NCBI GenBank assembly: GCA_947564735.1
Contig: CANOEC010000010.1
Span: 1 to 64,000, forward strand
Direction of reading: 5' to 3'
Source of the DNA: an uncultured Lachnospiraceae bacterium
GTDB taxonomy: Bacteria > Bacillota > Clostridia > Lachnospirales > Lachnospiraceae
Length of the DNA: 64,000 nt
How positions within the stretch are numbered: position 1 is the first letter of the stretch; the number at the start of each line of letters is the position of its first letter. The notes below the pieces were generated by a model. That model saw nothing but the letters and a program-made list of their open reading frames with translations. It had not been told where the DNA came from and did not search any database. The translations under genes and the position numbers were made by a program. Below, in pieces: positions 1-64,000 of this stretch.

Positions 1-579
1 CTGCACACCTTTCCCCTTGCCGGAACCCGTCCCAGAGGAAAGACAGAGACCGAAGATAATGCACTCGAAGCCGAGCTCCTTGCCGACCAAAAGGAGCTTG
101 CAGAACACAATATGCTGGTGGATTTGGGCAGAAACGACCTCGGTAAAATCAGTAAATTCGGCACGGTACAAGTCGAAAAACTGCACTCCATTGAACGGTA
201 TTCGCATGTCATGCACATCGGTTCCACGGTCCGGGGAGAAATCCGTGAAGACCGCGACGCTCTTGACGCGATTGGAGCTGTCCTTCCCGCCGGTACACTC
301 TCCGGTGCACCCAAAATCCGCGCCTGCCAGCTCATCGGCGAACTGGAAAATAACAAACGCGGCATTTACGGCGGTGCCATCGGTTACATTGATTTTACGG
401 GGAATATGGATACCTGCATCGCCATCCGCATTGCCTATAAGAAAAACGGCAAAGTATTCGTCAGAAGCGGCGCCGGTATTGTCGCGGACTCAGTCCCCGA
501 AAAGGAATACGAAGAATGCATCAACAAGGCAAAGGCAGTCATCAATGCTTTAACACTTGCACAGGAGGCGGACGAATGA
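1..579 (+). CDS. trpE: Anthranilate synthase component I, 3' part (partial)
   Basis: The reading frame is open from base 1, so the gene begins upstream of the window; the last 192 codons are present. TrpE joins chorismate to ammonia delivered by TrpG to make anthranilate, the first step of tryptophan synthesis, in the cytoplasm. The visible part is the C-terminal chorismate-binding domain: the AGTRPRG motif near the start, LVDLGRNDLG, the SGAPK segment, the YGGAIGY motif and the RSGAGIVADS active-site block near the end. The stop overlaps the trpG start (ATGA), implying translational coupling. Nothing of the operon promoter or leader is visible. Confidence 0.96.
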   Translation: MHTFPLAGTRPRGKTETEDNALEAELLADQKELAEHNMLVDLGRNDLGKISKFGTVQVEKLHSIERYSHVMHIGSTVRGEIREDRDALDAIGAVLPAGTLSGAPKIRACQLIGELENNKRGIYGGAIGYIDFTGNMDTCIAIRIAYKKNGKVFVRSGAGIVADSVPEKEYEECINKAKAVINALTLAQEADE

Positions 580-1163
580 TTTTACTCATTGATAATTATG
601 ACAGTTTTTCCTATAACCTTTACCAGCTTATCGGTGAAATCGACCCCAATATCAGAGTCATCCGCAACGACGAGATGACGATATCCGAAATCCGTGCTCT
701 TAGTCCGGATTGCATCATCCTCTCTCCCGGTCCGGGCAGACCGGAAAATGCCGGCATCATTGTGGAAGCCGCAAAAACGCTCGGCAAAGAAATTCCACTT
801 CTTGGCGTGTGTCTCGGTCATCAGGCGATCTGTGCTGCCTTCGGTGCAACGATTACCTACGCCAAAGAGTTAATGCACGGAAAACAATCCGTCGTTACAT
901 TCCGCACAGACTGCCCGTTATTTGCAGACTGTCCCAAGACTGCTCCCGTCGCCCGCTATCATTCCCTTGCGGCTGACGCTTCCACCATTCCGGAAGAACT
1001 GGAAATCACCGCAGTCACCGAGGACGGGGAAATCATGGCAGTCCAACACAAGGATTACCCCATTTTCGGAGTACAGTTCCATCCGGAGTCGATTATGACG
1101 CCGGACGGCAAAACCATGCTGAAAAATTTTATCCATCTGCAATATACAACAGGTGCACCGTAA
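576..1163 (+). CDS. trpG: Anthranilate synthase glutamine amidotransferase subunit
   Basis: Class I glutamine amidotransferase that releases ammonia from glutamine for TrpE. The ATG at 576 is chosen because the protein then begins MILLIDNYDSFSYNL, the canonical TrpG/PabA N-terminus, and it overlaps the trpE stop with an AGGAGG-like site just upstream; a longer open frame from 516 is not needed. The oxyanion strand (SPGPGRPENAG), the nucleophile elbow LGVCLGHQ with catalytic Cys, and the catalytic His-Glu in FGVQFHPESI are all visible. Length, 195 aa, is normal for a stand-alone TrpG. About 125 bp without a gene follow before trpD. Confidence 0.96.
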   Translation: MILLIDNYDSFSYNLYQLIGEIDPNIRVIRNDEMTISEIRALSPDCIILSPGPGRPENAGIIVEAAKTLGKEIPLLGVCLGHQAICAAFGATITYAKELMHGKQSVVTFRTDCPLFADCPKTAPVARYHSLAADASTIPEELEITAVTEDGEIMAVQHKDYPIFGVQFHPESIMTPDGKTMLKNFIHLQYTTGAP

Positions 1164-1288
1164 CATGAGCAAACGGTTTCACATGTCTTTTGACTGCACG
1201 AATGTACTGATGCCAGCATAGCAGCCACATGAATGAACAAAACAAACTTAATATATAAAAAAATTAATTTGTCAGGAGGACTATCACT

Positions 1289-2330
1289 ATGATTAAAGAA
1301 GCAATTGTTAAAATCGTAAACAAAGGCGACCTCACCTACGACGAGGCATACGCTGTGATGAACGAAATCATGAGCGGCGAGACAACGCCGACCCAGAACG
1401 CCGCATTTCTCGCTGCGCTTTCCACAAAAAGCGCAAAGGCTGAAACAACGGAGGAAATTACAGGATGCGCCGCCGCCATGCGCGACCACGCCACCAAAGT
1501 GGAAACCGGCATGGATATTTTTGAAATCGTCGGCACCGGCGGAGATAATGCACACAGCTTCAATATTTCCACTACGTCCGCCCTCGTCTGCGCGGCAGGC
1601 GGCATGAAAATCGCCAAACACGGAAACCGCGCCGCATCGTCAAAGTGTGGAACAGCGGATTGTCTGGAAGCGCTGGGCGTCAACATCAATCAAAGTCCCG
1701 CCCGGTGCATCGAATTGTTGCAGGAAGCCGGCATGTGCTTCTTTTTCGCTCAAAAATATCACACTTCCATGAAATATGTGGGCGCTATCCGCAAAGAACT
1801 CGGATTCCGTACCGTGTTCAACATTCTCGGTCCGCTCACGAACCCCGGCAGCCCCAAAATGCAGCTTCTCGGCGTATACGACGAATATCTTGTCGAGCCC
1901 TTGGCGCAGGTTCTAATCAACCTCGGCGTCAAACGCGGCATGGTCGTCTACGGACAGGATAAACTGGACGAAATTTCCATGAGCGCTCCGACGACTGTCT
2001 GCGAAATCAAAGACGGCTGGTTTAAATCCTACGTCATTACCCCCGAACAGTTCGGATTGGAACGCTGTACGAAAGCCGACCTTGTCGGCGGAACGCCGGA
2101 AGAAAATGCCGACATTGTGCGGGTTCTCCTTCCGGACGGTTGCTTACTTCAATTATCTTATTCAGAGTCTCCGTTACCTTACCGGAGTCAATTAATTCAG
2201 CGGCAAAGCTGAAACCATGCAGGACGGTATCCGTCTCGCCGCTGAATTAATTGACTCCGGTAAGGTAACGGAGACTCTGAATAAGATAATTGAAGTAAGC
2301 AACCGTCCGGAAGGAGAACCCGCACAATGA
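1289..2330 (+). pseudogene. trpD: Anthranilate phosphoribosyltransferase, interrupted by an inverted repeat
   Basis: TrpD transfers phosphoribose to anthranilate. Residues 1 to about 277 are normal: the [13 protein letters not shown] start, GTGGD at about 82-86, the NISTTSALV segment, [12 protein letters not shown] and the NPLGPLTNP-like ILGPLTNPG. After NADIV the frame runs into an inverted copy of the gene's own 3' end and stops at 2212 (307 codons). The authentic C-terminus ([20 protein letters not shown] and so on, to EGEPAQ) is still present in another frame at 2202-2330. The segment that normally links the two, about 28 residues in the family, has been replaced by 85-92 bp of inverted sequence. 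As read, the product lacks the last helical part of its C-terminal domain. trpC begins inside the original stop (ATGA). Either a real template-switch mutation or a fold-back assembly artefact. Confidence 0.85.
2113..2329. repeat. 92-bp perfect inverted repeat with 33-nt spacer inside trpD
   Basis: Arms at 2113-2204 and 2238-2329 are exact reverse complements over 92 bp, separated by 33 nt. The right arm is the native 3' end of trpD together with the first bases of trpC; the left arm is its inverted copy. The outer 10 bp of the left arm (CATTGTGCGG) fit the expected native trpD codons for Asp-Ile-Val-Arg, so they may be pre-existing short inverted homology with CCGCACAATG at the trpD/trpC junction. 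In mRNA this would form a very stable hairpin just before trpC and could also block ribosomes or polymerase. Confidence 0.95.
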
Positions 2331-3124
2331 CTATTTTAGACCAGCTTGCAGCCCACGCAAGAGAGCGTGTGTCGATGGCAAAGAGCGTAACGTCTCTCGA
2401 AGAAATCAAAGCCCGTGCCCTGTCACTATCCGACAGCACACAATCCTCCGCTGCGTCTTTTCCCTTTGAAAAGGCGCTGCAAAAACCGGGAATCTCCTTT
2501 ATCTGCGAGTGCAAAAAGGCTTCTCCCTCCAAGGGACTCATTGCGCCGGATTTTCCTTATCTGCAGATTGCCATGGACTACGAGGCGGCGGGCGCCGACT
2601 GCATTTCCGTACTGACCGAGCCAAAATGGTTCCTCGGAAGCGACGCGTACTTAAAAGAAATCGCAAGTACCGTTTCTATCCCATGTCTGCGCAAGGACTT
2701 CACCGTAGACGAATATATGATTTACGAGGCAAAACTGCTCGGCGCTTCCGCTGTGCTCCTCATCTGTTCCCTCTTGAGCGGAGAAAAGATTCAAGAATAT
2801 CTCCACATATGCGACACGCTGGGTCTGTCCGCATTGGTGGAGGCCCATGATGAAGGGGAAGTCCGGACCGCATTAACCGCAGGCGCACGCATTGTCGGCG
2901 TCAACAACCGCAACCTCAAAGACTTTACCGTGGATACGGACAACAGCCGAAGACTGCGCAAACTGATTCCGCAGGATGTTCTGTTCGTCTCAGAAAGCGG
3001 CATAACCAGTCCCGCAGATGTCGCACAGCTTCACGAAGTCGGCGTTGATGCGGTACTGATTGGAGAAACGCTGATGCGTGCAACAGACAAAAAAGCAATG
3101 CTTGCTAAACTGCGTGGGCACTAA
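2327..3124 (+). CDS. trpC: Indole-3-glycerol phosphate synthase
   Basis: Cytoplasmic (beta/alpha)8 enzyme that decarboxylates and closes CdRP to indole-3-glycerol phosphate. Seen: [13 protein letters not shown] with the catalytic Glu and Lys, the [15 protein letters not shown] strand, [18 protein letters not shown] with catalytic Lys, [20 protein letters not shown] and SESGI near the C-terminus. 265 aa is the usual length. The ATG overlaps the native trpD stop, and the GGAAGGAGAA Shine-Dalgarno sequence lies inside the right arm of the trpD inverted repeat, so a folded transcript would hide it. An 84-nt gap follows before trpF. Confidence 0.95.
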
Positions 3125-3208
3125 ACAGATTTTTACATTAGCGTGCACATGCCACTGACAGACGCGCGCTTGATATGCGCAAAAGACGTGCACAGAAATG
3201 AGGTATCC

Positions 3209-3841
3209 ATGACCAGAATCAAACTCTGCGGCTTATCCAGACCATGCGACATGGAAGCCGCAAACAGATTACAGCCGGACTACATCGGCTTCGTTTTTGC
3301 CGCCAAAAGCAAACGATATGTCACTGCCTCGGAAGCTGCCGGACTCAAGAAACTGCTCTCTCCGTCCATCAAAACCGTCGGCGTATTCGTACATGAAAAA
3401 CCCGAACTTGTTGCCGCTTTGCTAAAACAGGGCACGATCGACATCGCCCAGCTCCACGGAGATGAAAGCGAGGATTACATCAGGCAGCTTCGTGAATGTA
3501 CGGACAAACCGCTCATCAAGGCTTTTCGCATAGACTCTAAAGAAGATGTAAAAGCCGCAAATATGAGCATTGCAGATTATGTCCTTCTTGATTCCGGTCA
3601 AGGCGGCAGCGGCAAAGTATTTGACTGGGAACTGCTTACAGAAATAAACCGTCCCTATTTTCTTGCCGGAGGGCTGGACGCAGACAATGTACAGAAGGCA
3701 ATCACGCTACTTCATCCCTACGCCGTCGATGTTAGCTCCGGCATTGAAACCTGCGGGAAAAAGGATATTGAGAAAATGCAGCAGTTTGTACACGCTGTGA
3801 GTGTTCTCTGCGAACCTGCTGCGGACATGTGCCATGAGTGA
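3209..3841 (+). CDS. trpF: Phosphoribosylanthranilate isomerase
   Basis: Isomerises phosphoribosylanthranilate to CdRP. The start at 3209 gives MTRIKLCGLSRPCDMEAAN, with the catalytic Cys in the family's KICG-like motif, and has GAGG six bases upstream; the frame is open further upstream but without homology. Other family marks are IGFVFA.KSKRYV, VGVFVHE, AQLHGDE, the catalytic Asp in LLDS followed by GGSGK, FLAGGLDADNV and VDVSSGIET. 210 aa is typical. It lies in the order C-F-B-A, as in many Firmicutes operons, and is separate from trpC, not fused. Confidence 0.95.
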   Translation: MTRIKLCGLSRPCDMEAANRLQPDYIGFVFAAKSKRYVTASEAAGLKKLLSPSIKTVGVFVHEKPELVAALLKQGTIDIAQLHGDESEDYIRQLRECTDKPLIKAFRIDSKEDVKAANMSIADYVLLDSGQGGSGKVFDWELLTEINRPYFLAGGLDADNVQKAITLLHPYAVDVSSGIETCGKKDIEKMQQFVHAVSVLCEPAADMCHE

Positions 3842-3914
3842 CAAAGCTGCGTGCCAATATGTTGTCTCTGTCTGAAAATATAAACATTTACCTTATGAAA
3901 GGAGTATTACCAAT

Positions 3915-5105
3915 ATGACAAACCCAAACGGACGCTTCGGCGTTCACGGCGGGCAATACATTCCCGAAACATTAATGAACGCCGTGATTGAATTGGAAGA
4001 AGCGTACAACCATTACAAAAATGACCCGGAATTTAATAGCGAGCTTTCCGCATTATTCAATGACTATGCCGGAAGACCTTCCAGACTCTATTATGCTGAA
4101 AAGATGACCAAAGATTTAGGCGGCGCCAAAATCTATCTTAAGCGCGAAGACCTGAATCACACCGGCTCCCATAAAATCAACAATGTACTCGGTCAGGCGC
4201 TGCTCGCCAAGAAAATGGGAAAAACGCGCCTGATTGCCGAGACCGGAGCCGGTCAGCACGGCGTTGCCACGGCGACCGCCGCCGCACTGATGGGCATGGA
4301 GTGTGTTGTATTCATGGGTGAAGAGGACACCGTCCGCCAAGCGCTCAATGTATATCGTATGCGCCTGCTCGGCGCCGAAGTGATTCCCGTAAAATCCGGG
4401 ACAGCCACCTTAAAGGACGCCGTTTCGGAGGCAATGCGCGAGTGGACCTCCCGCATCGCCGATACCCATTACTGTCTCGGCTCCGTCATGGGTCCCCACC
4501 CTTTTCCAACCATGGTACGGGATTTTCAGGCTGTCATTTCCAAAGAAATCAAGGAACAGCTTCTTGAAAAAGAGGGAAAACTCCCCGATGCAGTCATTGC
4601 CTGCGTGGGCGGCGGTTCCAATTCCATCGGAAGCTTCTATCATTTCATTGAAGACAAAGGGGTACGGCTGATTGGCTGCGAAGCGGCAGGTAGGGGCATT
4701 GATACCTTTGAGACTGCCGCCACCGTAAATACCGGAAGAATCGGTATCTTCCACGGTATGAAATCCTATTTCTGTCAGGACGAATACGGACAGATCGCCC
4801 CGGTCTATTCTATATCCGCCGGACTGGATTATCCCGGTGTCGGTCCGGAACACGCCTACCTGCACGACATCGGCAGAGCGGAATATGTCCCGGTGACCGA
4901 CGATGAAGCGGTATGTGCCTTTGAATATCTGTCAAAAACGGAAGGCATCATTCCCGCCATCGAATCAGCACATGCCGTCGCACACGCCATGAAGCTTGCG
5001 CCCGAAATGCACAAAGAGCAGACCATTGTCATCACCATTTCCGGCAGAGGCGACAAGGACTGCGCCGCCATCGCGCGCTACAGAGGGGAGGATATCCATG
5101 AGTAA
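3915..5105 (+). CDS. trpB: Tryptophan synthase beta chain
   Basis: PLP enzyme that condenses indole with serine; works as an alpha2-beta2 complex with TrpA. Seen: [13 protein letters not shown] at the N-terminus, the PLP lysine in [21 protein letters not shown], the phosphate loop [18 protein letters not shown] and the C-terminal ISGRGDKD. This is the TrpB1 type (396 aa) that partners TrpA. AAAGGAG stands ahead of the ATG. The gene overlaps trpA by 8 bp, which supports coupled production of equal subunits. Confidence 0.97.
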
Positions 5106-5883
5106 CATCAAATCAGCTTTTGAAAACGGAAAGGCATTTATTGCCTTCATAACCTGCGGCGACCCCGATTTGGAAACCACCGCCGCCGCCGTGCGTGCTG
5201 CTGTCGCAAACGGCGCCGACCTTATCGAACTGGGCATTCCCTTCTCTGACCCGACGGCGGAAGGTCCCGTAATCCAAGGCGCCAATGTGCGGGCGCTAAA
5301 CGGCGGCGTCACCACCGACAAAATTTTTGCACTGGTCAAAGAACTACGCAGGGATGTCACTGTCCCAATGGTATTCATGACGTATGCCAACGTCGTCTTT
5401 TCTTATGGCACAGAACGATTTGTCGCAGCCTGCCGTGAGACTGGCATCGACGGACTGATTCTGCCCGACCTGCCTTATGAAGAAAAAGAAGAATTTCAGC
5501 CTGTATGCCACGAATATGGTGTGGATTTGATATCGCTGGTCGCACCCACTTCCGAAAACCGGATTGCCATGATTGCCGGAGAAGCGGAAGGCTTCCTATA
5601 TCTTGTATCTTCACTCGGCGTCACCGGGACAAGGAGCGAAATCACCACCGACCTTGCCTCCATCGTCGATATCGTCCGGCAAAATACTGCTATCCCATGC
5701 GCCATTGGCTTCGGTATCTCCACCCCCGAACAGGCAAAAAAAATGGCAGACATCTCCGACGGCGCCATTGTGGGCTCCGCCATCATCAAGCTGCTGGAAA
5801 AGTATGGAAAAGATGCGCCGAAGTATGTGGGAGAGTATGTAAAATCAATGAAGGATGCGCTGCGGGGATGTACAATGGACTGA
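5098..5883 (+). CDS. trpA: Tryptophan synthase alpha chain
   Basis: Cleaves indole-3-glycerol phosphate and channels indole to TrpB. Starting at 5098 (ATG inside the trpB end, after GGGGAGGA) the product is 261 aa and begins [20 protein letters not shown]. Catalytic Glu lies in [12 protein letters not shown] and catalytic Asp in [22 protein letters not shown] and the phosphate loop IGFGIS...GAIVGSAI are intact. The longer open frame from 4996 runs out of phase through trpB and is rejected. It is the last gene of the operon; a new promoter follows. Confidence 0.97.
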
Positions 5884-5936
5884 CTGATATGGAAGATTGA
5901 GTTGTTACAAAACGTCACATTTCCTTCGCCCTGTCA

Positions 5937-5965
5937 TTGACAACGCTCCAACGATTCGATATCAT
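5937..5965 (+). promoter_or_regulatory. Predicted sigma-A promoter for the 5995 membrane-protein gene
   Basis: TTGACA at 5937-5942 and TATCAT at 5960-5965 are separated by 17 nt, about 30 nt upstream of the ATG at 5995. This suggests that the following gene is transcribed separately from the trp operon. Confidence 0.6.
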
Positions 5966-5994
5966 ATATTAGAATCCGCGTATGGGAGCCTTAT

Positions 5995-7767
5995 ATGAAG
6001 ACAACTGCGAATAAACTGATTTTTCTGAACATAGGTGAAAGTTTTTTCACCGCATGGGCTTTTATGAAGGCTGGCAGAATGGAACCCGGTAATATTTTGG
6101 TCGGTGTTATTTTTCTGCTTGCCTTTTTTCTATACCGCAACATCAGCATCCGGCTGTCCGTGAAGCATTTCGCATATGAAAAAAAGGTACGGCGGGCAGC
6201 GGCGGTACTGGCTGTCCTGTTTACGCTCTTCTATATGCTGGTGGATTATCCGCATTACATTGAGACATTGACAAACCGGCTTTTTCAGGCGATTGTCCTG
6301 ACTGCCGTCTTTATAGGGTTTTGCGTCTGCTTTTATAAGCTTCTGCTTTTTTTATTTTCCTACAGCGGCGATAAAGAGGTCTTGCGGAGTCTGTTGTACC
6401 AGAAGGAAGAAAAACCTAAAATCAAGAGGCTTTCCCTATACTGTTTTCTGGGATGTGTGCTTTGCTGGCTTCCTTATTTTCTGTACCAGTATCCGGGAAT
6501 CATGACGCCGGACAGCATCCATCAATTTGAGCAGGTTCTGGGCATGATTGGATACAGCAACCACCATCCATTTGTACATACTATGATTTTTTCGCTGTTT
6601 TATCATATCGGCTATGCGATTACCACTGATATGGTGGCGGCGGTCTCATGCTATACGTTTTTCCAGATGTGCTTTCTCGCATTCAGTGTATCCTATCTTA
6701 TCAAAACAATGGAGCTGTTCCATATCCGACAGGAAATTCAGATGATAACAGCCATTTTTTATGCGCTGATACCCTATCATGCCATCTTTTCCGTTACCAT
6801 CTGGAAGGATGTTCCTTTTGCAGCGCTGGTGCTCTTATTCAGCTGTACCCTGCTTCGTATGTCGCGGGGAATCCGCCGTCGCGAACTGGCAATGTTTTTC
6901 TTCGCAGGCAGCATGATCTGCCTGATGCGCTCTAACGGCTGGTATGGTTTTTTATTCTGCGTGCCTTTTCTGATACTCTGCTACCGAAAGCAGGCGAAGG
7001 TCATGATGCCGGTTATCGGTGCAACCCTGCTCGTGGCAGTCATCATAAAATATCCAATCATGGGCACCCTGCATGTGACGCCGCCGGATTTCGTCGAGTC
7101 GCTCTCCATTCCTACCCAGCAGATTGCGGCAGTCCTGTGCAATGACAGAGAACTGACAGAGGAACAGACCGCGCTGATACAGCAAGTGATTGATACCACT
7201 TACATTAAGGAATTATATAACCCGACATTTGCAGATAACATGAAAGAGCTGGTGCGCGCCGGAAATCCTTCCTATCTGGAAGAGCATAAATGGGAGTATC
7301 TGAAATTATGGGCTTCTATAGGATGTGCCTATCCACCGGACTACCTGCAGGCATATATTGACCAGACCTATGGTTACTGGTATCCGGACTCATTCTATCC
7401 GGTGGCGGAAGGGGAAGGAATCAGCGCCACAGAACTTGGCGTATCACACACTCCTCTGATTGGTGGTCCGGTCGTCATAAAAATCAAGGAAATCTCCCTA
7501 AAGCTGGGCAGTATGCTTCCTGTTTACGGACTTTTATGGAGCATGGGATTTGCCTTTTATGTACTTTTATTCTGCATTGGTAATGCCTTCGCCAGAGACG
7601 AAAAAGGAAAGTTGCCCTATTATCTTCCGAGCTTTGCGATCTATCTGACGGTTATGATTGCCACTCCTGTGGCAACCGACTTCAGATATGTGTACTTTAT
7701 GGTGTTTGCCATGCCCTTCTATCTGATAACGGCAATGATAGAGCCGGAAAACACGGAACAATTATAG
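5995..7767 (+). CDS. Large polytopic membrane protein, DUF6020-like
   Basis: A 590-aa integral membrane protein with about a dozen hydrophobic segments spread from residue 10 to the C-terminus and a polar stretch at about 375-480 that is probably extracytoplasmic. The sequence YPGIMTPDSIHQFEQ followed by NHHPFVHTM resembles membrane glycosyltransferase-like families of Firmicutes (DUF6020), where an acidic loop follows the first helices. I recognise the overall look but cannot name a substrate. It has its own promoter and converges with the ABC operon that ends at 7804. A role in cell-surface polymer assembly is a guess from fold type only. Confidence 0.6.
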   Translation: MKTTANKLIFLNIGESFFTAWAFMKAGRMEPGNILVGVIFLLAFFLYRNISIRLSVKHFAYEKKVRRAAAVLAVLFTLFYMLVDYPHYIETLTNRLFQAIVLTAVFIGFCVCFYKLLLFLFSYSGDKEVLRSLLYQKEEKPKIKRLSLYCFLGCVLCWLPYFLYQYPGIMTPDSIHQFEQVLGMIGYSNHHPFVHTMIFSLFYHIGYAITTDMVAAVSCYTFFQMCFLAFSVSYLIKTMELFHIRQEIQMITAIFYALIPYHAIFSVTIWKDVPFAALVLLFSCTLLRMSRGIRRRELAMFFFAGSMICLMRSNGWYGFLFCVPFLILCYRKQAKVMMPVIGATLLVAVIIKYPIMGTLHVTPPDFVESLSIPTQQIAAVLCNDRELTEEQTALIQQVIDTTYIKELYNPTFADNMKELVRAGNPSYLEEHKWEYLKLWASIGCAYPPDYLQAYIDQTYGYWYPDSFYPVAEGEGISATELGVSHTPLIGGPVVIKIKEISLKLGSMLPVYGLLWSMGFAFYVLLFCIGNAFARDEKGKLPYYLPSFAIYLTVMIATPVATDFRYVYFMVFAMPFYLITAMIEPENTEQL

Positions 7768-7803
7768 TAATGCAAATGTCCCTCGCACTTTCCGTCTCTG
7801 TTT

Positions 7804-9009
7804 CTATCTCATTTTCACAAATCCCCGCCGAATCAGCAATAGCGCTGCGACACTGATCACAGTGTATACCACCACAACCATTGCCGTATGCGAAATCACC
7901 ACATTTCCCGCCGCATAGCTCACATAGGAACCCATCATTTCCTTTAAATTAAATGCCCTGACTGGAAAAAGATAATTGATATGATTCCACAGCCCGCTCT
8001 TTTTGCTCATTGGGAAGAACGCCGGCGCAATGATAAGCGCCGTGCCAATGACCAGTGTCGCCAAGGAAGAACGAAGCCTTGCAGAGCAGCATAAAAGCAC
8101 AAGTGCAATCGTAATTCCAATCAACACAATGAGTCCGAATGCCCCAAGGCAAGTCTGACCTATCGTAATATTATACGGTATCACCGAATCCCACAACTGT
8201 ACCGGCAAATCCGTACCTGCAAGTCCCAGAACAAATATGTTCGGAACAACCGCAAGCAGCGCTCCCACCGTCAGATATCCCACGGCAAACAGTACAACTG
8301 CCCCGATTTTAGTCCATACCAGTCTGTCCTTCCCGTATTTCGTCGTAAGCAGCAGATATGCCGCACCGGACTCATATTCCGAAGAAAATACAGAGCTTGC
8401 ACATATGACAATGACAAACCACAGATACAGTCCCGCAAAAGTAAGCTCCCAGACATTGCTCATCACAGCCTTCACGCCCCAATGGAAAGGCACATTCGTC
8501 TGCTTTGCCTTGTCAATCCAATAGGCTTTCTCCGCTTCTGTGTAATTGCCGAATGAAAAATCCAGATTGAGATAATCCGTAATCTTCTTCATGCGCTGCT
8601 CATAAAAGCGTGCGCCCTCCTGCAAATCCACCCTCATAAGCGCATTACGGTCAATGATGTCAGAACGCATGTCCGTATAATTTTTCGCTATAAAATAGAA
8701 CATATCATCTAACGGTCTGATAATCTGTACATATGCTTCATCACTCTCAAGATCCATACCATAACTTTGTATGTCACGAATCAGTTCCGTCATATATTCC
8801 TCCGTAATGACATCCGTCTGCTGCTCTGCCAACTCCTGTTTCATCCGGTAAGCCACCGGTCCTTCAATGTTGCTGTCCGTCTCAGCCTGATAGAAATATT
8901 CCTGTGAAACATAAGAATATACCACTATCCCAATCAAAAGATACCCAAGCAGCATGGCTGCCACATTCAGCCTGCTTTCAAATATTTTCTTCCATTCATA
9001 CCGCATCAT
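7804..9009 (-). CDS. ABC-2 type transporter permease
   Basis: 401-aa permease. One N-terminal membrane helix (about 16-36) is followed by a large hydrophilic loop to about residue 185, then five more helices, the common ABC-2/ABC2_membrane arrangement. The SSEYESGAAYLLLTTKYGKDRLVWTK segment is the characteristic cytosolic coupling region. It is the last gene of the sigma factor operon and follows its ATPase by 88 nt. The exported substrate is not evident; lantibiotic or antimicrobial immunity and bacitracin-like roles are possible but unproven. Confidence 0.85.
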   Translation of the reverse strand: MMRYEWKKIFESRLNVAAMLLGYLLIGIVVYSYVSQEYFYQAETDSNIEGPVAYRMKQELAEQQTDVITEEYMTELIRDIQSYGMDLESDEAYVQIIRPLDDMFYFIAKNYTDMRSDIIDRNALMRVDLQEGARFYEQRMKKITDYLNLDFSFGNYTEAEKAYWIDKAKQTNVPFHWGVKAVMSNVWELTFAGLYLWFVIVICASSVFSSEYESGAAYLLLTTKYGKDRLVWTKIGAVVLFAVGYLTVGALLAVVPNIFVLGLAGTDLPVQLWDSVIPYNITIGQTCLGAFGLIVLIGITIALVLLCCSARLRSSLATLVIGTALIIAPAFFPMSKKSGLWNHINYLFPVRAFNLKEMMGSYVSYAAGNVVISHTAMVVVVYTVISVAALLLIRRGFVKMR

Positions 9010-9097
9010 AGTTTTCGTCTCCCTCCGTCATAGCATATGCCCCTGTTTTCCATATTCTTAGCGGTTCTATATCCTGTCCATGCAATCACAGTCATGC

Positions 9098-9841
9098 TTA
9101 TTCCCCGGAAAAATAGAACAGATAGAGCTTCTCCAGATTAAACTTCTCTTTCTCCGCATCTGACGCCACTTCCAAATAGTGCGTTTTCAAATCACCCAAC
9201 GTTCCCTGTGCAATAAACTGCCCCTGTTTCATCAGAAAAATCCAGTCCGCTATCTCTTCCACATCCGACACAATATGGGTGGAGAGAATGACAATCCGCT
9301 CTTTTCCCAGCTCCGCAATCATATCGCGGAAACGTACCCGCTCCTTCGGGTCAAGTCCTGCTGTCGGCTCATCCAGAATAAGTATTTTGGGGTCATTTAA
9401 CAACGCCTGTGCAATGCCAAGTCTCTGGCGCATACCACCCGAAAAAGTCTTAATCTTGTGCCGCATTTCGTCCGCCAATCCTACCTTCTGCAAAAGCTGT
9501 CTGCTCCTGTCCTTCGCATAGCCTCTGTCCAAACCTTTGAGCGAAGCGATATAGAGCATAAACTCCATCGCCGTAAAATTCGGATAGTATCCGAAATCCT
9601 GCGGCAGATAACCTAGCAAATCCCGATACCGTCCTCCCATTACGCCGATTTCCTCGCCATCAAGACGAATCTCCCCGCTGCTGATTTCGGCAATCCCGCA
9701 AATCATCCGCATCAGCGTTGTCTTTCCTGCGCCGTTTGCACCCAGCAGACCGTACACCCCCTCCTGCAAGGTTGCGCTTAGTCTGTCTACGGCAATTTTA
9801 TTCTTATACTGTTTTGTTACCCGGTCTATCATTAATTCCAT
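9098..9841 (-). CDS. ABC transporter ATP-binding protein
   Basis: 247-aa nucleotide-binding subunit for the adjacent ABC-2 permease. Walker A GANGAGKTT at about 34-42, Q-loop in YLPQDFGYYPN, signature FSGGMRQRLG, Walker B ILILDEPTAGLDP and the switch His in STHIVSD are all present, so it should be active. Nearest in style to CcmA/NatA-type ATPases. Third gene of the operon that starts with the sigma factor at 11244. Confidence 0.92.
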   Translation of the reverse strand: MELMIDRVTKQYKNKIAVDRLSATLQEGVYGLLGANGAGKTTLMRMICGIAEISSGEIRLDGEEIGVMGGRYRDLLGYLPQDFGYYPNFTAMEFMLYIASLKGLDRGYAKDRSRQLLQKVGLADEMRHKIKTFSGGMRQRLGIAQALLNDPKILILDEPTAGLDPKERVRFRDMIAELGKERIVILSTHIVSDVEEIADWIFLMKQGQFIAQGTLGDLKTHYLEVASDAEKEKFNLEKLYLFYFSGE

Positions 9842-9965
9842 AGTTTGCTTCCTTTCCTATAAACGTTCCACCTCAATGCCCATTCATCTTCTCCGCAGAT
9901 GCTCAAAATCCCAAAATAAGCAGGCTTGTTCCGGAGAATACCCGTATTCTGTGTATCCATGCGGC

Positions 9966-10793
9966 TCACTGCACAACCGCCTCATAACTTTCAAGCTTCC
10001 TGTTCAGCCTAATCATCTGGCGCACCACGGACACAATACCGATTGCGCATACGATACACCATATTTTAAAATACGCCGGCTGATAACAGTTAACATATCC
10101 GGAGCTGCCGACAAACGCCAATCCAGCCATCAGTACATACACTCCTACCGACGCACGCAGCAAAAATTCGCCCTGCCAATGCTGCATCATTTTAAACAGC
10201 AACGCCGTTGCCATCGTCATGGGAGTAAAGCCGTACACGAAAAGTCTCCCCAGCTCTGCCTCCGTACTGAAATGCAGACAGACAATGCATATCATTAAGA
10301 TAAATGAATGTATCACACAAAGCACTGACATGCGAATCATCACCGCACTTCGCAGCGAGTATTTCGTCGCATACTCAATTTCCAGCATACTCCGTTGATA
10401 TACCTTCGTCACTTCCTCAACCGTCAGCAGAATCAGCAGCGGCGGTAAAATGGAAACTACCACAAGAAGCGCATTCCCATTATCTTTTCCAAAAAGCTGC
10501 GCAACACCATGCCGCACCATGTAGTAAAACAGCGCCAGCCACGCCGCCTGCCAGACAAGACAGTATCTTCCGAGATATCCCACCTGTTCCAGCAAAAAGC
10601 TCCATACCGTTCCTCTGGCGCGGTATCCGAAAGCCGAATCCGCTACCTGCCGGAAGCTTCCACCCGCCATGTTCTCCTGCTGCCTTCCGGCTTGCAAAAT
10701 TTCCTGTATTCTTTGTTCTTTTTCCACCGGCACAATCTTTTCACATGCAGCCGCATACCGTTTTAGTCTTTTCTTCATTTTACGTTGTCCCAT
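9966..10793 (-). CDS. Membrane protein, possible anti-sigma partner of the ECF factor
   Basis: 275 aa. The N-terminal 75 residues are charged and cytosolic (MKKRLKRYAAACEKIVPVEK), followed by about six hydrophobic segments. It overlaps the sigma factor gene by 14 bp, the usual arrangement of a sigma factor with its membrane-bound antagonist, but it has no zinc-finger HXXXCXXC motif. The function is inferred only from position; it could instead be a second permease-like subunit of the ABC transporter encoded next. No family name recognised. Confidence 0.6.
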   Translation of the reverse strand: MGQRKMKKRLKRYAAACEKIVPVEKEQRIQEILQAGRQQENMAGGSFRQVADSAFGYRARGTVWSFLLEQVGYLGRYCLVWQAAWLALFYYMVRHGVAQLFGKDNGNALLVVVSILPPLLILLTVEEVTKVYQRSMLEIEYATKYSLRSAVMIRMSVLCVIHSFILMICIVCLHFSTEAELGRLFVYGFTPMTMATALLFKMMQHWQGEFLLRASVGVYVLMAGLAFVGSSGYVNCYQPAYFKIWCIVCAIGIVSVVRQMIRLNRKLESYEAVVQ

Positions 10794-11244
10794 GTGCGCC
10801 TCCTTCCATATCGGCTAACAGTTCCAAGCCTCTTTTGACCCTATACTTTGCAAGCGAGAGACTGATGGCAAGAACCGAAGCGATATCCTGATATGGCATA
10901 CTCTGAAAATACCGCAGTATCACCGCTTCCCGAAAGTCCTCCGGCAGAGTCATGACCATCTCCCTCATGATTACCGTCTCCTCCATGCGCTGTCCGGTTT
11001 CCTGCTCCGGAACCTGTTCCACTATGAGAGGCGTTTTTTTCTTGTAATGGTCATGGCATTTATTTCTGGCAATCGTATAAAGGTAATTCTTTGTCTTTCC
11101 CAAAGGACGGTATCCTTCATAGTGCTCAATAAAGCTTACAAAAGTATCCTGACACAAATCCTCCGCCACGGTACGGCTTCCCACATGATGATAACAGTAA
11201 CGGAATATCTCGTCATAATACTTCCGTATGATTTTCTCAAGCAC
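10780..11244 (-). CDS. ECF-type RNA polymerase sigma factor
   Basis: 154 aa with the two ECF domains: sigma-2 at about 5-70 (IFRYCYHHVG, AEDLCQDTFVSFIEH, NYLYTIARNKCHDHYK) and sigma-4 at about 95-145 (LPEDFREAVILRYFQSMPYQDIASVLAIS, helix-turn-helix). It begins with GTG behind a strong AAGGAGGTGA. First gene of an operon with a membrane protein and an ABC-2 exporter, so it probably controls that exporter and perhaps a wider envelope stress set. Confidence 0.9.
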   Translation of the reverse strand: MLEKIIRKYYDEIFRYCYHHVGSRTVAEDLCQDTFVSFIEHYEGYRPLGKTKNYLYTIARNKCHDHYKKKTPLIVEQVPEQETGQRMEETVIMREMVMTLPEDFREAVILRYFQSMPYQDIASVLAISLSLAKYRVKRGLELLADMEGGAHGTT

Positions 11245-11270
11245 AGGCTCACCTCCTTCTATCCCTGCCT

Positions 11271-11308
11271 CCTATCCTATATAACGAATGAGTGGATAGG
11301 AAAGTCAA
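11271..11308 (-). promoter_or_regulatory. Promoter with inverted repeat upstream of the ECF sigma operon
   Basis: On the minus strand TTGACT (11303-11308) is followed after 17 nt by GTTATA (11280-11285), about 35 nt before the GTG. A 7-bp inverted repeat CCTATCC/GGATAGG (11271-11277 and 11294-11300) brackets the -10 region and would suit a dimeric regulator. The operon therefore looks to have a sigma-A type promoter with an operator and not only ECF self-control. Confidence 0.45.
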
Positions 11309-11390
11309 ACCGTTTTATTTTTTGTACATTTAAAATATATTTTCTATATTATCACCAAAACTGAAAGCTGCTTTTATTTTATGGAATGAA

Positions 11391-11439
11391 TTGACTCTTT
11401 CAGAAAAAGTGTTATAATGTACTTGTACATTAAGTACAA
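11391..11439 (+). promoter_or_regulatory. Consensus promoter and likely GntR operator
   Basis: TTGACT at 11391-11396 and a perfect TATAAT at 11413-11418 with 16-nt spacing. Immediately downstream is the palindrome TTGTAC-ATTAA-GTACAA (11423-11439), overlapping the expected transcription start. YtrA-type GntR regulators repress their own GntR-ABC operons from sites in this position, so autoregulation is likely. Confidence 0.7.
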
Positions 11440-11459
11440 TTGGTGGCAAGAGGTGAAAA

Positions 11460-11517
11460 GGTTGAAAGAATTGCATTCTTTCAACCGCAAGTTTGCCGCC
11501 GTAAGGCACAAACTTGC
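11460..11517 (+). promoter_or_regulatory. Two consecutive leader hairpins before the GntR core
   Basis: A 12-bp perfect stem (11460-11471 with 11475-11486, 3-nt loop) is followed at once by a 9-bp stem (11487-11495 with 11509-11517). They lie between the good Shine-Dalgarno sequence AGAGGTG at 11450 and the start of GntR homology at 11546, and the reading frame runs open through both. Confidence 0.6.
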
Positions 11518-11545
11518 AGGCAGAGAAAGAGGCATAGTCATAAAA

Positions 11546-11923
11546 GTGGAAATCATTATCAGCAACAATGCTAATAAACCGATTTATGAACAAATCACAT
11601 CCCAAATCAAGGCGATGATAATGAGCGGCGAATTGCAGGCAGGTGACGCAATCCCCTCCATGCGGGCTTTGGCAAAGTCAATTCATGTAAGTGTCATTAC
11701 CGTTCAAAAAGCCTATGAGGACTTGCAAAGGGACGGATTTATCGAAACCACAATTGGCAGGGGAAGTTTTGTGTCAGCGCTGAACAAAGAATTTTATCAG
11801 GAGGAACAACAGCGTATTGCCGAAGAACATTTGCAGGCAGCGGCTGAAATAGGGAGAATGAGCAATCTCTCTCTTGAGAAGTTGACGGAATTGTTGACTT
11901 TATTTTATCGGGAAAACGAATAG
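11546..11923 (+). CDS. GntR-family transcriptional regulator, YtrA subfamily
   Basis: DNA-binding regulator with a winged helix at about residues 10-75 (PIYEQITSQIKAMIMSG, IPSMRALAKSIHVSVITVQKAY, GRGSFVS) and a short C-terminal dimerisation tail, the YtrA layout; about 125 aa from the GTG at 11546. That GTG is where family homology begins (EIIISNNANKPIYEQ) but has no close Shine-Dalgarno sequence. A TTG at 11462 with a good site would add 28 residues encoded across two hairpins, so the start is uncertain. It should repress its own operon with the following ABC transporter. Confidence 0.88.
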   Translation: MEIIISNNANKPIYEQITSQIKAMIMSGELQAGDAIPSMRALAKSIHVSVITVQKAYEDLQRDGFIETTIGRGSFVSALNKEFYQEEQQRIAEEHLQAAAEIGRMSNLSLEKLTELLTLFYRENE

Positions 11924-11955
11924 ATTAGTAAACATGCGCAGAAATGAGGAATCAC

Positions 11956-12822
11956 ATGGATCATATTTTAGAATTGCAACAGATATGCAAGACATTTCCA
12001 AAATCAAATTTTGTACTGGATAAGCTCTCTTTTTCATTGCCTTACGGAGCTATTCTAGGCTTTGTTGGCGAAAATGGCGCAGGTAAAACAACTACGATTG
12101 GCTGTATTTTAAATACCGTCAGCAAAGACAGCGGTGTGGTAAAACTATTTGGAAAAGAAATGCAGGATGCAGATACGGATATTCGAGAGAAAATAGGCGT
12201 GGTTTACGACGGAGATAATTTTCCCGGTTTTTTGACCGCAAAACAATTATCCCAAGTTATGGAGGGCATTTATAAACAATGGGATAACGGACTGTTTCAA
12301 AAGTATTTAGAGGATTTTCATTTGCCAGTTAGGCAAAAAATTAAAAACTATTCCAGAGGAATGACAATGAAACTGGCTATTGCAGCTGCTTTGTCACATC
12401 ACCCGCAATTATTGATTCTGGACGAGGCAACCAGCGGCTTAGACCCTATTATGCGTGATGAAATACTGGACGTTTTTCTTGAATTTGTGCAGGATGAAAG
12501 TCATTCCATTCTTCTATCCTCCCACATTACAAGTGATTTGGAAAAAATTGCGGATTATATTACATTCATCCATAACGGGAAATTGATTATGACGGTATCC
12601 AAAAACGATTTGGTATATCATTATGCTGTCATGCGCTGCAAAAAAAGCCAATTTCTTGCACTAGACCCCGCTGATATAATCGCCTACCGGAAACGGGATT
12701 ATCAGATTGATGTTCTGGTTGCCCATGGAAAAGAAGCACAACGGAAATATAAAGACACTGTCGTAGACCATGTTTCCATTGATGAAATCATGTTGTTATT
12801 GGTAAAGGGAGAACGGGTATGA
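11956..12822 (+). CDS. ABC transporter ATP-binding protein (YtrB/BcrA-like)
   Basis: 288-aa ATPase; Walker A GENGAGKTT, Q-loop region VVYDGDNFPGF, signature YSRGMTMKLA, Walker B LLILDEATSGLDP and switch His in SSHITSDLEK. The ATG at 11956 is chosen because GAGG stands six bases upstream; the ATG at 11944 lacks one. The Glu-Ala-Thr-Ser D-loop variation is common in this subfamily. It overlaps the permease gene by 4 bp and belongs to the GntR operon. Confidence 0.9.
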   Translation: MDHILELQQICKTFPKSNFVLDKLSFSLPYGAILGFVGENGAGKTTTIGCILNTVSKDSGVVKLFGKEMQDADTDIREKIGVVYDGDNFPGFLTAKQLSQVMEGIYKQWDNGLFQKYLEDFHLPVRQKIKNYSRGMTMKLAIAAALSHHPQLLILDEATSGLDPIMRDEILDVFLEFVQDESHSILLSSHITSDLEKIADYITFIHNGKLIMTVSKNDLVYHYAVMRCKKSQFLALDPADIIAYRKRDYQIDVLVAHGKEAQRKYKDTVVDHVSIDEIMLLLVKGERV

Positions 12823-13463
12823 AAGGCTTAATGAAAAATAATTTTTTTGCCGTATATGCAAATGCAAAAGCTTTTTTCATTTTTATGTGCATATTGGGAA
12901 TTTTTGTTGTTGCGGTTATCAGCCAGCCGCTTTTGATAGGTTATGCTCTGTTAAGTATGGTCGGTTTTTCAGTAAATGCGATTACCGGCATAAAAAGGGA
13001 GTATGTTTCAAAATGGGGAAAATACAAATTGACTTTGCCAGTTCAAAGGACTGCCATTATAAAGAGTTACTTCATCAGCCAGCTGCTATGGCTGCTTGTC
13101 GGAACATTGTATGCCGGGATAGTTATAAGCCTGTCTTGGGCATTACACGGCTGTCCTTTTGATAAGAGCATTGACATAGTTTCAATATTTGCATTGGGAA
13201 TTTGCGTGAGCAATTTTACCAGCGCATTGTTCTTTCCCCTATTTTATTTGGGCGGCGAAGAAAAAAGCGATGTATTTTTAATCATCAGCCTGCTTTGCGG
13301 AATCGGCGCTGCCATGGGAATTATCAGCGTGCTTAATTTTTATTTACCGCCTGGCATAACGACCATTTTAGTGGGTGCGGCTGTTTTGCTTCTATGTTCC
13401 CTGCTGGTATTTGCTTTATCCTATCCGCTGACTGTGGGAATTTATCGTAAAAGGGATTACTAA
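12819..13463 (+). CDS. ABC-2 transporter permease (small, YtrC/D-like)
   Basis: 214-aa membrane protein with six predicted helices: about 15-35, 38-58, 85-110, 120-145, 150-170 and 180-205. The segment KREYVSKWGKYKLTLPVQRT between helices 2 and 3 is typical of the ABC2_membrane_5 family, which partners ATPases in GntR-regulated operons. The start overlaps the ATPase stop. The substrate is unknown. Converges with the 13497-15962 pair, leaving 33 bp. Confidence 0.82.
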   Translation: MKGLMKNNFFAVYANAKAFFIFMCILGIFVVAVISQPLLIGYALLSMVGFSVNAITGIKREYVSKWGKYKLTLPVQRTAIIKSYFISQLLWLLVGTLYAGIVISLSWALHGCPFDKSIDIVSIFALGICVSNFTSALFFPLFYLGGEEKSDVFLIISLLCGIGAAMGIISVLNFYLPPGITTILVGAAVLLLCSLLVFALSYPLTVGIYRKRDY

Positions 13464-13496
13464 CCTTCTTCGCCTGCAATATGATATAAGAAATTG

Positions 13497-14849
13497 TCAA
13501 AACGGAACTGGAAAAGTGCCGCGGCACGTTCCCATCGAGTGGTCTATATACCGTTTACTCATAGCGCTAACAATTCCAAAATAGCAACTATAGAAAAATA
13601 GAATGCACACTCCAAACTCACCCGTTAATTTGAACAAAATATTATTCAAGGAAACCGGCAAAATGAAGTTCATTTTTTCATTCAGCAGCGGTATGCAGAA
13701 TAAAATAATCAAGAAAGCCATTATCATTGGAGAAGTCAGTTTCATTGCTATCTGCTGATTCACAAGTCTTGCTATCTGTTCCCTACTTTTTCCCATACAG
13801 CGCATAATCCGATTGTTTTTTGAATTTTGTCTGACCTCTATCATCAGCTGCAGAGATAATATTGAAAAATAAATAACCAAAAACACGATACAGATGCTTA
13901 TTTGTGAAGTTCCCATCCACTGCTGCACAGCCGTATCAAACAGCTCAAATTCCGGTTGCAGCATCAATATTCCCGTCACAAAAGAACAGCCGGAAAATAA
14001 AAAACATACGCAAAAAACAGCATTCATCACAGCTGCCGTCTTAAAATTTGACGTTACATTTGCCGTAATATATAGTCTGTCTTTTTGATATATTCCAACG
14101 GATTTCATTCGCCTGTACGCATATAAATAGCCAAACGCCCATTTGTAAAAGGAAAAGACAGATATTAACAAGGGTATTGCTACAACAGATATGGGATAAA
14201 CCATATACTCTCCCGGCAAAAAAACAATGCCACAAACACAGCCAATCAGGCACGTAAAACACAAAGTGAAGAGAATGCCCCATTTTTTATAATTTCCTGT
14301 ATTTTTTGCACCTTGATTGCGGTTTCTTTCATACATCAGTTCCCTTATTTGCAGCTTATTTATGCGTTGCCTCAGATGAAAAGAGCACACGGCTTCAATA
14401 AGGCAAAAAAACAGAAACGTGTAGAACATACTTTTAACATAAAGGAATCCGCAATGTTTCATTTCATGCAGCGGCTCGCGGAAATACCAAAATCCATATA
14501 CGGAAAAACCGATTGTTGCTCCTGCTATATAACAGCAAAAACCAATCAATAGGACTTCGCATAGGAATAGCCGGGTCAATTTCTTTTTTTCCATACCCAA
14601 TAGTAAATAGTTTGCAAATTCTTTTGCCCGCTGCTTTAGCATGAAAGTATCTATATATCCGACTAAAGCGATTTGAATGGCTGCGATTAACAATGGCAGG
14701 GAAATTACTTGAAAACCGGCTAGTTCTCCTATAATTGCTATACAATTAGATACCTCTATCATCGCCAAAAGGACGGTCATGACAGCAACGTATAAAAGGT
14801 AATTTATAAAAGACCGCTTGGCGTTGCGAATTGACAATTTCAAATACAT
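13497..14849 (-). CDS. FtsX-like ABC transporter permease (BceB/MacB type)
   Basis: 450-aa protein with roughly ten hydrophobic segments in two halves. LKLSIRNAKRSFINYLLY at the N-terminus is the family's signature entry helix. The FtsX core around 45-150 (LKQRAKEFANYLLLGMEKKKL) is repeated near 335-400 (NSKNNRIMRCMGKSREQI). The start directly abuts the stop of the upstream HTH-ATPase fusion and uses a Shine-Dalgarno sequence inside it, so the two are translationally coupled. Such pairs often serve peptide-antibiotic sensing or resistance; the substrate here is unknown. Confidence 0.82.
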   Translation of the reverse strand: MYLKLSIRNAKRSFINYLLYVAVMTVLLAMIEVSNCIAIIGELAGFQVISLPLLIAAIQIALVGYIDTFMLKQRAKEFANYLLLGMEKKKLTRLFLCEVLLIGFCCYIAGATIGFSVYGFWYFREPLHEMKHCGFLYVKSMFYTFLFFCLIEAVCSFHLRQRINKLQIRELMYERNRNQGAKNTGNYKKWGILFTLCFTCLIGCVCGIVFLPGEYMVYPISVVAIPLLISVFSFYKWAFGYLYAYRRMKSVGIYQKDRLYITANVTSNFKTAAVMNAVFCVCFLFSGCSFVTGILMLQPEFELFDTAVQQWMGTSQISICIVFLVIYFSILSLQLMIEVRQNSKNNRIMRCMGKSREQIARLVNQQIAMKLTSPMIMAFLIILFCIPLLNEKMNFILPVSLNNILFKLTGEFGVCILFFYSCYFGIVSAMSKRYIDHSMGTCRGTFPVPF

Positions 14850-15962
14850 CTAGCCTTCTCCCCCTATCCATTCTATTTTCTTCAAAATCTCCGCGAAAAA
14901 AGTCTGTTTATTTTCCTGTTCCCGATTTAAGGCAGCTTTTATTTCGCCGTCTTTCATAAACAAAATCCTGTCACAATAGCTGGCTGCCATGACATCATGT
15001 GTAACCATCAATATGGTTGCGCCATATTCCCTGCAAAGCATAGCAAGGGTGTCTAAAAGCTGTCTTGCCGCATGGGAATCTAATGCCCCGGTTGGCTCAT
15101 CCGCAAGTATCATATCCGGATTTACCACGAGCGCACGGGCGCAGGCGCAGCGTTGCCGCTGTCCTCCCGACACCTCATATGGGAATTTATCTAATATTGC
15201 CGATATATCCAGCTTTTGTGCCAAACTTTGAATCATTGGGCGAATGCTTTCTTTGGAAACCTCTTTAATTGTCAGAGCAAGCGCAATATTTTCATAGATA
15301 GTCAGAGTTTCAAGCAGATTGTATTCTTGGAAAATAAAGCCTAAATGCCTGCGGCGAAATTCTGCGGCAGCTTCTTCCGGCATATCTACTATATTTTGCC
15401 CGCTTATCCGTATCGTCCCGTTTGTCGGCTTGTCTATTGTGGCTATTAAATTAAGCAGTGTTGTTTTCCCAGAACCGGAAGCCCCCATGATGCCAACAAA
15501 ACTGCCGTGCGGTATCTGAAAGCTTACGTCATTTACAGCTAGTACACAATTATTTTCCGTTTCGTGTTCTTCCGAAACATTTTCGTGTCCTGCCAAAACA
15601 TTCTCATAGAGCTTGGAAACATTTTCAACCTCCAAAACGTTTTGTGATGCTGTATCACATGCTTTTGATTCCCATTTATCATGTCCTAACCAATTTGTAA
15701 TGACGTCCATAAGTACCTCATCTGCCTTTTCTTTCAACCTCTCTTCTGCAATGCACTCACCCGCAAATAGTTCATTCAAAGTAATGTCTAAAAGAGTACA
15801 TAAAGGCATAAACAAAGACAAATCCGGCATAGAACGTCCTGTTTCCCATTTTGAAACAGCTTTATCGGTGATTTTCAGTTTTTCTGCTAACTGGCTCTGC
15901 GTCCACCCCTTTGCTTTCCGGCGTTCGGAAATAAACGCTCCAATCTTAACTTGATTCATCAT
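14850..15962 (-). CDS. XRE-type HTH domain fused to an ABC ATPase
   Basis: 370 aa. Residues about 8-65 are a Cro/XRE helix-turn-helix (IGAFISERRKAKGWTQSQLA, DKAVSKWETGRSMP). After a linker at about 70-140, residues 112-350 form a MacB/BceA-type ATPase: Walker A GASGSGKTT, Q-loop IFQEYNLL, signature VSGGQRQR, Walker B MILADEPTGALDS, switch His VTHDV. All motifs for DNA binding and ATP hydrolysis look intact. A GGAGG site precedes the MMNQ start. The fusion suggests a transporter ATPase that also senses or regulates transcription, presumably of its own operon. Confidence 0.9.
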   Translation of the reverse strand: MMNQVKIGAFISERRKAKGWTQSQLAEKLKITDKAVSKWETGRSMPDLSLFMPLCTLLDITLNELFAGECIAEERLKEKADEVLMDVITNWLGHDKWESKACDTASQNVLEVENVSKLYENVLAGHENVSEEHETENNCVLAVNDVSFQIPHGSFVGIMGASGSGKTTLLNLIATIDKPTNGTIRISGQNIVDMPEEAAAEFRRRHLGFIFQEYNLLETLTIYENIALALTIKEVSKESIRPMIQSLAQKLDISAILDKFPYEVSGGQRQRCACARALVVNPDMILADEPTGALDSHAARQLLDTLAMLCREYGATILMVTHDVMAASYCDRILFMKDGEIKAALNREQENKQTFFAEILKKIEWIGGEG

Positions 15963-16248
15963 TCAGCCCTCCTCCTGCTTGCAGTAAATTATATAAATCC
16001 GGCATAAAAATGAACACCTACCAGCGGTAGAGTTGGATAAAATTGGGCTTTTTGCCTCTGCTGAAATACCTTCGTTGGTCTATCTGCACCGTTACAATAG
16101 AAAACTATCCTATTTGATTTTCGGCATAAATCGCGTATAATAACAGATTATTTCTTTTGGGTATACAGAAGAGGAACTTGCAAAAGTAAAGAGCATGTTG
16201 TGTGTCAATGCATGACAGGGTTTGTTCCCCGGTTTTACAGAAATAATT

Positions 16249-16287
16249 TATAGGCAGATACGATACTGTTCATTGTATCTGCCTATA
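16249..16287. repeat. 13-bp perfect stem-loop
   Basis: TATAGGCAGATAC at 16249-16261 pairs with 16275-16287 around a 13-nt loop. No long T-run on either side, so a regulatory or terminator role is undecided. Confidence 0.5.
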
Positions 16288-16671
16288 TTATCCTTGAAAA
16301 TACCTGCTCTTCCCCTGCAGTAGTTACTTGTACTGGTAAAGGAACCATTCCATTGCCTTTATATCAGACAAAAAATTCCTACCCCGATGATTCCCCACGA
16401 AAATATCCGCATACAATTGTTCTGCATTTACAATCAGAGAGATATTGTCAAGTGTATTTGTAAACTTTTCTCATAGAACAAGTTCTAAATTCATATAAAG
16501 CGGTACTTGTTGATGCTATATTATTTCATTATTAGTACCGATAATCTCTAAACGAACAAAATTCCGTAGTGATTATAATCACTCTAATTCAATAAACCAC
16601 TACTCCCCATAGCAACCATAAGATCAAATGCTTTGAGCATATCTCAAAACATGAGATACCCGACATAAAAG

Positions 16672-16710
16672 GGTGAATTGCATTGAAGTTTTACTTCTCT
16701 ACAATTCACC
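16672..16710 (-). terminator. Likely terminator of the redox operon
   Basis: GGTGAATTG/CAATTCACC arms (16672-16680 and 16702-16710) enclose a second small stem GAAGT/ACTTC. On the minus strand the structure is followed by TTTT and lies about 90 nt after the end of the last operon gene at 16800. Confidence 0.55.
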
Positions 16711-16799
16711 TTGATATGTAACGATTCAGACAATTTCTTTTTTGAATACTATATTATTTCTGAAAATTCTGTTATTTACCTTAAAATTATCTACTCATT

Positions 16800-17918
16800 T
16801 TATTTTTTCTTAAAATAGTTATTGATTTGCTCCATTCTTTCCATCTGCTCTACATGAAATGGGCAGCGGGAATTGCAATGTCCACATTTCATACATTGAT
16901 CTGCCTTTACTTCCAGTTTATGGTAATGCTCATGCGCCAGCTTATCGCCAGCAACAGCAAGATCATAGTATTTATTGATAAGTCCTATATTTAATCCGGC
17001 AGGACAAGGCGCACAATGATTGCAGTAAACACAATGCCCTTCCGCATCATGTGGCGCAAATGTCCCTATAACAGAATAATCCTTTTCTTCTTGTGGTGCC
17101 ACGCAGAAAGAAAGTATTTTTTGTAAATCTGCTTTACCTCGTACTCCAAGCAAAACAGTCAACACACCCGGCTTATCCAAAGCATATTGAATACATTGAT
17201 TTTTTGTCAATTCTTTCTCAAAGGGAGATGTTCTTGCATCTAAGAGCTGTCCGCCGCTAAAAGCTTTCATCACGGAAATGCCTACGCCTTCTGCTTCGCA
17301 ACGGCGATACAATGCCATTCGCTCAGCTACACTGCCTACCGCATAGCTGTCCGTTGCATAATCCAGTTCTCCACCAGCATAGTCATAAGCAGGATTGATG
17401 CTAAACATCAGCATATCGAGTATCCCCATATCTAATACTTGGTTTACAAGTTTGGGCGTATGAGAAGACAGCCCAATATGACGTACAACTCCCTGTTTCT
17501 TCAAACGCAGGAGATAATCAATAATGCCATTCTTCTCTATCATCCTTAAATCAGATTCTCCATCAATACAGTGTATGAATCCAAAATCAATATAGTCTGT
17601 CTTTAATGTGCTTAGCTGCCAGTCCACGGAGCATTTCACTGTATCAAGATCTGCCGTCCATCCATACATCCCACCGCTATAATTAGCTCCGAAATGTATT
17701 TGAAAATACACTTTATCCCGGCAATCAGAAATTGCACGTCCATAAGCCGAAAATGGTTTTGCCTCTGAAGAAGCCATATCAAAATAGTTGATGCCGTTTT
17801 CCACCGCTGTCCGAATGGTTTCTTCAATTTCTTTATCATCCGCTGTTTGAATAGAGCTTGTTCCAATCCCTAATATACTTATTTTCTCCCCACCGTGCGG
17901 CAATGTACGATACTCCAT
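16800..17918 (-). CDS. Aldo/keto reductase with C-terminal double 4Fe-4S domain
   Basis: 372 aa. Residues 1-270 form an AKR barrel (GIGTSSIQTADDKEIEE, the DMASSEA region where the catalytic Asp/Tyr normally sits, FGFIHCIDG, SSHTP). Residues 290-365 carry two ferredoxin-type clusters: CVYCNHCAPCP and CMKCGHCNSRCP. This AKR-ferredoxin class is common in anaerobes, where electrons may come from iron-sulphur donors as well as NAD(P)H. Last gene of the redox operon, 11 nt after another AKR. Substrate unknown. Confidence 0.88.
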   Translation of the reverse strand: MEYRTLPHGGEKISILGIGTSSIQTADDKEIEETIRTAVENGINYFDMASSEAKPFSAYGRAISDCRDKVYFQIHFGANYSGGMYGWTADLDTVKCSVDWQLSTLKTDYIDFGFIHCIDGESDLRMIEKNGIIDYLLRLKKQGVVRHIGLSSHTPKLVNQVLDMGILDMLMFSINPAYDYAGGELDYATDSYAVGSVAERMALYRRCEAEGVGISVMKAFSGGQLLDARTSPFEKELTKNQCIQYALDKPGVLTVLLGVRGKADLQKILSFCVAPQEEKDYSVIGTFAPHDAEGHCVYCNHCAPCPAGLNIGLINKYYDLAVAGDKLAHEHYHKLEVKADQCMKCGHCNSRCPFHVEQMERMEQINNYFKKK

Positions 17919-17929
17919 AAACTATCCTC

Positions 17930-18787
17930 TCACTTTCCGCTGAACACAGGGAACACGCTATGCTCACCGTAATTTTTGATATGCTCCATATTTTTAAGAT
18001 TTTCCATATCCGCATCCGATATAACAAAGTCCACCCCTGTATTTTCTTTCATGTGTACTGGTGATGACGTTTTTGGAAGAGGAACCGTGCCAAGTTGCAA
18101 GCAATACCGGATACATAATTGTGCCACTGTCACTCCATATTTCTTTGCCATTTCTTCAATATGGGGGTGTGCTAATATAACACCATGAGCTACGGGAGAA
18201 TATGCCTCAACCACCATTCCTTTACTTTTTGAATATTCAATCAAATCAAACGGTGTGTTGCTAATATGTATTAACAACTGGTTTACCATAGGTATAATCC
18301 GACAGTCAGCCACCAGATTGTCTATATCTTCTTTTTTGAAATTAGAAATGCCGATAGAGCGTATTTTTCCCACCTTATATGCATCTTCCAACGCCCGCCA
18401 TGCAGCCCGGTTTCCGTCAACATAATCGCCGCCTCGGAAATCTGCCCAAGGCTGTGGCGCATGAATCAGCATAAGATCAATGTAATCCACATCCATCAGT
18501 TTTAAGGAGTTGTCAATAGAGGAAACCGCTTCTTTATAACTTTTTACCTCTGCCGCCAATTTAGTTGTCACAAATAATTCCTCTCTTGGAATTCCACAGG
18601 TACGGATGCCTTCTCCCACACCCCGTTCATTTCTATAAGCCTGCGCCGTATCAAAATGACGGTAACCAAACGCCACAGCATCCCGAACTGCCTGCGCTAC
18701 CTTGTCATCATCTATAAACCATGTGCCAAGTCCCATCTTTGGAATTTCTACACCATTTTTCATATTATAGCTTTTATCCATAATCAT
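17930..18787 (-). CDS. Aldo/keto reductase (AKR family, 2,5-diketo-gluconate reductase-like)
   Basis: NADPH-dependent carbonyl reductase, about 285 aa from the ATG at 18787, chosen for the AAAGGA upstream and because the protein then begins MIMDKSYNMKNGVEIPKMGL. The catalytic tetrad is visible: Asp and Tyr in HFDTAQAYRNE, Lys in FVTTKLAAE, His in LMLIHAPQPW. The C-terminal cofactor segment around PLPKTSSPVHMKENTG matches the family. Cytoplasmic. Lies between the CMD-cupin gene and the Fe-S AKR, suggesting consecutive steps or shared inducer. Substrate not predictable. Confidence 0.9.
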   Translation of the reverse strand: MIMDKSYNMKNGVEIPKMGLGTWFIDDDKVAQAVRDAVAFGYRHFDTAQAYRNERGVGEGIRTCGIPREELFVTTKLAAEVKSYKEAVSSIDNSLKLMDVDYIDLMLIHAPQPWADFRGGDYVDGNRAAWRALEDAYKVGKIRSIGISNFKKEDIDNLVADCRIIPMVNQLLIHISNTPFDLIEYSKSKGMVVEAYSPVAHGVILAHPHIEEMAKKYGVTVAQLCIRYCLQLGTVPLPKTSSPVHMKENTGVDFVISDADMENLKNMEHIKNYGEHSVFPVFSGK

Positions 18788-18815
18788 AATAAAATTTTCC
18801 CTTTCCTTTTCCCTT

Positions 18816-19571
18816 TTATTTACATTTGCCATACTGTTCATCATCCACCGGCTCAAGCCATTCATTGCTTCCGTTCTCGCCGGGAACTTCTACTGCCAAA
18901 TGGGTAAACCAACTATCCGCTGCTGCCCCATGCCAGTGTTTGACTTCCGCTGGAATGTTCACCGTAGTGCCGGGTGTCATCAATATGGGTTCTTTACCCC
19001 ATTCCTGATAATAGCCACGTCCCGCCAGACAAACCAATATCTGACCGCCGCCTTTGTCAGCATGATGGACATGCCAATTATTCCGACATCCCGGCTCAAA
19101 GGTCACGTTGAACATCGGCACCTGTTCCAGAGAAACCGGAGCGATATAGCTTTTCCCCGAAAAATACTGTGCCGGTTTTTCATTGAACTCACCAATTGGG
19201 AACGCCATACTTCTTTCATGAGCTGCTCTTGCCACATCCTCAGTATTTTCATTACCCCAAATCTGTGTGGCAAGCCGAAATGCTGCCCATGCCTTAGACC
19301 ACCCTGCATAAAATGCCGCATGGGTAATGATTTCCGAAATTTCTTCTTTGGTAATTCCATTAGCCTTCGCTGTCAGCAAATGTGCCCTAAAAGATTCGTC
19401 TGTCAATCCCTGCGACATCAATGAAACTAAAGTGACCAAACTACGGTCACGCAGAGACAGCTTATCCTCCCGATTCCACACCTCACCAAATAGCACATCG
19501 TCATTCAACTGTGCAAACTTCGGGGCAAATTCCCCAAGTTGATTCCTTCCTGCTGTTTGTTTGATTGACAT
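18816..19571 (-). CDS. Carboxymuconolactone decarboxylase-like domain fused to a cupin
   Basis: 251 aa. Residues about 25-110 form a CMD/AhpD-like helical domain (GEVWNREDKLSLRDRSLVTL, AHLLTAKANGITKEEI, WAAFRLATQIW) without a CXXC redox pair. Residues 140-235 form a cupin with metal ligands in NWHVHHADKGGGQ and KHWHG. Such CMD-cupin proteins often travel with AKRs and flavodoxins in Clostridia. A quinone or aromatic-related enzymatic role is suggested by the CMD family but not shown. Start ATG at 19571, 19 nt after the flavodoxin lipoprotein. Confidence 0.85.
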   Translation of the reverse strand: MSIKQTAGRNQLGEFAPKFAQLNDDVLFGEVWNREDKLSLRDRSLVTLVSLMSQGLTDESFRAHLLTAKANGITKEEISEIITHAAFYAGWSKAWAAFRLATQIWGNENTEDVARAAHERSMAFPIGEFNEKPAQYFSGKSYIAPVSLEQVPMFNVTFEPGCRNNWHVHHADKGGGQILVCLAGRGYYQEWGKEPILMTPGTTVNIPAEVKHWHGAAADSWFTHLAVEVPGENGSNEWLEPVDDEQYGKCK

Positions 19572-19590
19572 TATAAATCCCTCCTATTTT

Positions 19591-20331
19591 TTATTCTTCT
19601 TTTAACTTGTCTAGCCAGCTTAACAAATCTTCTTTTGCAGAAGCTACGTCATCTTCATACACATCAAAAACATTATCCGAAATAATTGCTGACTCCGGTA
19701 ACGCTGCACTAATATCCTGCACACTTCGGGCAAGTCCCCCTGTCCCGTGCGAGCAGAACAGATAAATTTCTTTATCTGAGAGTTGATTTTCCTCAATAAA
19801 TGAAAGAATCGCCATAGGACAGCTATACCACCAATTTGGATAACCTAAAAACATCACATCGTACTCATCTATGTTTGAAACCGTCTGTAGTAATTCAGGA
19901 TGTATCCCATCTGTCTTTTCCTGATTGGCACGGCTCAGGCACTCATCCCAATCAGCAGGATACGGTTCAGTTACTTTAATAGCAAAAAGCTCTCCTTGTG
20001 TTTCCTCGGCAATCCAAGATGCTAACATGGCAACATTTCCCGGTGCCTTTACGCTTGCAGAAGTTACGGCATCGACATCACTTGTTACTGTATTTTCAGC
20101 CCATGTGAAATATGCTATAAGAATTTTCCCCTGCTTCTCATTCCCCGAAGTCGCTTTATCTTCAGATTGTGGCAAGGTTTCAGGTTTTTCATCTTTTCCA
20201 ATCTCTACAATACCCGTACCATCCGCATACTCATTATTATTTTCTCCCTGTTTTTTTCCCTCTGCCTTGCTACAGGACACAAGACTAATCACAAGCAGCA
20301 AAGCCGGCAAAATATGATAGATTTTCTTCAA
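19591..20331 (-). CDS. Flavodoxin-domain lipoprotein
   Basis: 246 aa. A lipoprotein signal (MKKIYHILPALLLVISLVSC, Cys at 20) and a charged linker to about residue 68 are followed by a flavodoxin domain (ILIAYFTWAENT as the FMN phosphate loop, FLGYPNWWYSCPMAI, FCSHGTGGLARS). Flavodoxins are normally cytosolic; the lipobox predicts that this one sits on the outer face of the membrane. One of four such proteins in this 12-kb cluster. A stem-loop separates it from the MATE gene. The redox partner is unknown. Confidence 0.87.
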   Translation of the reverse strand: MKKIYHILPALLLVISLVSCSKAEGKKQGENNNEYADGTGIVEIGKDEKPETLPQSEDKATSGNEKQGKILIAYFTWAENTVTSDVDAVTSASVKAPGNVAMLASWIAEETQGELFAIKVTEPYPADWDECLSRANQEKTDGIHPELLQTVSNIDEYDVMFLGYPNWWYSCPMAILSFIEENQLSDKEIYLFCSHGTGGLARSVQDISAALPESAIISDNVFDVYEDDVASAKEDLLSWLDKLKEE

Positions 20332-20371
20332 ACCATCCTGCCTCCATAATGATACATGAGATTTTTCTCCT

Positions 20372-20413
20372 GCGTGAGAACTTGTAACGAGCGATTAGAA
20401 GTTCTTCTCACGC
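20372..20413 (-). promoter_or_regulatory. Intercistronic stem-loop at the end of the MATE gene
   Basis: GCGTGAGAACTT (20372-20383) pairs with 20399-20413, with a 3-nt bulge. It overlaps the MATE stop codon at 20408. There is no T-run, so an mRNA-processing or stability element is more likely than a full terminator. Confidence 0.45.
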
Positions 20414-21754
20414 TATTACCTGAAACTCTTTCCATTTTCCCGATTTTTCCCTCCACGCAAAAATAATTGCCCGTAACACCCAGTCGCATACCATTGCCAC
20501 CGCAATGCCAATTACCCCCATATCAAATACAATTCCCAAAAGATAAGACAACAACAAACGGACAACAATTGTAGAGAATACAGAAATATACATGGTAAAC
20601 TTTACATCCCCCGCAGCCCGAAGTCCATTAGAAAGTGCGCCTGAAAACGGAAAGGCAACTGCATTAAATACATTATGAATCAGAACAAGCCAAATAATGA
20701 GCTGTTTCGTTTCCAGAGCCAGTGAATAAAATTTTAGGAAAAGGGGTGTCAACAAGAAGATCAACAAATTCCATGCTGATGAAATCAACAGTGTCATTTT
20801 TGTAAGTTTCTTAAAATAATACTCCGCAGCTTCCGTATCATTGTTTCCCATGCACTGACCGATCACGGTAATGAATGCCGGTCCCATTGCAACCCCCGCC
20901 AACGCTGCCAATGACCATATACTTTGGGCAACACCGTTTGCGGCAATCTGATAAGTACCAAAAAGTGCAACAATACTGGAAAGCGCAACTTTAACTAACT
21001 GAAAAATCCCATTTTCCATACCATTCGGGATTGCTATGTTCAAAATACTTTTCATCATGTTTTTATCCCATCTGAAAATCCATAGGGGAGAGTAGACCAC
21101 GGCACTTTTTTTCCGAAAGCAAAGCACTGTAATCACAATGGCTGAAAACATCCGGGCAATGAAAGACGGCCATGCAACCCCTGCAACTCCGGCATTTAAC
21201 ACGAACACACCCACCACATTTCCGACAATATTAATTACATTGGATATTACCGATATATACATCGTCACATTCGTTTTGCCAAGACTCCGGTAAATTGCCA
21301 CACCAGAATTATAAACGGCAAGTGCCGGATAGGAATAAGCAGATATTCTTAAGTAAGTGACACACGCCGCCATGACGGAATCCTCCACCCTGCCAAACAA
21401 AAGGGATAGCATCGCTTGATTTCCAATTAATACCGCCACAGCGATAATAACTGAAAAAATAGTGGAAAAAGACAAAAGCTGACTTGCAGACTCCCCTGCA
21501 CGTTCCATTTCTTTCCTGCCTATGTACTGGCTGATTACAACCGCACCGCCGGAAGCCAAAGCAGTAAACAAGTAGATAAATATGGTGTTGAATTGATTAA
21601 CCAAAGAAACACCCGATACCGCATCCTCTCCTGCGTAACTGATGACCAAAGTATCTGCAAGTCCTACAAGCATTACCAGAAGCTGCTCCATGAATAGCGG
21701 GATAACTATTTTTCTTAAATCACTACTTGTAAATGTTTTTTTCTTTACATCCAT
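20408..21754 (-). CDS. MATE family efflux transporter
   Basis: 448-aa membrane protein with twelve predicted helices in two similar halves, the MATE (NorM/DinF) layout. Family-like segments include PLFMEQLLVMLVGLADTLVI at the N-terminus, ASGGAVVISQYIGRKE, and ANGVAQSIWSLAALAGVAMG opening the second half. It would export drugs or metabolites using a sodium or proton gradient. Starts 9 nt after the FGE-flavodoxin gene, so it is part of the redox operon and may export the product or toxin that the cluster handles. Confidence 0.9.
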   Translation of the reverse strand: MDVKKKTFTSSDLRKIVIPLFMEQLLVMLVGLADTLVISYAGEDAVSGVSLVNQFNTIFIYLFTALASGGAVVISQYIGRKEMERAGESASQLLSFSTIFSVIIAVAVLIGNQAMLSLLFGRVEDSVMAACVTYLRISAYSYPALAVYNSGVAIYRSLGKTNVTMYISVISNVINIVGNVVGVFVLNAGVAGVAWPSFIARMFSAIVITVLCFRKKSAVVYSPLWIFRWDKNMMKSILNIAIPNGMENGIFQLVKVALSSIVALFGTYQIAANGVAQSIWSLAALAGVAMGPAFITVIGQCMGNNDTEAAEYYFKKLTKMTLLISSAWNLLIFLLTPLFLKFYSLALETKQLIIWLVLIHNVFNAVAFPFSGALSNGLRAAGDVKFTMYISVFSTIVVRLLLSYLLGIVFDMGVIGIAVAMVCDWVLRAIIFAWREKSGKWKEFQVIA

Positions 21755-21763
21755 CTTTTTCTC

Positions 21764-23286
21764 CTACTCCAAAATCTCGTTGGTTCGTAACCATTCTGTT
21801 ATATCCTCTGACAGACTGCTCCCTCCCGAATAGTGGACGGACAATGCTTCCCCCATTGATGCATCGGGTGCTAACTTTGCAATCGCCGTCAGACTCTGCC
21901 CAAAGCGTCCCCCGCCGTGGGAACAGAAAGGTATGATTGTTTTCCCTAAAAAATCATATTCCTCCAAAAAGGACGCAATCGGCATGGGGATGGACGCCCA
22001 CCAGTTCGGGTAACCCAAAATAATGGTATCATAATCATCCATATTCTCCACATGGGCAGCAAGCTCCGGGCGGGCCTGTTCATTCTGATCACGCTGCGCC
22101 TCATCCAGAACGGTATTGTAATCATCAGAATAGGGATTTACCAATTCAATCTCAAACAGATCCGCGCCTGTCTGCGCCTGAATTTCCTGTGCAATCCCTC
22201 TGGTATTTCCGCCCCATGAAAAATAAGCAATCAGGACCTTACCGCCGCCACTTTCCTCACTCTGCATATCTGCACTGGCAACCACTCCACTGCCTGCAAT
22301 CCCCCTTACCAGACGGATTCCTATATTAAAGCTGCCTTTGTCCTCTGCCAATGTAGCACGGTAAGCGCTGCGCATATTCTTGGCAAAATCATTCCAGCCT
22401 CCGCCACGGTATACCCTGAGGGTTCCCGTACCTGCTCCTGTTGGATCAGACACAGCCTCCGTGCCATAATCGCCGTAATAATCCCAGACCCATTCACCCA
22501 CATTGCCGTGCATATTGTACAGTCCCCATGCATTTGGCGAAAAACTGTCTACCGCAACCGTAGTCTGCCTGTACTCTCCCGGTTTTGTTGTCAGGTTCCC
22601 CTGTGTAAAGTAATTGTCCTCAATCTCGTATGGATAATGTCCGTAATAGTTTGCTTCTTCCGCACTGATGGAATTTTCTGTGTTGAACGGCGTTTCCGTT
22701 CCTGCACGGCAGGCATATTCCCACTCTGCCTCAGTAGGCAGCCGGTATCCGTCTGCCCCCTGTCCCAAAGGACGCTCTGCCCATCAATCGTATAAGCAGG
22801 CGTCAGCCCCTCCCGCTCGCTGCGTGTATTGCAGTAACGGATGGCATCCAGCCAGGATATATTTTCCACCGGAAGCCCGTCACCTGAGAAACTGGAGGGG
22901 TTCTCGCCCATGATCTCCTGATACTCTGCCTGTGTCAGCTCATAAATGCTCATATAGAAGTCGCTGACTGTAACCGTATGCTGTGTTTCATCCTCTGAGC
23001 GCCACGCTTCCTCCGCCGGACTGCCCATCCAGAACGTGCCGCCCGATATCAGTACAAAGTCTTCCGGCATGGAGTCGGGACTGATTAACCTCTCTGACTC
23101 ATCCGCTGCACCATTCTCCGTTGTATCACGCTTCACATTGTTTTCTTTCTGCGTTTTCACCATATCTTTCTCCTGCGATATACTGCTTCCTCCGAAAAGA
23201 GCATCCTGCTGTTCTTCCGTTTTTCCACATGCACACAACAGAAAGAATATGGACATTATCAAAATAGAAATACCAACCTTTTTCAT
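21764..23286 (-). pseudogene. Lipoprotein: formylglycine-generating-enzyme-like domain plus flavodoxin domain, frameshifted
   Basis: Two overlapping frames form one gene. From ATG 23286 the product has a lipobox (FFLLCAC), a linker and the first half of an FGE-sulfatase/SUMF1 domain (GGTFWMGSP, SDFYMSIYELTQAEYQ, VENISWLDAIRYCN). The frame breaks at a run of five C (G on the coding strand) at 22756-22760; one more G restores GADGYRLPTEAEWEYACRAG, GNVGEWVWD and RGGGWND. Residues about 345-505 are a flavodoxin domain (VLIAYFSWGGNT, LGYPNWWASIPMPI, FCSHGGGRFG). Either a true pseudogene, phase variation or a sequencing error. The FGE-flavodoxin fusion is unusual and its substrate unknown. Confidence 0.85.
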
Positions 23287-23320
23287 ATAATATTTCCCTC
23301 TCTTTTTACGCCGGACGATT

Positions 23321-24903
<1,583 letters not shown>

Positions 24904-24926
24904 TCACTCCTTAAACTTATTTTATA

Positions 24927-25655
24927 TTATCTGTCCTTAATGATTCGATTCTGCTTGCATGGATTTCTCCAGCCATGCTGCCATAAAGCAATTACTTTCA
25001 TTAAGTAATAACCGATAAAAATCCACAGTCCCATCATGGCTGTATTTTCCAGAATGATAATAATCCCACTTTTATCATAATCAAGAAAAGCAAATTCCAC
25101 TTTCAAAAACATAGAAGATAAAATGTCAGCCTGAAGGAAACAATATGCCCCATATCCGGCAGCAAAAACGCCAAGCAGCTGTAATGCCCGGTGGAGCGCC
25201 TGCGCCATTCTTCGGTCAAACGAAGCAAGCCTGCCCATTCCATTACGGAGCATCCCAGTCACCATTCCCCAATGCAGCCCTAAATGTATGCTCATCAGCA
25301 CAAACCCCCAATAAGAAGCTGCCAAGTGCATTATCCTTGCCAAAGCCATTCCTTCCTTTATCGGAAGAAAAGCAAACACATGACGTGACATGATAACCCC
25401 ACTATAAGCCAACGAGAACATTGCTGCCAGAAGCGCAAAATTTACAACCGTCTGTATGGCTCTTAAGGACTTATATTGTCCCTTAAATAAACTTCCATAC
25501 CATTTAATATTTAAGAGATTGTGAATAATAAACAATAGCACCATCGCAGTACCTATCCACTCATGAAGTGTTTCCCCTGTTACCTGATATGCCATCAGCA
25601 GAAGCAATAGTACCGTCATTAAAAAATCAACACTCCGTCTTATTTTCAACTTCAT
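24927..25655 (-). CDS. DUF4405 cytochrome-b-like membrane protein
   Basis: 242 aa from the ATG at 25655 (MKLKIRRSVDFLMTVLLLLL). Five predicted membrane helices and several helix-associated histidines (ETLHEWIG, FIIHNLLN, RIMHLAASYWGF, MSIHLGLHWG), consistent with the DUF4405 family, whose members resemble heme-binding cytochrome b subunits. It could pass electrons across the membrane to the neighbouring flavodoxin lipoproteins; that link is inference from position. The longer frame to 25757 overlaps nothing conserved and is rejected. Confidence 0.8.
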   Translation of the reverse strand: MKLKIRRSVDFLMTVLLLLLMAYQVTGETLHEWIGTAMVLLFIIHNLLNIKWYGSLFKGQYKSLRAIQTVVNFALLAAMFSLAYSGVIMSRHVFAFLPIKEGMALARIMHLAASYWGFVLMSIHLGLHWGMVTGMLRNGMGRLASFDRRMAQALHRALQLLGVFAAGYGAYCFLQADILSSMFLKVEFAFLDYDKSGIIIILENTAMMGLWIFIGYYLMKVIALWQHGWRNPCKQNRIIKDR

Positions 25656-25717
25656 AGCATTTATCTCCACTTCATAAAGTGATAATCCGCTTGCCTCCAT
25701 AAGCAAGCGGATTGTTT

Positions 25718-26485
25718 TTACTCCGCCGTAATATCTAACCCAAGACCATTGAGCCATTCTACAATTTGTTCACGGGAGCTTCCGCCATTAAGTCGTTCAC
25801 CGGATAGCCACTCAGCTCCACTTGTCAGGCTTTCCAAATTTGTACCGCTTGAGCCGATACCGCTGCCACCCGATGTGCAGAAAGGAATTACTGTCTTGCC
25901 GTAAAAGTCATAGCTTTCCACAAAGGTACTCATAATTCTTGGAGCATCGCCCCACCAAATCGGATATCCGATAAACACAATGTTATACTGCTCCATATTT
26001 TCAACTGAACCCGATATTGCCGGACGGGCGTCAGCATCATTCATTTCAATCGAGCTTCGGCTATTATCATCATGGTAATCCAAATCCGCATCCGTGTACA
26101 TTTCCTCCGGCACAATCTCGTAGAGTTCAGCCCCTGCCACATCAGCAATCAGTTCTGCCACGCCTTCCGTTGTATTTGTTGCAGAAAAATAAGCCACCAA
26201 TACTTTTGTACCCTCACTCGCACTGTTAGCCCTACTTTCATCGGCTTCATCTGTCTGCCCGTCTCCGCCCGCCGGCTCCGTAACTTCAGTAAGATTTTCC
26301 ACCTGCAAATTTTCTGTCGGACTATCCTCTGCTGCGGAATTTTCGCCCGCATTGGAATCTCCCGGTACTCCGGCTGTATTCTCCACTGTGTACTCAACAG
26401 TATTTTCCGGTTCTTCTTTACCTCCACAAGCCGTAAGTGAAACAACCATCAACAAAGTTACTACTCCAACAATAAATCTTTTCAT
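25718..26485 (-). CDS. Flavodoxin-domain lipoprotein with long acidic linker
   Basis: 255 aa. Signal peptide and lipobox (VVSLTACGG), then about 70 residues rich in Glu, Asn, Thr and Ser, then flavodoxin residues 93-250: VLVAYFSATNTTEG (FMN loop), FIGYPIWWGDAPRI and FCTSGGSGIGSS. The linker suggests that the domain stands off the membrane. Second of the lipoprotein flavodoxins; the DUF4405 gene follows after 62 nt. Flavodoxin_4-type, possibly an NAD(P)H-independent electron carrier or quinone-type reductase outside the cell. Confidence 0.88.
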   Translation of the reverse strand: MKRFIVGVVTLLMVVSLTACGGKEEPENTVEYTVENTAGVPGDSNAGENSAAEDSPTENLQVENLTEVTEPAGGDGQTDEADESRANSASEGTKVLVAYFSATNTTEGVAELIADVAGAELYEIVPEEMYTDADLDYHDDNSRSSIEMNDADARPAISGSVENMEQYNIVFIGYPIWWGDAPRIMSTFVESYDFYGKTVIPFCTSGGSGIGSSGTNLESLTSGAEWLSGERLNGGSSREQIVEWLNGLGLDITAE

Positions 26486-26501
26486 CTTTTTTCCTCCATT
26501 T

Positions 26502-27641
26502 TTATTCTACTAATGAAAATGTAATGCTTTCTCTGCTTTCAAAAGTTTCAAATACAGAAAGCTCAGATGTTACCCTCCCTATCGGAATCACATCTACTGT
26601 GAGATTCGGATTATCAGTTTGTGCATAAAAAATTGCCATATTATGATGTGCTTCGCAGTAGGTAATATCTCCATTCGCAATATTTTTCTGTCCACCCTCC
26701 AAATTTTCCGGATAAAAATCAACACCACCATAGTATTCCCTTCCGCCATACCCACTCATTGAAATCGTCAGTGGAAAATACTCTTTTATTTCCCCGGCAA
26801 GCGCTGTGTCATAAAGTACTCCGTCCAGCACAACATCCCCTATAGTAATTTTGATTGCGGTCTCGCCACTTTCATTGTCGTTTTCCACATTTCCTGATAT
26901 TCTAATCATCTTTAACCAGTTATCCACAGTGTCTTTAGAATTGGGAACATCTTTTGCTTCTATTGCAAGTCCGTCCAGCAGTTTGTCCGTATGGCTTGCT
27001 TCCTTGATTGTATTATAGCTTCCACCTGCCCCATATCCGTCATGGGTACAAAAAGGGATAACTGTTTTTCCTGACAAATCATATTCATTCAGAAAAGATA
27101 ACACTGCCTGCGGAACATCCGTAGCCCAAACAGGATATCCAATAAACACAGTATCATACTGCGAGACATCAAGATTGCTTTCCAAAAGCGGCGGCAGATA
27201 TTCCTCGTTCATTTCTGCATGATTTTGATCCCTCAACTCATCGAAATCCACCGGATATTTCTCCTTTGTCTGAATCAAATGAATTTCCCCACCCACATTA
27301 GCCTGAATCATTCGGGCTAGAAATTCTGTTGTTCCATAAGCGCCATCATCAACGACAATACTCGCAGAAGTTGTCGCATCTACATCTGACGGATACTCCG
27401 TATTTCCCCACCGGGAAAAATAAACAATTAATACTCCCTGTCCTTCCTCTGTCACATAATCCATATTACTACTTTCTATTTCTACTGGCTGTGAAGCTGA
27501 GGAATCAATGTAGTCTTGTTCTGTTTCATTGTTCCCATAGTTGCTTTCCAACTCCATATTACTGTCTATTCGGCTGTTTCCACATCCAAAAAGAGAAAAG
27601 GTAATTATGATAGAAAACAACATATACACTCCTTTTTTCAT
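26502..27641 (-). CDS. Lipoprotein: flavodoxin domain fused to a cyclophilin-like domain
   Basis: 379 aa. Lipobox SLFGC near residue 20, linker to about 65, flavodoxin domain 68-245 (VLIVYFSRWGNTEYPSDVDATTSAS, FIGYPVWATDVP, FCTHDGYGAGGS), and a C-terminal beta-barrel of the cyclophilin_like family at about 258-378 (IKITIGDVVLDGVLYDTALA, YYGGVDFYPEN, NPNLTVDVIPIGRVTS). The long insertion after the FMN loop resembles that of the 19591 protein. Fusion of these two domains is seen in clostridial proteins of unknown role. Starts 9 nt after MerR. Confidence 0.87.
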   Translation of the reverse strand: MKKGVYMLFSIIITFSLFGCGNSRIDSNMELESNYGNNETEQDYIDSSASQPVEIESSNMDYVTEEGQGVLIVYFSRWGNTEYPSDVDATTSASIVVDDGAYGTTEFLARMIQANVGGEIHLIQTKEKYPVDFDELRDQNHAEMNEEYLPPLLESNLDVSQYDTVFIGYPVWATDVPQAVLSFLNEYDLSGKTVIPFCTHDGYGAGGSYNTIKEASHTDKLLDGLAIEAKDVPNSKDTVDNWLKMIRISGNVENDNESGETAIKITIGDVVLDGVLYDTALAGEIKEYFPLTISMSGYGGREYYGGVDFYPENLEGGQKNIANGDITYCEAHHNMAIFYAQTDNPNLTVDVIPIGRVTSELSVFETFESRESITFSLVE

Positions 27642-27650
27642 TGCCGCCTC

Positions 27651-27998
27651 CTACTTATTTTTCTTTATTTCATGAATCAGATAATCCAGCCGATCCAAAG
27701 ACTGCTGCTTACCATGAATTTCATCCAGCAACTGAAACCTGCATTTACGCAAAATACGCATTCGCTCTTGCTTATGTTCCTCGCCTCTATCTGGCAGTTT
27801 CAAAAAATTCACCAATACCTTATCTTCCATTCCAATACCCAACAAAAAATGAATCAATTCAATTTGCTGAATATCTGCGCTCTGATAGTCCGACACGTTA
27901 TTTTTCCTTTTTTTATACCTTAAAAACCCTTTTTCTTCATACTGCTTCAGTTCTTCCGCCTGAATGCCGCATTGTTTACTTACTTCCTCTATTGTCAT
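27651..27998 (-). CDS. MerR-family transcriptional regulator
   Basis: 115 aa from ATG 27998, giving MTIEEVSKQCGIQAEELKQY. The N-terminal winged helix (to about 70) is followed by a short coiled coil. No metal-binding cysteine cluster is visible, so a metal-sensing role is unlikely; related regulators precede flavodoxin genes and respond to electrophiles or oxidative stress. Probably controls the flavodoxin genes immediately downstream. Confidence 0.82.
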   Translation of the reverse strand: MTIEEVSKQCGIQAEELKQYEEKGFLRYKKRKNNVSDYQSADIQQIELIHFLLGIGMEDKVLVNFLKLPDRGEEHKQERMRILRKCRFQLLDEIHGKQQSLDRLDYLIHEIKKNK

Positions 27999-28049
27999 AA
28001 TCCACTCCAAATTATCAACAAGCTTTACAATTATTCTACTATGCAAAAT

Positions 28050-28090
28050 GGGTGTAACAGGAAAGCGCTTCTTTCTTTTCTGTTACACCC
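28050..28090 (-). terminator. Strong hairpin after LysR gene
   Basis: Eleven-base perfect arms GGGTGTAACAG/CTGTTACACCC (28050-28060 and 28080-28090) with an inner GAAAG/CTTTC pairing, about 60 nt after the LysR stop on the minus strand, followed by ATTTTG. It likely ends the lysR transcript and separates it from the MerR operon. Confidence 0.6.
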
Positions 28091-28151
28091 ATATTCTAAA
28101 GTTTATTCCAAACAATAGCAAATACTTATCTTTTATATATAAGTTATGCCT

Positions 28152-29033
28152 TTAGAGCATAATTTCTTTTTTCATAAATTCAATAAATTTTGCCGCCGCA
28201 GGACTAAAAGGCTGTCCTCTTTTCCACGCCAATACACTGTTTGCAGACAGCGCTGGATTTAAGGGACGATAGGTAATCTCTGTTTTATCCCAAAGCGGCA
28301 CGGAACCCTCAATAACCAGCGCATACCCCAATCCCTTTCTTACCATAATTGCACTATTCGTACTCAGATTGCTTGTAAACAGAACATGGAGCTTTTGGTA
28401 TGTGTTTCCAAACCAGTTCGCAAGTTCACTCTGTACGCTTAATCGCCTTGGCAATATAATCGGCAAATTTTCCAAGTCCCTAGCAGATATACTTGCTTTT
28501 TCCGTCAATGGATCATCCGGCTTCATTAGGACTACCCAGCGTTCCTTATTTTCCAAACGTATAAATTCAAATTTTTCCGTATCAATCGGCTCTAGCAAAA
28601 CACCTATATCCACCAGCCCTTTTTCCATTTGTTCCTTAACCATGTCAGCATTTGCCGTAAAAATATCATAAATGACGAGAGGGTATCTATTACTGAAAGA
28701 TTCAAGTAAATCCGACAAAAGACCCACAGCCGCTAATTCGCCGCTACCAAGCATGATTTTTCCCTCTATAAGTTCCTCCTGCTCCGTCAGTTCCTCCTCT
28801 GTACGGTCAACCAATGCCAATATTTCTTCTGCACGGCGTCTCAATAACATTCCCTCGTTCGTAAGAGTAATTTTCCTTGAACCTCTGGAAAAAAGTTTGA
28901 CACCGACTTCATTCTCTAACTGAGCTAATTGACGGCTGAGCGTCGGTTGCGTTATATGCAGAACCTCTGCGGCACGATTAATTCCTTCCTCTCTTACCAC
29001 TGTAAGAAAGTATCGAAGCACCCTGATTTCCAT
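28152..29033 (-). CDS. LysR-family transcriptional regulator
   Basis: 293 aa. Canonical N-terminal helix-turn-helix (MEIRVLRYFLTVVREEGINRAAEVLHITQPTLSRQ at 1-35, KLFSRGSRKITLT) and a periplasmic-binding-protein-like effector domain at about 90-290. Regulators of this look sit beside AKR/flavodoxin gene sets in Clostridia. It has the same orientation as the cluster and begins it. Its upstream region borders the transposon remnant at 29.1 kb. Effector unknown. Confidence 0.9.
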   Translation of the reverse strand: MEIRVLRYFLTVVREEGINRAAEVLHITQPTLSRQLAQLENEVGVKLFSRGSRKITLTNEGMLLRRRAEEILALVDRTEEELTEQEELIEGKIMLGSGELAAVGLLSDLLESFSNRYPLVIYDIFTANADMVKEQMEKGLVDIGVLLEPIDTEKFEFIRLENKERWVVLMKPDDPLTEKASISARDLENLPIILPRRLSVQSELANWFGNTYQKLHVLFTSNLSTNSAIMVRKGLGYALVIEGSVPLWDKTEITYRPLNPALSANSVLAWKRGQPFSPAAAKFIEFMKKEIML

Positions 29034-29146
29034 AAATTTACCTCCTGTATTTCATACTGCAAATTATATCAACCTTATGCCTTCAAGGCAATATTTAATG
29101 TTTTTTGTCTTGAAAAAGCATTACTTTTCATTTCTACCTCGCCCCT

Positions 29147-30688
29147 TTATCTTTCTGCTTTGCCTGATATACCCTGCCAGCCTCTCTTTCTTTTATAGCC
29201 CTCTCTTTTTGCCGCATTAAGCTCCTTATAAAATGCCTGAGCAGAGTCAAAGTTGTATTCTTTCACGATAGAAGAAAGCCTCTTTTTCATATTGGAAATC
29301 TGAATATCAAGACTGTCAATCTCCTGCTGTAACTCCTTACGCCAGCCGCCTTTGAAAATGCCCGTACATTCAGACAATTCTTTTTTCAGCATATCCCGCT
29401 TTTTCTCCCGCCCGAAAATTGCCTTGTTCTGGTCTTTCAACCTGCTCTCTATCTCTTTCAGTCGGGGATATTTACTTGCAAGTACGGACAGTTTTGGCTG
29501 CTGCGGTCTTTCTGCTGTCTGCTCTTTTTCAATCGGAAGAGGCTTCTGCTCTGCCTTTATCTGCTTAATGATGCTTTCTTTACGGAATCAGTCGTTGAGC
29601 GTTCTGTACTCTTTTTCATATCCCGTTCCCGACGCGAATTCACGGGAAACGGTATCTTTTTCCTTTCCGGCTGGAATGGTAAATTCTCTCCTGCATGAAT
29701 ACGAATATTCGTTTCCCTTGATGTTTCCTTAATAGCACTGACATCAATGCCGATCACTTTCTCCGCTATATCCATTACTTTCTGCATGGCTTTCGCAATC
29801 AGGAGTTCTAATAACAGAATTGCCGCCCTGACAATATCCCCGAATAGCCCCGGCTTTTGTCCGTTCTGTTCCACGGATTCCTTTACTTTATCCGTAATCT
29901 CCTCCTTTTTAAGTTCTACAATCTCCGTATCGGATACGCCGCTTACAATCGCACGGTCAACGGTTCTGTTCCATTCCATGCGGATTTCATTGTCTGCCTT
30001 GATTTCCTCCGCTTTCGGATTATTTTTGCCGACTTTCTTAGTGGCAAGGTATGGGCCGTTTTTATCAAAAATGCTGAGCCTGACTTTATCATCAATCACC
30101 ATCTGGTTGATTAAATCCGTATAAAACACCTTTACCCCGTCTAAAAAAGATTCCTGCTTAAAGCGTTCATCTTTGACAGTGAAAATCTTGCGCTCATAAA
30201 CCTCGCCTTTTTTAATGATTTTACAGCCTTTGCGGATATTCCCGTCACCGTCAAGGATTTCTTTCTTGGTGCGGACGTGTTTTCCCTGCTCGTCATAAAA
30301 CATATTCCGGGTGGCAGTCTTTTCCTCCGGCTGCTCTAACCGCTCTCTCCGCAAATATCATGTGGATGTGCAGGTTTGTTTTCCGCTTGTTGTGATGAAG
30401 CGCAGCAAAGCACTCCACCCCGTACTTTTCCTTAAATTCGTCTACCATCTTTTTCAGCAGATAGTCGTGGTCATAATAGATAAAACTCTCTGGCAACGCA
30501 ATTATCAGCTCCCTTGCCTCGATGCACTTTCCATCCGTGCCGCTTTTATCAAATTCTTCCTGATTACATTTAGCAAGTTCCCACCAGAATGCCCTGTCCG
30601 GCTCCGTTGCATAAACTTCATAGAGATGTTCCTGTTTGGCGTAATTTGGTCTACGCTCCGGTCGCTGCTTAGCAAGCGCTACTGGCGC
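29147..30688 (-). pseudogene. MobA/MobL-type relaxase, frameshifted and lacking its start
   Basis: Pieces in three frames. The N-terminal part has no start codon; it is open from 30688 (KQRPERRPNYAKQEHLYEVY) and contains the relaxase metal site NLHIHMIFAER. A shift near 30341-30348 leads to a middle region (ERLEQPEEKTATRNMFYDEQ) and another at about 29578, where one G is missing, to a charged coiled-coil tail ending GKAER. Relaxases nick at oriT and lead the strand in conjugation. With the 5' end missing as well as two shifts it cannot be functional as read. Confidence 0.75.
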
Positions 30689-31047
30689 TTAGCAGCCCCG
30701 CAGGGCGAAATCCCCGGAGCATAAACCGAAGGTTTGTGCGTAGGGTGTATTTCGCTCTCAAACGCCGAGGGCTTAGGGGAGAGCTTGCGCCCTCCCCGGA
30801 AATTAGTTCCTAACACTCCTTGAACCACTCCGGAGCAGTCCGTGGAACAGATACTTCACAGACATAAAAAAGCCGCCTGCCCGAAAACTGATATTCCAGT
30901 CTCAAAACAGACGGCTACATCTACGCCCTTATTTGCAGCCTTCCGGCTGCACTTTGCCCTTATTTTGCGGGCTTAAATGCCCGCCTTTTATTATGCAGCC
31001 TTTAACGGCTGCCCTTTGTCCTCATTGTGTAGCCTTTCGGCTACTTT
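30689..31047. repeat. Gene-free stretch with a cluster of short hairpins
   Basis: 359 bp without a gene. It holds several short stem-loops of similar design in a row: GCAGCC-TTCC-GGCTGC, GCGGGC-TTAAAT-GCCCGC, CAGCC-TTTAA-GGCTG (one base offset) and GTAGCC-TTTC-GGCTAC between about 30930 and 31050, plus GC-rich stems near 30665-30695 and 30775-30800. This could be the transfer-origin/terminator zone of the element. Confidence 0.5.
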
Positions 31048-31510
31048 TTATTGGTCTTTTATCAAAATACGGCTACATTTATATTCTGATATGAAAAAAA
31101 TCGTAAAAATAGAGCTACGATAAACCTGATTACCGTAGCCCTGCTCTATATCAATACTAAAATGCATCAAATCGTTGTCCGGCGGTTCTGTGGCATTCTT
31201 CGATACAGCTTCTTCCTGCATATTCTCTGTACCCTGCATCTCTGCTCCCATTTCTGCCGGATTGGAAGCAGTGGGCGAAGCTGCCCCGCCTATTACTGCA
31301 TTTCCATTATTCGTACCGTTTGCCAGTGCCTGACCGCAAACCATGCCGCCATGCGCCTGTCAGAATAATCATTGACCGCTTCTATCACAAATTTATTCTG
31401 TGACTTGAACATCTGCCGTATCTTTGGGAGTGCAGGAGTTCCCACGCCCTGCACTCGTCCTCTTTTTCCATGTTAAAACGGATATTGTGGTTTTTATTCA
31501 GATACCCCCT
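31048..31510 (-). pseudogene. Small partner gene of the ParM-like actin, frameshifted twice
   Basis: The pieces FNMEKEDECRAWELLHSQ, then (after one missing A at 31423-31425) KIRQMFKSQNKFVIEAVNDY, then (after one missing base at about 31344) MVCGQALANGTNNG can be joined into one protein of about 150 aa. A small protein of this type regularly follows ParM-like genes in clostridial mobile elements, where it may be the DNA-binding adaptor. No canonical start codon is seen close to the ParM stop. A gene of unknown exact function. Confidence 0.6.
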
Positions 31511-32458
31511 TATCCGGCTGATGCCATTGCTTTCTGCCTGCGGAGTTTCATATAGCAGAAATATTCATAGCCTTTGGCGTTTGCCCGCATATCATGGTTG
31601 AAAGTAACATTATCGCTGTCATAACTACCCACAAGCTCCACAATCTTTGCCCCGCCACCCATGACATACAGTTTCATAAGATTCGGATTATAGCCATGCG
31701 CTTTCAATTCCGCAAATATCTTATCCACGTAGGACTTTGCCGCTTCCTCCATAAGCGTCTTGTATTCATCCCCTATATCAGCTCTGCCATATTTGAGATA
31801 ATTTTCAATAATCTCTGCTGGAAGTTCCTCCACCTTTCTGTCTAAGATGTGGTCACGGATCACCTTAAAGCACTCGCCCACGCCTAGCCTTACCGTCCGC
31901 GACTTACTCTCGCTTGCCTTACCGTTATTAAGTACTATCACATTCATTGTCCTTACCAATATCCGCTACCATGTGCATCCCCTTAAAATCCGGCAGGCTC
32001 TCCGCTACCGCCGCATAACACTGCGGCATGACTGTACAGTCCACGATGTCAACCACATAACGCCTGCCCGCATACTTGTAATCTACATGGCGGTTCTGCA
32101 TCATATATTCCCGAAACGAATCCCGCTGTGTCTGCACCCATTTTAACGGAAGCCCCACCGCAAGGTGGAGCTTTGCCGTTGACAATCCTCTTGCATTTAA
32201 GTCCTTCGCAATGGCGGCGAGTGTAAGGATATAATTATCGTCATCCATGCTCTTTTCCGCCACAAAATCCTTATGCCCTTCGCCTATGGTGTAGTAGCCG
32301 CCCTCATATTCAAGAAAGTTTCTTGTAAAGATAGGCGGCTGGTCGCTCCTATTCACGGAAGTCGGAAAACAGCACCTTGCCGCCTTATAGTTCCCATATC
32401 CTGCATCCACGCCTAAAATAATTGTTCCGTTCATATTGTAATCCCTGATCTTTGTCAT
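31510..32458 (-). pseudogene. ParM-like plasmid-segregation actin, frameshifted
   Basis: Actin-fold ATPase used to partition plasmids or excised elements. From ATG 32458 (GAGGA upstream) the N-terminal half has the phosphate-1 loop in GVDAGYGNYK and LTLAAIAKDL, AVGLPL; the second phosphate loop VADIG is followed by a break at about 31953 where two missing bases would restore GNGTMNVIVLNN. The C-terminal half contains VMGGGAKIVE, the adenosine motif. About 316 aa when joined. Confidence 0.82.
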
Positions 32459-32559
32459 AAAAAAGTCCTCGCTTTCATAATTGTTGTTTTTAATAAAATT
32501 ATTTGCCATACTTCCGCTTCACTTCTTCTTTAGTCGGAAGGCTGCCATCTATAATAACC

Positions 32560-34133
32560 TTATTTTCTCCGTCTACCATAACCGCAACCTGCCCTGTACT
32601 GGCGGCGTTTCCGTTTCTTTACTTCCTCTGCAATTTCTTCCTTTGAAAGCTCCTGCGCCGGAAACTCCACTTTCCCGATATAATTTAAGAAAATCTCAAT
32701 CTCCTGCTGTTCCTTTTCATAATCGGAAGAAAGCATTTCGTAGCGCCTGTCCGGCATTTTCCCATTGCGTTGTCCTCATACACCTTTTTAATCAGCAGGT
32801 CAAGGTCTGCAAAACGTTTCTCTTTTTTCGCAAGGTCTGATTTCAGCCTTTTTACCTCGCCTTTGTCCCTGACCTGTGATGCACTCCGCATACTTTTTAT
32901 AAATGCTGTCTCGTCCATGCGGACGCTTTTTAAGGCATACTGTATTGTTTCAAGGATAAGCCGCTTTATGGCGTCCTCTGTTATGGAATGGGAACAGCAT
33001 ACTTTCCTGTTCTGCTTTCTGGCACTGTTGTAAGTGCCGCAGTTAAAGCCTGCGGATGTCCGCTCTGTTCCACCGTTTGGAATACCCCGCCAGTCCCTTT
33101 TTGCTCTTGTCGTACCCCTGCGGTAGTGCATTTTGCCACCGCAGTCCGCACAGTAGAGCATTCCGGTCAGCATACTTCCTTCTCCGCTAGTATCAAACCT
33201 GTGGACAGTTTTTCTTAATTCCTGCACCATATACCAAGTCCTGCGGTCTACGATTGCCTCATGGGTGTCACTGAATACCAATACCGAACTACTGTCATTC
33301 TTAATCTGCTTCTTATTTTTATAAGTTTCCTTATGGCTTCGGAAATTCACAGTATCACCCATATACTCCGGTCTTTCCAGTATCCGTGCAACCGATCTGC
33401 CCGTCCAGTTATAGGGGGTTTCAAAATCACACATGGTCTTATAATTCCCCCTGTTTCTGGTTGCCTGATAATAAGACGGTTTCTCAACTTTTTCCTCCGT
33501 AAGCCGCTTTGCAATCTGGAACGGTCCCATGCCCTCCACGGTCAGCCGGAATATCTTCCTCACAACCTCCGCCGCCTCATCGTCAATAAGCCAGATGTTT
33601 TTATCATCAGGGCTTTGCACATATCCATATGGCGGGTTGCTCGTGATCGGTTTTCCCTCTTTCCCTTTTGCCCGTAAAACTGCGGTAATCTTCCTGCTGC
33701 AGTCACGCAGATACCATTCGTTCATGATATTCAAAAAAGGGGCGAATTCACTGCTGGTGTTGTTAGTACTGTCAACACCGTTGGAAACAGCAATAAAACG
33801 TACACCCTTTTCACGGAAGAATACCTCTGTGTAGAATCCTACCTGAAGGTAATCCCTCCCGACACGGCTCATATCTTTTACTATGACTGTGCTGACATCG
33901 CCTTTTTCAATCTGGCTTAACATCTGCTTCCATCCCGGTCTTTCAAAACTGCCGCCGGAAAATCCGTCATCCGTAAAATGCACCGTGTTCGTGTACCCGT
34001 TATTTTTTGCGTAATCCTCCAGCATTTTCTTCTGGTTGACTATGCTGTTGCTGTCCCCCGCAAGATCATCGTCCCTTGAGAGCCGCTCGTAAAGAGCTGT
34101 TATTCTGTTGTCACCAGCCGTCCTGTTGTTCAT
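32560..34133 (-). pseudogene. Large serine recombinase (TnpX type), frameshifted and internally deleted
   Basis: Starts at ATG 34133 behind AAAGGAG. The resolvase domain has YERLSRDDD with the catalytic Ser after the Arg, and VKDMSRVGRD; the recombinase domain follows, then a zinc ribbon (YCADCGGKMHYRRG ... CGTYNS) and a coiled coil. One missing base at about 32757 breaks the frame after NAMGK; the continuation PDRRYEMLSSDYEKEQQEIEIFLNYIGKV is shorter than in full-length relatives, where some 60-80 residues lie between EKEQ and the ...IFLNYIGK tail. The C-terminal helper region is therefore probably deleted. A 27-codon ORF at 32499-32579 follows in another frame. Confidence 0.85.
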
Positions 34134-34171
34134 ATCGAACTCCTTTCCGGCGGCTGGCTCATTTGTGGTGA

Positions 34172-34907
34172 ATCCATCTTTACATAACCGTTTCTAAAAA
34201 CGCTAAACCAGAAATGTACCGCCCCATGCAGGATGCAGGACAGCTCGTTATGGATGCCGTAAATGTCGGGCTTGCCGCCATGCACAAAGTCCCGGAAGAA
34301 GAACTGAAAGAATCTGTCCTCGTTTATGTGCGGAAGTACGGTTTTCTCGGCTTTATGACCGCCCTGCCGACAACAGCGGATTTTATCATCTATGAATCCG
34401 TGTACCTGCCTAAAAACCACTTTATAAAGGAAGAATCCCTCTCCACTGAGGATTTCCTTTCTTATTTCTATCTTTTAATAAGCTGGATTCCAGAAAGAAT
34501 ATGCGGAAAGATACGACTGGAGCGTAAAAGAGTTTACTGACCTTGCATTTACCTTTATGACAAGTTTCCTTTATTACCTTGATTATGATTTGCTTGACGA
34601 AGATACCCGTAGCCTGTACCGTCAGGGTATTTCCGCTTTTGGCGGCATAACGCCGACTTATCGGATTGCTCTTGAAAAGGATGCGCCCATTATCGTATGG
34701 GACTTCCACTCCCTGCTCGTCATGGTGCAGATGTGCTTTTCTTTCATACTCACAGATAAGGACAGTGATATGCGGATGTGCAAGCACTGTAAAAAAGCCT
34801 TTATCGCAAGCAGAAAAGGAAATGAGTTTTGCAGTCCGCAATGTAAAAACCAATATAATGTATACAAATCAAGAGAAAAGAAAAAGGGGAACAAAAGCGA
34901 TGATTGA
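34172..34907 (+). pseudogene. DUF6076-like zinc-ribbon protein, 5'-truncated and frameshifted
   Basis: Open from just after a stop at 34169, only about 40 bp from the start of the divergent recombinase, with no proper N-terminus. It reads YRPMQDAGQLVMDAVNVGL, then needs one T restored at 34473-34476 and one G at about 34497 to pass through KLDSRKEYAERYDWSVKEF to MTSFLYYLDYDLLDED. The C-terminus carries a zinc ribbon, MCKHCKKAFIASRKGNEFCSPQC. Proteins of this class are frequent in gut Clostridia, function unknown. It looks like a resident gene cut by element insertion or a degraded passenger. Confidence 0.6.
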
Positions 34908-35430
34908 AAACAGGAATGTAAATATCATAACCGATGCTGACGGTAAAAAGCTGGTAGCGATTAACGACATACGGTTTAAGGCGAAAATGCGGGATGACTG
35001 GACAGTTATAGAAGAATATCTGAAGGAGTATATTGGAGATTTTTACGAAATTGAAGAAACTGCTGAGAAAATATATATTTCAACAGATTTTCCCGATGAA
35101 TATGCAAGTTCAGAAAGCCGTATTTCCTTAAAAGGCGCAGTTGCAAAAGCAAAGGCAAATGCTGCACAGGCTATTCCTGAGCTTATAAAAATAGCAACCA
35201 ACCCGAAACACGAAAGCAACCGAAAAGAGAAGCACAAGACAGATGCCAAATTTGGGTGGTATAGGTATGACATCAGGTTCTCTCTGCCCGTATATGATGA
35301 TAAAACCGGGAAAATAGAAAGGCATAACATTTATTCTGCAAGTATGTTAGTCCGTCATGCGGATGATGGCAAAAAATATCTGTATGACATTCTGGCAATA
35401 AAAAAAGAAACGAGCAACCCGCTTGAGTGA
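34900..35430 (+). CDS. Stand-alone phage-type nuclease-like domain protein (PBECR-like)
   Basis: 176 aa, intact. ATG 34900 overlaps the preceding gene's stop and has AAGGGGA upstream. DFYEIEETAEKIYISTDFPDEYASS, KAKANAAQAIPELIKIAT and the conserved triad-like KHKTDAKFGWYRYDIRF ... MLVRHADDGKKYLYDILAIKKET resemble small proteins found in phages and integrative elements, some grouped with the phage-Barnase-EndoU-ColicinE5/D-RelE-like nucleases. The assignment is from memory and moderate. If a nuclease, it lacks a visible immunity partner. The only undamaged gene inside the element. Confidence 0.55.
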   Translation: MIENRNVNIITDADGKKLVAINDIRFKAKMRDDWTVIEEYLKEYIGDFYEIEETAEKIYISTDFPDEYASSESRISLKGAVAKAKANAAQAIPELIKIATNPKHESNRKEKHKTDAKFGWYRYDIRFSLPVYDDKTGKIERHNIYSASMLVRHADDGKKYLYDILAIKKETSNPLE

Positions 35431-35682
35431 AAACACTGTACGGTAAAAACCCATTTCTTATTGTAAACAATAAGCTATTTTTTCCGTCCTGTCAATCCCC
35501 GATTTTGATTTTTTCAAAATACCACGCCATTGGCATTTCTAATGCAATGGGGCAACTTTGTTCCCCATTGACTACCCCATAGCAGGAGGCACAGAAGATG
35601 TCAAGATCGCCGCAGGCGAGGCGGAGCCGGTGTCTTGACATCTTCTGTGTCTCCTACTACAACCTGCGGGATTTCAACAAAG
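35431..35682. repeat. Hairpin region beside tnpV with a 23-bp inverted repeat
   Basis: 35584-35606 and 35633-35655 are inverted repeats of 23 bp with one mismatch, enclosing a 26-nt GC-rich loop. Next to it, 35553-35580 form another hairpin (CAATGGGG/CCCCATTG). Similar GC-rich loops accompany tnpV in clostridial elements, and this might be a recombination or termination site. Confidence 0.6.
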
Positions 35683-36035
35683 TTAAAGGGAATAGAGCAA
35701 GTCATGCAGCACTATTTCCTCTGCCCTGCTCCTAATGCTATTTGTTTTTTGAATCCAAAGTAGCCAGTCATCGGATTTTAGCTGCTCCGTCACACCCTCG
35801 TTTTTTGCTATCTGCCTTACAAGCCTGTCCATCATTTCATTACATTCCTCATCAATCTCCGCAAGATGTTTCCATAAGGTTTCCGACAAAAGCATATAAG
35901 AATAAACGCCCTGTGGTTTTCTTCTAAAAACCTCTTTCTCATTCTCCCATACTTCCCAATCTGATATTCTGTTGTATCCGAAAGTTTCAGGTCAGGGATC
36001 AGATAATCGCCTTCCCAATGATATGTAATCTCCAT
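35683..36035 (-). pseudogene. tnpV: TnpV transposon protein, frameshifted
   Basis: TnpV is a small protein of unknown role carried by Tn4451-type elements. Start ATG 36035 gives MEITYHWEGDYLIPDLKLSD, EYQIGKYGRMRKRFLEENHR; the frame then breaks at 35909-35911, where restoring one G (AGGGGC) gives YSYMLLSETLWKHLAEIDEE and the rest of the protein, about 118 aa in all. Recognised with good confidence from the characteristic sequence. Confidence 0.85.
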
Positions 36036-36241
36036 ATACAACTACCTTTCCTTGTGCTAAACTATTTACAGATACGAATAAAAAGAGTTATCACCCACTT
36101 TCTATACTACAACATCTGCAAGTTTCCATTCACCACAAATGAGCCAGCCGCATATGTTGTAATTTAGCAGATGCTCCATTTCCGCTAAAATACTGCATTT
36201 GCCGGAAATGTTTACATCTACAGTTCACAACATATCACACA

Positions 36242-36437
36242 TTAAAAAGTAAAAGCTTCTGTAAATAACTCCAGAAGCTCAGGGTACATAACCTCTTTAA
36301 TATGGGGCAGGTTTGCCATTACCATAACAATTAATTTTGTATGCACGTTGATGTCATTTGCATAATCTTAGGCTTCAAATTTTTTAACTCATCAAACGAC
36401 GATGAGGGAACACAATCCACAATTTCTTCAAGTGTCA
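36242..36437 (-). pseudogene. Small unrecognised gene, frameshifted
   Basis: ATG 36437 overlaps the end of the upstream peptidase-like gene (ATGA-type arrangement) and reads MTLEEIVDCVPSSSFDELKN. A stop soon follows, but a one-base change near 36360 joins it to ANDINVHTKLIVMVMANLPH and ELLELFTEAFTF, giving about 67 residues ending at 36242. I do not recognise the family. The coupling to the peptidase gene suggests a partner protein. Confidence 0.4.
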
Positions 36438-37045
36438 TTTAGAATCAAATCCAGTTCATTACACAGCTTTTCAGGACTTTTCACATAATCAAGAATCCGT
36501 GCGTGGTCAAAATTTGCCAGCATATATTTTCCAAGTTTGTAGGATATCGAATAATTTCCGACGAGATTGATATAGTCATACATCAACTGTTCTTTTGTAC
36601 AATTAATCTCTGTATCATCAAATACTTGTCCCGACAGATTTGTAGCAAGTGCTTCCCAAAACCATATACAGCCGTATGCATTAGGGTTTATTGCCTGCTG
36701 ACACTGATGAACAAATTCGTGCAGGATAAGCCTCTTGTATTCTTCACAGTCCATATTCCTGTGCGAACGGATCTGCTGACAACATTTCAGAGAAAGAACA
36801 TTAATATTTCCGTCAAACGTATCTGCAATCATCCAATCCTGATAAGGAGAATAACTGTTTACATGGAGTGCATATTCATCAATAGATGAGTATATAACAA
36901 TTTCTTTTTTTGAACTAAGTTGTTCTAATTCAAAAAAATCAATAATCCTGTTCATTCCTCTGTCAAGCGAATCCAGAATTAGTCCGACTAAATCCTCTGT
37001 ATCCGCTTTATAGTTAATAACAAAAAAATCTGAAGTATATGTCAT
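36428..37045 (-). CDS. Zinc metallopeptidase-like protein (HEXXH motif)
   Basis: 205 aa, no signal peptide or membrane segment. RLILHEFVHQCQQ contains the HEXXH zinc site and WFWEALATNLSG the downstream Glu ligand, as in gluzincins of the peptidase MA-like type. Sequences of this kind are found as small stand-alone bacterial proteins; substrates are unknown. The start codon region may be masked by an RNA hairpin. Divergent from the macrodomain gene. A small frameshifted ORF overlaps its stop. Confidence 0.7.
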   Translation of the reverse strand: MTYTSDFFVINYKADTEDLVGLILDSLDRGMNRIIDFFELEQLSSKKEIVIYSSIDEYALHVNSYSPYQDWMIADTFDGNINVLSLKCCQQIRSHRNMDCEEYKRLILHEFVHQCQQAINPNAYGCIWFWEALATNLSGQVFDDTEINCTKEQLMYDYINLVGNYSISYKLGKYMLANFDHARILDYVKSPEKLCNELDLILNDT

Positions 37046-37102
37046 TTGATTTCCTCCATCAAATTTAAATTCATCTCTTAGATTTAAATCTTACATCAAA
37101 TG
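37043..37102 (-). promoter_or_regulatory. Possible start-codon-masking hairpin of the peptidase-like gene
   Basis: In the leader, CATTTGAT (37095-37102 on the minus strand) can pair with ATCAAATG (37043-37050), which includes the ATG at 37045. Between them two ATTTAAAT blocks can pair with each other, leaving the GGAGGA ribosome site in a loop or side branch. AT-rich, so only moderately stable. Confidence 0.35.
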
Positions 37103-37154
37103 TTCCTCAAAAACAACCGTTGCTCCATATCCATTTTTGTCACAACCCGTAGCT

Positions 37155-37189
37155 TGTTTTTCCCCACGCATAAGACTATAATATGACTA
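37155..37189 (+). promoter_or_regulatory. Promoter abutting the macrodomain start codon
   Basis: TTGTTT at 37155-37160 and TATAAT at 37177-37182, spaced 16 nt. Expected transcription start is about 37188-37190, coinciding with the ATG at 37189. No Shine-Dalgarno sequence precedes either ATG, so the mRNA may be leaderless. Confidence 0.5.
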
Positions 37190-38007
37190 TGAAAACAAAC
37201 AACATAACCGACCTTTTCCTAGAAAAATTAAAAGAAGATTCCGTGGAATACCGCAGCCTTGAAACGGCGCAGTATCATCCAGAAGAAAAGAAAAATGCAA
37301 TCCGTTCTCTGATGAATATTCGTATGCCACGGGAAATTTCTGCAGAACTGTTAGAAATCCAGAATGCATATTTGCAAAAAGAGCTTGCCGAAAAAGGCGT
37401 TGTACATCTGTCGGAAATACCAACGATTCAAGGTACGGATACAGTATATCAGAACCGCTTATCCGTATGGCAGGGCGATATCACAAGGCTGGAAGTCGGC
37501 GCGATTGTCAATGCTGCCAACTCCCAGATGCTAGGATGCTTCGTGCCCTGCCACAGATGCATTGACAACGCCATACACAGTGCGGCAGGTATGCAGCTTC
37601 GCGAAGCGTGCAGCCGCATCATGGCAGGGAAACGGATGCGCTATGGCAGGGAATATGAGGAACCCACCGGCACCGCGACTCTCACGAAAGCATACAACCT
37701 CCCCTGCAACTATGTGATTCACACGGTGGGACCGATTGTATATGGCGGACTGAACGATTCTCTTCGCCAAGACTTACGAAACTGTTATGCAAACGTCCTA
37801 ACATGCTGTGTGGAAAACAAAATCCGCACCGTTGCTTTCTGTTGCATTTCAACGGGCGAATTTCATTTTCCTAATGATGAGGCGGCTAAAATAGCCATAG
37901 ACACCGTGCTTGATTTTCTGACCGCGCATCCGGATTCCATGGAACGGATTATTTTTAATGTCTTCAAAGACAGTGATATGCAAATCTATCAGGAACTGCT
38001 ATCGTAA
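37189..38007 (+). CDS. Zinc-dependent macrodomain protein (protein-ADP-ribose hydrolase)
   Basis: 272 aa. N-terminal helical part of about 85 residues, then a macrodomain: GDITRLEVGAIVNAANSQMLGC binds ADP-ribose, and the Cys/His set in GCFVPCHRCIDNAIH marks the zinc-containing class known to remove ADP-ribose from proteins; VIHTVGPIVYGG and CCISTGEFHFPN complete the pocket. Relatives often sit in operons with a sirtuin-type SirTM, GcvH-L and LplA2; none is here, so this is an orphan copy. ATG 37189 preferred over 37183 because of the promoter position. Its stop abuts the convergent ATPase gene. Confidence 0.9.
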   Translation: MKTNNITDLFLEKLKEDSVEYRSLETAQYHPEEKKNAIRSLMNIRMPREISAELLEIQNAYLQKELAEKGVVHLSEIPTIQGTDTVYQNRLSVWQGDITRLEVGAIVNAANSQMLGCFVPCHRCIDNAIHSAAGMQLREACSRIMAGKRMRYGREYEEPTGTATLTKAYNLPCNYVIHTVGPIVYGGLNDSLRQDLRNCYANVLTCCVENKIRTVAFCCISTGEFHFPNDEAAKIAIDTVLDFLTAHPDSMERIIFNVFKDSDMQIYQELLS

Positions 38008-39309
38008 TCATTCCAATTGCTGCATGTATATGCGCAACACATAAAGCGGCACATTCGTCATCCTGTCCTGCTTCCTGTAGTTTGACATCGAACTTCTGAC
38101 GGCATCCGGCAACTCATATTTTTTGCATAATGCCCGCAGACTCTTCGCCTGCAGATTTTCTTGTGCCTTCACTTCAAGCGGTATCACCTTACCGGCTTTC
38201 TGTACCACGAAATCGACTTCGCCCGAAGAGTTCTCCGTACTGTAATAATATAATTCCATGCCTGCTGAGGAAAGCTCCTGTGCGACAAATTGTTCTGTCA
38301 ATGCGCCTTTAAACTCCGTAAAAATCCCATTGCCCTCTAAAAGCGTAATCGCATCCAGATTACATCTTGCTCCAAGCAGACCCACGTCCGACATATAAAT
38401 TTTGAAAGACGACATATCCATATAAGAAATCAAAGGCATTCCGGGTTTGCTAATCCGATGGCATTTATGAACCAGTCCGCAATCCAACAGCCACTGAATT
38501 GCAAGTTCAAAATCCTTTGCCCTTGCGCCTTCTCTCAGTGCACCGTATATAAACTTCCTGTTTTCTTTTGCCAACTGCATGGGAATCGAATTCCAGACCA
38601 TCTGGATTCTTGGAATCGTTTCTTTTGGTGCATGCTTCGAGAAATCATTGGCATAATAAAGCAAAAGCTGCTGCTGCACCGCTCTGACTTCTTTCAAATT
38701 ATCTGTTTCCAAGTATACCGACACCACTTCTGGCATTCCGCCCACATAATAATATTTGCGAAGCAGGTCGATATACTTTTCCGCAAAAGCATTCATCAAG
38801 TCATAGTCCTTTTTTTCCATCACTTCTACTAATTGTTTTTGTTCCACTGCCAACAAAAATTCCGTAAAATTGAGCGGATACAGCGTCACAAAATCCACTT
38901 TGCCCACTGGAAACGATGTACCTTCATGAAGCGCAATGCCAAGAAGCGAACCGGCTGCAACGATTACATATTCCGATGCATTTTCATAAAAATATTTCAG
39001 CGCATTCAAAGCCTTCGGCACTTCCTGTATTTCATCGAAAATCAAAAGCGTATTGGATGCTTCGATTGCTTTTCCACATTCAATTTTCAATGCTGACAAA
39101 ATTCTCTTGATATCATAATCCATCTCAAACACATTTTTCATGCGCTGATTATTCTCAAAATTAATATATACAACATTTTCAAAATAGCGTTTTCCAAACT
39201 CCCGCATCAGCCACGTCTTACCAACCTGCCTTGCACCTTTCACAATCAGCGGCTTCCTGTTTTTCTTATCTTTCCATTTAACAAGTTCATCCATCAAAAG
39301 TCGTTCCAT
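38008..39309 (-). CDS. AAA ATPase with DUF4143 domain
   Basis: 433 aa. The N-terminal AAA domain shows Walker A GARQVGKTW (about 21-29), Walker B LLIFDEIQEVP and the sensor segment VAAGSLLGIAL. The DUF4143 region (about 200-360) includes YVGGMPEVVSVY, YANDFSKHAP and the FKIYMSDVGLLGA motif, with an endonuclease-like EVKAQE near 375-385 (GEVDFVVQKAGKVIPLEVKA). Family members are widespread, mostly of unknown role; some are linked to toxin-like or nucleic-acid functions. Single gene, convergent with the macrodomain gene. Confidence 0.9.
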   Translation of the reverse strand: MERLLMDELVKWKDKKNRKPLIVKGARQVGKTWLMREFGKRYFENVVYINFENNQRMKNVFEMDYDIKRILSALKIECGKAIEASNTLLIFDEIQEVPKALNALKYFYENASEYVIVAAGSLLGIALHEGTSFPVGKVDFVTLYPLNFTEFLLAVEQKQLVEVMEKKDYDLMNAFAEKYIDLLRKYYYVGGMPEVVSVYLETDNLKEVRAVQQQLLLYYANDFSKHAPKETIPRIQMVWNSIPMQLAKENRKFIYGALREGARAKDFELAIQWLLDCGLVHKCHRISKPGMPLISYMDMSSFKIYMSDVGLLGARCNLDAITLLEGNGIFTEFKGALTEQFVAQELSSAGMELYYYSTENSSGEVDFVVQKAGKVIPLEVKAQENLQAKSLRALCKKYELPDAVRSSMSNYRKQDRMTNVPLYVLRIYMQQLE

Positions 39310-39349
39310 AGAAATTCACCCCGCTCCATATTTCATTTTATGTCAGAGT

Positions 39350-39507
39350 AACATTTTCCATTCGGACTTTCAATAAATTTTCGCATTTTCAATGCAAACT
39401 TTTCGAGTATATTTACATTTTTCATGAGGTCTTTTTCATATTTTTGCATTTTCCCTGCGGACTTTTTGTGAATTTTCACACTTTTCATGCGCACTTCTAC
39501 GGTTTGA
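39350..39507. repeat. Degenerate 32-bp tandem repeat, about five units
   Basis: Directly after the MerR gene. The core (T/G)GCxxxCTT recurs at 39366, 39398, 39430, 39461 and 39493, a spacing of 32, 32, 31 and 32 bp, each preceded by a TTTTxxCATTTTxxx block. The period is not a multiple of three, so it is not protein-coding. Not CRISPR: units differ throughout and there are no unique spacers. Confidence 0.6.
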
Positions 39508-40330
39508 CCCGTGGGAACAACCAGCCAAGACACGGAAAAATCATAAGGGCAACGATTGCCGCAAAGCCAATGCTCTGTCTGCTGATTGCCATCCCGATAA
39601 ATAACAGTATCAGAAACAGATACGGTCCGCAAAGAAACCGATACAATCGTTTCCTTCCGGGCGAAATATTTCCCACATCCGCTTCCTCTGGATGTATCAT
39701 CGTACAATGAATGGTTGCACCGAAACGGTCAAAAGCACGATGTGCCGTGTATTCCACTCCGTCAAGCTCAAACTCCGGATACATGCCTCCTTTTGTGAGA
39801 ACCAGTTTCAGATTGTTCTCCTTGGCATATTGTAATAGCGCCTCCGTAAACTCTGCGGGATTCTGCACCATCGTATCGGGTTTGAAGGAAAAATGCTGTC
39901 TGCTCTTTGCTGCGGCAAACCGCTTATAATCTTCTACAATTGACATAAACTTACCCCCATTGTGTTCCATTCTGTCCATCTTATCCAGAGTTTCATCCAA
40001 ATTAATGGACTCCATTTCCGCATGAAGCAGTTCCTTACATACATGAATGCAGGCGTTCAATTCCTTCTGCCGCATCTCTAAATCCTCAAGGTGTTCTTCC
40101 AGCACTGTATGAAACGACGCCTCTTTTTCCAAGATTTTCTTGATATCTTCCAAGGAAAAATCCAGTCTCCGCAAGAGCTTGATTGACTTGAGCGCCGTAA
40201 GATCTTCTTCCGTATATTCCCGATAATTATTTACCTCATTCCTTGCCGGATGGAGCAGCTGCTTCTTTTCATAGAAACGGATATTCTGTTTTGTGATTCC
40301 TGTAAGACGTTCCAGTTCGTTGATATTCAC
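39497..40330 (-). CDS. MerR-family regulator with C-terminal membrane segment
   Basis: 277 aa, GTG start at 40330. Residues 1-70 are the MerR winged helix (MNINELERLTGITKQNIRFYEKKQLLHPAR, YREYTEEDL), 75-120 a long dimerisation coiled coil, 140-215 a soluble region (FSFKPDTMVQNPAEFTEALL) and 225-270 two hydrophobic helices. MerR proteins with membrane anchors are known in Firmicutes; the ligand is not evident. A MerR-type promoter lies just upstream, so it probably regulates itself. Confidence 0.85.
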   Translation of the reverse strand: MNINELERLTGITKQNIRFYEKKQLLHPARNEVNNYREYTEEDLTALKSIKLLRRLDFSLEDIKKILEKEASFHTVLEEHLEDLEMRQKELNACIHVCKELLHAEMESINLDETLDKMDRMEHNGGKFMSIVEDYKRFAAAKSRQHFSFKPDTMVQNPAEFTEALLQYAKENNLKLVLTKGGMYPEFELDGVEYTAHRAFDRFGATIHCTMIHPEEADVGNISPGRKRLYRFLCGPYLFLILLFIGMAISRQSIGFAAIVALMIFPCLGWLFPRVKP

Positions 40331-40367
40331 CGGAATTACTTGCTCCTTTCGTTTACTTGTTAATCTG

Positions 40368-40398
40368 ATTCTAAAGGGTATAGTAAGTATAAGGTCAA
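40368..40398 (-). promoter_or_regulatory. MerR-type promoter with 19-bp spacer
   Basis: On the minus strand TTGACC (40393-40398) and TAGAAT (40368-40373) are separated by exactly 19 bp, the overlong spacing that MerR proteins correct by DNA twisting. It lies about 40 bp before the GTG of the membrane MerR gene. Confidence 0.6.
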
Positions 40399-40432
40399 TA
40401 GATAATGCAATTTTTACAAAATTTTCTTTTTT

Positions 40433-41005
40433 CTACAGCCCACAGAGTCCCTGTCCTTCTTTCAAAAGCATCGGACCAGAGCCATGTTCGCCGATTATTT
40501 TTTCCATCCAGATCATATGATACCAACGTCCGAATTTATATCCGCACTGATGAAATGTTCCGACCGTCGAAAACCCCAGATGCGCATGGAACTGTGCGCT
40601 GTTCTTATTCAAGTATTCGTCCTCTTTTTCCGGATATCCGATACATGCATACAAGTTTAGAATCCCCATCTTTGCCAGTCTGTACTCAAGTGCTTCATAC
40701 AACTTCCTGCCAAGCCCGCACTTAAGCGCCGTATGGTCGAGATATATCGTCAGCTCACAGGACCAATCGTAGGCAGCACGACCTACAAAAGCGCCTGCAT
40801 AGGCATATCCCTGAATCGCACCGTCTTTCACAATCACAAGATACGGATACCGCTTCATCGTATTCTCCATACGGCTTTGAAATTCGGAAAGCGTCGGCAC
40901 CTCATACTCAAATGATATCGCCGTATGCTCCACGTAATACGCATATATCTCCAAAATCCGCTCTGCATCTTCAAGTTCTGCATTTCTGACTGTTATCGCA
41001 CTCAT
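40433..41005 (-). CDS. GNAT acetyltransferase, phosphinothricin acetyltransferase-like
   Basis: 190 aa. IRNAELEDAERILEIYAYYVEHTAISFEY at the N-terminus and LYIDHTALKCGLGRKLYEALE (acetyl-CoA loop, written here as LDHTALKCGLGRKL in the sequence) and FHAHLGFSTVGTFHQCGYKFGRWYHMIWM near the C-terminus are typical of the PAT/Bar branch. It would acetylate a small amino compound in the cytoplasm. It overlaps the end of the upstream Ig-like ORF by 4 bp and has GGAGG before the ATG. Confidence 0.85.
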   Translation of the reverse strand: MSAITVRNAELEDAERILEIYAYYVEHTAISFEYEVPTLSEFQSRMENTMKRYPYLVIVKDGAIQGYAYAGAFVGRAAYDWSCELTIYLDHTALKCGLGRKLYEALEYRLAKMGILNLYACIGYPEKEDEYLNKNSAQFHAHLGFSTVGTFHQCGYKFGRWYHMIWMEKIIGEHGSGPMLLKEGQGLCGL

Positions 41006-41433
41006 CTCTCAGCCTCCTCCAAAACATCCGTTACCTGCACCAGCCCGTCCTCATTCTCTACAGAAAGCGTAAACCGGCTCACAGAACAGTCAAAAAACCT
41101 GCTTACCTTCTGCTCTTCGCCGGCTTTTACTTCAATTCTTCCAATCCTGCTTAGATAAACATGATGTGTATTCTTCACCGTAAAGCAAAACGTAACCTCG
41201 CGCATCTCATCCTTGACCGGGGACGTAACACGCGCCTTAAAACTCTGAATAGATGCCTTCATCGGTACAAGCTCCACGCTGGCTAAGACCTGTTCCTCCT
41301 CTCGGACAGCCGTCAACGTATACTGCGTCCTGCGATACAGCGTCGCGGTATATCCCCCTTTATCCTGTATCGCATTCCCCGTCTCTAACGCCGTATCTCC
41401 CGGAGAAAAAACACAGCTATCCGCACCAAACAC
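41002..41433 (-). CDS. Ig-like domain protein without a clear start
   Basis: From the GTG at 41433 the product is 143 aa, but the frame stays open, with convincing protein-like sequence, up to 41595 (FEADAAYYPAGFGDRIGFSYQVFGADS), matching the first strands of an Ig-like domain whose later strands are YRRTQYTLTAVREEEQVLASVEL. No ATG, GTG or TTG occurs in that extension. A second beta domain follows (FCFTVKNTHHVYLSRIG). So the gene is either truncated at its 5' end, or frame-disrupted upstream, or uses a non-standard start. Function not recognised. Confidence 0.55.
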   Translation of the reverse strand: MFGADSCVFSPGDTALETGNAIQDKGGYTATLYRRTQYTLTAVREEEQVLASVELVPMKASIQSFKARVTSPVKDEMREVTFCFTVKNTHHVYLSRIGRIEVKAGEEQKVSRFFDCSVSRFTLSVENEDGLVQVTDVLEEAER

Positions 41434-41580
41434 CTGATAAGAAAACCCTATTCTGTCGCCAAACCCCGCCGGATAATACGCCGCATCCGCCTCGAATAGC
41501 GCAATCTGAAGCGGATGTCTGCGTATATAAATCGGAAGCGGATTTAAGACGATTCCTTCCTCCCTATCCGGGGAAAACAG

Positions 41581-42702
41581 ATGAATCAGAATATTTTATT
41601 TGACGCACTGGAACGTTCTACTAAGGATTCCAATCTCTTTGCAATGGAAGGAGAAAAGGATGTGGGACAAAATCCGGTAAACCTTCACGATGTCCTAAAC
41701 ATATTTGCCGCCCATACACTTCTTGGCGATATGCCGGCTGCCACATCAGAAACAGTCAGGACGCCGCACAGAACAGGCAGCCTTACATCTGCACTGCTCT
41801 CGCCAGATAGCTTAAGCCTTTTTTCATCTCCGGAACCAGAAATTGCGGAAGTACCAGCGGAAATCATACACCCTCTCGCCGAATGGAGTCTGCTGTACGG
41901 CATTCCTTACCGCTATCTTGTTCCGCACAAAAATCTTCTGCCGCCGGAAAGCATCCGCTTTTTCCATTTAGACCATAACTGGCTGACGGCAATGCTGGAC
42001 GGCGCCATGAGCCTCGGACGTTTCTTTGATACAGATTTCCAGTGTGACAGTGAATTAATCAATAAAATTATCACACAGGTCTATCTCCATGAACTGGAAG
42101 TACGTCCAAAGCGTCAATGGAAAAACGGAGAGGAACTGGAACGTCTGATACTGGAAAGAAACGCCAGTATGTGTAAACATTTTAAGGTCTCTCAACAATA
42201 TATGTCCGTCGAAGAAGCCGTCTGTGCAGAAAACACCGGCTTTCTCAGCACAGGCTTCCTGCTCCGCTCCGATTTGGTAAAAGGCTGGCGCGGATTGGAA
42301 TTTCGCGCCTATGCCGATCCGGAGGGCAAAACAAAACCTTTGACGGCATTAAGGCTGGAAACTATCAGCCATGACGTTTTACTGGGAATCTATATCGGTA
42401 AGATATCCTGTCTGGAAGTCATGCAGCCGCCGGAGGGGATGCATATGGGCTTTGAACATAGCCCCGGCGGCGGATACCGCAAAATGCTCCGCAATCCCGA
42501 AAACGGCGCACTGTACGATAAAGAATGCCTCTATGCAGATGTGATTATGCGCAACGAAAAATATGGCGTCATGGACTGGAATGCCACCGCTGGGCAGATT
42601 CATAAAATGCTTCCACAGATTCCTTCTGTTCATTCTGCTTATATGGCACTTGAAATGATTCAGAATCCGGCAACGGGAATTGTGCAGCTTCTAAACCATT
42701 AA
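41581..42702 (+). CDS. Uncharacterised 373-aa protein
   Basis: No signal peptide or membrane helix. The segments LLPPESIRFFHLDHNWLTAMLDGAMSLGR (about 120-150), GFLLRSDLVKGWRGLEFRAY (about 222-242) and PPEGMHMGFEHSPGG (about 280-295) have the regularity of a conserved family that I have seen in unannotated bacterial proteins; I know no function. It begins exactly where the divergent Ig-like ORF loses its frame, with only a weak GGGG Shine-Dalgarno sequence and no visible promoter, so the real arrangement of this junction is doubtful. Confidence 0.65.
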   Translation: MNQNILFDALERSTKDSNLFAMEGEKDVGQNPVNLHDVLNIFAAHTLLGDMPAATSETVRTPHRTGSLTSALLSPDSLSLFSSPEPEIAEVPAEIIHPLAEWSLLYGIPYRYLVPHKNLLPPESIRFFHLDHNWLTAMLDGAMSLGRFFDTDFQCDSELINKIITQVYLHELEVRPKRQWKNGEELERLILERNASMCKHFKVSQQYMSVEEAVCAENTGFLSTGFLLRSDLVKGWRGLEFRAYADPEGKTKPLTALRLETISHDVLLGIYIGKISCLEVMQPPEGMHMGFEHSPGGGYRKMLRNPENGALYDKECLYADVIMRNEKYGVMDWNATAGQIHKMLPQIPSVHSAYMALEMIQNPATGIVQLLNH

Positions 42703-42759
42703 TTCAAATCAGCCATACAGAAAACTGCCCATACAACAAATTCTGAGAGGAGGAGTGCT

Positions 42760-44361
42760 TTACAGCGCGTTAATCACGCCTTGTACGCCCTGCTCCTCAT
42801 AAATCCTCTTATAATATGCAACCTCATCGCGAATCAGCTCGTCTATCACCTGCATGCCAAGGAGCTCCACCGGCGCCTTATCATCGGTCATGATATAGCT
42901 GCCCGCTTCATATGCAGTCAGGTTCTCCTCAACTGTTGCCATCATTACAGACAGATTCTCGTCTGCCAGCTTCTCCCTGTGGTCTGCCAAATTGGCAAGC
43001 ATCTGCATATTATCGGACGCAAATAACTCTCTGTTCGTCGTGTTTCTCACATCCACAGTATACACTTCCCCAAACACACTGCTGATGGTGTCCGCCAGAT
43101 GCTCGTTGATGCTCCCCTCGCTGCTGCCGCGCATATTCATATTGACAACCATCACGCCGTCCTCGGTCAGATGGTCTTTTACCATTGTGAAAAATTCCAC
43201 GGAAGACATCTGGAAAGGAATGGTGATATCCTGATAGGCATCTACCATAATCACATCATACCTGCCGTCAATCGCCTTCAGATACGCCCTGCCATCGTAA
43301 GTCGTCACCTGCACATCTTCCGGCAGATCAAAGTACTGCCGCGCCAGATTTGTAATCTTCTCATCAATCTCCACGCCTTCTATTTCCATATCGCCATAAT
43401 AATTGCGGCACTGGTGGGCGTATGTCCCTGTTCCCATTCCGAGAATCAGCACCTTACAGTCGCCGGGCTTGTCCCGTCCGGTCATTAGCGGCGCCGCCAT
43501 CGCATAGTCGTAATACATGCCTGTCAGCCCCTCGTTTTTCATCAAAATGGACTGTACGCCAAACAAAACATTTGTGGATAATATGACACTTCTGTCGCTT
43601 TCCTTCACCTGCAGATAATTATAAATGGACTCGCCCTCATATGTTAAATTTGTCTCCCAGAAAGCAAAACTGCCCGAATGACCAAATATGCAGCACAGCA
43701 GAAAGATTCCTGCGGATACCGCCCCTTTTGCCGCCCCTTTCTTTCTGCTGACAAAATAGGTCAAGGCAAGCGCCAGCAATATCCCTGCAAAAATCAGAAA
43801 TGTAATGGAAGTCCCCACCGCCGGAATCGAGATAAATGTCGGCACAAACGTACCGATAATGCTGCCGATGGTATTGAACGCGCCCAGTGTTCCCACAACC
43901 TTGCCGCTGTCCTCCAGACTGTCCACCGAATATTTTGCCAGCGAAGGCGTAACCGTTCCCAGCAGAAAAAGCGGAAATACAAAAATAACCATACACGCTG
44001 CGAACGCCGCCCAGATTAGAAAATTCGTGCTGACCGTAAAAATCAGCAATGCGGAAATCCCCAGAATAATGTATTTTCCAACGACCGGAATCGCCGCAAT
44101 CCAGATTGCAGAAATGAGTATCCTGCCGTAGAGCTTGTCCGGATTCGGATTTTTGTCGGCGCTGCGTCCGCCATAAATATTTCCCAGCGCCATGGCAATC
44201 ATAATCGTTCCGATAATAATCGTCCACACAATCTGGGAAGAACTGAAATAAGGCGCCAGAAGCCTGCTGGCGCCCAATTCCACTGCCATCACCGACATAC
44301 CCGCAAAAAACTCCGTCAGGTATAGGAATAGTTTATTTTTTAAGATAGGTGCTGTATTCAT
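42760..44361 (-). CDS. Membrane-fused spermidine synthase-like protein
   Basis: 533 aa. Residues 1-215 hold seven to eight membrane helices of the MFS-like half (AGMSVMAVELGASRLLAPYF, GTVTPSLAKYSVDS). Residues 240-470 are a Rossmann aminopropyltransferase/methyltransferase-like domain (ILGMGTGTYAHQC as the nucleotide loop, GVEIDEKI, DVIMVDAYQDITIPF). Fused MFS/spermidine synthases of this kind are common; whether they make spermidine is unresolved, since the catalytic Asp pair is often altered. Single gene, followed by the two-hairpin repeat at 44.4 kb in its upstream region. Confidence 0.85.
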   Translation of the reverse strand: MNTAPILKNKLFLYLTEFFAGMSVMAVELGASRLLAPYFSSSQIVWTIIIGTIMIAMALGNIYGGRSADKNPNPDKLYGRILISAIWIAAIPVVGKYIILGISALLIFTVSTNFLIWAAFAACMVIFVFPLFLLGTVTPSLAKYSVDSLEDSGKVVGTLGAFNTIGSIIGTFVPTFISIPAVGTSITFLIFAGILLALALTYFVSRKKGAAKGAVSAGIFLLCCIFGHSGSFAFWETNLTYEGESIYNYLQVKESDRSVILSTNVLFGVQSILMKNEGLTGMYYDYAMAAPLMTGRDKPGDCKVLILGMGTGTYAHQCRNYYGDMEIEGVEIDEKITNLARQYFDLPEDVQVTTYDGRAYLKAIDGRYDVIMVDAYQDITIPFQMSSVEFFTMVKDHLTEDGVMVVNMNMRGSSEGSINEHLADTISSVFGEVYTVDVRNTTNRELFASDNMQMLANLADHREKLADENLSVMMATVEENLTAYEAGSYIMTDDKAPVELLGMQVIDELIRDEVAYYKRIYEEQGVQGVINAL

Positions 44362-44414
44362 CTGATACTCCTTTGTGCTGTGAGATAGGTATCTTTATGC
44401 CTGTTCTTTCATAC

Positions 44415-44495
44415 GCAGAATCGCGAAGCGATTTCTGCCGAGTTAGGCACGTCAGTGCCTAACTCATAGTATATACAATTTCTCCCATCTTTGCC
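44415..44495. repeat. Two-hairpin dispersed repeat unit
   Basis: Stem 44415-44424 with 44428-44438 (loop GAA, one bulge) followed by stem 44440-44450 with 44455-44465 (11 bp, loop GTCA), then a tail TATATACAATTTCTCCC. On the opposite strand the tail reads GGGAGAAATTGTATATA, close to the GGGAGAAATTTCCTATAA that joins units at 47.9-48.0 kb. Lies between the spermidine-synthase-like and SPOCS-LysM genes. Confidence 0.6.
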
Positions 44496-44512
44496 ACGAA
44501 AAACTTTATAAA

Positions 44513-46069
44513 CTATACGCTTCCTTTTACCACCAGTATCTTATCTCCGGCATTGATTTCCTCCGAAACCAGCTCGTTTACCGCCTTAAGCTGCGCTATC
44601 GGCACATAATAACGTTTACCGATATCCCAAAGTGTATCGCCTTGTCCTGCAATGTAGATTACCATGCCCGGCAGCTCGCTTAATTTGTTTAAATCCAGTT
44701 CTTCCACCTTCATGTCTGTAATCAGGCTGCACTTCCTTACCGCAAACACAATCACTTTAAACTGCAATGCCGCCTTGACATCCAGTTCGTCATTATCGAG
44801 CATTGTCACCGTCAATTGTTCCACACTGTAATGCAGTTTGAAGATACTTGTCGGCGTAATATTCTCCGCCTCAATCACATACTGGAAAGGAATCACATTT
44901 TTTGTGGAATAGATAGATTTCACCGTGCCGCCGCACAGATATAACGTTACCACGCACAGCGTTCCGGTAATGGCAATCCCGTTTTCCACAATCGCCTGCT
45001 CCTCTATCTGTATTTCTCCTTCCGAATGTATCAACTGATACATCGGCATTTCTGGATTCTGTATCTTAGCATGTTCCGCAATCTTACATTTCCCGCTCCC
45101 GCAAAGAAGCAGGTTCTTGAGCTGGACTTCCGTGGTCAGCGCTTCAATCTCTTTCTCTACACCGTAAATGTCCGACAGTACTTCCATATTTTCTTCTTCG
45201 TATAAATGGATATCCAAATCGAGTACCGGCTCCACACAGAAAACACGTTCCTCTCCGTCAAAATCCTGACGCACTTCCACGTTACATTGTCCGAGACTGT
45301 AACGGATATCCGGAATCATATTTTCCCTGCACCCGTGGCACTCGATAATTCCGCTGAAGGGCACCGTATTCTCATACCACAATGTCCTGTCGTTATCGCC
45401 TTCGCCCTCATATAAGAAAAAGGCTTTCATCTCACCTTGGATTGAAATTTTTTCTTCCAACGCCTTAAATTCCACATGATCAAATGTAATATGATGCCAG
45501 ATTGTCTGGAATACATTGGGCAAATTTCCCGACAGTTCCATTTCCTCTTTTAACCGAAAAATATCTTTTTTCTGCAAAACAAGCTGTACCACCGGATAGA
45601 CGCGTTTCCGGTATTCTACCGGTTCGTCATGGTAAATATCCACTGCCGTATCCTGCTCGATGTGTTCCTCCTTTTCCAGACCGAAAGACACCACCGCCTG
45701 CACGCTGAGTTTTCTGGAATTAATAAGACCCACCGTCAAATCTTCGATTGTACAGTCTGTCAATATGATATCCCCGTTGGATACCCCTTCCATATTGACT
45801 CTCTCTTCAAAAGGAATCACCGCTTCCATGCTGGCGCAGGTTCCTTCCATGTCTGTCAGATACAGGATGGAAACCACCAGTCTGCCCCGCAGGTTCACCA
45901 CATTCTCTCCGGCGCGTACTTCCTCCATGATAATTTCGCCCTTGCTGTTTAACAGATAGCTGGCGTCGGGTTTGTTATCTGATATATTGACATCTTCTTC
46001 CAATACGACTTGCGTGCCGGCTCTGCTGCTGATCCGATCCATATGTATCTTCTTTTTTACTAATTCCAC
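44513..46069 (-). CDS. SPOCS (DUF3794) and LysM domain protein, spore envelope
   Basis: 518 aa. Several SPOCS-type beta modules: about 30-120 (VVLEEDVNISDNKPDA, GRLVVSILYLTD), 170-290, and 330-450 (GTLCVVTLYLCGG, VIPFQYVIEAE). A LysM domain closes the protein at about 470-515 (IYIAGQGDTLWDIGKRYYVP, INAGDKILVVK), which binds peptidoglycan or spore cortex. This layout is the clostridial counterpart of SpoVID/SafA-type coat assembly proteins. GTG start at 46069 with GGAGGT nine bases upstream; that site lies inside a hairpin. Confidence 0.9.
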   Translation of the reverse strand: MELVKKKIHMDRISSRAGTQVVLEEDVNISDNKPDASYLLNSKGEIIMEEVRAGENVVNLRGRLVVSILYLTDMEGTCASMEAVIPFEERVNMEGVSNGDIILTDCTIEDLTVGLINSRKLSVQAVVSFGLEKEEHIEQDTAVDIYHDEPVEYRKRVYPVVQLVLQKKDIFRLKEEMELSGNLPNVFQTIWHHITFDHVEFKALEEKISIQGEMKAFFLYEGEGDNDRTLWYENTVPFSGIIECHGCRENMIPDIRYSLGQCNVEVRQDFDGEERVFCVEPVLDLDIHLYEEENMEVLSDIYGVEKEIEALTTEVQLKNLLLCGSGKCKIAEHAKIQNPEMPMYQLIHSEGEIQIEEQAIVENGIAITGTLCVVTLYLCGGTVKSIYSTKNVIPFQYVIEAENITPTSIFKLHYSVEQLTVTMLDNDELDVKAALQFKVIVFAVRKCSLITDMKVEELDLNKLSELPGMVIYIAGQGDTLWDIGKRYYVPIAQLKAVNELVSEEINAGDKILVVKGSV

Positions 46070-46076
46070 AAAAATA

Positions 46077-46122
46077 AACCTCCATGCGTATACTTAATAT
46101 AAGTGTATGCCACAGGGAGGTT
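46077..46122 (-). promoter_or_regulatory. Hairpin that contains the ribosome-binding site of the SPOCS-LysM gene
   Basis: On the minus strand AACCTCC (46116-46122) pairs perfectly with GGAGGTT (46077-46083), the Shine-Dalgarno sequence. Inside, a ten-base stem (46101-46110 with 46086-46095, two G-U pairs) closes a 5-nt loop. It is followed by TTTATTTTT, so the same structure can act as a terminator for the upstream anti-sigma gene. Translation control by RNA folding is therefore likely. Confidence 0.7.
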
Positions 46123-46138
46123 GTATATGATTTCTATT

Positions 46139-47134
46139 TTATTGCTGTTGCGTCCATATCAATTCTTCGGGCTCTGCGTTCTGCTTTCTGTCTGCAACAA
46201 CAGAAAAATCTTCCGTATATTCTCCCGTCCTGTAGTCATGAATCAGAATATGATAAGGTTCTTCCAGCGATATCCAGATATCCAAATCCAGTACAGCGAA
46301 GTCCCCATACATCACCAGTTGATTATTAAAACGCCAATAATATGCATCGTCTCCCAGCATCGTCGTCACGCTATAACAGATGCCTTCTTCTCCGTCCAAA
46401 GTCTCTATCCCTCTGACGTAATCCAGCGCGTCCGTCTCTTCGTCCAGTCCGGGAATGCGGGCATAAATCTCCCTTTCCATTTCTGCCAGTTTCTCATAGT
46501 GCCCTTTCTGCCAATCATACACCTGCACCCGGTCATATTCCGGACAAGCAAGATAAATGTCATACCCCTTTGCATCCAGAATGGTAATCTCAAATCCTCT
46601 CTGCTCCTGTCCAGCAGAAAAAAAAGGAAGGAATGGTATTGTCTCCGCCGTATAAACAAGAACATTTATGACATACGGTTCGTTGTCACTTTCCTTATAC
46701 ACAACACGTTTTACCCGCTCCCCGGATACGTTTAACGTTCCCTGCAGCGTCAGGCTGTCCTTCTCTTCATCGTAAATGCATCTTGTAATCTGCAGCGGAG
46801 CCGTGGACATCGGTCTGCCGATTACATAAACTCTTAGGAGAAGTGCCAAAAAGCATAATAACAACAGTCCTCCAGCAGCTCCTGCTGCCAGTTTCAGCTT
46901 CCTTGTATGTTTCCGCAGCTTTTTAAATCCGTCAATCGCTGCCTGCTCCTTCAAAACCGTTCCATCATCCGCTGCCGGCTGTATTTTTCCCGTCATTTCC
47001 TCATAATATTGACGGCATCTGTCACATTCCTGCAAATGTTCTTTTACGCTGTTCTCTCCCGTCATACTTAATATGCCGTCGATATAGCCGGGCATTAAAT
47101 CCTGAATGATTTCACAGGGATACGTTCTATTCAT
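46139..47134 (-). CDS. Anti-sigma factor with zinc-finger (zf-HC2) domain
   Basis: About 331 aa. N-terminal anti-sigma zinc finger with HLQECDRCRQYYEEM (HXXXCXXC, residues about 35-50), one membrane helix at about 92-112 (AAGAAGGLLLLCFLALLL), and an extracytoplasmic domain of some 215 residues (rich in aromatic and acidic residues) that would sense the signal. Overlaps the sigma gene by a few bases. It holds the ECF factor inactive at the membrane. Confidence 0.85.
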   Translation of the reverse strand: MNRTYPCEIIQDLMPGYIDGILSMTGENSVKEHLQECDRCRQYYEEMTGKIQPAADDGTVLKEQAAIDGFKKLRKHTRKLKLAAGAAGGLLLLCFLALLLRVYVIGRPMSTAPLQITRCIYDEEKDSLTLQGTLNVSGERVKRVVYKESDNEPYVINVLVYTAETIPFLPFFSAGQEQRGFEITILDAKGYDIYLACPEYDRVQVYDWQKGHYEKLAEMEREIYARIPGLDEETDALDYVRGIETLDGEEGICYSVTTMLGDDAYYWRFNNQLVMYGDFAVLDLDIWISLEEPYHILIHDYRTGEYTEDFSVVADRKQNAEPEELIWTQQQ

Positions 47135-47639
47135 ATGCACTCAACTCCTTTTTCATTTTTATCTTTGCCCGATAAAATACTGTCCTGCACCAGTTTTCAC
47201 TTTTTCCTATAATCTCCCCAATCTCCCGGAAAGAAAGCGCACCTGTCATGCGGTACATCACTACTTCTCTCTCCGGCTCGGATAAATGATGAATTGCGCG
47301 GTAAAGCTCCGTTCTGTTCTCTTTCTGCAATACAGCATCCTCACCGTCCGGCGCAGCATCATCCGGAATGCATTCCGATAGCTCCACGAAATCCGCCCGC
47401 TTCTTTTTGCGCAGCTCCTGATACAACACATGTTTCGCAATCTGGCAGAGCCATACCGATAACTTGCAGGAACCGTCATAACGGTGAATGGATGTGACTG
47501 CACGCAGAAAAGTCTCCTGCGTAAGTTCCTCGGACCATTGCGCGTTGCGTGTGTGAACATACAAAAAACGATACACCAGCTTGGCGTATTCCTGATAGAC
47601 CGTGTCCATATCTATGCTGTTTTTGTCAGATTCCTGCAC
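47127..47639 (-). CDS. ECF-type RNA polymerase sigma factor
   Basis: 170 aa. Sigma-2 region at about 12-80 (YQEYAKLVYRFLYVHTRN, EELTQETFLRAVTSIHRYDG, VWLCQIAKHVLYQELRKKKR), sigma-4 at about 115-165 (LSEPEREVVMYRMTGALSFREIGEIIGKSENWCRTVFYRAK). GTG start with an excellent GGAGGAGGTGG site. Paired with the zf-HC2 anti-sigma factor directly downstream. Regulon unknown; no obvious target promoter identified in the window. Confidence 0.92.
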   Translation of the reverse strand: MQESDKNSIDMDTVYQEYAKLVYRFLYVHTRNAQWSEELTQETFLRAVTSIHRYDGSCKLSVWLCQIAKHVLYQELRKKKRADFVELSECIPDDAAPDGEDAVLQKENRTELYRAIHHLSEPEREVVMYRMTGALSFREIGEIIGKSENWCRTVFYRAKIKMKKELSAYE

Positions 47640-47845
47640 GTCGCCACCTCCTCCCGCGTCTGTATTCTCTGCATTGCAGCCGGCTTCCTACTTCTTATAT
47701 CCCAATTTGGGGAGATTCGTTACAACTGAGATTGTGATTTTCTTAATATTTCGCCCAGTATCCAGCATTTTGCGGACACAAGGGAATATTTTGTGCGATC
47801 TGCCATCTCAATTTACCAAAAATTCATTTTGACCCCAACATCATC

Positions 47846-48000
47846 CTATAACACAAGAAAATCTGCTTCGCAGATTATCTTGGGAAGAATGCAGAGCATT
47901 CTTCCGCGTTTGTCGAAATTTTCTATTATAGAACAAAATGCCTTCGGCATTATGTTCGGAAGAACCTTCGGTTCTTCCACTCTTGGGAGAAATTTCCTAT
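47846..48000. repeat. Tandem two-hairpin repeat, two units
   Basis: Units of 77 and 74 bp begin at CTATAACA-like sequence (47846, 47923; a third start at 47997). Each has a short stem with TTC loop (47860-47876; 47937-47951), then a stem beginning GGAAGAA (47883-47905, 10 bp; 47958-47978, 9 bp), then a tail with AAATTTTCTAT. Bases in the stems differ between units while pairing is kept, a sign of selection on structure. Confidence 0.75.
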
Positions 48001-48012
48001 AACATAAAAAAA

Positions 48013-48043
48013 TGCCACAAAACCCGCTTAAGATTTTGTGGCA
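48013..48043 (-). terminator. Terminator of the pyrKD genes
   Basis: TGCCACAAAA (48013-48022) pairs with TTTTGTGGCA (48034-48043); on the minus strand the stem is followed by a run of T. It lies 12 nt after the pyrD stop. Confidence 0.85.
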
Positions 48044-48054
48044 AAAATATTCTA

Positions 48055-48966
48055 TTATATATTCTCGACCGCCCCAATCAATTTCGTCACATCCTCTATC
48101 CCGTAACGCTGCATGTACGCCTCAATCCCTTCGACCACCTCTACCGTCGCATAAGGATTGACAAAGTTCATCGCGCCCACTGCCACTGCGCTTGCCCCTG
48201 CAAGCAAAAACTCTATGGCATCTTCCGCGTTGGCGATGCCGCCCATTCCGATAATCGGAATCTTCACTGCCTGAGCCGCCTGATAGACCATGCGCACCGC
48301 CACCGGCTTGATTGCCGGTCCCGAAAGACCGCCTGTCTTATTGGCAAGTGCAAATTTTCTCTTATGAACATCAATTTTCATGCCCGTAAGCGTGTTAATC
48401 ATGGACAGTGCATCCGCACCCGCTGCCTCTGCCGCCTTTGACATTTCCGCAATATCCGTCACATTCGGGCTTAATTTCATAATCACAGGCTGCTTCGCCT
48501 TCTTCTTAATCTCAGAAGTAATCTCATACAAGCTGTCCGGCTTCTGTCCGAAAGCAATCGCGCCCTCCTTCACATTCGGGCATGAGACATTTATCTCCAG
48601 CATATCCACCGGCTCCTCCGCCAGACGCTCAACCACTTCCAGATAGTCTTCCACCGTCTTGCCACATACATTGACGATAATCTTCGTGTCGTATTGTTTC
48701 AGAAAAGGAATGTCTCGCTTGACGAACACATCAATACCCGGATTCTGCAAGCCTATTGCATTCAGCATACCGCCGTAAGTCTCCGCCACACGCGGCGTCG
48801 GATTGCCCTGCCAAGGTACATTTGCCACCCCTTTGGTCACCACTGCTCCCAGTCTGTTCAAATCTACAAAATCGCTGTATTCCATGCCGGATCCAAAGGT
48901 CCCGGACGCCGTCATGACCGGATTATGCAAGGTTACTCCTGCGATTGTCACTTTTGTGTTTATCAT
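48055..48966 (-). CDS. pyrD: Dihydroorotate dehydrogenase B, catalytic subunit
   Basis: 303-aa FMN enzyme that oxidises dihydroorotate to orotate in pyrimidine synthesis. NPVMTASGTFGSG at the N-terminus, VNVSCPNVKEG with the class 1B catalytic Cys, PVIMKLSPNVTDI, NTLTGMKID and IGMGGIANAEDAIEFLLAGASAV for FMN phosphate are visible. Works with PyrK, whose gene overlaps it by 4 bp. The class 1B type passes electrons to NAD. Confidence 0.97.
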   Translation of the reverse strand: MINTKVTIAGVTLHNPVMTASGTFGSGMEYSDFVDLNRLGAVVTKGVANVPWQGNPTPRVAETYGGMLNAIGLQNPGIDVFVKRDIPFLKQYDTKIIVNVCGKTVEDYLEVVERLAEEPVDMLEINVSCPNVKEGAIAFGQKPDSLYEITSEIKKKAKQPVIMKLSPNVTDIAEMSKAAEAAGADALSMINTLTGMKIDVHKRKFALANKTGGLSGPAIKPVAVRMVYQAAQAVKIPIIGMGGIANAEDAIEFLLAGASAVAVGAMNFVNPYATVEVVEGIEAYMQRYGIEDVTKLIGAVENI

Positions 48967-49751
48967 ATGTCCACCTCTTTCGCTTCAAACACGGGTCCGT
49001 CAGTACAGATGCGTGCATTGTGCACATGGGAATGCCCGTCTATCTCCTTCGTCCTGCACACACAGCCCAGACAGGCGCCCACACCACATGCCATCCGCTC
49101 CTCCAAAGAGATATATGCATCTATCTGCTGCTCAGCCGCATATTGTTTGATGGCACGCAGCATCGGCATCGGACCGCATGCCATAATCACGTCTGCATGA
49201 AGGTCGTTAACTCTGATGATATCCATCACATTGCCGTGCACACCGACGCTGCCGTCTTCCGTTGCAATATAGACCTGCCCTTTTTCTCCCAAATCATCCT
49301 GCAAAAACAAATCCTGATTCCGATACCCCAGAAGAATCTGCTTCTCTGCGTCCAGTTCCTTTGCAAGCTGTAACATCGGCGGAATCCCGATACCCCCGCC
49401 CATCAGAAAAACCCGTCTGCCTTTCGCCGCTTGTATCGGGAACCCGTTGCCGAGCAAGCCCAGAAGCTCTAACGTATCCCCTGCTTTATAAGAAGAAAAC
49501 TCTGCCGTACCCTTACCGGCAATGCGGTAAACCAGCCGCAGTCTGCATTGGTCTTTGTCCGCTTCACAGATACTGATTGGTCTTGGGAGCAGCGTCGCTG
49601 CGTTCTTCGGATACACCGCAACAAACTGCCCTGCACGGACGTCCTGCGCAAGCTCCGTCTCCAGCCACAAATCATATATCTGTTCTGCAATCTGTTTTTG
49701 TGAAAAAATTGTCGCTTCCACTTTCTTTTTCGGTACTACCTGACTGTCCAT
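48963..49751 (-). CDS. pyrK: Dihydroorotate dehydrogenase electron-transfer subunit
   Basis: 262 aa. FAD domain (LPRPISICEAD for the FAD site, GKGTAEFSSYKAGDTLELLGLLGNGF), NAD domain (MGGGIGIPPMLQLAKELD, ACGPMPMLRAI), and a C-terminal 2Fe-2S site with four cysteines (MACGVGACLGCVCRT and a later ICTDGP). Carries electrons from PyrD to NAD. Translationally coupled to pyrD. It stands apart from pyrC at 52-53 kb because flagellin and racemase genes are inserted between. Confidence 0.96.
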   Translation of the reverse strand: MDSQVVPKKKVEATIFSQKQIAEQIYDLWLETELAQDVRAGQFVAVYPKNAATLLPRPISICEADKDQCRLRLVYRIAGKGTAEFSSYKAGDTLELLGLLGNGFPIQAAKGRRVFLMGGGIGIPPMLQLAKELDAEKQILLGYRNQDLFLQDDLGEKGQVYIATEDGSVGVHGNVMDIIRVNDLHADVIMACGPMPMLRAIKQYAAEQQIDAYISLEERMACGVGACLGCVCRTKEIDGHSHVHNARICTDGPVFEAKEVDI

Positions 49752-49884
49752 TCTTTCGTTATCCTCTTTCTATGTTTTCATTCATACTGCCGTTTCCCTA
49801 CCATTATATCTATTTTTTGATTTCCTCACAAGCCTCAACTTTCTTATAATCGGCTTGTCGGCAGGGAAATTTTCTGCACAAAAA

Positions 49885-49919
49885 ATCAGAGTGTACAGTC
49901 TTGTCCCATACACTCTGAT
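49885..49919 (-). terminator. Flagellin terminator
   Basis: 11-bp perfect stem ATCAGAGTGTA/TACACTCTGAT (49885-49895 and 49909-49919). On the minus strand it is followed by TTTTTT, about 30 nt after the flagellin stop. Confidence 0.85.
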
Positions 49920-49951
49920 ACATTTTCACATCCTTTGCCCTTTCCTCTGCC

Positions 49952-51100
49952 CTATTGCAGCAGTGACAATACGCCTTGATTACTCTGATTCGCCTGCGCA
50001 AGCATAGACGCGCCTGCCTGCGCGAGAATATTATTGTTAGAATGTTTTACCATCTCTGCCGCTATATCCGTATCCCTGATTGCAGATTCCGCCGATGCCG
50101 TATTCTCAACAATATTATCCAGATTGCGAATCGTATGCTCCAAGCGGTTTTGTACGGCGCCCAGATTAGAGCGTGTCTCAGACACATCAAAAATCGCACT
50201 TTTGGCAAATGCATTTAGAGCCTGAAAACAGCGCACATCCGGATCCTCCAGCTTCAGATCCTCCTCGGTGCCTCCCGTCGTATTCGCCGGATACGTGTTT
50301 GTCAATCGTTCTTTTATCGCGTCATCCGTAATCGCACTATAGGAAAAGCTATGAAATGCCGTTAAGTCAGAAGCCGACAACACATGACTGTGCCCGGCGC
50401 CGGGCTGCCACGGCGGAACCATACTTGCATTCCAATATTCCTTTTTCGCCCAAGTTGTGCCACTGCCCGGAAGCCATATACATCCTTCCGCGCCCACCGG
50501 ATAAGGAGCCTCTGAAGGCTTCGGAATATCCGTCGCATTACACAACGGACTATCGTTGGTCGTCTGGTAAAAGATTCCCTTGGAAAGCGCGCTTGCTATC
50601 AAATCATTGGTACACATATTGCCTATAGTAATGGCAATATGCTGTCCTGCTTCCGCGCCCACCTGTAAACCTTTATCTAGGAACGTACCGTCCAGCAGAT
50701 TCTGTTCATTAAAAGTCGTAGTGGACTGGACTCTGTCAATCTCTTTCATCAACTGTCTGACTTTCAAGGCAATATACCCTCTGTCAGTCGAAGTCATCGT
50801 TGCATTGGCGCCCTTTACTGCCAGTTCGGCGATACGCTGCAGCATATCATGCACCTCAATCAGTGCACCTTCCGCCGTCTGCACACATGAAATACCGTCT
50901 GCCGCATTCGCAGACGCCTGCGTTAATCCCCTCACCTGTCTGCGCATTTTCTCTGATATGGCAAGTCCTGCCGCATCATCCGCCGCGCGGTTAATCTGAT
51001 ATCCCGAAGACAGCTTCTCCGTAGATTTTGCCTGATTGGCATTCGTCAGATTGAACATACGATTGGCATTCATTGCCGTAATATTGTGTTTAATAACCAT
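49952..51100 (-). CDS. Flagellin
   Basis: About 382 aa. ATG 51100 (MVIKHNITAMNANRMF) is preferred to 51106 because of its distance from AAGGAAGG. The conserved D0/D1 ends are clear: KSTEKLSSGYQINRAADDAAGLAISEKMR at the N-terminus and DTDIAAEMVKHSNNNILAQAG ... LSLLQ at the C-terminus. The middle, about 165-290, is a variable surface domain (GCIWLPGSGTTWAKKEYWNASM). There are five cysteines, which is unusual for a flagellin. Exported by the flagellar type III system, no signal peptide. Single-gene transcript with a sigma-28-like promoter and strong terminator. Confidence 0.95.
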   Translation of the reverse strand: MVIKHNITAMNANRMFNLTNANQAKSTEKLSSGYQINRAADDAAGLAISEKMRRQVRGLTQASANAADGISCVQTAEGALIEVHDMLQRIAELAVKGANATMTSTDRGYIALKVRQLMKEIDRVQSTTTFNEQNLLDGTFLDKGLQVGAEAGQHIAITIGNMCTNDLIASALSKGIFYQTTNDSPLCNATDIPKPSEAPYPVGAEGCIWLPGSGTTWAKKEYWNASMVPPWQPGAGHSHVLSASDLTAFHSFSYSAITDDAIKERLTNTYPANTTGGTEEDLKLEDPDVRCFQALNAFAKSAIFDVSETRSNLGAVQNRLEHTIRNLDNIVENTASAESAIRDTDIAAEMVKHSNNNILAQAGASMLAQANQSNQGVLSLLQ

Positions 51101-51170
51101 AGGCATCCCTTCCTTTTTACATCGCTTCCCTGCGTCCGAAACAGAAACAATATATATAAATTATATATTG

Positions 51171-51198
51171 TATCGACCAAAAAGCAATAAACCTTTAG
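51171..51198 (-). promoter_or_regulatory. Sigma-28-like flagellin promoter
   Basis: On the minus strand CTAAAGGTTT (around 51188-51198) is followed by TCGATA (51171-51176), a close match to TAAAGTTT-N11-GCCGATAA with one extra base. It would give an approximately 65-nt leader containing an AT-rich palindrome. Confidence 0.55.
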
Positions 51199-51252
51199 CC
51201 ATATTTTACAATCGTTGTCTTTTTTCTTTTTCCGCACGGTATCACTATATCG

Positions 51253-51945
51253 CTAATCCATCATCAACTGTACCAGCTTGTTGATGTGGATAGCCATAAT
51301 ATCCAGACAGTCTACCGGGCAGTTGCCCGCATTCAATATGAGCGGAAGCTCCGTACAGCCTAATATCACCGCCTCAATCCCCTGCTCCTTTTGCATCTTT
51401 GTGATGATACCAATCAGCTCTTCTCTGGTAGAATCTTTTACGAGTCCGTATTCCAACTCTTTGGAAATCCTCTCATTCACAAGAAGCATGTCCTCTTCAG
51501 AAGGCGTAACGATAGCAATGCCTTTGTCCCGAAAAGTTTTCTTGAAAAAGTCATGCCGCATCGTAAAAATCGTCCCCAGAAGACCGACTTTGCGATAACC
51601 GCGCAAAACTGCTGTTTCGCTCACCGCTTCCGGAATACTGATAAACGGAACCGCTGCCTGTTCTTTGATTGCATCGTATACGACATGCATGGTTCCTGCA
51701 GTGAATGCAACAATCTCTGCACCGCCATCTACCAGATGACTGACTGCGTCTGACAGATACCGGCTTAACTCCTCATAGTTTCCCTCCGAGACATATCCCA
51801 GCGCTTTATACAAGTTTACGCTTTCAATCGAAATCTCCGGGAAGGCTGTCCCGCCTGTCTTCGTGTGAATCTGCCCGTTGATTTCCCTATAGTATACAAG
51901 TGTCGATTCCGGTCCCGTTCCGCCGACCAATCCCAATTTTTTCAC
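51253..51945 (-). CDS. Aspartate/glutamate racemase family protein
   Basis: 230 aa from the GTG at 51945 (KKLGLVGGTGPESTLVYY). The two catalytic-Cys loops of the family are altered in the first (IVAFTAGTMHVVYD, Thr-Ala-Gly in place of the N-terminal Cys) but present in the second (AVILGCTELPLIL). With Thr at the first site the activity may be racemisation in one direction only or a different reaction, as in the EcL-DER-like group. Cytoplasmic. Close downstream of pyrC on the same strand. Confidence 0.85.
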   Translation of the reverse strand: MKKLGLVGGTGPESTLVYYREINGQIHTKTGGTAFPEISIESVNLYKALGYVSEGNYEELSRYLSDAVSHLVDGGAEIVAFTAGTMHVVYDAIKEQAAVPFISIPEAVSETAVLRGYRKVGLLGTIFTMRHDFFKKTFRDKGIAIVTPSEEDMLLVNERISKELEYGLVKDSTREELIGIITKMQKEQGIEAVILGCTELPLILNAGNCPVDCLDIMAIHINKLVQLMMD

Positions 51946-52075
51946 TTTTGCCTGTCCTTTCTGCTCTGCAAAATTTATCGTTGTTTTCGTAAAAGTGTTC
52001 CCATGACATTGCCTTCCATCTGCAAACCACTCCCGCCGCCCCGCTTCACGGCTCTTCTTTTTCCACGGACAACTG

Positions 52076-53386
52076 CTACCGCCGATACACCACCTTACCA
52101 CCGCAGATCGTATAATTCACCACCCCCGGCATTTTCTCTCCGATAAAAGGAGAATTTGCCGATTTCGAGGCGAAAACATCTACTACCCACTCTTTATCCG
52201 AATCGAATATCATCAAATCCGCCGGTCCGCCCTCCGCAACGTAACCCGCACCGAGATGATACAGCTTCGCCGGCGCGGCGCTCATTCTTTCAATCAACTG
52301 CATCATCGACAGGTATCCCTTATTTACCAGTTCCCGAATCCCCAGTGAGAAGGAAGTTTCTAAGCCGATGATACCGCTCGGCGCTTCCGTAAACGGTCTT
52401 GCCTTCTCTTCTGCACTGTGAGGTGCATGGTCGGTGGCAATCATATCAATGGTGCCATCCTTTAATCCTTCTATGATTGCCAGCCGGTCAGCTTCTTCCC
52501 GCAGAGGCGGATTCATTTTTGCAAGAGTACCGTGCGCAATCACCGCGTCCTGCGTCAAAGTAAAATGATGCGGTGCTGCCTCCGCGTGGATGTGGCTGCT
52601 TATTTTCTTCGCCTGCCGTACCAGTTCCACCGCTTCCTTCGTACTGATATGCTGTATCGACAAATCTGCTTCTTCTTCCAGCGCAATCTTCAAATCCCGT
52701 TCCACCATGGAGATTTCCGCCTCTCTGGGGGAACCGCCTATCCCGTAATGTCCGGCTGCCTTGCCGGCATTGATACCGTTGTTTGTAATCAGTGCCGGAT
52801 TTTCTTCATGGAGGCTGACCGGGCACCCGCATTTTGCAGCCTGCCGCAGAGCCTCCCGCAATAATTTTTCATCCATAAGCGGTATACCGTCATCCGTAAA
52901 TCCGACCGCACCCATTTTGCATAAAGTCTCCATATCCGTCAGTTCTTTTCCATGAAGCCCTTTTGTCACATTGGCGCAGGTATAGACATGAATGTCCGTC
53001 TTCCTGCCTTTATCCAGCACATATGACAACGTTTCCGGATTATCCACTGCCGGTTTTGTATTCGCCATCAAAACCACGGAAGTAAAACCGCCCTTTGCCG
53101 CCGCGCGCGCCCCCGTAAAAATGTCTTCTTTATGCGTGAATCCGGGGTCTCTGAAATGTACATGCACATCCACCAGTCCCGGCGCAACGCTTTGACCATT
53201 TAAGTCAATCTTTTCATTTCCATGCACGTCACATTCCTGTTCCCCGCTGCGCACATTTTGCCATTCCTCTTCCAACGCTCCTTTTGGCGCGATGCGGTGA
53301 ATTTTATCATCTTTTATCAGAATGTCCCGATACCCTTCCGTCCCCGATACCGGGTCAATCAACCAACCGTTTTTTAAATAAATCAT
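52076..53386 (-). CDS. pyrC: Dihydroorotase
   Basis: Zinc amidohydrolase closing carbamoyl aspartate to dihydroorotate. ATG 53386 gives MIYLKNGWLIDPVSGTEGY with GGAAGGG upstream; 436 aa, the class I length. Metal and substrate motifs: DVHVHFRDPGFTHKEDI, the loop around VVLMANTKPAVDNP, SLHEENPALI, QHISTKEAVE, AEAAPHHFTL and ATDHAPHSAEEK. Its neighbour is a lipoprotein gene upstream and the racemase downstream; the pyr genes here are not one continuous operon. Confidence 0.95.
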   Translation of the reverse strand: MIYLKNGWLIDPVSGTEGYRDILIKDDKIHRIAPKGALEEEWQNVRSGEQECDVHGNEKIDLNGQSVAPGLVDVHVHFRDPGFTHKEDIFTGARAAAKGGFTSVVLMANTKPAVDNPETLSYVLDKGRKTDIHVYTCANVTKGLHGKELTDMETLCKMGAVGFTDDGIPLMDEKLLREALRQAAKCGCPVSLHEENPALITNNGINAGKAAGHYGIGGSPREAEISMVERDLKIALEEEADLSIQHISTKEAVELVRQAKKISSHIHAEAAPHHFTLTQDAVIAHGTLAKMNPPLREEADRLAIIEGLKDGTIDMIATDHAPHSAEEKARPFTEAPSGIIGLETSFSLGIRELVNKGYLSMMQLIERMSAAPAKLYHLGAGYVAEGGPADLMIFDSDKEWVVDVFASKSANSPFIGEKMPGVVNYTICGGKVVYRR

Positions 53387-53510
53387 AGTCCCTTCCATTC
53401 TGCCGATGTCCGGCGTCTTTTTGCTTTTCCTGCTTTTCACGACGACATAACATAGTTCCTTCTCCGCCTCTTCGTATAGCAGATTATGTTCCTTTATCTT
53501 ACCACAGTCT

Positions 53511-53939
53511 TTAGTCAAACACCACCGGTTTGTCGATAAACTCCGTCTTAATCACTATGTAGGGATAACTTGCCACCGGTTTACTCTTCTCTTCCGGCGA
53601 CGGTCCAATCAGGTTGGTATCCACATAAATCGCATTGGCAGTTTCATACAAATCGTTTACTGCAATACTGTACCCACCGGTCTCCTGCACCCCGTATCCC
53701 ACGCAAATATAAAGAAATCCCTTATCCTCGAAGGTTATCTTAAAGGCATCCGATTTTTTCTGCTCAATCTTATTAAACAGTTCCTCCGGCAGATTATCTT
53801 CCGCAATCACCGTACACTCCAAATCCTTAATCTTTTCCATCGTATCCTGTTTCTTTCCGCACGCAAATACCCCCATACACATCAGACAGACCAGAAAGAC
53901 ACTCAGAATCCTTTTCTGATATTCGTATAAACCACTCAT
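53511..53939 (-). CDS. Small lipoprotein, PrcB-like
   Basis: 142 aa. Signal peptide with lipobox (MCMGVFACGKK, Cys about 27), then a compact domain with FNKIEQKKSDAFKITFEDKGFLYICVGYGVQETGGYSI and PYIVIKTEFIDKPVVF, resembling the PrcB C-terminal domain found in clostridial lipoproteins. Membrane-anchored on the outer face. Function unknown. It starts divergently from the plsC region and lies just upstream of pyrC. Confidence 0.65.
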   Translation of the reverse strand: MSGLYEYQKRILSVFLVCLMCMGVFACGKKQDTMEKIKDLECTVIAEDNLPEELFNKIEQKKSDAFKITFEDKGFLYICVGYGVQETGGYSIAVNDLYETANAIYVDTNLIGPSPEEKSKPVASYPYIVIKTEFIDKPVVFD

Positions 53940-54083
53940 ATGTTTTTCACTCCGACAATTAACTCTTATTACTTAATTTATTATCCAGACACACCGTCTA
54001 TTCCTATTGATTATCATATCAACATTTCTTCGGAATTGTATAAGCTGTTTCTATTGATTATTGGGGCATCAACCTATATAATA

Positions 54084-54122
54084 AAACGAGCGGAGCTCGT
54101 TTGCGTGATTCGCTGCGCGAAC
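54084..54122 (+). repeat. Alternative hairpin pair upstream of plsC
   Basis: AAACGAGC (54084-54091) pairs with GCTCGTTT (54095-54102); GTTTGCG (54099-54105) can instead pair with CGCGAAC (54116-54122, one G-U). The two stems share GTTT and so exclude each other. Preceded by CCTATATAATA, similar to the start of the dispersed two-hairpin units. Confidence 0.45.
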
Positions 54123-54155
54123 TATTTTATCTATTTTTTTATAAGGTGGTATCAT

Positions 54156-54890
54156 ATGATTCGATTAATCTTAGTTGCTCTTTTTGTTGTCATATTTTTG
54201 ATTGTAAGTCTGCCGATTCAGCTTGTGGAGCTTATCATTGGCAAATTCAATCAGGATGTCAAGGACCGTAGTTCGCTGGCAATTGTCAACTGGGCGTTCC
54301 GGGTGGTTCTTTTTCTCTCCGGTACATCCGTGACCGTACTCGGCGAAGAGAACGTCCCGCAGGACGAAGCTGTCCTGTATGTGGGAAACCACAGAAGTTA
54401 TTTTGATATCATCATGACTTATGTACGTGTGCCAAGACCCACCGGATACATGGCGAAGGTCGAGATGCTGCGCTATCCGTCCCTGTCCACATGGATGAAA
54501 TATCTGCACTGTATCTTTTTGGACAGAAGCAATATCAAAGCGGGAATGAAATCCATTCTGGATGCTATCGACAAGATTAAATCCGGCATTTCCATCTGTA
54601 TCTTTCCGGAGGGAACCCGGAACCGCACGGACGAGATGTTTCTGGAATTTCATGACGGCAGTATAAAAATTGCCGAGAAATCCGGCTGTCCCATCGTTCC
54701 AATCAGCATCAACAACGCCGGCGCTATTTTTGAAGACCATATTCCTTGGATTAAAAAGGCGCATGTCGTCATTGAATACGGCAAGCCTATCTATACCAAA
54801 GATTTGAGCAAAGAAGAGAAGCGTCGTCTCAGCGCGACGGTACAGAATGTCATCAAAGAAAACTATATCAAAAACGAAGAGCTGGTCTGA
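54156..54890 (+). CDS. plsC: 1-acyl-sn-glycerol-3-phosphate acyltransferase
   Basis: 244 aa from the ATG at 54156 (AAGGTGG upstream); the open frame to 53940 has no site. Adds the second acyl chain to lysophosphatidate at the membrane. An N-terminal membrane helix (MIRLILVALFVVIFLIVS), the catalytic VGNHRSYFDI (HX4D), the CIFPEGTRNRT block and VPISINNAG are the four PlsC blocks. Single gene on the plus strand between minus-strand genes. Confidence 0.93.
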   Translation: MIRLILVALFVVIFLIVSLPIQLVELIIGKFNQDVKDRSSLAIVNWAFRVVLFLSGTSVTVLGEENVPQDEAVLYVGNHRSYFDIIMTYVRVPRPTGYMAKVEMLRYPSLSTWMKYLHCIFLDRSNIKAGMKSILDAIDKIKSGISICIFPEGTRNRTDEMFLEFHDGSIKIAEKSGCPIVPISINNAGAIFEDHIPWIKKAHVVIEYGKPIYTKDLSKEEKRRLSATVQNVIKENYIKNEELV

Positions 54891-54931
54891 CCGCTCTTCG
54901 TTTTGCTTTTTCCATATTCTGTCTCAGCAGA

Positions 54932-56518
54932 CTATTCCCCGCTTACTTCAACTTCTCTCCCTGCCTGCAGCTCTTCCATAATCGCGCTCATCATCAATAC
55001 CAGCTCCGCATTGAGTTCCACTTGCTTCATGATACCAAGTTTCTCATCGATATCAACATAGTTACGGCTTCCTGCTCCGTCCAGATAGCTGATTGAGCGA
55101 AGATTCCGTCCCAGCATATAATGCAGATGATTTTCTAACACCGTGGCATATTCATGATTTGTGATGATATGATCCACCACCGCCAGACGTGTAATATCCC
55201 GCAGCAATGCGGCTGTACCGCTTTCCTCTTCATCCATGCTCACCAGAAATTTAGAATTTTTGGAAGCATAAGAAATATTCTCCCCTTCCAGCATCAATAT
55301 GTCAATCATGGTCTCACATGTATTCACGTCTACCCTCTGTTTGGTGGACAAATACGTGACGCACCCCCAGAAAATAAAATCATTCTCCATGTCCTCCAGC
55401 GGATTCTCCGTCAGATAATTCAGTATCACATTGTGATAGCCATATCCACCGGTCGCACGATACAATTCCGTGGAAGCATAGAAATATTCTTCCGGCGAAA
55501 CATCCTTTAAATACTGTCCTGCATTACGATATGCCCTGTCTGCAGCCTTCAGACATCTGGTAGCAAATTCCCTGTCATAATTCTGATACAAATAACTGAA
55601 TTTTGCCATGGTCGCCGCAAACTGGATTGTTGCATCCATGGTAATCCCATCAATATACAGCAGGTAACTCACCGCAGCATTATCCACACTGTTAACAGCA
55701 GAATACACTGCTCCGCTGGTCGAATCCTGCATCTTAAGAAGCCAGTCAACCTCATATTTCACTTCATCCAAAATATCCGGTATCCCGTTTCCACTCTCCG
55801 GTATCCCTAAGTCATCGTCAAACATCTGCGGATACAGTTCATATGCCAGCAGCAGATAATTCACCGTGCGGCATCCTGTTGGCACGTCCCGGGTATATGC
55901 TTCGTCGATATGCCAGCCTCCCGATACATCCATTTTAACATCCGCAGACTCTTTGAGCTGCGCCTCTTTGGAATGACATGCATTATGCGCAGCTTCTTCT
56001 GCCAGTTCCGAAGAAAGTGTCAGCCCGCACCGATTATAATAGTATTGTTTCAGCGCTACATCATACAGCTCTTCATAAGGATTCTCCTCTATCACGAACG
56101 TATAGGACTGTCCGATTACCTCCGCCTCTATGTAATATCTGCCGGGCGTCTGAAGGGAAGTAAAATCCCCGTAACTGACAAGTACACCCTCTTTCTCGTC
56201 ATATCCTTTCTGCACGATTTCTCCCGTATAGACTTTCACACCGCTGTCCACATCAACTACCGCAAAAAAGTCCGGTAGTAATTCACCTTGAAACAACGCT
56301 ATTTTACTGCTATTCTGCGCATATCCGACTTGATCTGTCAGAATGCTTGGAAGGCTTTCCGGCACTTCATAGTCAAACTCCGGAGACAATCCAAGCGTGG
56401 TAAACCCTTCATCAACATTCCTTGTGTCAAAGGAAAACTCCGACGCATAGGCACACCCCGCTAACAGCGGTATACAAAGCACTATGCCAATTAATTTTTT
56501 GAAAAATCCGTTTCTCAT
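54932..56518 (-). CDS. GH9-like lipoprotein, probably catalytically inactive
   Basis: 528 aa from ATG 56518. Lipobox PLLAGC at about 20, then the Ig-like N-terminal domain of family 9 glycosidases (PSILTDQVGYAQNSSKIALF, about 45-145), then an alpha-helical (alpha/alpha)6-like domain (YYYNRCGLTLS, GGWHIDEAYTRDVPTGC, PESGNGIPDILDEVKYEVDWLLKMQ, NHEYATVLENHLHYMLGRN). The usual GH9 DAGD catalytic pair is replaced after GGW, and the C-terminal NE-type acid motif is not seen. Probably surface-bound and binding rather than cleaving beta-glucans. Confidence 0.8.
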   Translation of the reverse strand: MRNGFFKKLIGIVLCIPLLAGCAYASEFSFDTRNVDEGFTTLGLSPEFDYEVPESLPSILTDQVGYAQNSSKIALFQGELLPDFFAVVDVDSGVKVYTGEIVQKGYDEKEGVLVSYGDFTSLQTPGRYYIEAEVIGQSYTFVIEENPYEELYDVALKQYYYNRCGLTLSSELAEEAAHNACHSKEAQLKESADVKMDVSGGWHIDEAYTRDVPTGCRTVNYLLLAYELYPQMFDDDLGIPESGNGIPDILDEVKYEVDWLLKMQDSTSGAVYSAVNSVDNAAVSYLLYIDGITMDATIQFAATMAKFSYLYQNYDREFATRCLKAADRAYRNAGQYLKDVSPEEYFYASTELYRATGGYGYHNVILNYLTENPLEDMENDFIFWGCVTYLSTKQRVDVNTCETMIDILMLEGENISYASKNSKFLVSMDEEESGTAALLRDITRLAVVDHIITNHEYATVLENHLHYMLGRNLRSISYLDGAGSRNYVDIDEKLGIMKQVELNAELVLMMSAIMEELQAGREVEVSGE

Positions 56519-56606
56519 TCCAGCGGCTGCTCTTTCATCTTTATTACCGAAAGCAGCCGGCAGATGTACCGCCTCTGCCGCACTGCTCACCGTCTACTTG
56601 AACATC

Positions 56607-57791
56607 TTAACACAAAAGTCCGCATTCTTCATCATAATATACAATTTTTCCTTCAATAATTGTACAAAGTGTTTTTGTAAACACCTCCATCGGATTGCCG
56701 TTAAAGATTGCAATGTCCCCATCTTTTCCTACCGCCAGACTTCCCACACGGTCATCAACGCCGCAGATTCTGGCAGCATTAATCGTGATTGACCGAAAAC
56801 CGTCTTCTGCGGACATGCCCTCTTTTACCGCCAGTCCGGCACAGATTGGCAGAAACTGTATTTTAGAAACAGGATGGTCGGTCGTGACCGCCGTCAGAAT
56901 ACCATTTTCACTAAGCAGTCCCGCCGTCTTAAATGCCATGTTGCGGACTTCTATCTTGTTGCGGCTCGCCATATCCGGACCCACAATCGCCGGAAATCCG
57001 GATTCCCTTATTTCATCTATAATCAAATGCCCCTCACTGCAGTGGTCAAGTGTCATCTTCAGCCCAAATTCCTTTGCGACGCGGATTGCTGTCAATATAT
57101 CATCTGCCCTGTGCGCATGGGCTTTTAATGGTATTTCCCCGCTTAAGACCGGAAGCCAGCATTCGTAACGAAAATCCGGCGTCGTCTCCGGATTTTCATT
57201 AACTTTTCTCTCATATTCCCTCGCTCTTTCCAGCTCTTCCCTAAGCTTTGCAGCGATTGACATACGGGTAGCCGGCGAAGTACCCTGCCCCGAATAATTG
57301 ACTTTGGGATTTTCCCCGAACGCCACTTTCATCGCCGCCGGCGCCTTGACAATCATCTGGTCGATACATCTGCCATGCGTTTTTAATACGGCAAACTGAC
57401 CACCCACCACATTAGAGCTCCCCGGTCCAATCATCGCGGAAGTAATCCCCGCTTTGATTGCATCATGAAATGCATCATCCATCGGGTTAATTGCATCAAT
57501 TGCCCGCAGATAGGGCGTCACCGGATCCACATTTTCATTGCAGTCGTCGCCTTCCATGCCTTTCTTTTCCTCCGTAATACCCATGTGGCAGTGCGCCTCC
57601 ATGATTCCGGGCATGACTAGATTTCCCCGCGCATCAATCATCTGTACATGTTCGTCGCTTCTCAGTTTCTCCTGACTGCACTCCTTCATGTCCCCGATAG
57701 CTGTAATTTTACCATGTTCTATCTGTATATAACCGTCGGCATAATCGCGACCTTCCATTGTCTTTATATTGCCATGAATGATAACCAGCAT
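56607..57791 (-). CDS. Amidohydrolase (imidazolonepropionase-like)
   Basis: 394 aa from ATG 57791 (MLVIIHGNIKTMEGRDYADG). The metal-dependent hydrolase fold is indicated by PGIMEAHCHMGI (HXH), the Lys-bearing KAHAHRADDI, LDHCSEGH and TTDHPVS (final Asp), and by the paired beta-sandwich ends (IDARGNLVMPG, GDIAIFNGNP). Relatives include prolidase-like and imidazolonepropionase-like enzymes of unknown substrate. Cytoplasmic single gene; no partner suggests a pathway. Confidence 0.88.
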   Translation of the reverse strand: MLVIIHGNIKTMEGRDYADGYIQIEHGKITAIGDMKECSQEKLRSDEHVQMIDARGNLVMPGIMEAHCHMGITEEKKGMEGDDCNENVDPVTPYLRAIDAINPMDDAFHDAIKAGITSAMIGPGSSNVVGGQFAVLKTHGRCIDQMIVKAPAAMKVAFGENPKVNYSGQGTSPATRMSIAAKLREELERAREYERKVNENPETTPDFRYECWLPVLSGEIPLKAHAHRADDILTAIRVAKEFGLKMTLDHCSEGHLIIDEIRESGFPAIVGPDMASRNKIEVRNMAFKTAGLLSENGILTAVTTDHPVSKIQFLPICAGLAVKEGMSAEDGFRSITINAARICGVDDRVGSLAVGKDGDIAIFNGNPMEVFTKTLCTIIEGKIVYYDEECGLLC

Positions 57792-57883
57792 GTCCCGTCT
57801 TCTCCTGTCATTAGAAAATTTCGCATAAATCACCTCATTTGGTAAGCTTTTCCTCCTGCGTCAGACCAGCTTTTGGCAGCTTA

Positions 57884-58882
57884 TCAATGTAACTGGCTCA
57901 TAGGATTCACCGGTTCCCCGTCTTTTGTCAGTTTGAAATACACATTTGTCCCTTCCATACTGTAGTATTTCGTCGGAGATGCCACAGTACCAATCTGATC
58001 GCCGACATTCACATAACTGCCCTCTGAGACAGTGATATTCTCTAGCTGCCCGTATGTCAGCTCATATCCGTTACCCAAATCCATCACCACCGTATTTCCG
58101 GTTTTCCGGTCATATCCGACAGAGGTCACCCGTCCATCTGCTGCCGCCGAAATGCCTGCTCCCTGCTGCGCTCCAATCACAATTGCCGGATTGTACTTAT
58201 ACTCCTGCAATGTGGGAAAATAAATCGTCTTGTCCATGCTGTAATTAATCAGCACATCTCCCACGATCGGCCACACCAGCCCGTCCTCTTCGTTAAAATC
58301 AAGGGACGGCTGCACCGTCGTTGAAATTGCCTCTGCTGTCTCTGCTTCTGCGACGCCGGACGCCGTATCCACAGATTCATCAAACATGCCCTCTTCTTCC
58401 TCATCGCTTTTCTTGCTTTTTTCGGAGACTTCTTTCTTACTGCTCTCCTTCTTTTCGCTCTCTCTTCCCTTTTCCTCTGTTTCCGCTTCTTCATCCGAAG
58501 CCTTGTCGGGCTTCTCACTCTCTTCTGCCGGTTTTCCGTTTACATCTGTCGGTTTTCCACTCTTGGATGAAGTTCCGGACTTCTCGCCAGTGTTTTCCAC
58601 CTTCTGAGAATTTGCCTCTTGAAAGCTGGGGTCGTAATCCAAATCATCCGTTCCGACCTCCGCGAACAGAGTATCCAGCTCTTCACCGGACATCAGATTT
58701 TCGGCTGTCGTACCGCTTCCCTTTTCAATCGCCTCAAAATCTAACACATAATCTTCTTTTTCCGCTCTGTTGCTTCTTTGTACAAAAATACCGGTTACTG
58801 TCAATGCCGTTAACACAAGAACCGACGATGCCAACATAATGAATCTCTCTTTTCTAACACCATTTCTATTTCTTCTTGCCAT
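57884..58882 (-). CDS. spoIIQ: SpoIIQ-like stage II sporulation protein with degenerate LytM/M23 domain
   Basis: 332 aa. One membrane helix (about 16-35), a long Glu/Lys/Ser-rich linker (about 85-190), and an M23 domain at about 225-330: NPAIVIGAQQGAGISAAADG, GNTVVMDLGNGYELTYGQLENI, NVYFKLTKDGEPVNP. The zinc ligands expected at HXGXD and HXH are replaced by Asn and Val/Tyr, so it is not expected to hydrolyse peptidoglycan. In sporulation SpoIIQ on the forespore binds SpoIIIAH across the septum; the upstream neighbour spoIID supports this assignment. Confidence 0.88.
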   Translation of the reverse strand: MARRNRNGVRKERFIMLASSVLVLTALTVTGIFVQRSNRAEKEDYVLDFEAIEKGSGTTAENLMSGEELDTLFAEVGTDDLDYDPSFQEANSQKVENTGEKSGTSSKSGKPTDVNGKPAEESEKPDKASDEEAETEEKGRESEKKESSKKEVSEKSKKSDEEEEGMFDESVDTASGVAEAETAEAISTTVQPSLDFNEEDGLVWPIVGDVLINYSMDKTIYFPTLQEYKYNPAIVIGAQQGAGISAAADGRVTSVGYDRKTGNTVVMDLGNGYELTYGQLENITVSEGSYVNVGDQIGTVASPTKYYSMEGTNVYFKLTKDGEPVNPMSQLH

Positions 58883-58967
58883 GAAACCCTGCCTCCTATT
58901 TTCATGTTTGCTTTAAAAGCTTTTCGTAAAAGTTTACATGGTGTTAGTCTTACCCAATTTTGACATG

Positions 58968-59957
58968 TTATTCAATTTTTGCTAATTCTGTCCCGAAAAA
59001 AAATTCCTTCAGTATCTGGTCATAGGTTTCCCCGTTCAACGCCCTACAGTTTGCACCGTATTGACTCATTCCGAAACCGTGTCCGATACCGGTCACATGA
59101 AATACCATCTGCGTTTTCTCCCGGCTGACTTCAAAAGACGCCGACGGCAGTCCAAATAAATGCCGGAAATCTTCCCCGTCAAGCTCTCCAATCTGATTTT
59201 CCCCTTCAGCAAACGACACCTTTGTCACATATCCTGCCGCATCATAGGTAAGCTGTATTCCCTCCCATAAGCCTTCCACCGAATATCCGTCATCCAGGTA
59301 CGGTTTTAAAACATACAGATAATTTACTTTAGAAACGGTCACAACACTGTTAAAGTCCTTAGCCGCTTTATCCTGTGCACATGCAATGCTTGTCAGATAC
59401 GGACATTTCTCCGACTCCCACATTTCATCTGCATTTCTTGTCTGCCCGTTGCTGAGTTTAAAATAGGATGCCTGAATCGGTTCCCCCTGATAAGAAAGAT
59501 AGAGTCCGTCAGTCTCTGCTACCGCCTCTTTATAATCCCCAAGCTCCTTTCTTGCAGCCAAATCCATTTCATACCACTTCTCCAGCCCCTCACCCGATAG
59601 GATTAGGCGCTCGCTTTCCTCCTCCATGAGCATCTGTACAATCTCCGTTCTAAGAAGCACTGCCTGCGCTTTTAACGCCTCCTTCTCATAATCTCCGGGC
59701 ATTACATCCGCCAATTTATACACAAGATATTCTTCCAGCGGAATCCTCCAGACGCCCCACCCCATATCAGCTTGTACTTCATAATTCGTGGCATCCCCCG
59801 ACTTTTTTGCTCCGCTGCTTAGGGACAGCGCATCCTTATCCACACCCGCATGCCCCCACAGACATGCACACACATATGGCAGTAAAAAAACAAACAAAAG
59901 AAATCCTGCTGCATCTCTTTTGTTTGTTCCTTTTAAGACGATTCTATTTTCATTCAT
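58968..59957 (-). CDS. spoIID: Stage II sporulation protein D
   Basis: Lytic transglycosylase needed for engulfment. ATG 59957 (MNENRIVLKG) has GAGGTG upstream; about 329 aa. A membrane helix at about 18-34, then the SpoIID domain: IPLEEYLVYKLADVMPGDYEKEALKAQAVLLRT with the catalytic Glu, YFKLSNGQTRNADEMW, and the signature VTGIGHGFGMSQYGANCRALNG near the C-terminus. Members of the family act with SpoIIP/SpoIIM. Lies upstream of spoIIQ by 85 nt, probably co-transcribed. Confidence 0.93.
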   Translation of the reverse strand: MNENRIVLKGTNKRDAAGFLLFVFLLPYVCACLWGHAGVDKDALSLSSGAKKSGDATNYEVQADMGWGVWRIPLEEYLVYKLADVMPGDYEKEALKAQAVLLRTEIVQMLMEEESERLILSGEGLEKWYEMDLAARKELGDYKEAVAETDGLYLSYQGEPIQASYFKLSNGQTRNADEMWESEKCPYLTSIACAQDKAAKDFNSVVTVSKVNYLYVLKPYLDDGYSVEGLWEGIQLTYDAAGYVTKVSFAEGENQIGELDGEDFRHLFGLPSASFEVSREKTQMVFHVTGIGHGFGMSQYGANCRALNGETYDQILKEFFFGTELAKIE

Positions 59958-60038
59958 GCGGCACCTCACATATTCTATTCCTATGTGTGCGCCTTATGTT
60001 TTATGTCTTACGACACCCGGACGAAGCCTTGTTTCCCG

Positions 60039-61127
60039 CTACCTTGCCAAATCCAAATGCTGTACCGTAGAGACATTACCGTTTTCATACAGGAAAATAC
60101 CCGTATTTCTAATCATTGCATTATTATGGTTATCTTTCTCAGAGTTTAGGGCAAATTGTGTAGATACATTATGAAGTCCGATTGCCCCTACCCCTAAGTC
60201 AGACAAATGATATAATTTATCATTTCCATCCTTATCCTTCGTCCAGATTAACAGCTTCTTCCATATCTCATCCGCCTCGTCAATCCATCCGTTGCCGTCT
60301 GAATCATACTTCGCTAAATCTGCAAAACCATCGCCGGACTTTGTCCCGAAAAGCTCTCCGCCGTCATTAATGACTCCGTCGCCGTTTAAATCAAGCGCCA
60401 AGAAGCCGCTGCCGGATTTTAGCGAAGAAATCTCTTCCTCTTTACCGTCCTGATCCAAATCAAAGAAAAATTTCTGGTCCGATACCTGCGCAATATCCGT
60501 ATCCAGATTGATGACAAGCGGATCGCAGTATGTCACCATTCCAGTACTGTACGTCTCCTCGTAATACTCTTCAAACCTGCGGCTCATTCCAACCTCAAGA
60601 TTAAAAGAAAGCTCTCTTCCGTCCGCAGTCTTCACCATGCCCGTCGTGGAAAATGTCGTTTGCTCTTCTTCCACGTGATAATACTGGTTCGTTAACGTAT
60701 TGACCCGGTAGACCGGCGTCCTGCTGCCGCTGTTTGCCGCCATCTCCCACAAATCATCCCTGTCTCTGCGGAAATCGAAAAAAAGCTCCATCAGAAACTC
60801 GATGCACCGCTGTCTGATTGTCATCAGCGTATCTTCCGGGGTATTTCTCTCCTTCACCTTGGTCGCATTGGACAGATTCTTAAAATGTGTCGTGATATCT
60901 TCCAAGTTCGCGCTGTTCTCCTCATTCTCTTCGGTCCGTTCAGTCTGCTCTTTCTCTTCTCCGCTGCTTACCAGACTCCCAAGAAAGCTGCCTAAATGAT
61001 TCTGCCCACTGTTTAGACCCGCTAAACTGCCCGAAAACTGCCTGCCGGATGCTCTCACTGATTTGGATGTTACAGAAGAATATCTTCTGGTCGATTCCAT
61101 TCCAATCACACTGGAATCAATTCTCAC
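60039..61127 (-). CDS. EF-hand/VCBS-like calcium-binding protein
   Basis: 362 aa from GTG 61127, chosen for AAGGAGGG five bases upstream; no signal peptide. Ser-rich N-terminus (about 1-75), a charged helical part, then beta segments (LVINLDTDIAQVSDQKFFFD) and two calcium loops, DLNGDGVINDGGELFG and DSDGNGWIDEADEIW, at about 245-295. This type of protein is common in Lachnospiraceae without known function; the repeats resemble dockerin or RTX-like calcium sites only loosely. Neighbours are sporulation genes and a hydratase. Confidence 0.7.
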   Translation of the reverse strand: MRIDSSVIGMESTRRYSSVTSKSVRASGRQFSGSLAGLNSGQNHLGSFLGSLVSSGEEKEQTERTEENEENSANLEDITTHFKNLSNATKVKERNTPEDTLMTIRQRCIEFLMELFFDFRRDRDDLWEMAANSGSRTPVYRVNTLTNQYYHVEEEQTTFSTTGMVKTADGRELSFNLEVGMSRRFEEYYEETYSTGMVTYCDPLVINLDTDIAQVSDQKFFFDLDQDGKEEEISSLKSGSGFLALDLNGDGVINDGGELFGTKSGDGFADLAKYDSDGNGWIDEADEIWKKLLIWTKDKDGNDKLYHLSDLGVGAIGLHNVSTQFALNSEKDNHNNAMIRNTGIFLYENGNVSTVQHLDLAR

Positions 61128-61377
61128 CTTTCCCTCCTTTTGCAAAGACCTCTATCTACGCCTGTCTGTGCCACCGACTGCACCTTCCCTGATGCATTGC
61201 AATAGAAAGGACGGCATCCTCAAAGAAAATCCTTTTTCCTCAAAAAACACCGTCCATGGTCTGTACATCATTCAGATTCAAGAAGCAATCGTCTGGCCAA
61301 GAGCAACCGCCCCTCGTATTTTATATATCGGATGCCTGTTACAATTCCTTTAGTCAATAAATGGAAGACTAATAATC

Positions 61378-63675
61378 TTATCCGACTCTGTTATAATTAA
61401 TCAGACATCCTTTCAGAATAATCTGACGCTCCTCATCCGTCAATTCACCGAGACACAGCTCAAACTCCGTCAGTTTCTCTTCTTCTACAGACACCGTATA
61501 CGCCTTGATTACATCCGCTTTCTCTTCCACCGCTTTTCTGATATCCGGGAAAAACAGATAATCAAGATTCTGAAACGGCAAATCGCCCTCTTTGATTAAG
61601 AAAGGAAGCATTCCCCAGTTGATGAGGTTGGAACGATAACGCTTCGTTGCATATTCGTTCGCAATGTTTGCCCAGCCACCGAGTACCTTCTGGCAGCTTG
61701 CCGCCTGCTCTCTGGCGGAACCGTCACCCGGCTTCACCGCAAAAATCGTGGAACCGAATCCCGTATTCTCGTGAGAAGCATCCGCAAAAGTCTTCTTAAT
61801 CACATTCATGACCGGCTTTACATCCGGGTGCGCCTGACAGGGATGCTCGCCCTGCATTCTCGCCTTCTCCGCCCTCTGAATATCCTTGGCGCGTCCCACA
61901 TACTCCGGGTCTTTTCTGGATAACGTGAACTCGGCAAGTCCCAGCGGATTAGAACGATAGGAGGAAGTCTCGCCGGAGGGAATCAGCTCATCCGTAGTAG
62001 TCACCGGATCGTGAATCTCCGATACCACACGCAGTACCAGATTATCCGGCAAAGCGCCCATCGCAGGCCAGTCCTTGATATTGGGACCAAACTGAATCTC
62101 TACGCTCTCGTCCGCCACACCCTTAGAATCAAATACGCGGTTCTTATAAATATTGGCGTCAAAATGATATTTATATCTGTTAAGTTCTGCGTCAAATTCT
62201 GTTGCAGGCGTCAGCACTCCTTTGTTTGCCGCCGTTGCCGCAATCGAACGGGCATCCATCAGCGCCACGGACGAAATTTGTCCATTCTGCAGTTTGGAGC
62301 CTTCCCTGTTCGGGAAATTCCTTGTAGAATGACGGATACTGAAAGCATTGTTTGCCGGTGTGTCTCCCGCACCGAAGCAGGGACCGCAGAACGCTGTTTT
62401 CAGCACTGCGCCTGTCTCCAAAATTGCCGCCGCGCAGCCATTCTTAATCAGTTCCATATATACCGGCATGGATGCAGGATATACACTTAACGTAAAGCCA
62501 TCGGAACCGATGTAAGAGCCCCTCAAAATATCCGCTGCCGCACAGATATTCTCGAAACCGCCGCCGGCACAGCCTGCAATAATACCTTGGTCAACCATGA
62601 ACCTGCCGTCCACTACCTTGTCCTGCAAAGAATAGGGAACCGCGCCGTCCAAGCTGACCTTCGCCCGTTCCTCCACATCGTGAAGTACGTCTTTTAAATT
62701 AGCATTCACTTCATCAATCGTATAAGTATTGCTGGGATGGAACGGCATTGCAATCATCGGTCTTACCTTGGACAAATCCACCGTAATCATGCCGTCATAA
62801 TACGCCACCTCACCCGGATTCAGTTCCTTATAATCCTCTGCCCTGCCATGGATATCATAAAATTCCTTAATCTGCTCATCTGTTCTCCAGATAGAGGATA
62901 AACACGTCGTCTCCGTCGTCATGACATCAATGCCGATACGGAAATCAGCGCTCAGTGCCGCCACGCCGGGACCTACAAATTCCATCACTTTGTTTTTCAC
63001 ATAACCATTGGCAAACACCGCACCGATAATGGCAAGCGCCACATCCTGCGGACCCACGCCCTTCACCGGTTCGCCCGTCAGATACACGCCTACGACGCCC
63101 GGCATATTAATATCGTAAGTCTGAGATAATAACTGTTTTACCAGTTCCGGACCGCCTTCGCCCATCGCCATCGTTCCTAATGCACCATAACGTGTATGGG
63201 AATCGGAACCTAAAATCATCCTGCCGCCGCCCGCAAGCATCTCTCTTGCATACTGATGTATCACCGCCTGATGAGGGGGCACATAGACACCGCCATATTT
63301 CTTGGCGCAGGTCAACCCAAACATATGGTCATCCTCGTTAATCGTACCGCCAACGGCACACAGAGAATTATGACAGTTGGTCAACACATACGGAATCGGG
63401 AATTTCTGAAGCCCCGACGCTCTTGCCGTCTGGATAATCCCTACAAACGTGATGTCATGGGAAGTGAGCTTATCAAACTTAATCTTCAGCTTGTCCATAT
63501 TGCCGGACGTATTGTGCTCCTGCAAAATCCCGTATGCAATCGTATTCTTTGCCGCTTCCTCCTTGGAAACATCCCTTCCTGTCTTACTCTTAATCTCCGC
63601 CGCAGCATCCGCACTCTCCGGAATCATCTCCGTCCCGTGAAGCAGATATACGCCGCCCTCTGCTAATTTAACCAT
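61378..63675 (-). CDS. Hydratase of the aconitase family
   Basis: 765 aa from ATG 63675, with GAGGAG upstream. Aconitase-type layout: [48 protein letters not shown] (first domains), cluster cysteines in [16 protein letters not shown] and [31 protein letters not shown], and the C-terminal swivel ([41 protein letters not shown]). Resembles the single-chain hydratases of Clostridia (YbhJ-like) rather than classical citrate aconitase. It probably interconverts a hydroxy-acid pair; the substrate is undetermined. Confidence 0.85.
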
Positions 63676-63721
63676 AGTAACTCCTCTCTGTAAACAATCA
63701 TGTAACTCCATGTCCTCTGCG

Positions 63722-63808
63722 GAGAATGCACGCTTTTCGCATTCTCTTAGACATGGTCTAGTTATACATAGACATCGTTCTTTGATGTCTTAGTATAACT
63801 CCATGTCT
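63722..63808 (-). promoter_or_regulatory. Long composite stem-loop upstream of the hydratase gene
   Basis: Stem 1: GAGAATGC (63722-63729) with 63739-63746. Stem 2 is a long nested structure 63749-63808: AGACATGG with CCATGTCT (outer), GTTATAC with GTATAAC (63761-63767, 63793-63799), AGACATC with GATGTCT (63770-63776, 63784-63790) around a 7-nt loop. On the minus strand these lie in the leader 45-135 nt before the ATG. Confidence 0.6.
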
Positions 63809-63862
63809 TAGTATACAAGATATACTCCCCCCGCGCAAGCATGAGCTGACGTTCATGAGGAG

Positions 63863-64000
63863 TTAACATTTTTCAATATTTTTCGCATTTTCAAAACTCT
63901 TATCACCCATTACACTTTTCTTTCCATATCCTAAACGCCTTACAATCGCCATACCAATTTGCCCGGCTCCCGCCACAATCAAAACTTCCTTGGAGAGTTC
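63863..64000 (-). pseudogene. Short-chain dehydrogenase, N-terminal fragment
   Basis: The frame is open from the window edge. It reads LSKEVLIVAGAGQIGMAIVRRLG, a Rossmann nucleotide-binding start (GXGXXG-like GAGQIGMA), then YGKKSVMGDKSFENAKN and a stop about 46 codons in. NAD(P)-dependent SDR proteins run to roughly 250-290 residues, so this is only the first strand-helix-strand. The region after the stop holds hairpins and the hydratase gene. The upstream part is outside the window, so an extended N-terminus cannot be excluded. Confidence 0.55.

Follow-up and report, generated by a model that had tools for sequence, protein, structure and literature searches.

Four lipoprotein flavodoxins clustered with a DUF4405 protein probably form an enlarged variant of a published extracytosolic electron-transfer system

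Clostridia of this kind are usually regarded as fermenters. The stretch of DNA analyzed here (the window, 64,000 nucleotides) carries a run of genes that includes four flavodoxins with lipoprotein signals and a DUF4405 membrane protein, and this raises the question of how electrons would reach flavin proteins that are placed outside the membrane. A sequence-only reading had proposed an extracytoplasmic flavin redox or electrophile-handling system, an interpretation that overall is partly supported by our analysis. We consider it probable that these genes function in the manner of the published systems for extracytosolic electron transfer composed of ApbE, Flavodoxin_4 and DUF4405, a judgment based on the gene content, putative lipobox signals, candidate motif, histidine pattern, conservation and fusions as read from the sequence.

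Profile matches and ORF reading of the window place 12 co-directional genes on the minus strand between 16,800 and 29,033 (Table 1). All genes that had been named earlier are present at their positions on this single strand, as confirmed by profile matches and the ORF list, and a GH43 gene within the run, which had been left out, is added to the inventory. Gaps had been described as mostly below 80 nt and indeed reach a maximum of ~80 nt, with the exception of ~105 nt between the MerR and LysR genes. Promoter-like counts (44 versus 31.6, sd 5.9, in shuffles) and terminator-like counts (15 versus 10.1, sd 2.9) are each ~2 sd above the shuffles and were not used as evidence.

Table 1. Features of the flavodoxin-DUF4405 cluster in the window.
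Feature	Coordinates	Strand	Basis
LysR-type regulator	28152..29033	-	Pfam HTH_1 + LysR_substrate
MerR-type regulator	27651..28046	-	Pfam MerR_1
Lipoprotein, flavodoxin then Cyclophil_like2	26502..27641	-	Flavodoxin_4 E 2e-17; lipobox
Candidate ApbE flavinylation motif DATTSAS, residues 88-94, flavodoxin beta1-alpha1 insertion	27360..27380	-	
Lipoprotein, flavodoxin (3KLB type), long acidic linker, without flavinylation motif	25718..26485	-	Flavodoxin_4 E 5e-60; 3klb E 1e-51; lipobox LTAC
DUF4405 membrane protein, predicted diheme b cytochrome	24927..25655	-	PF14358
GH43 beta-xylosidase-like gene, two frames as assembled	23321..24891	-	PF04616 both pieces, GH43_C2 second piece
Lipoprotein, FGE-like domain then flavodoxin, two frames as assembled	21764..23286	-	PF03781 both pieces, PF12682 second; Flavodoxin_4 21764-22768 E 2e-28
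MATE-family exporter	20408..21754	-	PF01554
Lipoprotein, plain flavodoxin with flavinylation motif	19591..20331	-	Flavodoxin_4 E 8e-22; lipobox LVSC
Candidate ApbE flavinylation motif DAVTSAS, residues 87-93	20053..20073	-	
CMD-cupin protein	18816..19571	-	PF02627 + PF07883
Aldo/keto reductase (AKR), start set by alignment	17930..18787	-	PF00248
AKR-like protein, C-terminal 4Fe-4S dicluster domain	16800..17918	-	PF00248 + Fer4_8

As had been recognized, each of the four flavodoxins combines a Flavodoxin_4 match with a lipobox (LVSC, LCAC, LTAC and LFGC, read from the translations), and their architectures are all distinct: plain, FGE-flavodoxin, flavodoxin-Cyclophil_like2 and one with an acidic linker of ~70 residues. 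The cyclophilin-like domain of 26502-27641 is of the TM1367 type by both family profile and fold. According to Huang et al. 2024 (PMC11334425), covalently flavinylated Flavodoxin_4 proteins carry the ApbE motif in a beta1-alpha1 insertion. An ApbE motif is present in two of the four window flavodoxins (19591-20331 and 26502-27641) and absent from 25718-26485 and the FGE fusion; it is a candidate flavinylation site at the position described in that paper. Its D88 and S94 (numbering of the 26502-27641 protein) are invariant in 11 aligned sequences, with a Ser at the position where the canonical motif, as given in PMC12052999, has Gly. FMN is probably bound covalently on the last Ser of the motif in 19591-20331 and 26502-27641, and probably non-covalently in 25718-26485 and the FGE fusion. 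The sequence-only reading had overlooked both motif copies as well as the split frames described below. A homologue of the motif-bearing flavodoxins occurs at L024 in Schaedlerella arabinosiphila, a commensal that can be cultured and that has the cluster.

Association of the motif with export was evaluated with 194 distinct flavodoxin ORFs whose export signals were called by regular expressions. The motif occurs in 47/137 ORFs with a signal versus 2/57 without (Fisher p 1e-6), a count in which the window FGE-flavodoxin is represented by just its second piece and therefore falls in the "no signal" class, a class that also contains some rule failures, such as L032 and L007, whose N-termini resemble lipoprotein signals. 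Both motif-bearing ORFs without a signal look like failures of start finding or of the rule. Covalent FMN is not a general rule, since 90 of the 137 ORFs classed as exported flavodoxins have no motif. A secreted protein at locus L028 contains three flavodoxins with Ig-like spacers between them, motif and no-motif types alternating; that it would act as a wall-spanning relay is part of a reading that we consider improbable.

The DUF4405 gene probably starts near 25655, a position set by alignment and not by the longest ORF. Its product has four histidines (His31, 45, 110 and 124, spaced HX13H twice) that are invariant in 11 aligned DUF4405 sequences, and a DUF4405 protein with four conserved histidines is one of the features that define ApbE-DUF4405-Flavodoxin_4 systems. 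The protein matches no Pfam family other than DUF4405 at E 0.001, and the DUF4405 profile has no counterpart among PDB sequences. With about six helices and two pairs of heme-ligand histidines it is predicted to be a diheme b cytochrome, and heme b binding was shown by Huang et al. 2024 (PMC11334425) for a DUF4405 protein from a different species. The earlier proposal of DUF4405 as a transmembrane electron path is supported as likely. Predicted structure models reached pTM 0.46 and 0.55; Foldseek with the weak model of the L033 fusion returned flavodoxin and FGE folds and no cytochrome among the best 50 of 979 matches. Ferrochelatase has no match in the genome, and the best genome match to AhbD is far below the cut-off of a model that matches 14/14 controls, one of them above cut-off, so that weak matches to this model carry no information. 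Heme would therefore be scavenged or made by another route.

Absence of the set from other genomes had been named as a refuting outcome, and the set is in fact conserved. Across 61 genomes, a Flavodoxin_4 is found no farther than 5 kb from 16 of 20 DUF4405 matches, and this proximity is beyond chance because the expectation, taken from Flavodoxin_4 density in 37 genomes of the same genus, is ~0.6% each; the other four have no Flavodoxin_4 inside 5 kb. A flavodoxin is found within 3 kb in 61/80 named DUF4405 loci and is absent in 19/80, some of which are at contig ends. For example, L032 holds most of the window set plus an apbE (over two frames), and L028 has a related set that also includes apbE. 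DUF4405 is additionally fused to flavodoxin and to FGE-flavodoxin in L010 and L033, with an extra hydrophobic membrane segment in between, and to DUF362, again with an extra hydrophobic segment, in L039. The extra segment would leave the flavodoxin outside, so that both lipoboxes and fusion topology support the earlier placement of flavin proteins beyond the membrane. Related clusters also encode esterase-like, DUF362 and AKR lipoproteins, and the esterase-like and DUF362 domains are in turn fused to flavodoxin. There is no apbE in the window. The genome has two ApbE genes, both with a lipobox by the regular-expression rule, one of them in a sister cluster (L001) that was outside the view of the sequence-only reading. 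A mobile-element origin was considered because genes for a serine recombinase and an actin-like protein are located at 32-34 kb, and was dropped since related sets recur in many genomes.

Two genes of the run are split. The fusion of an FGE domain to flavodoxin stands as regards its domains, but the gene, which starts at ~23286 and ends at 21764, is not a single open frame in the assembly and shifts frame near 22760 at a short homopolymer run. Single-ORF homologues in L028, L030 and L032 are 82-83% identical to its second piece and 51-57% to its first. The best PDB matches of the FGE piece are PorK/GldK lipoproteins, and the region RVYRGGGW...IRLVRG has no Cys where we take the FGE catalytic cysteine pair to sit, near the C-terminus. 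The GH43 gene, between FGE-flavodoxin and DUF4405, is likewise broken in frame and has no relatives among loci L001-L102. The segment 31510-32509 reads like a third split gene, one piece of which matches ALP_N, with a serine recombinase nearby.

No export signal was found by the regular-expression rule on the window CMD-cupin or either AKR, and these three proteins are therefore probably cytosolic. The AKR at 17930-18787 aligns with an intact tetrad, which we take to be Asp-Tyr-Lys-His, while the Fe-S AKR at 16800-17918 has Tyr replaced by Glu and Lys by His, the same residues as in L032. Neighborhoods of 6 kb around Flavodoxin_4 matches cover 0.94% of the sequence and contain six of the 11 AKR matches in this genome, versus only 1/3 CMD matches. 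The LysR has relatives of 75% identity in L003 and 69% in L032 that head related clusters, the LysR-MerR order is repeated in L001, L028, L029 and L032, and the MATE exporter is 82% identical in L028. In sister clusters, lipoprotein AKRs keep the tetrad and have the nucleotide-loop Lys replaced by Gly (10/10 distinct lipobox-bearing ones), a replacement also present in some relatives without a signal. That such exported reductases, normally NAD(P)H-dependent, run on electrons from surface flavodoxins as a modular extracellular wire strikes us as improbable. Among open-licence papers, no match was found for Flavodoxin_4 with lipoprotein or for AKR with ApbE, and no relevant paper, by title and start of abstract, for flavodoxin/CMD/cupin/AKR/LysR.

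In the scheme that we propose for the source, path and destination of the electrons, for the loading of FMN and heme and for the extra domains, a cytosolic donor would pass electrons into DUF4405, which would release them at the outer face to lipid-anchored flavodoxins on flexible acidic linkers. One of the two genomic ApbE proteins, invoked because the window has none, would attach FMN to the motif Ser. The FGE-like and cyclophilin-like domains may be docking or substrate modules, and the Fe-S-tailed AKR-like protein is a candidate for exchanging electrons with the chain from the cytosol. No extracellular terminal reductase was identified within the window, and this weighs against the scheme, as do the lack of an apbE in the window and of a ferrochelatase match in the genome, the Ser in place of Gly in the motif, the exported flavodoxins that have no motif, the DUF4405 loci that have no flavodoxin nearby and the two broken genes.

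Several other readings draw on the same genes. The cluster might detoxify electrophiles and quinones, with cytosolic AKRs, CMD-cupin and MATE clearing carbonyls and quinones, MerR and LysR as sensors and surface flavodoxins as quinone or nitro/azo reductases. This is consistent with the Flavodoxin_4 fold, common to FMN reductases and an azoreductase, and with counts within 6 kb of 51 well-covered DUF4405 loci (AKR 33, CMD 25, MATE 11, LysR 21 and MerR 12, without a matched control), but the loss of two tetrad residues from the Fe-S AKR argues against it and fusion of DUF4405 to exported flavodoxins is left unexplained, so we hold it to be doubtful. We are equally tentative about surface respiration on diet- or host-derived acceptors, in which the DUF4405-flavodoxin chain would feed exported esterases, AKRs and other modules that liberate compounds of plant or host origin and reduce them. 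The exported modules of related clusters, the window GH43 gene, a GH3 gene in L005 and a genomic Rnf-like operon (named from ORF reading) all fit; however, neither an esterase nor an AKR with an export signal is encoded in the window, the GH43 gene is broken and without a relative in L001-L102, and the quinone link is doubtful since the sole UbiA match in the genome adjoins a HAD-like gene (ORF reading).

A working system might also be absent altogether, the flavodoxins being decaying paralogues among pseudogenes at a hotspot of recombination. The presence of two split genes less than 3 kb apart and of the apparent third at 31510-32509 near the recombinase points this way, but both FGE-flavodoxin pieces remain close to single-ORF homologues, breaks at short homopolymers also fit assembly error and the remaining ten genes have open frames, which makes decay very unlikely. 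We retain extracytosolic electron transfer through DUF4405 as the preferred reading. If it is true, such Clostridia keep a heme/flavin chain that exports reducing power beyond the cell, for which testable partners are suggested by the fusions and by the enzyme modules that are exported.

How far this locus departs from known systems can be stated in part. According to Huang, Meheust, Barquera and Light (mSystems 2024, PMC11334425), Flavodoxin_4 can be flavinylated and apbE-DUF4405 clusters often include a flavinylated Flavodoxin_4. The window shares with these systems a DUF4405 cytochrome, an exported motif-bearing Flavodoxin_4 and clustering in Firmicutes. It differs in that apbE is elsewhere and two of its four flavodoxins are without the motif, and it adds FGE and cyclophilin-like fusions, AKR, CMD-cupin, MATE, LysR and MerR. 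By the strict clustering criterion, with no apbE co-localized with DUF4405, the locus is not a full member, but it appears to work like one. The discussion of that paper contrasts exported flavodoxins showing signs of flavinylation with unflavinylated cytosolic ones, a contrast qualified by the motif-less majority of exported flavodoxins at the loci examined here. The non-covalent FMN flavoproteins 3KLB, 4ICI and 4J8P of Bacteroides share family and fold (25718-26485 resembles 3klb, E 1e-51), and the window proteins differ from them by a lipobox and long linker. MsrQ and PepSY cytochromes, which feed extracytosolic flavin domains, are alike in four heme-ligand histidines and a membrane bundle (PMC11334425), a likeness drawn by sequence only. 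With formylglycine-generating enzyme and FGE-fold proteins of the GldK/PorK/TvpA type the window protein shares an FGE-type domain by sequence, and it differs from the enzyme in having no C-terminal Cys. The best reading is that the core wiring was already published in 2024 and that the window is an enlarged variant, in which covalent and non-covalent flavodoxins occur together and apbE is encoded at other sites of the genome.

The minus-strand cluster runs from 29,033 to 16,800 through genes for a LysR and a MerR regulator, a flavodoxin/cyclophilin-like lipoprotein, a flavodoxin lipoprotein bearing a long acidic linker, DUF4405, GH43, a lipoprotein joining a domain like the formylglycine-generating enzyme (FGE) to flavodoxin, MATE, a further flavodoxin lipoprotein, CMD-cupin, an aldo/keto reductase (AKR) and an AKR-like protein that ends in a 4Fe-4S dicluster domain. 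The GH43 and FGE-like/flavodoxin genes each lie in two frames. Neighbouring genes are separated by about 80 nt at most, with one wider gap of about 105 nt after LysR. Each of the four flavodoxin proteins begins with a basic n-region and a hydrophobic stretch followed by a lipobox. The cluster described by the sequence-only reading (four flavodoxin lipoproteins, DUF4405 and AKRs on one strand) is indeed present. The genome (4.52 Mb, 102 contigs) has seven Flavodoxin_4 matches, four of them inside the cluster. Beyond the cluster, an actin-like gene and a nearby serine recombinase seem to mark a small mobile or plasmid-like stretch; as the third apparent split gene in the window, the actin-like gene hints at assembly indels.

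Features of the window and of related loci
Locus	Coordinates	Feature
Window	13497-14849	FtsX-type permease, following the ATPase ORF of 14850-15962
Window	14850-15962	ABC-transporter ATPase with N-terminal helix-turn-helix domain, single ORF
Window	31510-32509	Actin-like gene (ALP_N, ParM-type), seemingly continued in another frame
Window	32685-34133	Serine recombinase
Window	37183-38007 (plus)	Macro-domain protein, beyond the recombinase
L028	1119-3869	Predicted secreted protein, 916 residues; two Ig-like, three flavodoxin, one cyclophilin-like domain
L121	2246-3325	AKR with lipoprotein signal
L004	3431-4510	AKR with lipoprotein signal
L006	4177-5214	AKR with lipoprotein signal
L005	16662-18104	Flavodoxin lipoprotein with fused alpha/beta hydrolase (esterase-like)
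L008	14244-15893	As preceding
L020	4414-6147	As preceding
L082	3233-4897	As preceding
L005	7610-9247	DUF362-flavodoxin fusion
L066	6353-8149	DUF362-flavodoxin fusion
L039	7992-9746	DUF4405-DUF362 fusion

A feature overlooked by the sequence-only reading is a candidate flavinylation motif: two of the four flavodoxins carry DAVTSAS or DATTSAS directly after their first strand. Huang et al. 2024 (PMC11334425) describe such an insertion in Flavodoxin_4 as the FMN attachment site of ApbE, with flavinylation confirmed for two proteins. The motif given in a review (PMC12052999) is D-x-x-[S/T]-G-A-[S/T], FMN being carried by the last residue; the window motifs have Ser rather than Gly at position 5, where Gly-to-Ala in one fumarate reductase is reported to have left about 50% flavinylation. 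An alignment of 11 flavodoxin/cyclophilin-like proteins shows the motif D and last S to be invariant. Neither of the remaining window flavodoxins has the motif, and one of them is closely related to 3KLB, a structure with bound FMN.

The gene set is conserved in other genomes. A scan of 61 genomes (37 of the genus, including this one, and 24 of other families) gave 94 Flavodoxin_4 and 20 DUF4405 matches; a flavodoxin lay within 5 kb of DUF4405 in 16 of the 20 (within 1 kb in 11) and was missing there in 4. Within the genus (16/19) the binomial P is ~5e-33, with matches treated as independent. A DUF4405-alignment scan of genome contigs confirmed 352 relatives; among the best 80, a flavodoxin occurred within 3 kb in 61 and within the fetched stretch in 67, and those named were mostly labelled Lachnospiraceae or Clostridia, including Schaedlerella arabinosiphila, so that the window's own source probably belongs to Lachnospiraceae. 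Using home-made profiles on the 51 of these 80 loci that extend 4 kb or more to each side, we found within 6 kb of DUF4405 flavodoxin at 43 and, as raw counts without a matched control, AKR at 33, CMD 25, LysR 21, cupin 16, DUF362 14, MerR 12, MATE 11, cyclophilin-like 11, alpha/beta hydrolase 10, FGE 8, ApbE 8 and Fe-ADH 7. As a partial control, 6 of 11 AKR matches in the window's genome fall within 6 kb of a Flavodoxin_4, a zone making up 0.94% of the sequence (P ~3e-10, although AKR pairs are not independent), but only 1 of 3 CMD matches does.

Related clusters vary around this theme. L032, from an uncultured Clostridia, reads LysR-MerR-flavodoxin-flavodoxin/cyclophilin-DUF4405-FGE/flavodoxin-AKR-flavodoxin-AKR/Fe-S-ApbE-CMD/cupin, with small unassigned ORFs between these genes and ApbE over two frames; 9 of 14 window reference pieces match it at >=45% identity. 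L028 (Lachnospiraceae strain X68) keeps the window order of LysR, MerR, flavodoxin/cyclophilin, flavodoxin, DUF4405, FGE/flavodoxin, MATE and flavodoxin, and adds ApbE, another FGE/flavodoxin and more flavodoxins, including the tabulated 916-residue protein. In L024 (S. arabinosiphila) the order is LysR-cupin-flavodoxin/cyclophilin-flavodoxin-DUF4405-MATE, together with a short AKR piece, and in L096, labelled Deltaproteobacteria, DUF4405 adjoins FGE/flavodoxin. The second cluster of the window's own genome, L001, comprises LysR, MerR, AKR, cupin, ApbE, two flavodoxin lipoproteins, DUF4405 and a cyclophilin-like lipoprotein; a second ApbE (C16:44775) is separated by about 8 kb from an FMN_bind gene, which has the classical motif DAISGAT and belongs to an apparent Rnf operon. 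A number of related clusters carry stand-alone DUF362 lipoproteins. AKRs with lipoprotein signals (those tabulated and others) are predicted to be extracellular, in surroundings that should lack NAD(P)H.

Export signal and motif are associated. By simple, crude rules we sorted 194 distinct flavodoxin ORFs, each with its N-terminus present and a domain longer than 110 residues, nearly all from loci chosen for DUF4405 or Flavodoxin_4: 122 have a lipobox, 15 another N-terminal membrane segment and 57 neither, this last class including some rule failures and the second piece of the window's FGE-like/flavodoxin. The motif occurs in 47 of 137 with an export signal versus 2 of 57 without; of these two, an L140 ORF is seemingly N-terminally incomplete and L005 15126 has a hydrophobic segment that the rule rejected. 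It is present in 11 of 15 flavodoxin/cyclophilin-like proteins and in 0 of 15 FGE-flavodoxins. The 90 of 137 putatively exported flavodoxins without it argue against the simple published picture.

Fusions, all from draft or metagenome assemblies, are the strongest evidence that DUF4405 works together with exported flavodoxins. DUF4405 and a motif flavodoxin form a single 476-residue ORF in L010, and DUF4405, an FGE-like domain and flavodoxin one of 745 residues in L033. Both have an extra hydrophobic segment after DUF4405, which would place the flavodoxin outside, given a six-helix DUF4405 with its N-terminus inside. In L039 the segment joining DUF4405 to DUF362 still resembles a lipoprotein signal, and two separate proteins may therefore be made.

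To the anchors, motif, conserved set and fusions, all read from sequence, the DUF4405 alignment adds four invariant histidines (H31, H45, H110, H124). Electrons from a donor in the cytosol would pass outward through DUF4405 and reach the flavodoxins. The Fe-S AKR-like protein has lost two of the four residues of the Asp-Tyr-Lys-His tetrad, likewise in L032, and electron transfer therefore suits it better than carbonyl reduction. The C-terminal part of the window's FGE-like domain is without cysteine in translation and alignment, which rules out a formylglycine-generating enzyme.

The earlier proposal of an extracytoplasmic flavin redox or electrophile-handling system was half right, and its core had already been published: PMC11334425 reports heme b bound by a DUF4405 protein of another species, as well as covalent FMN on Flavodoxin_4 proteins from other species. 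The cluster likely works in the manner of these published systems, in an enlarged form.
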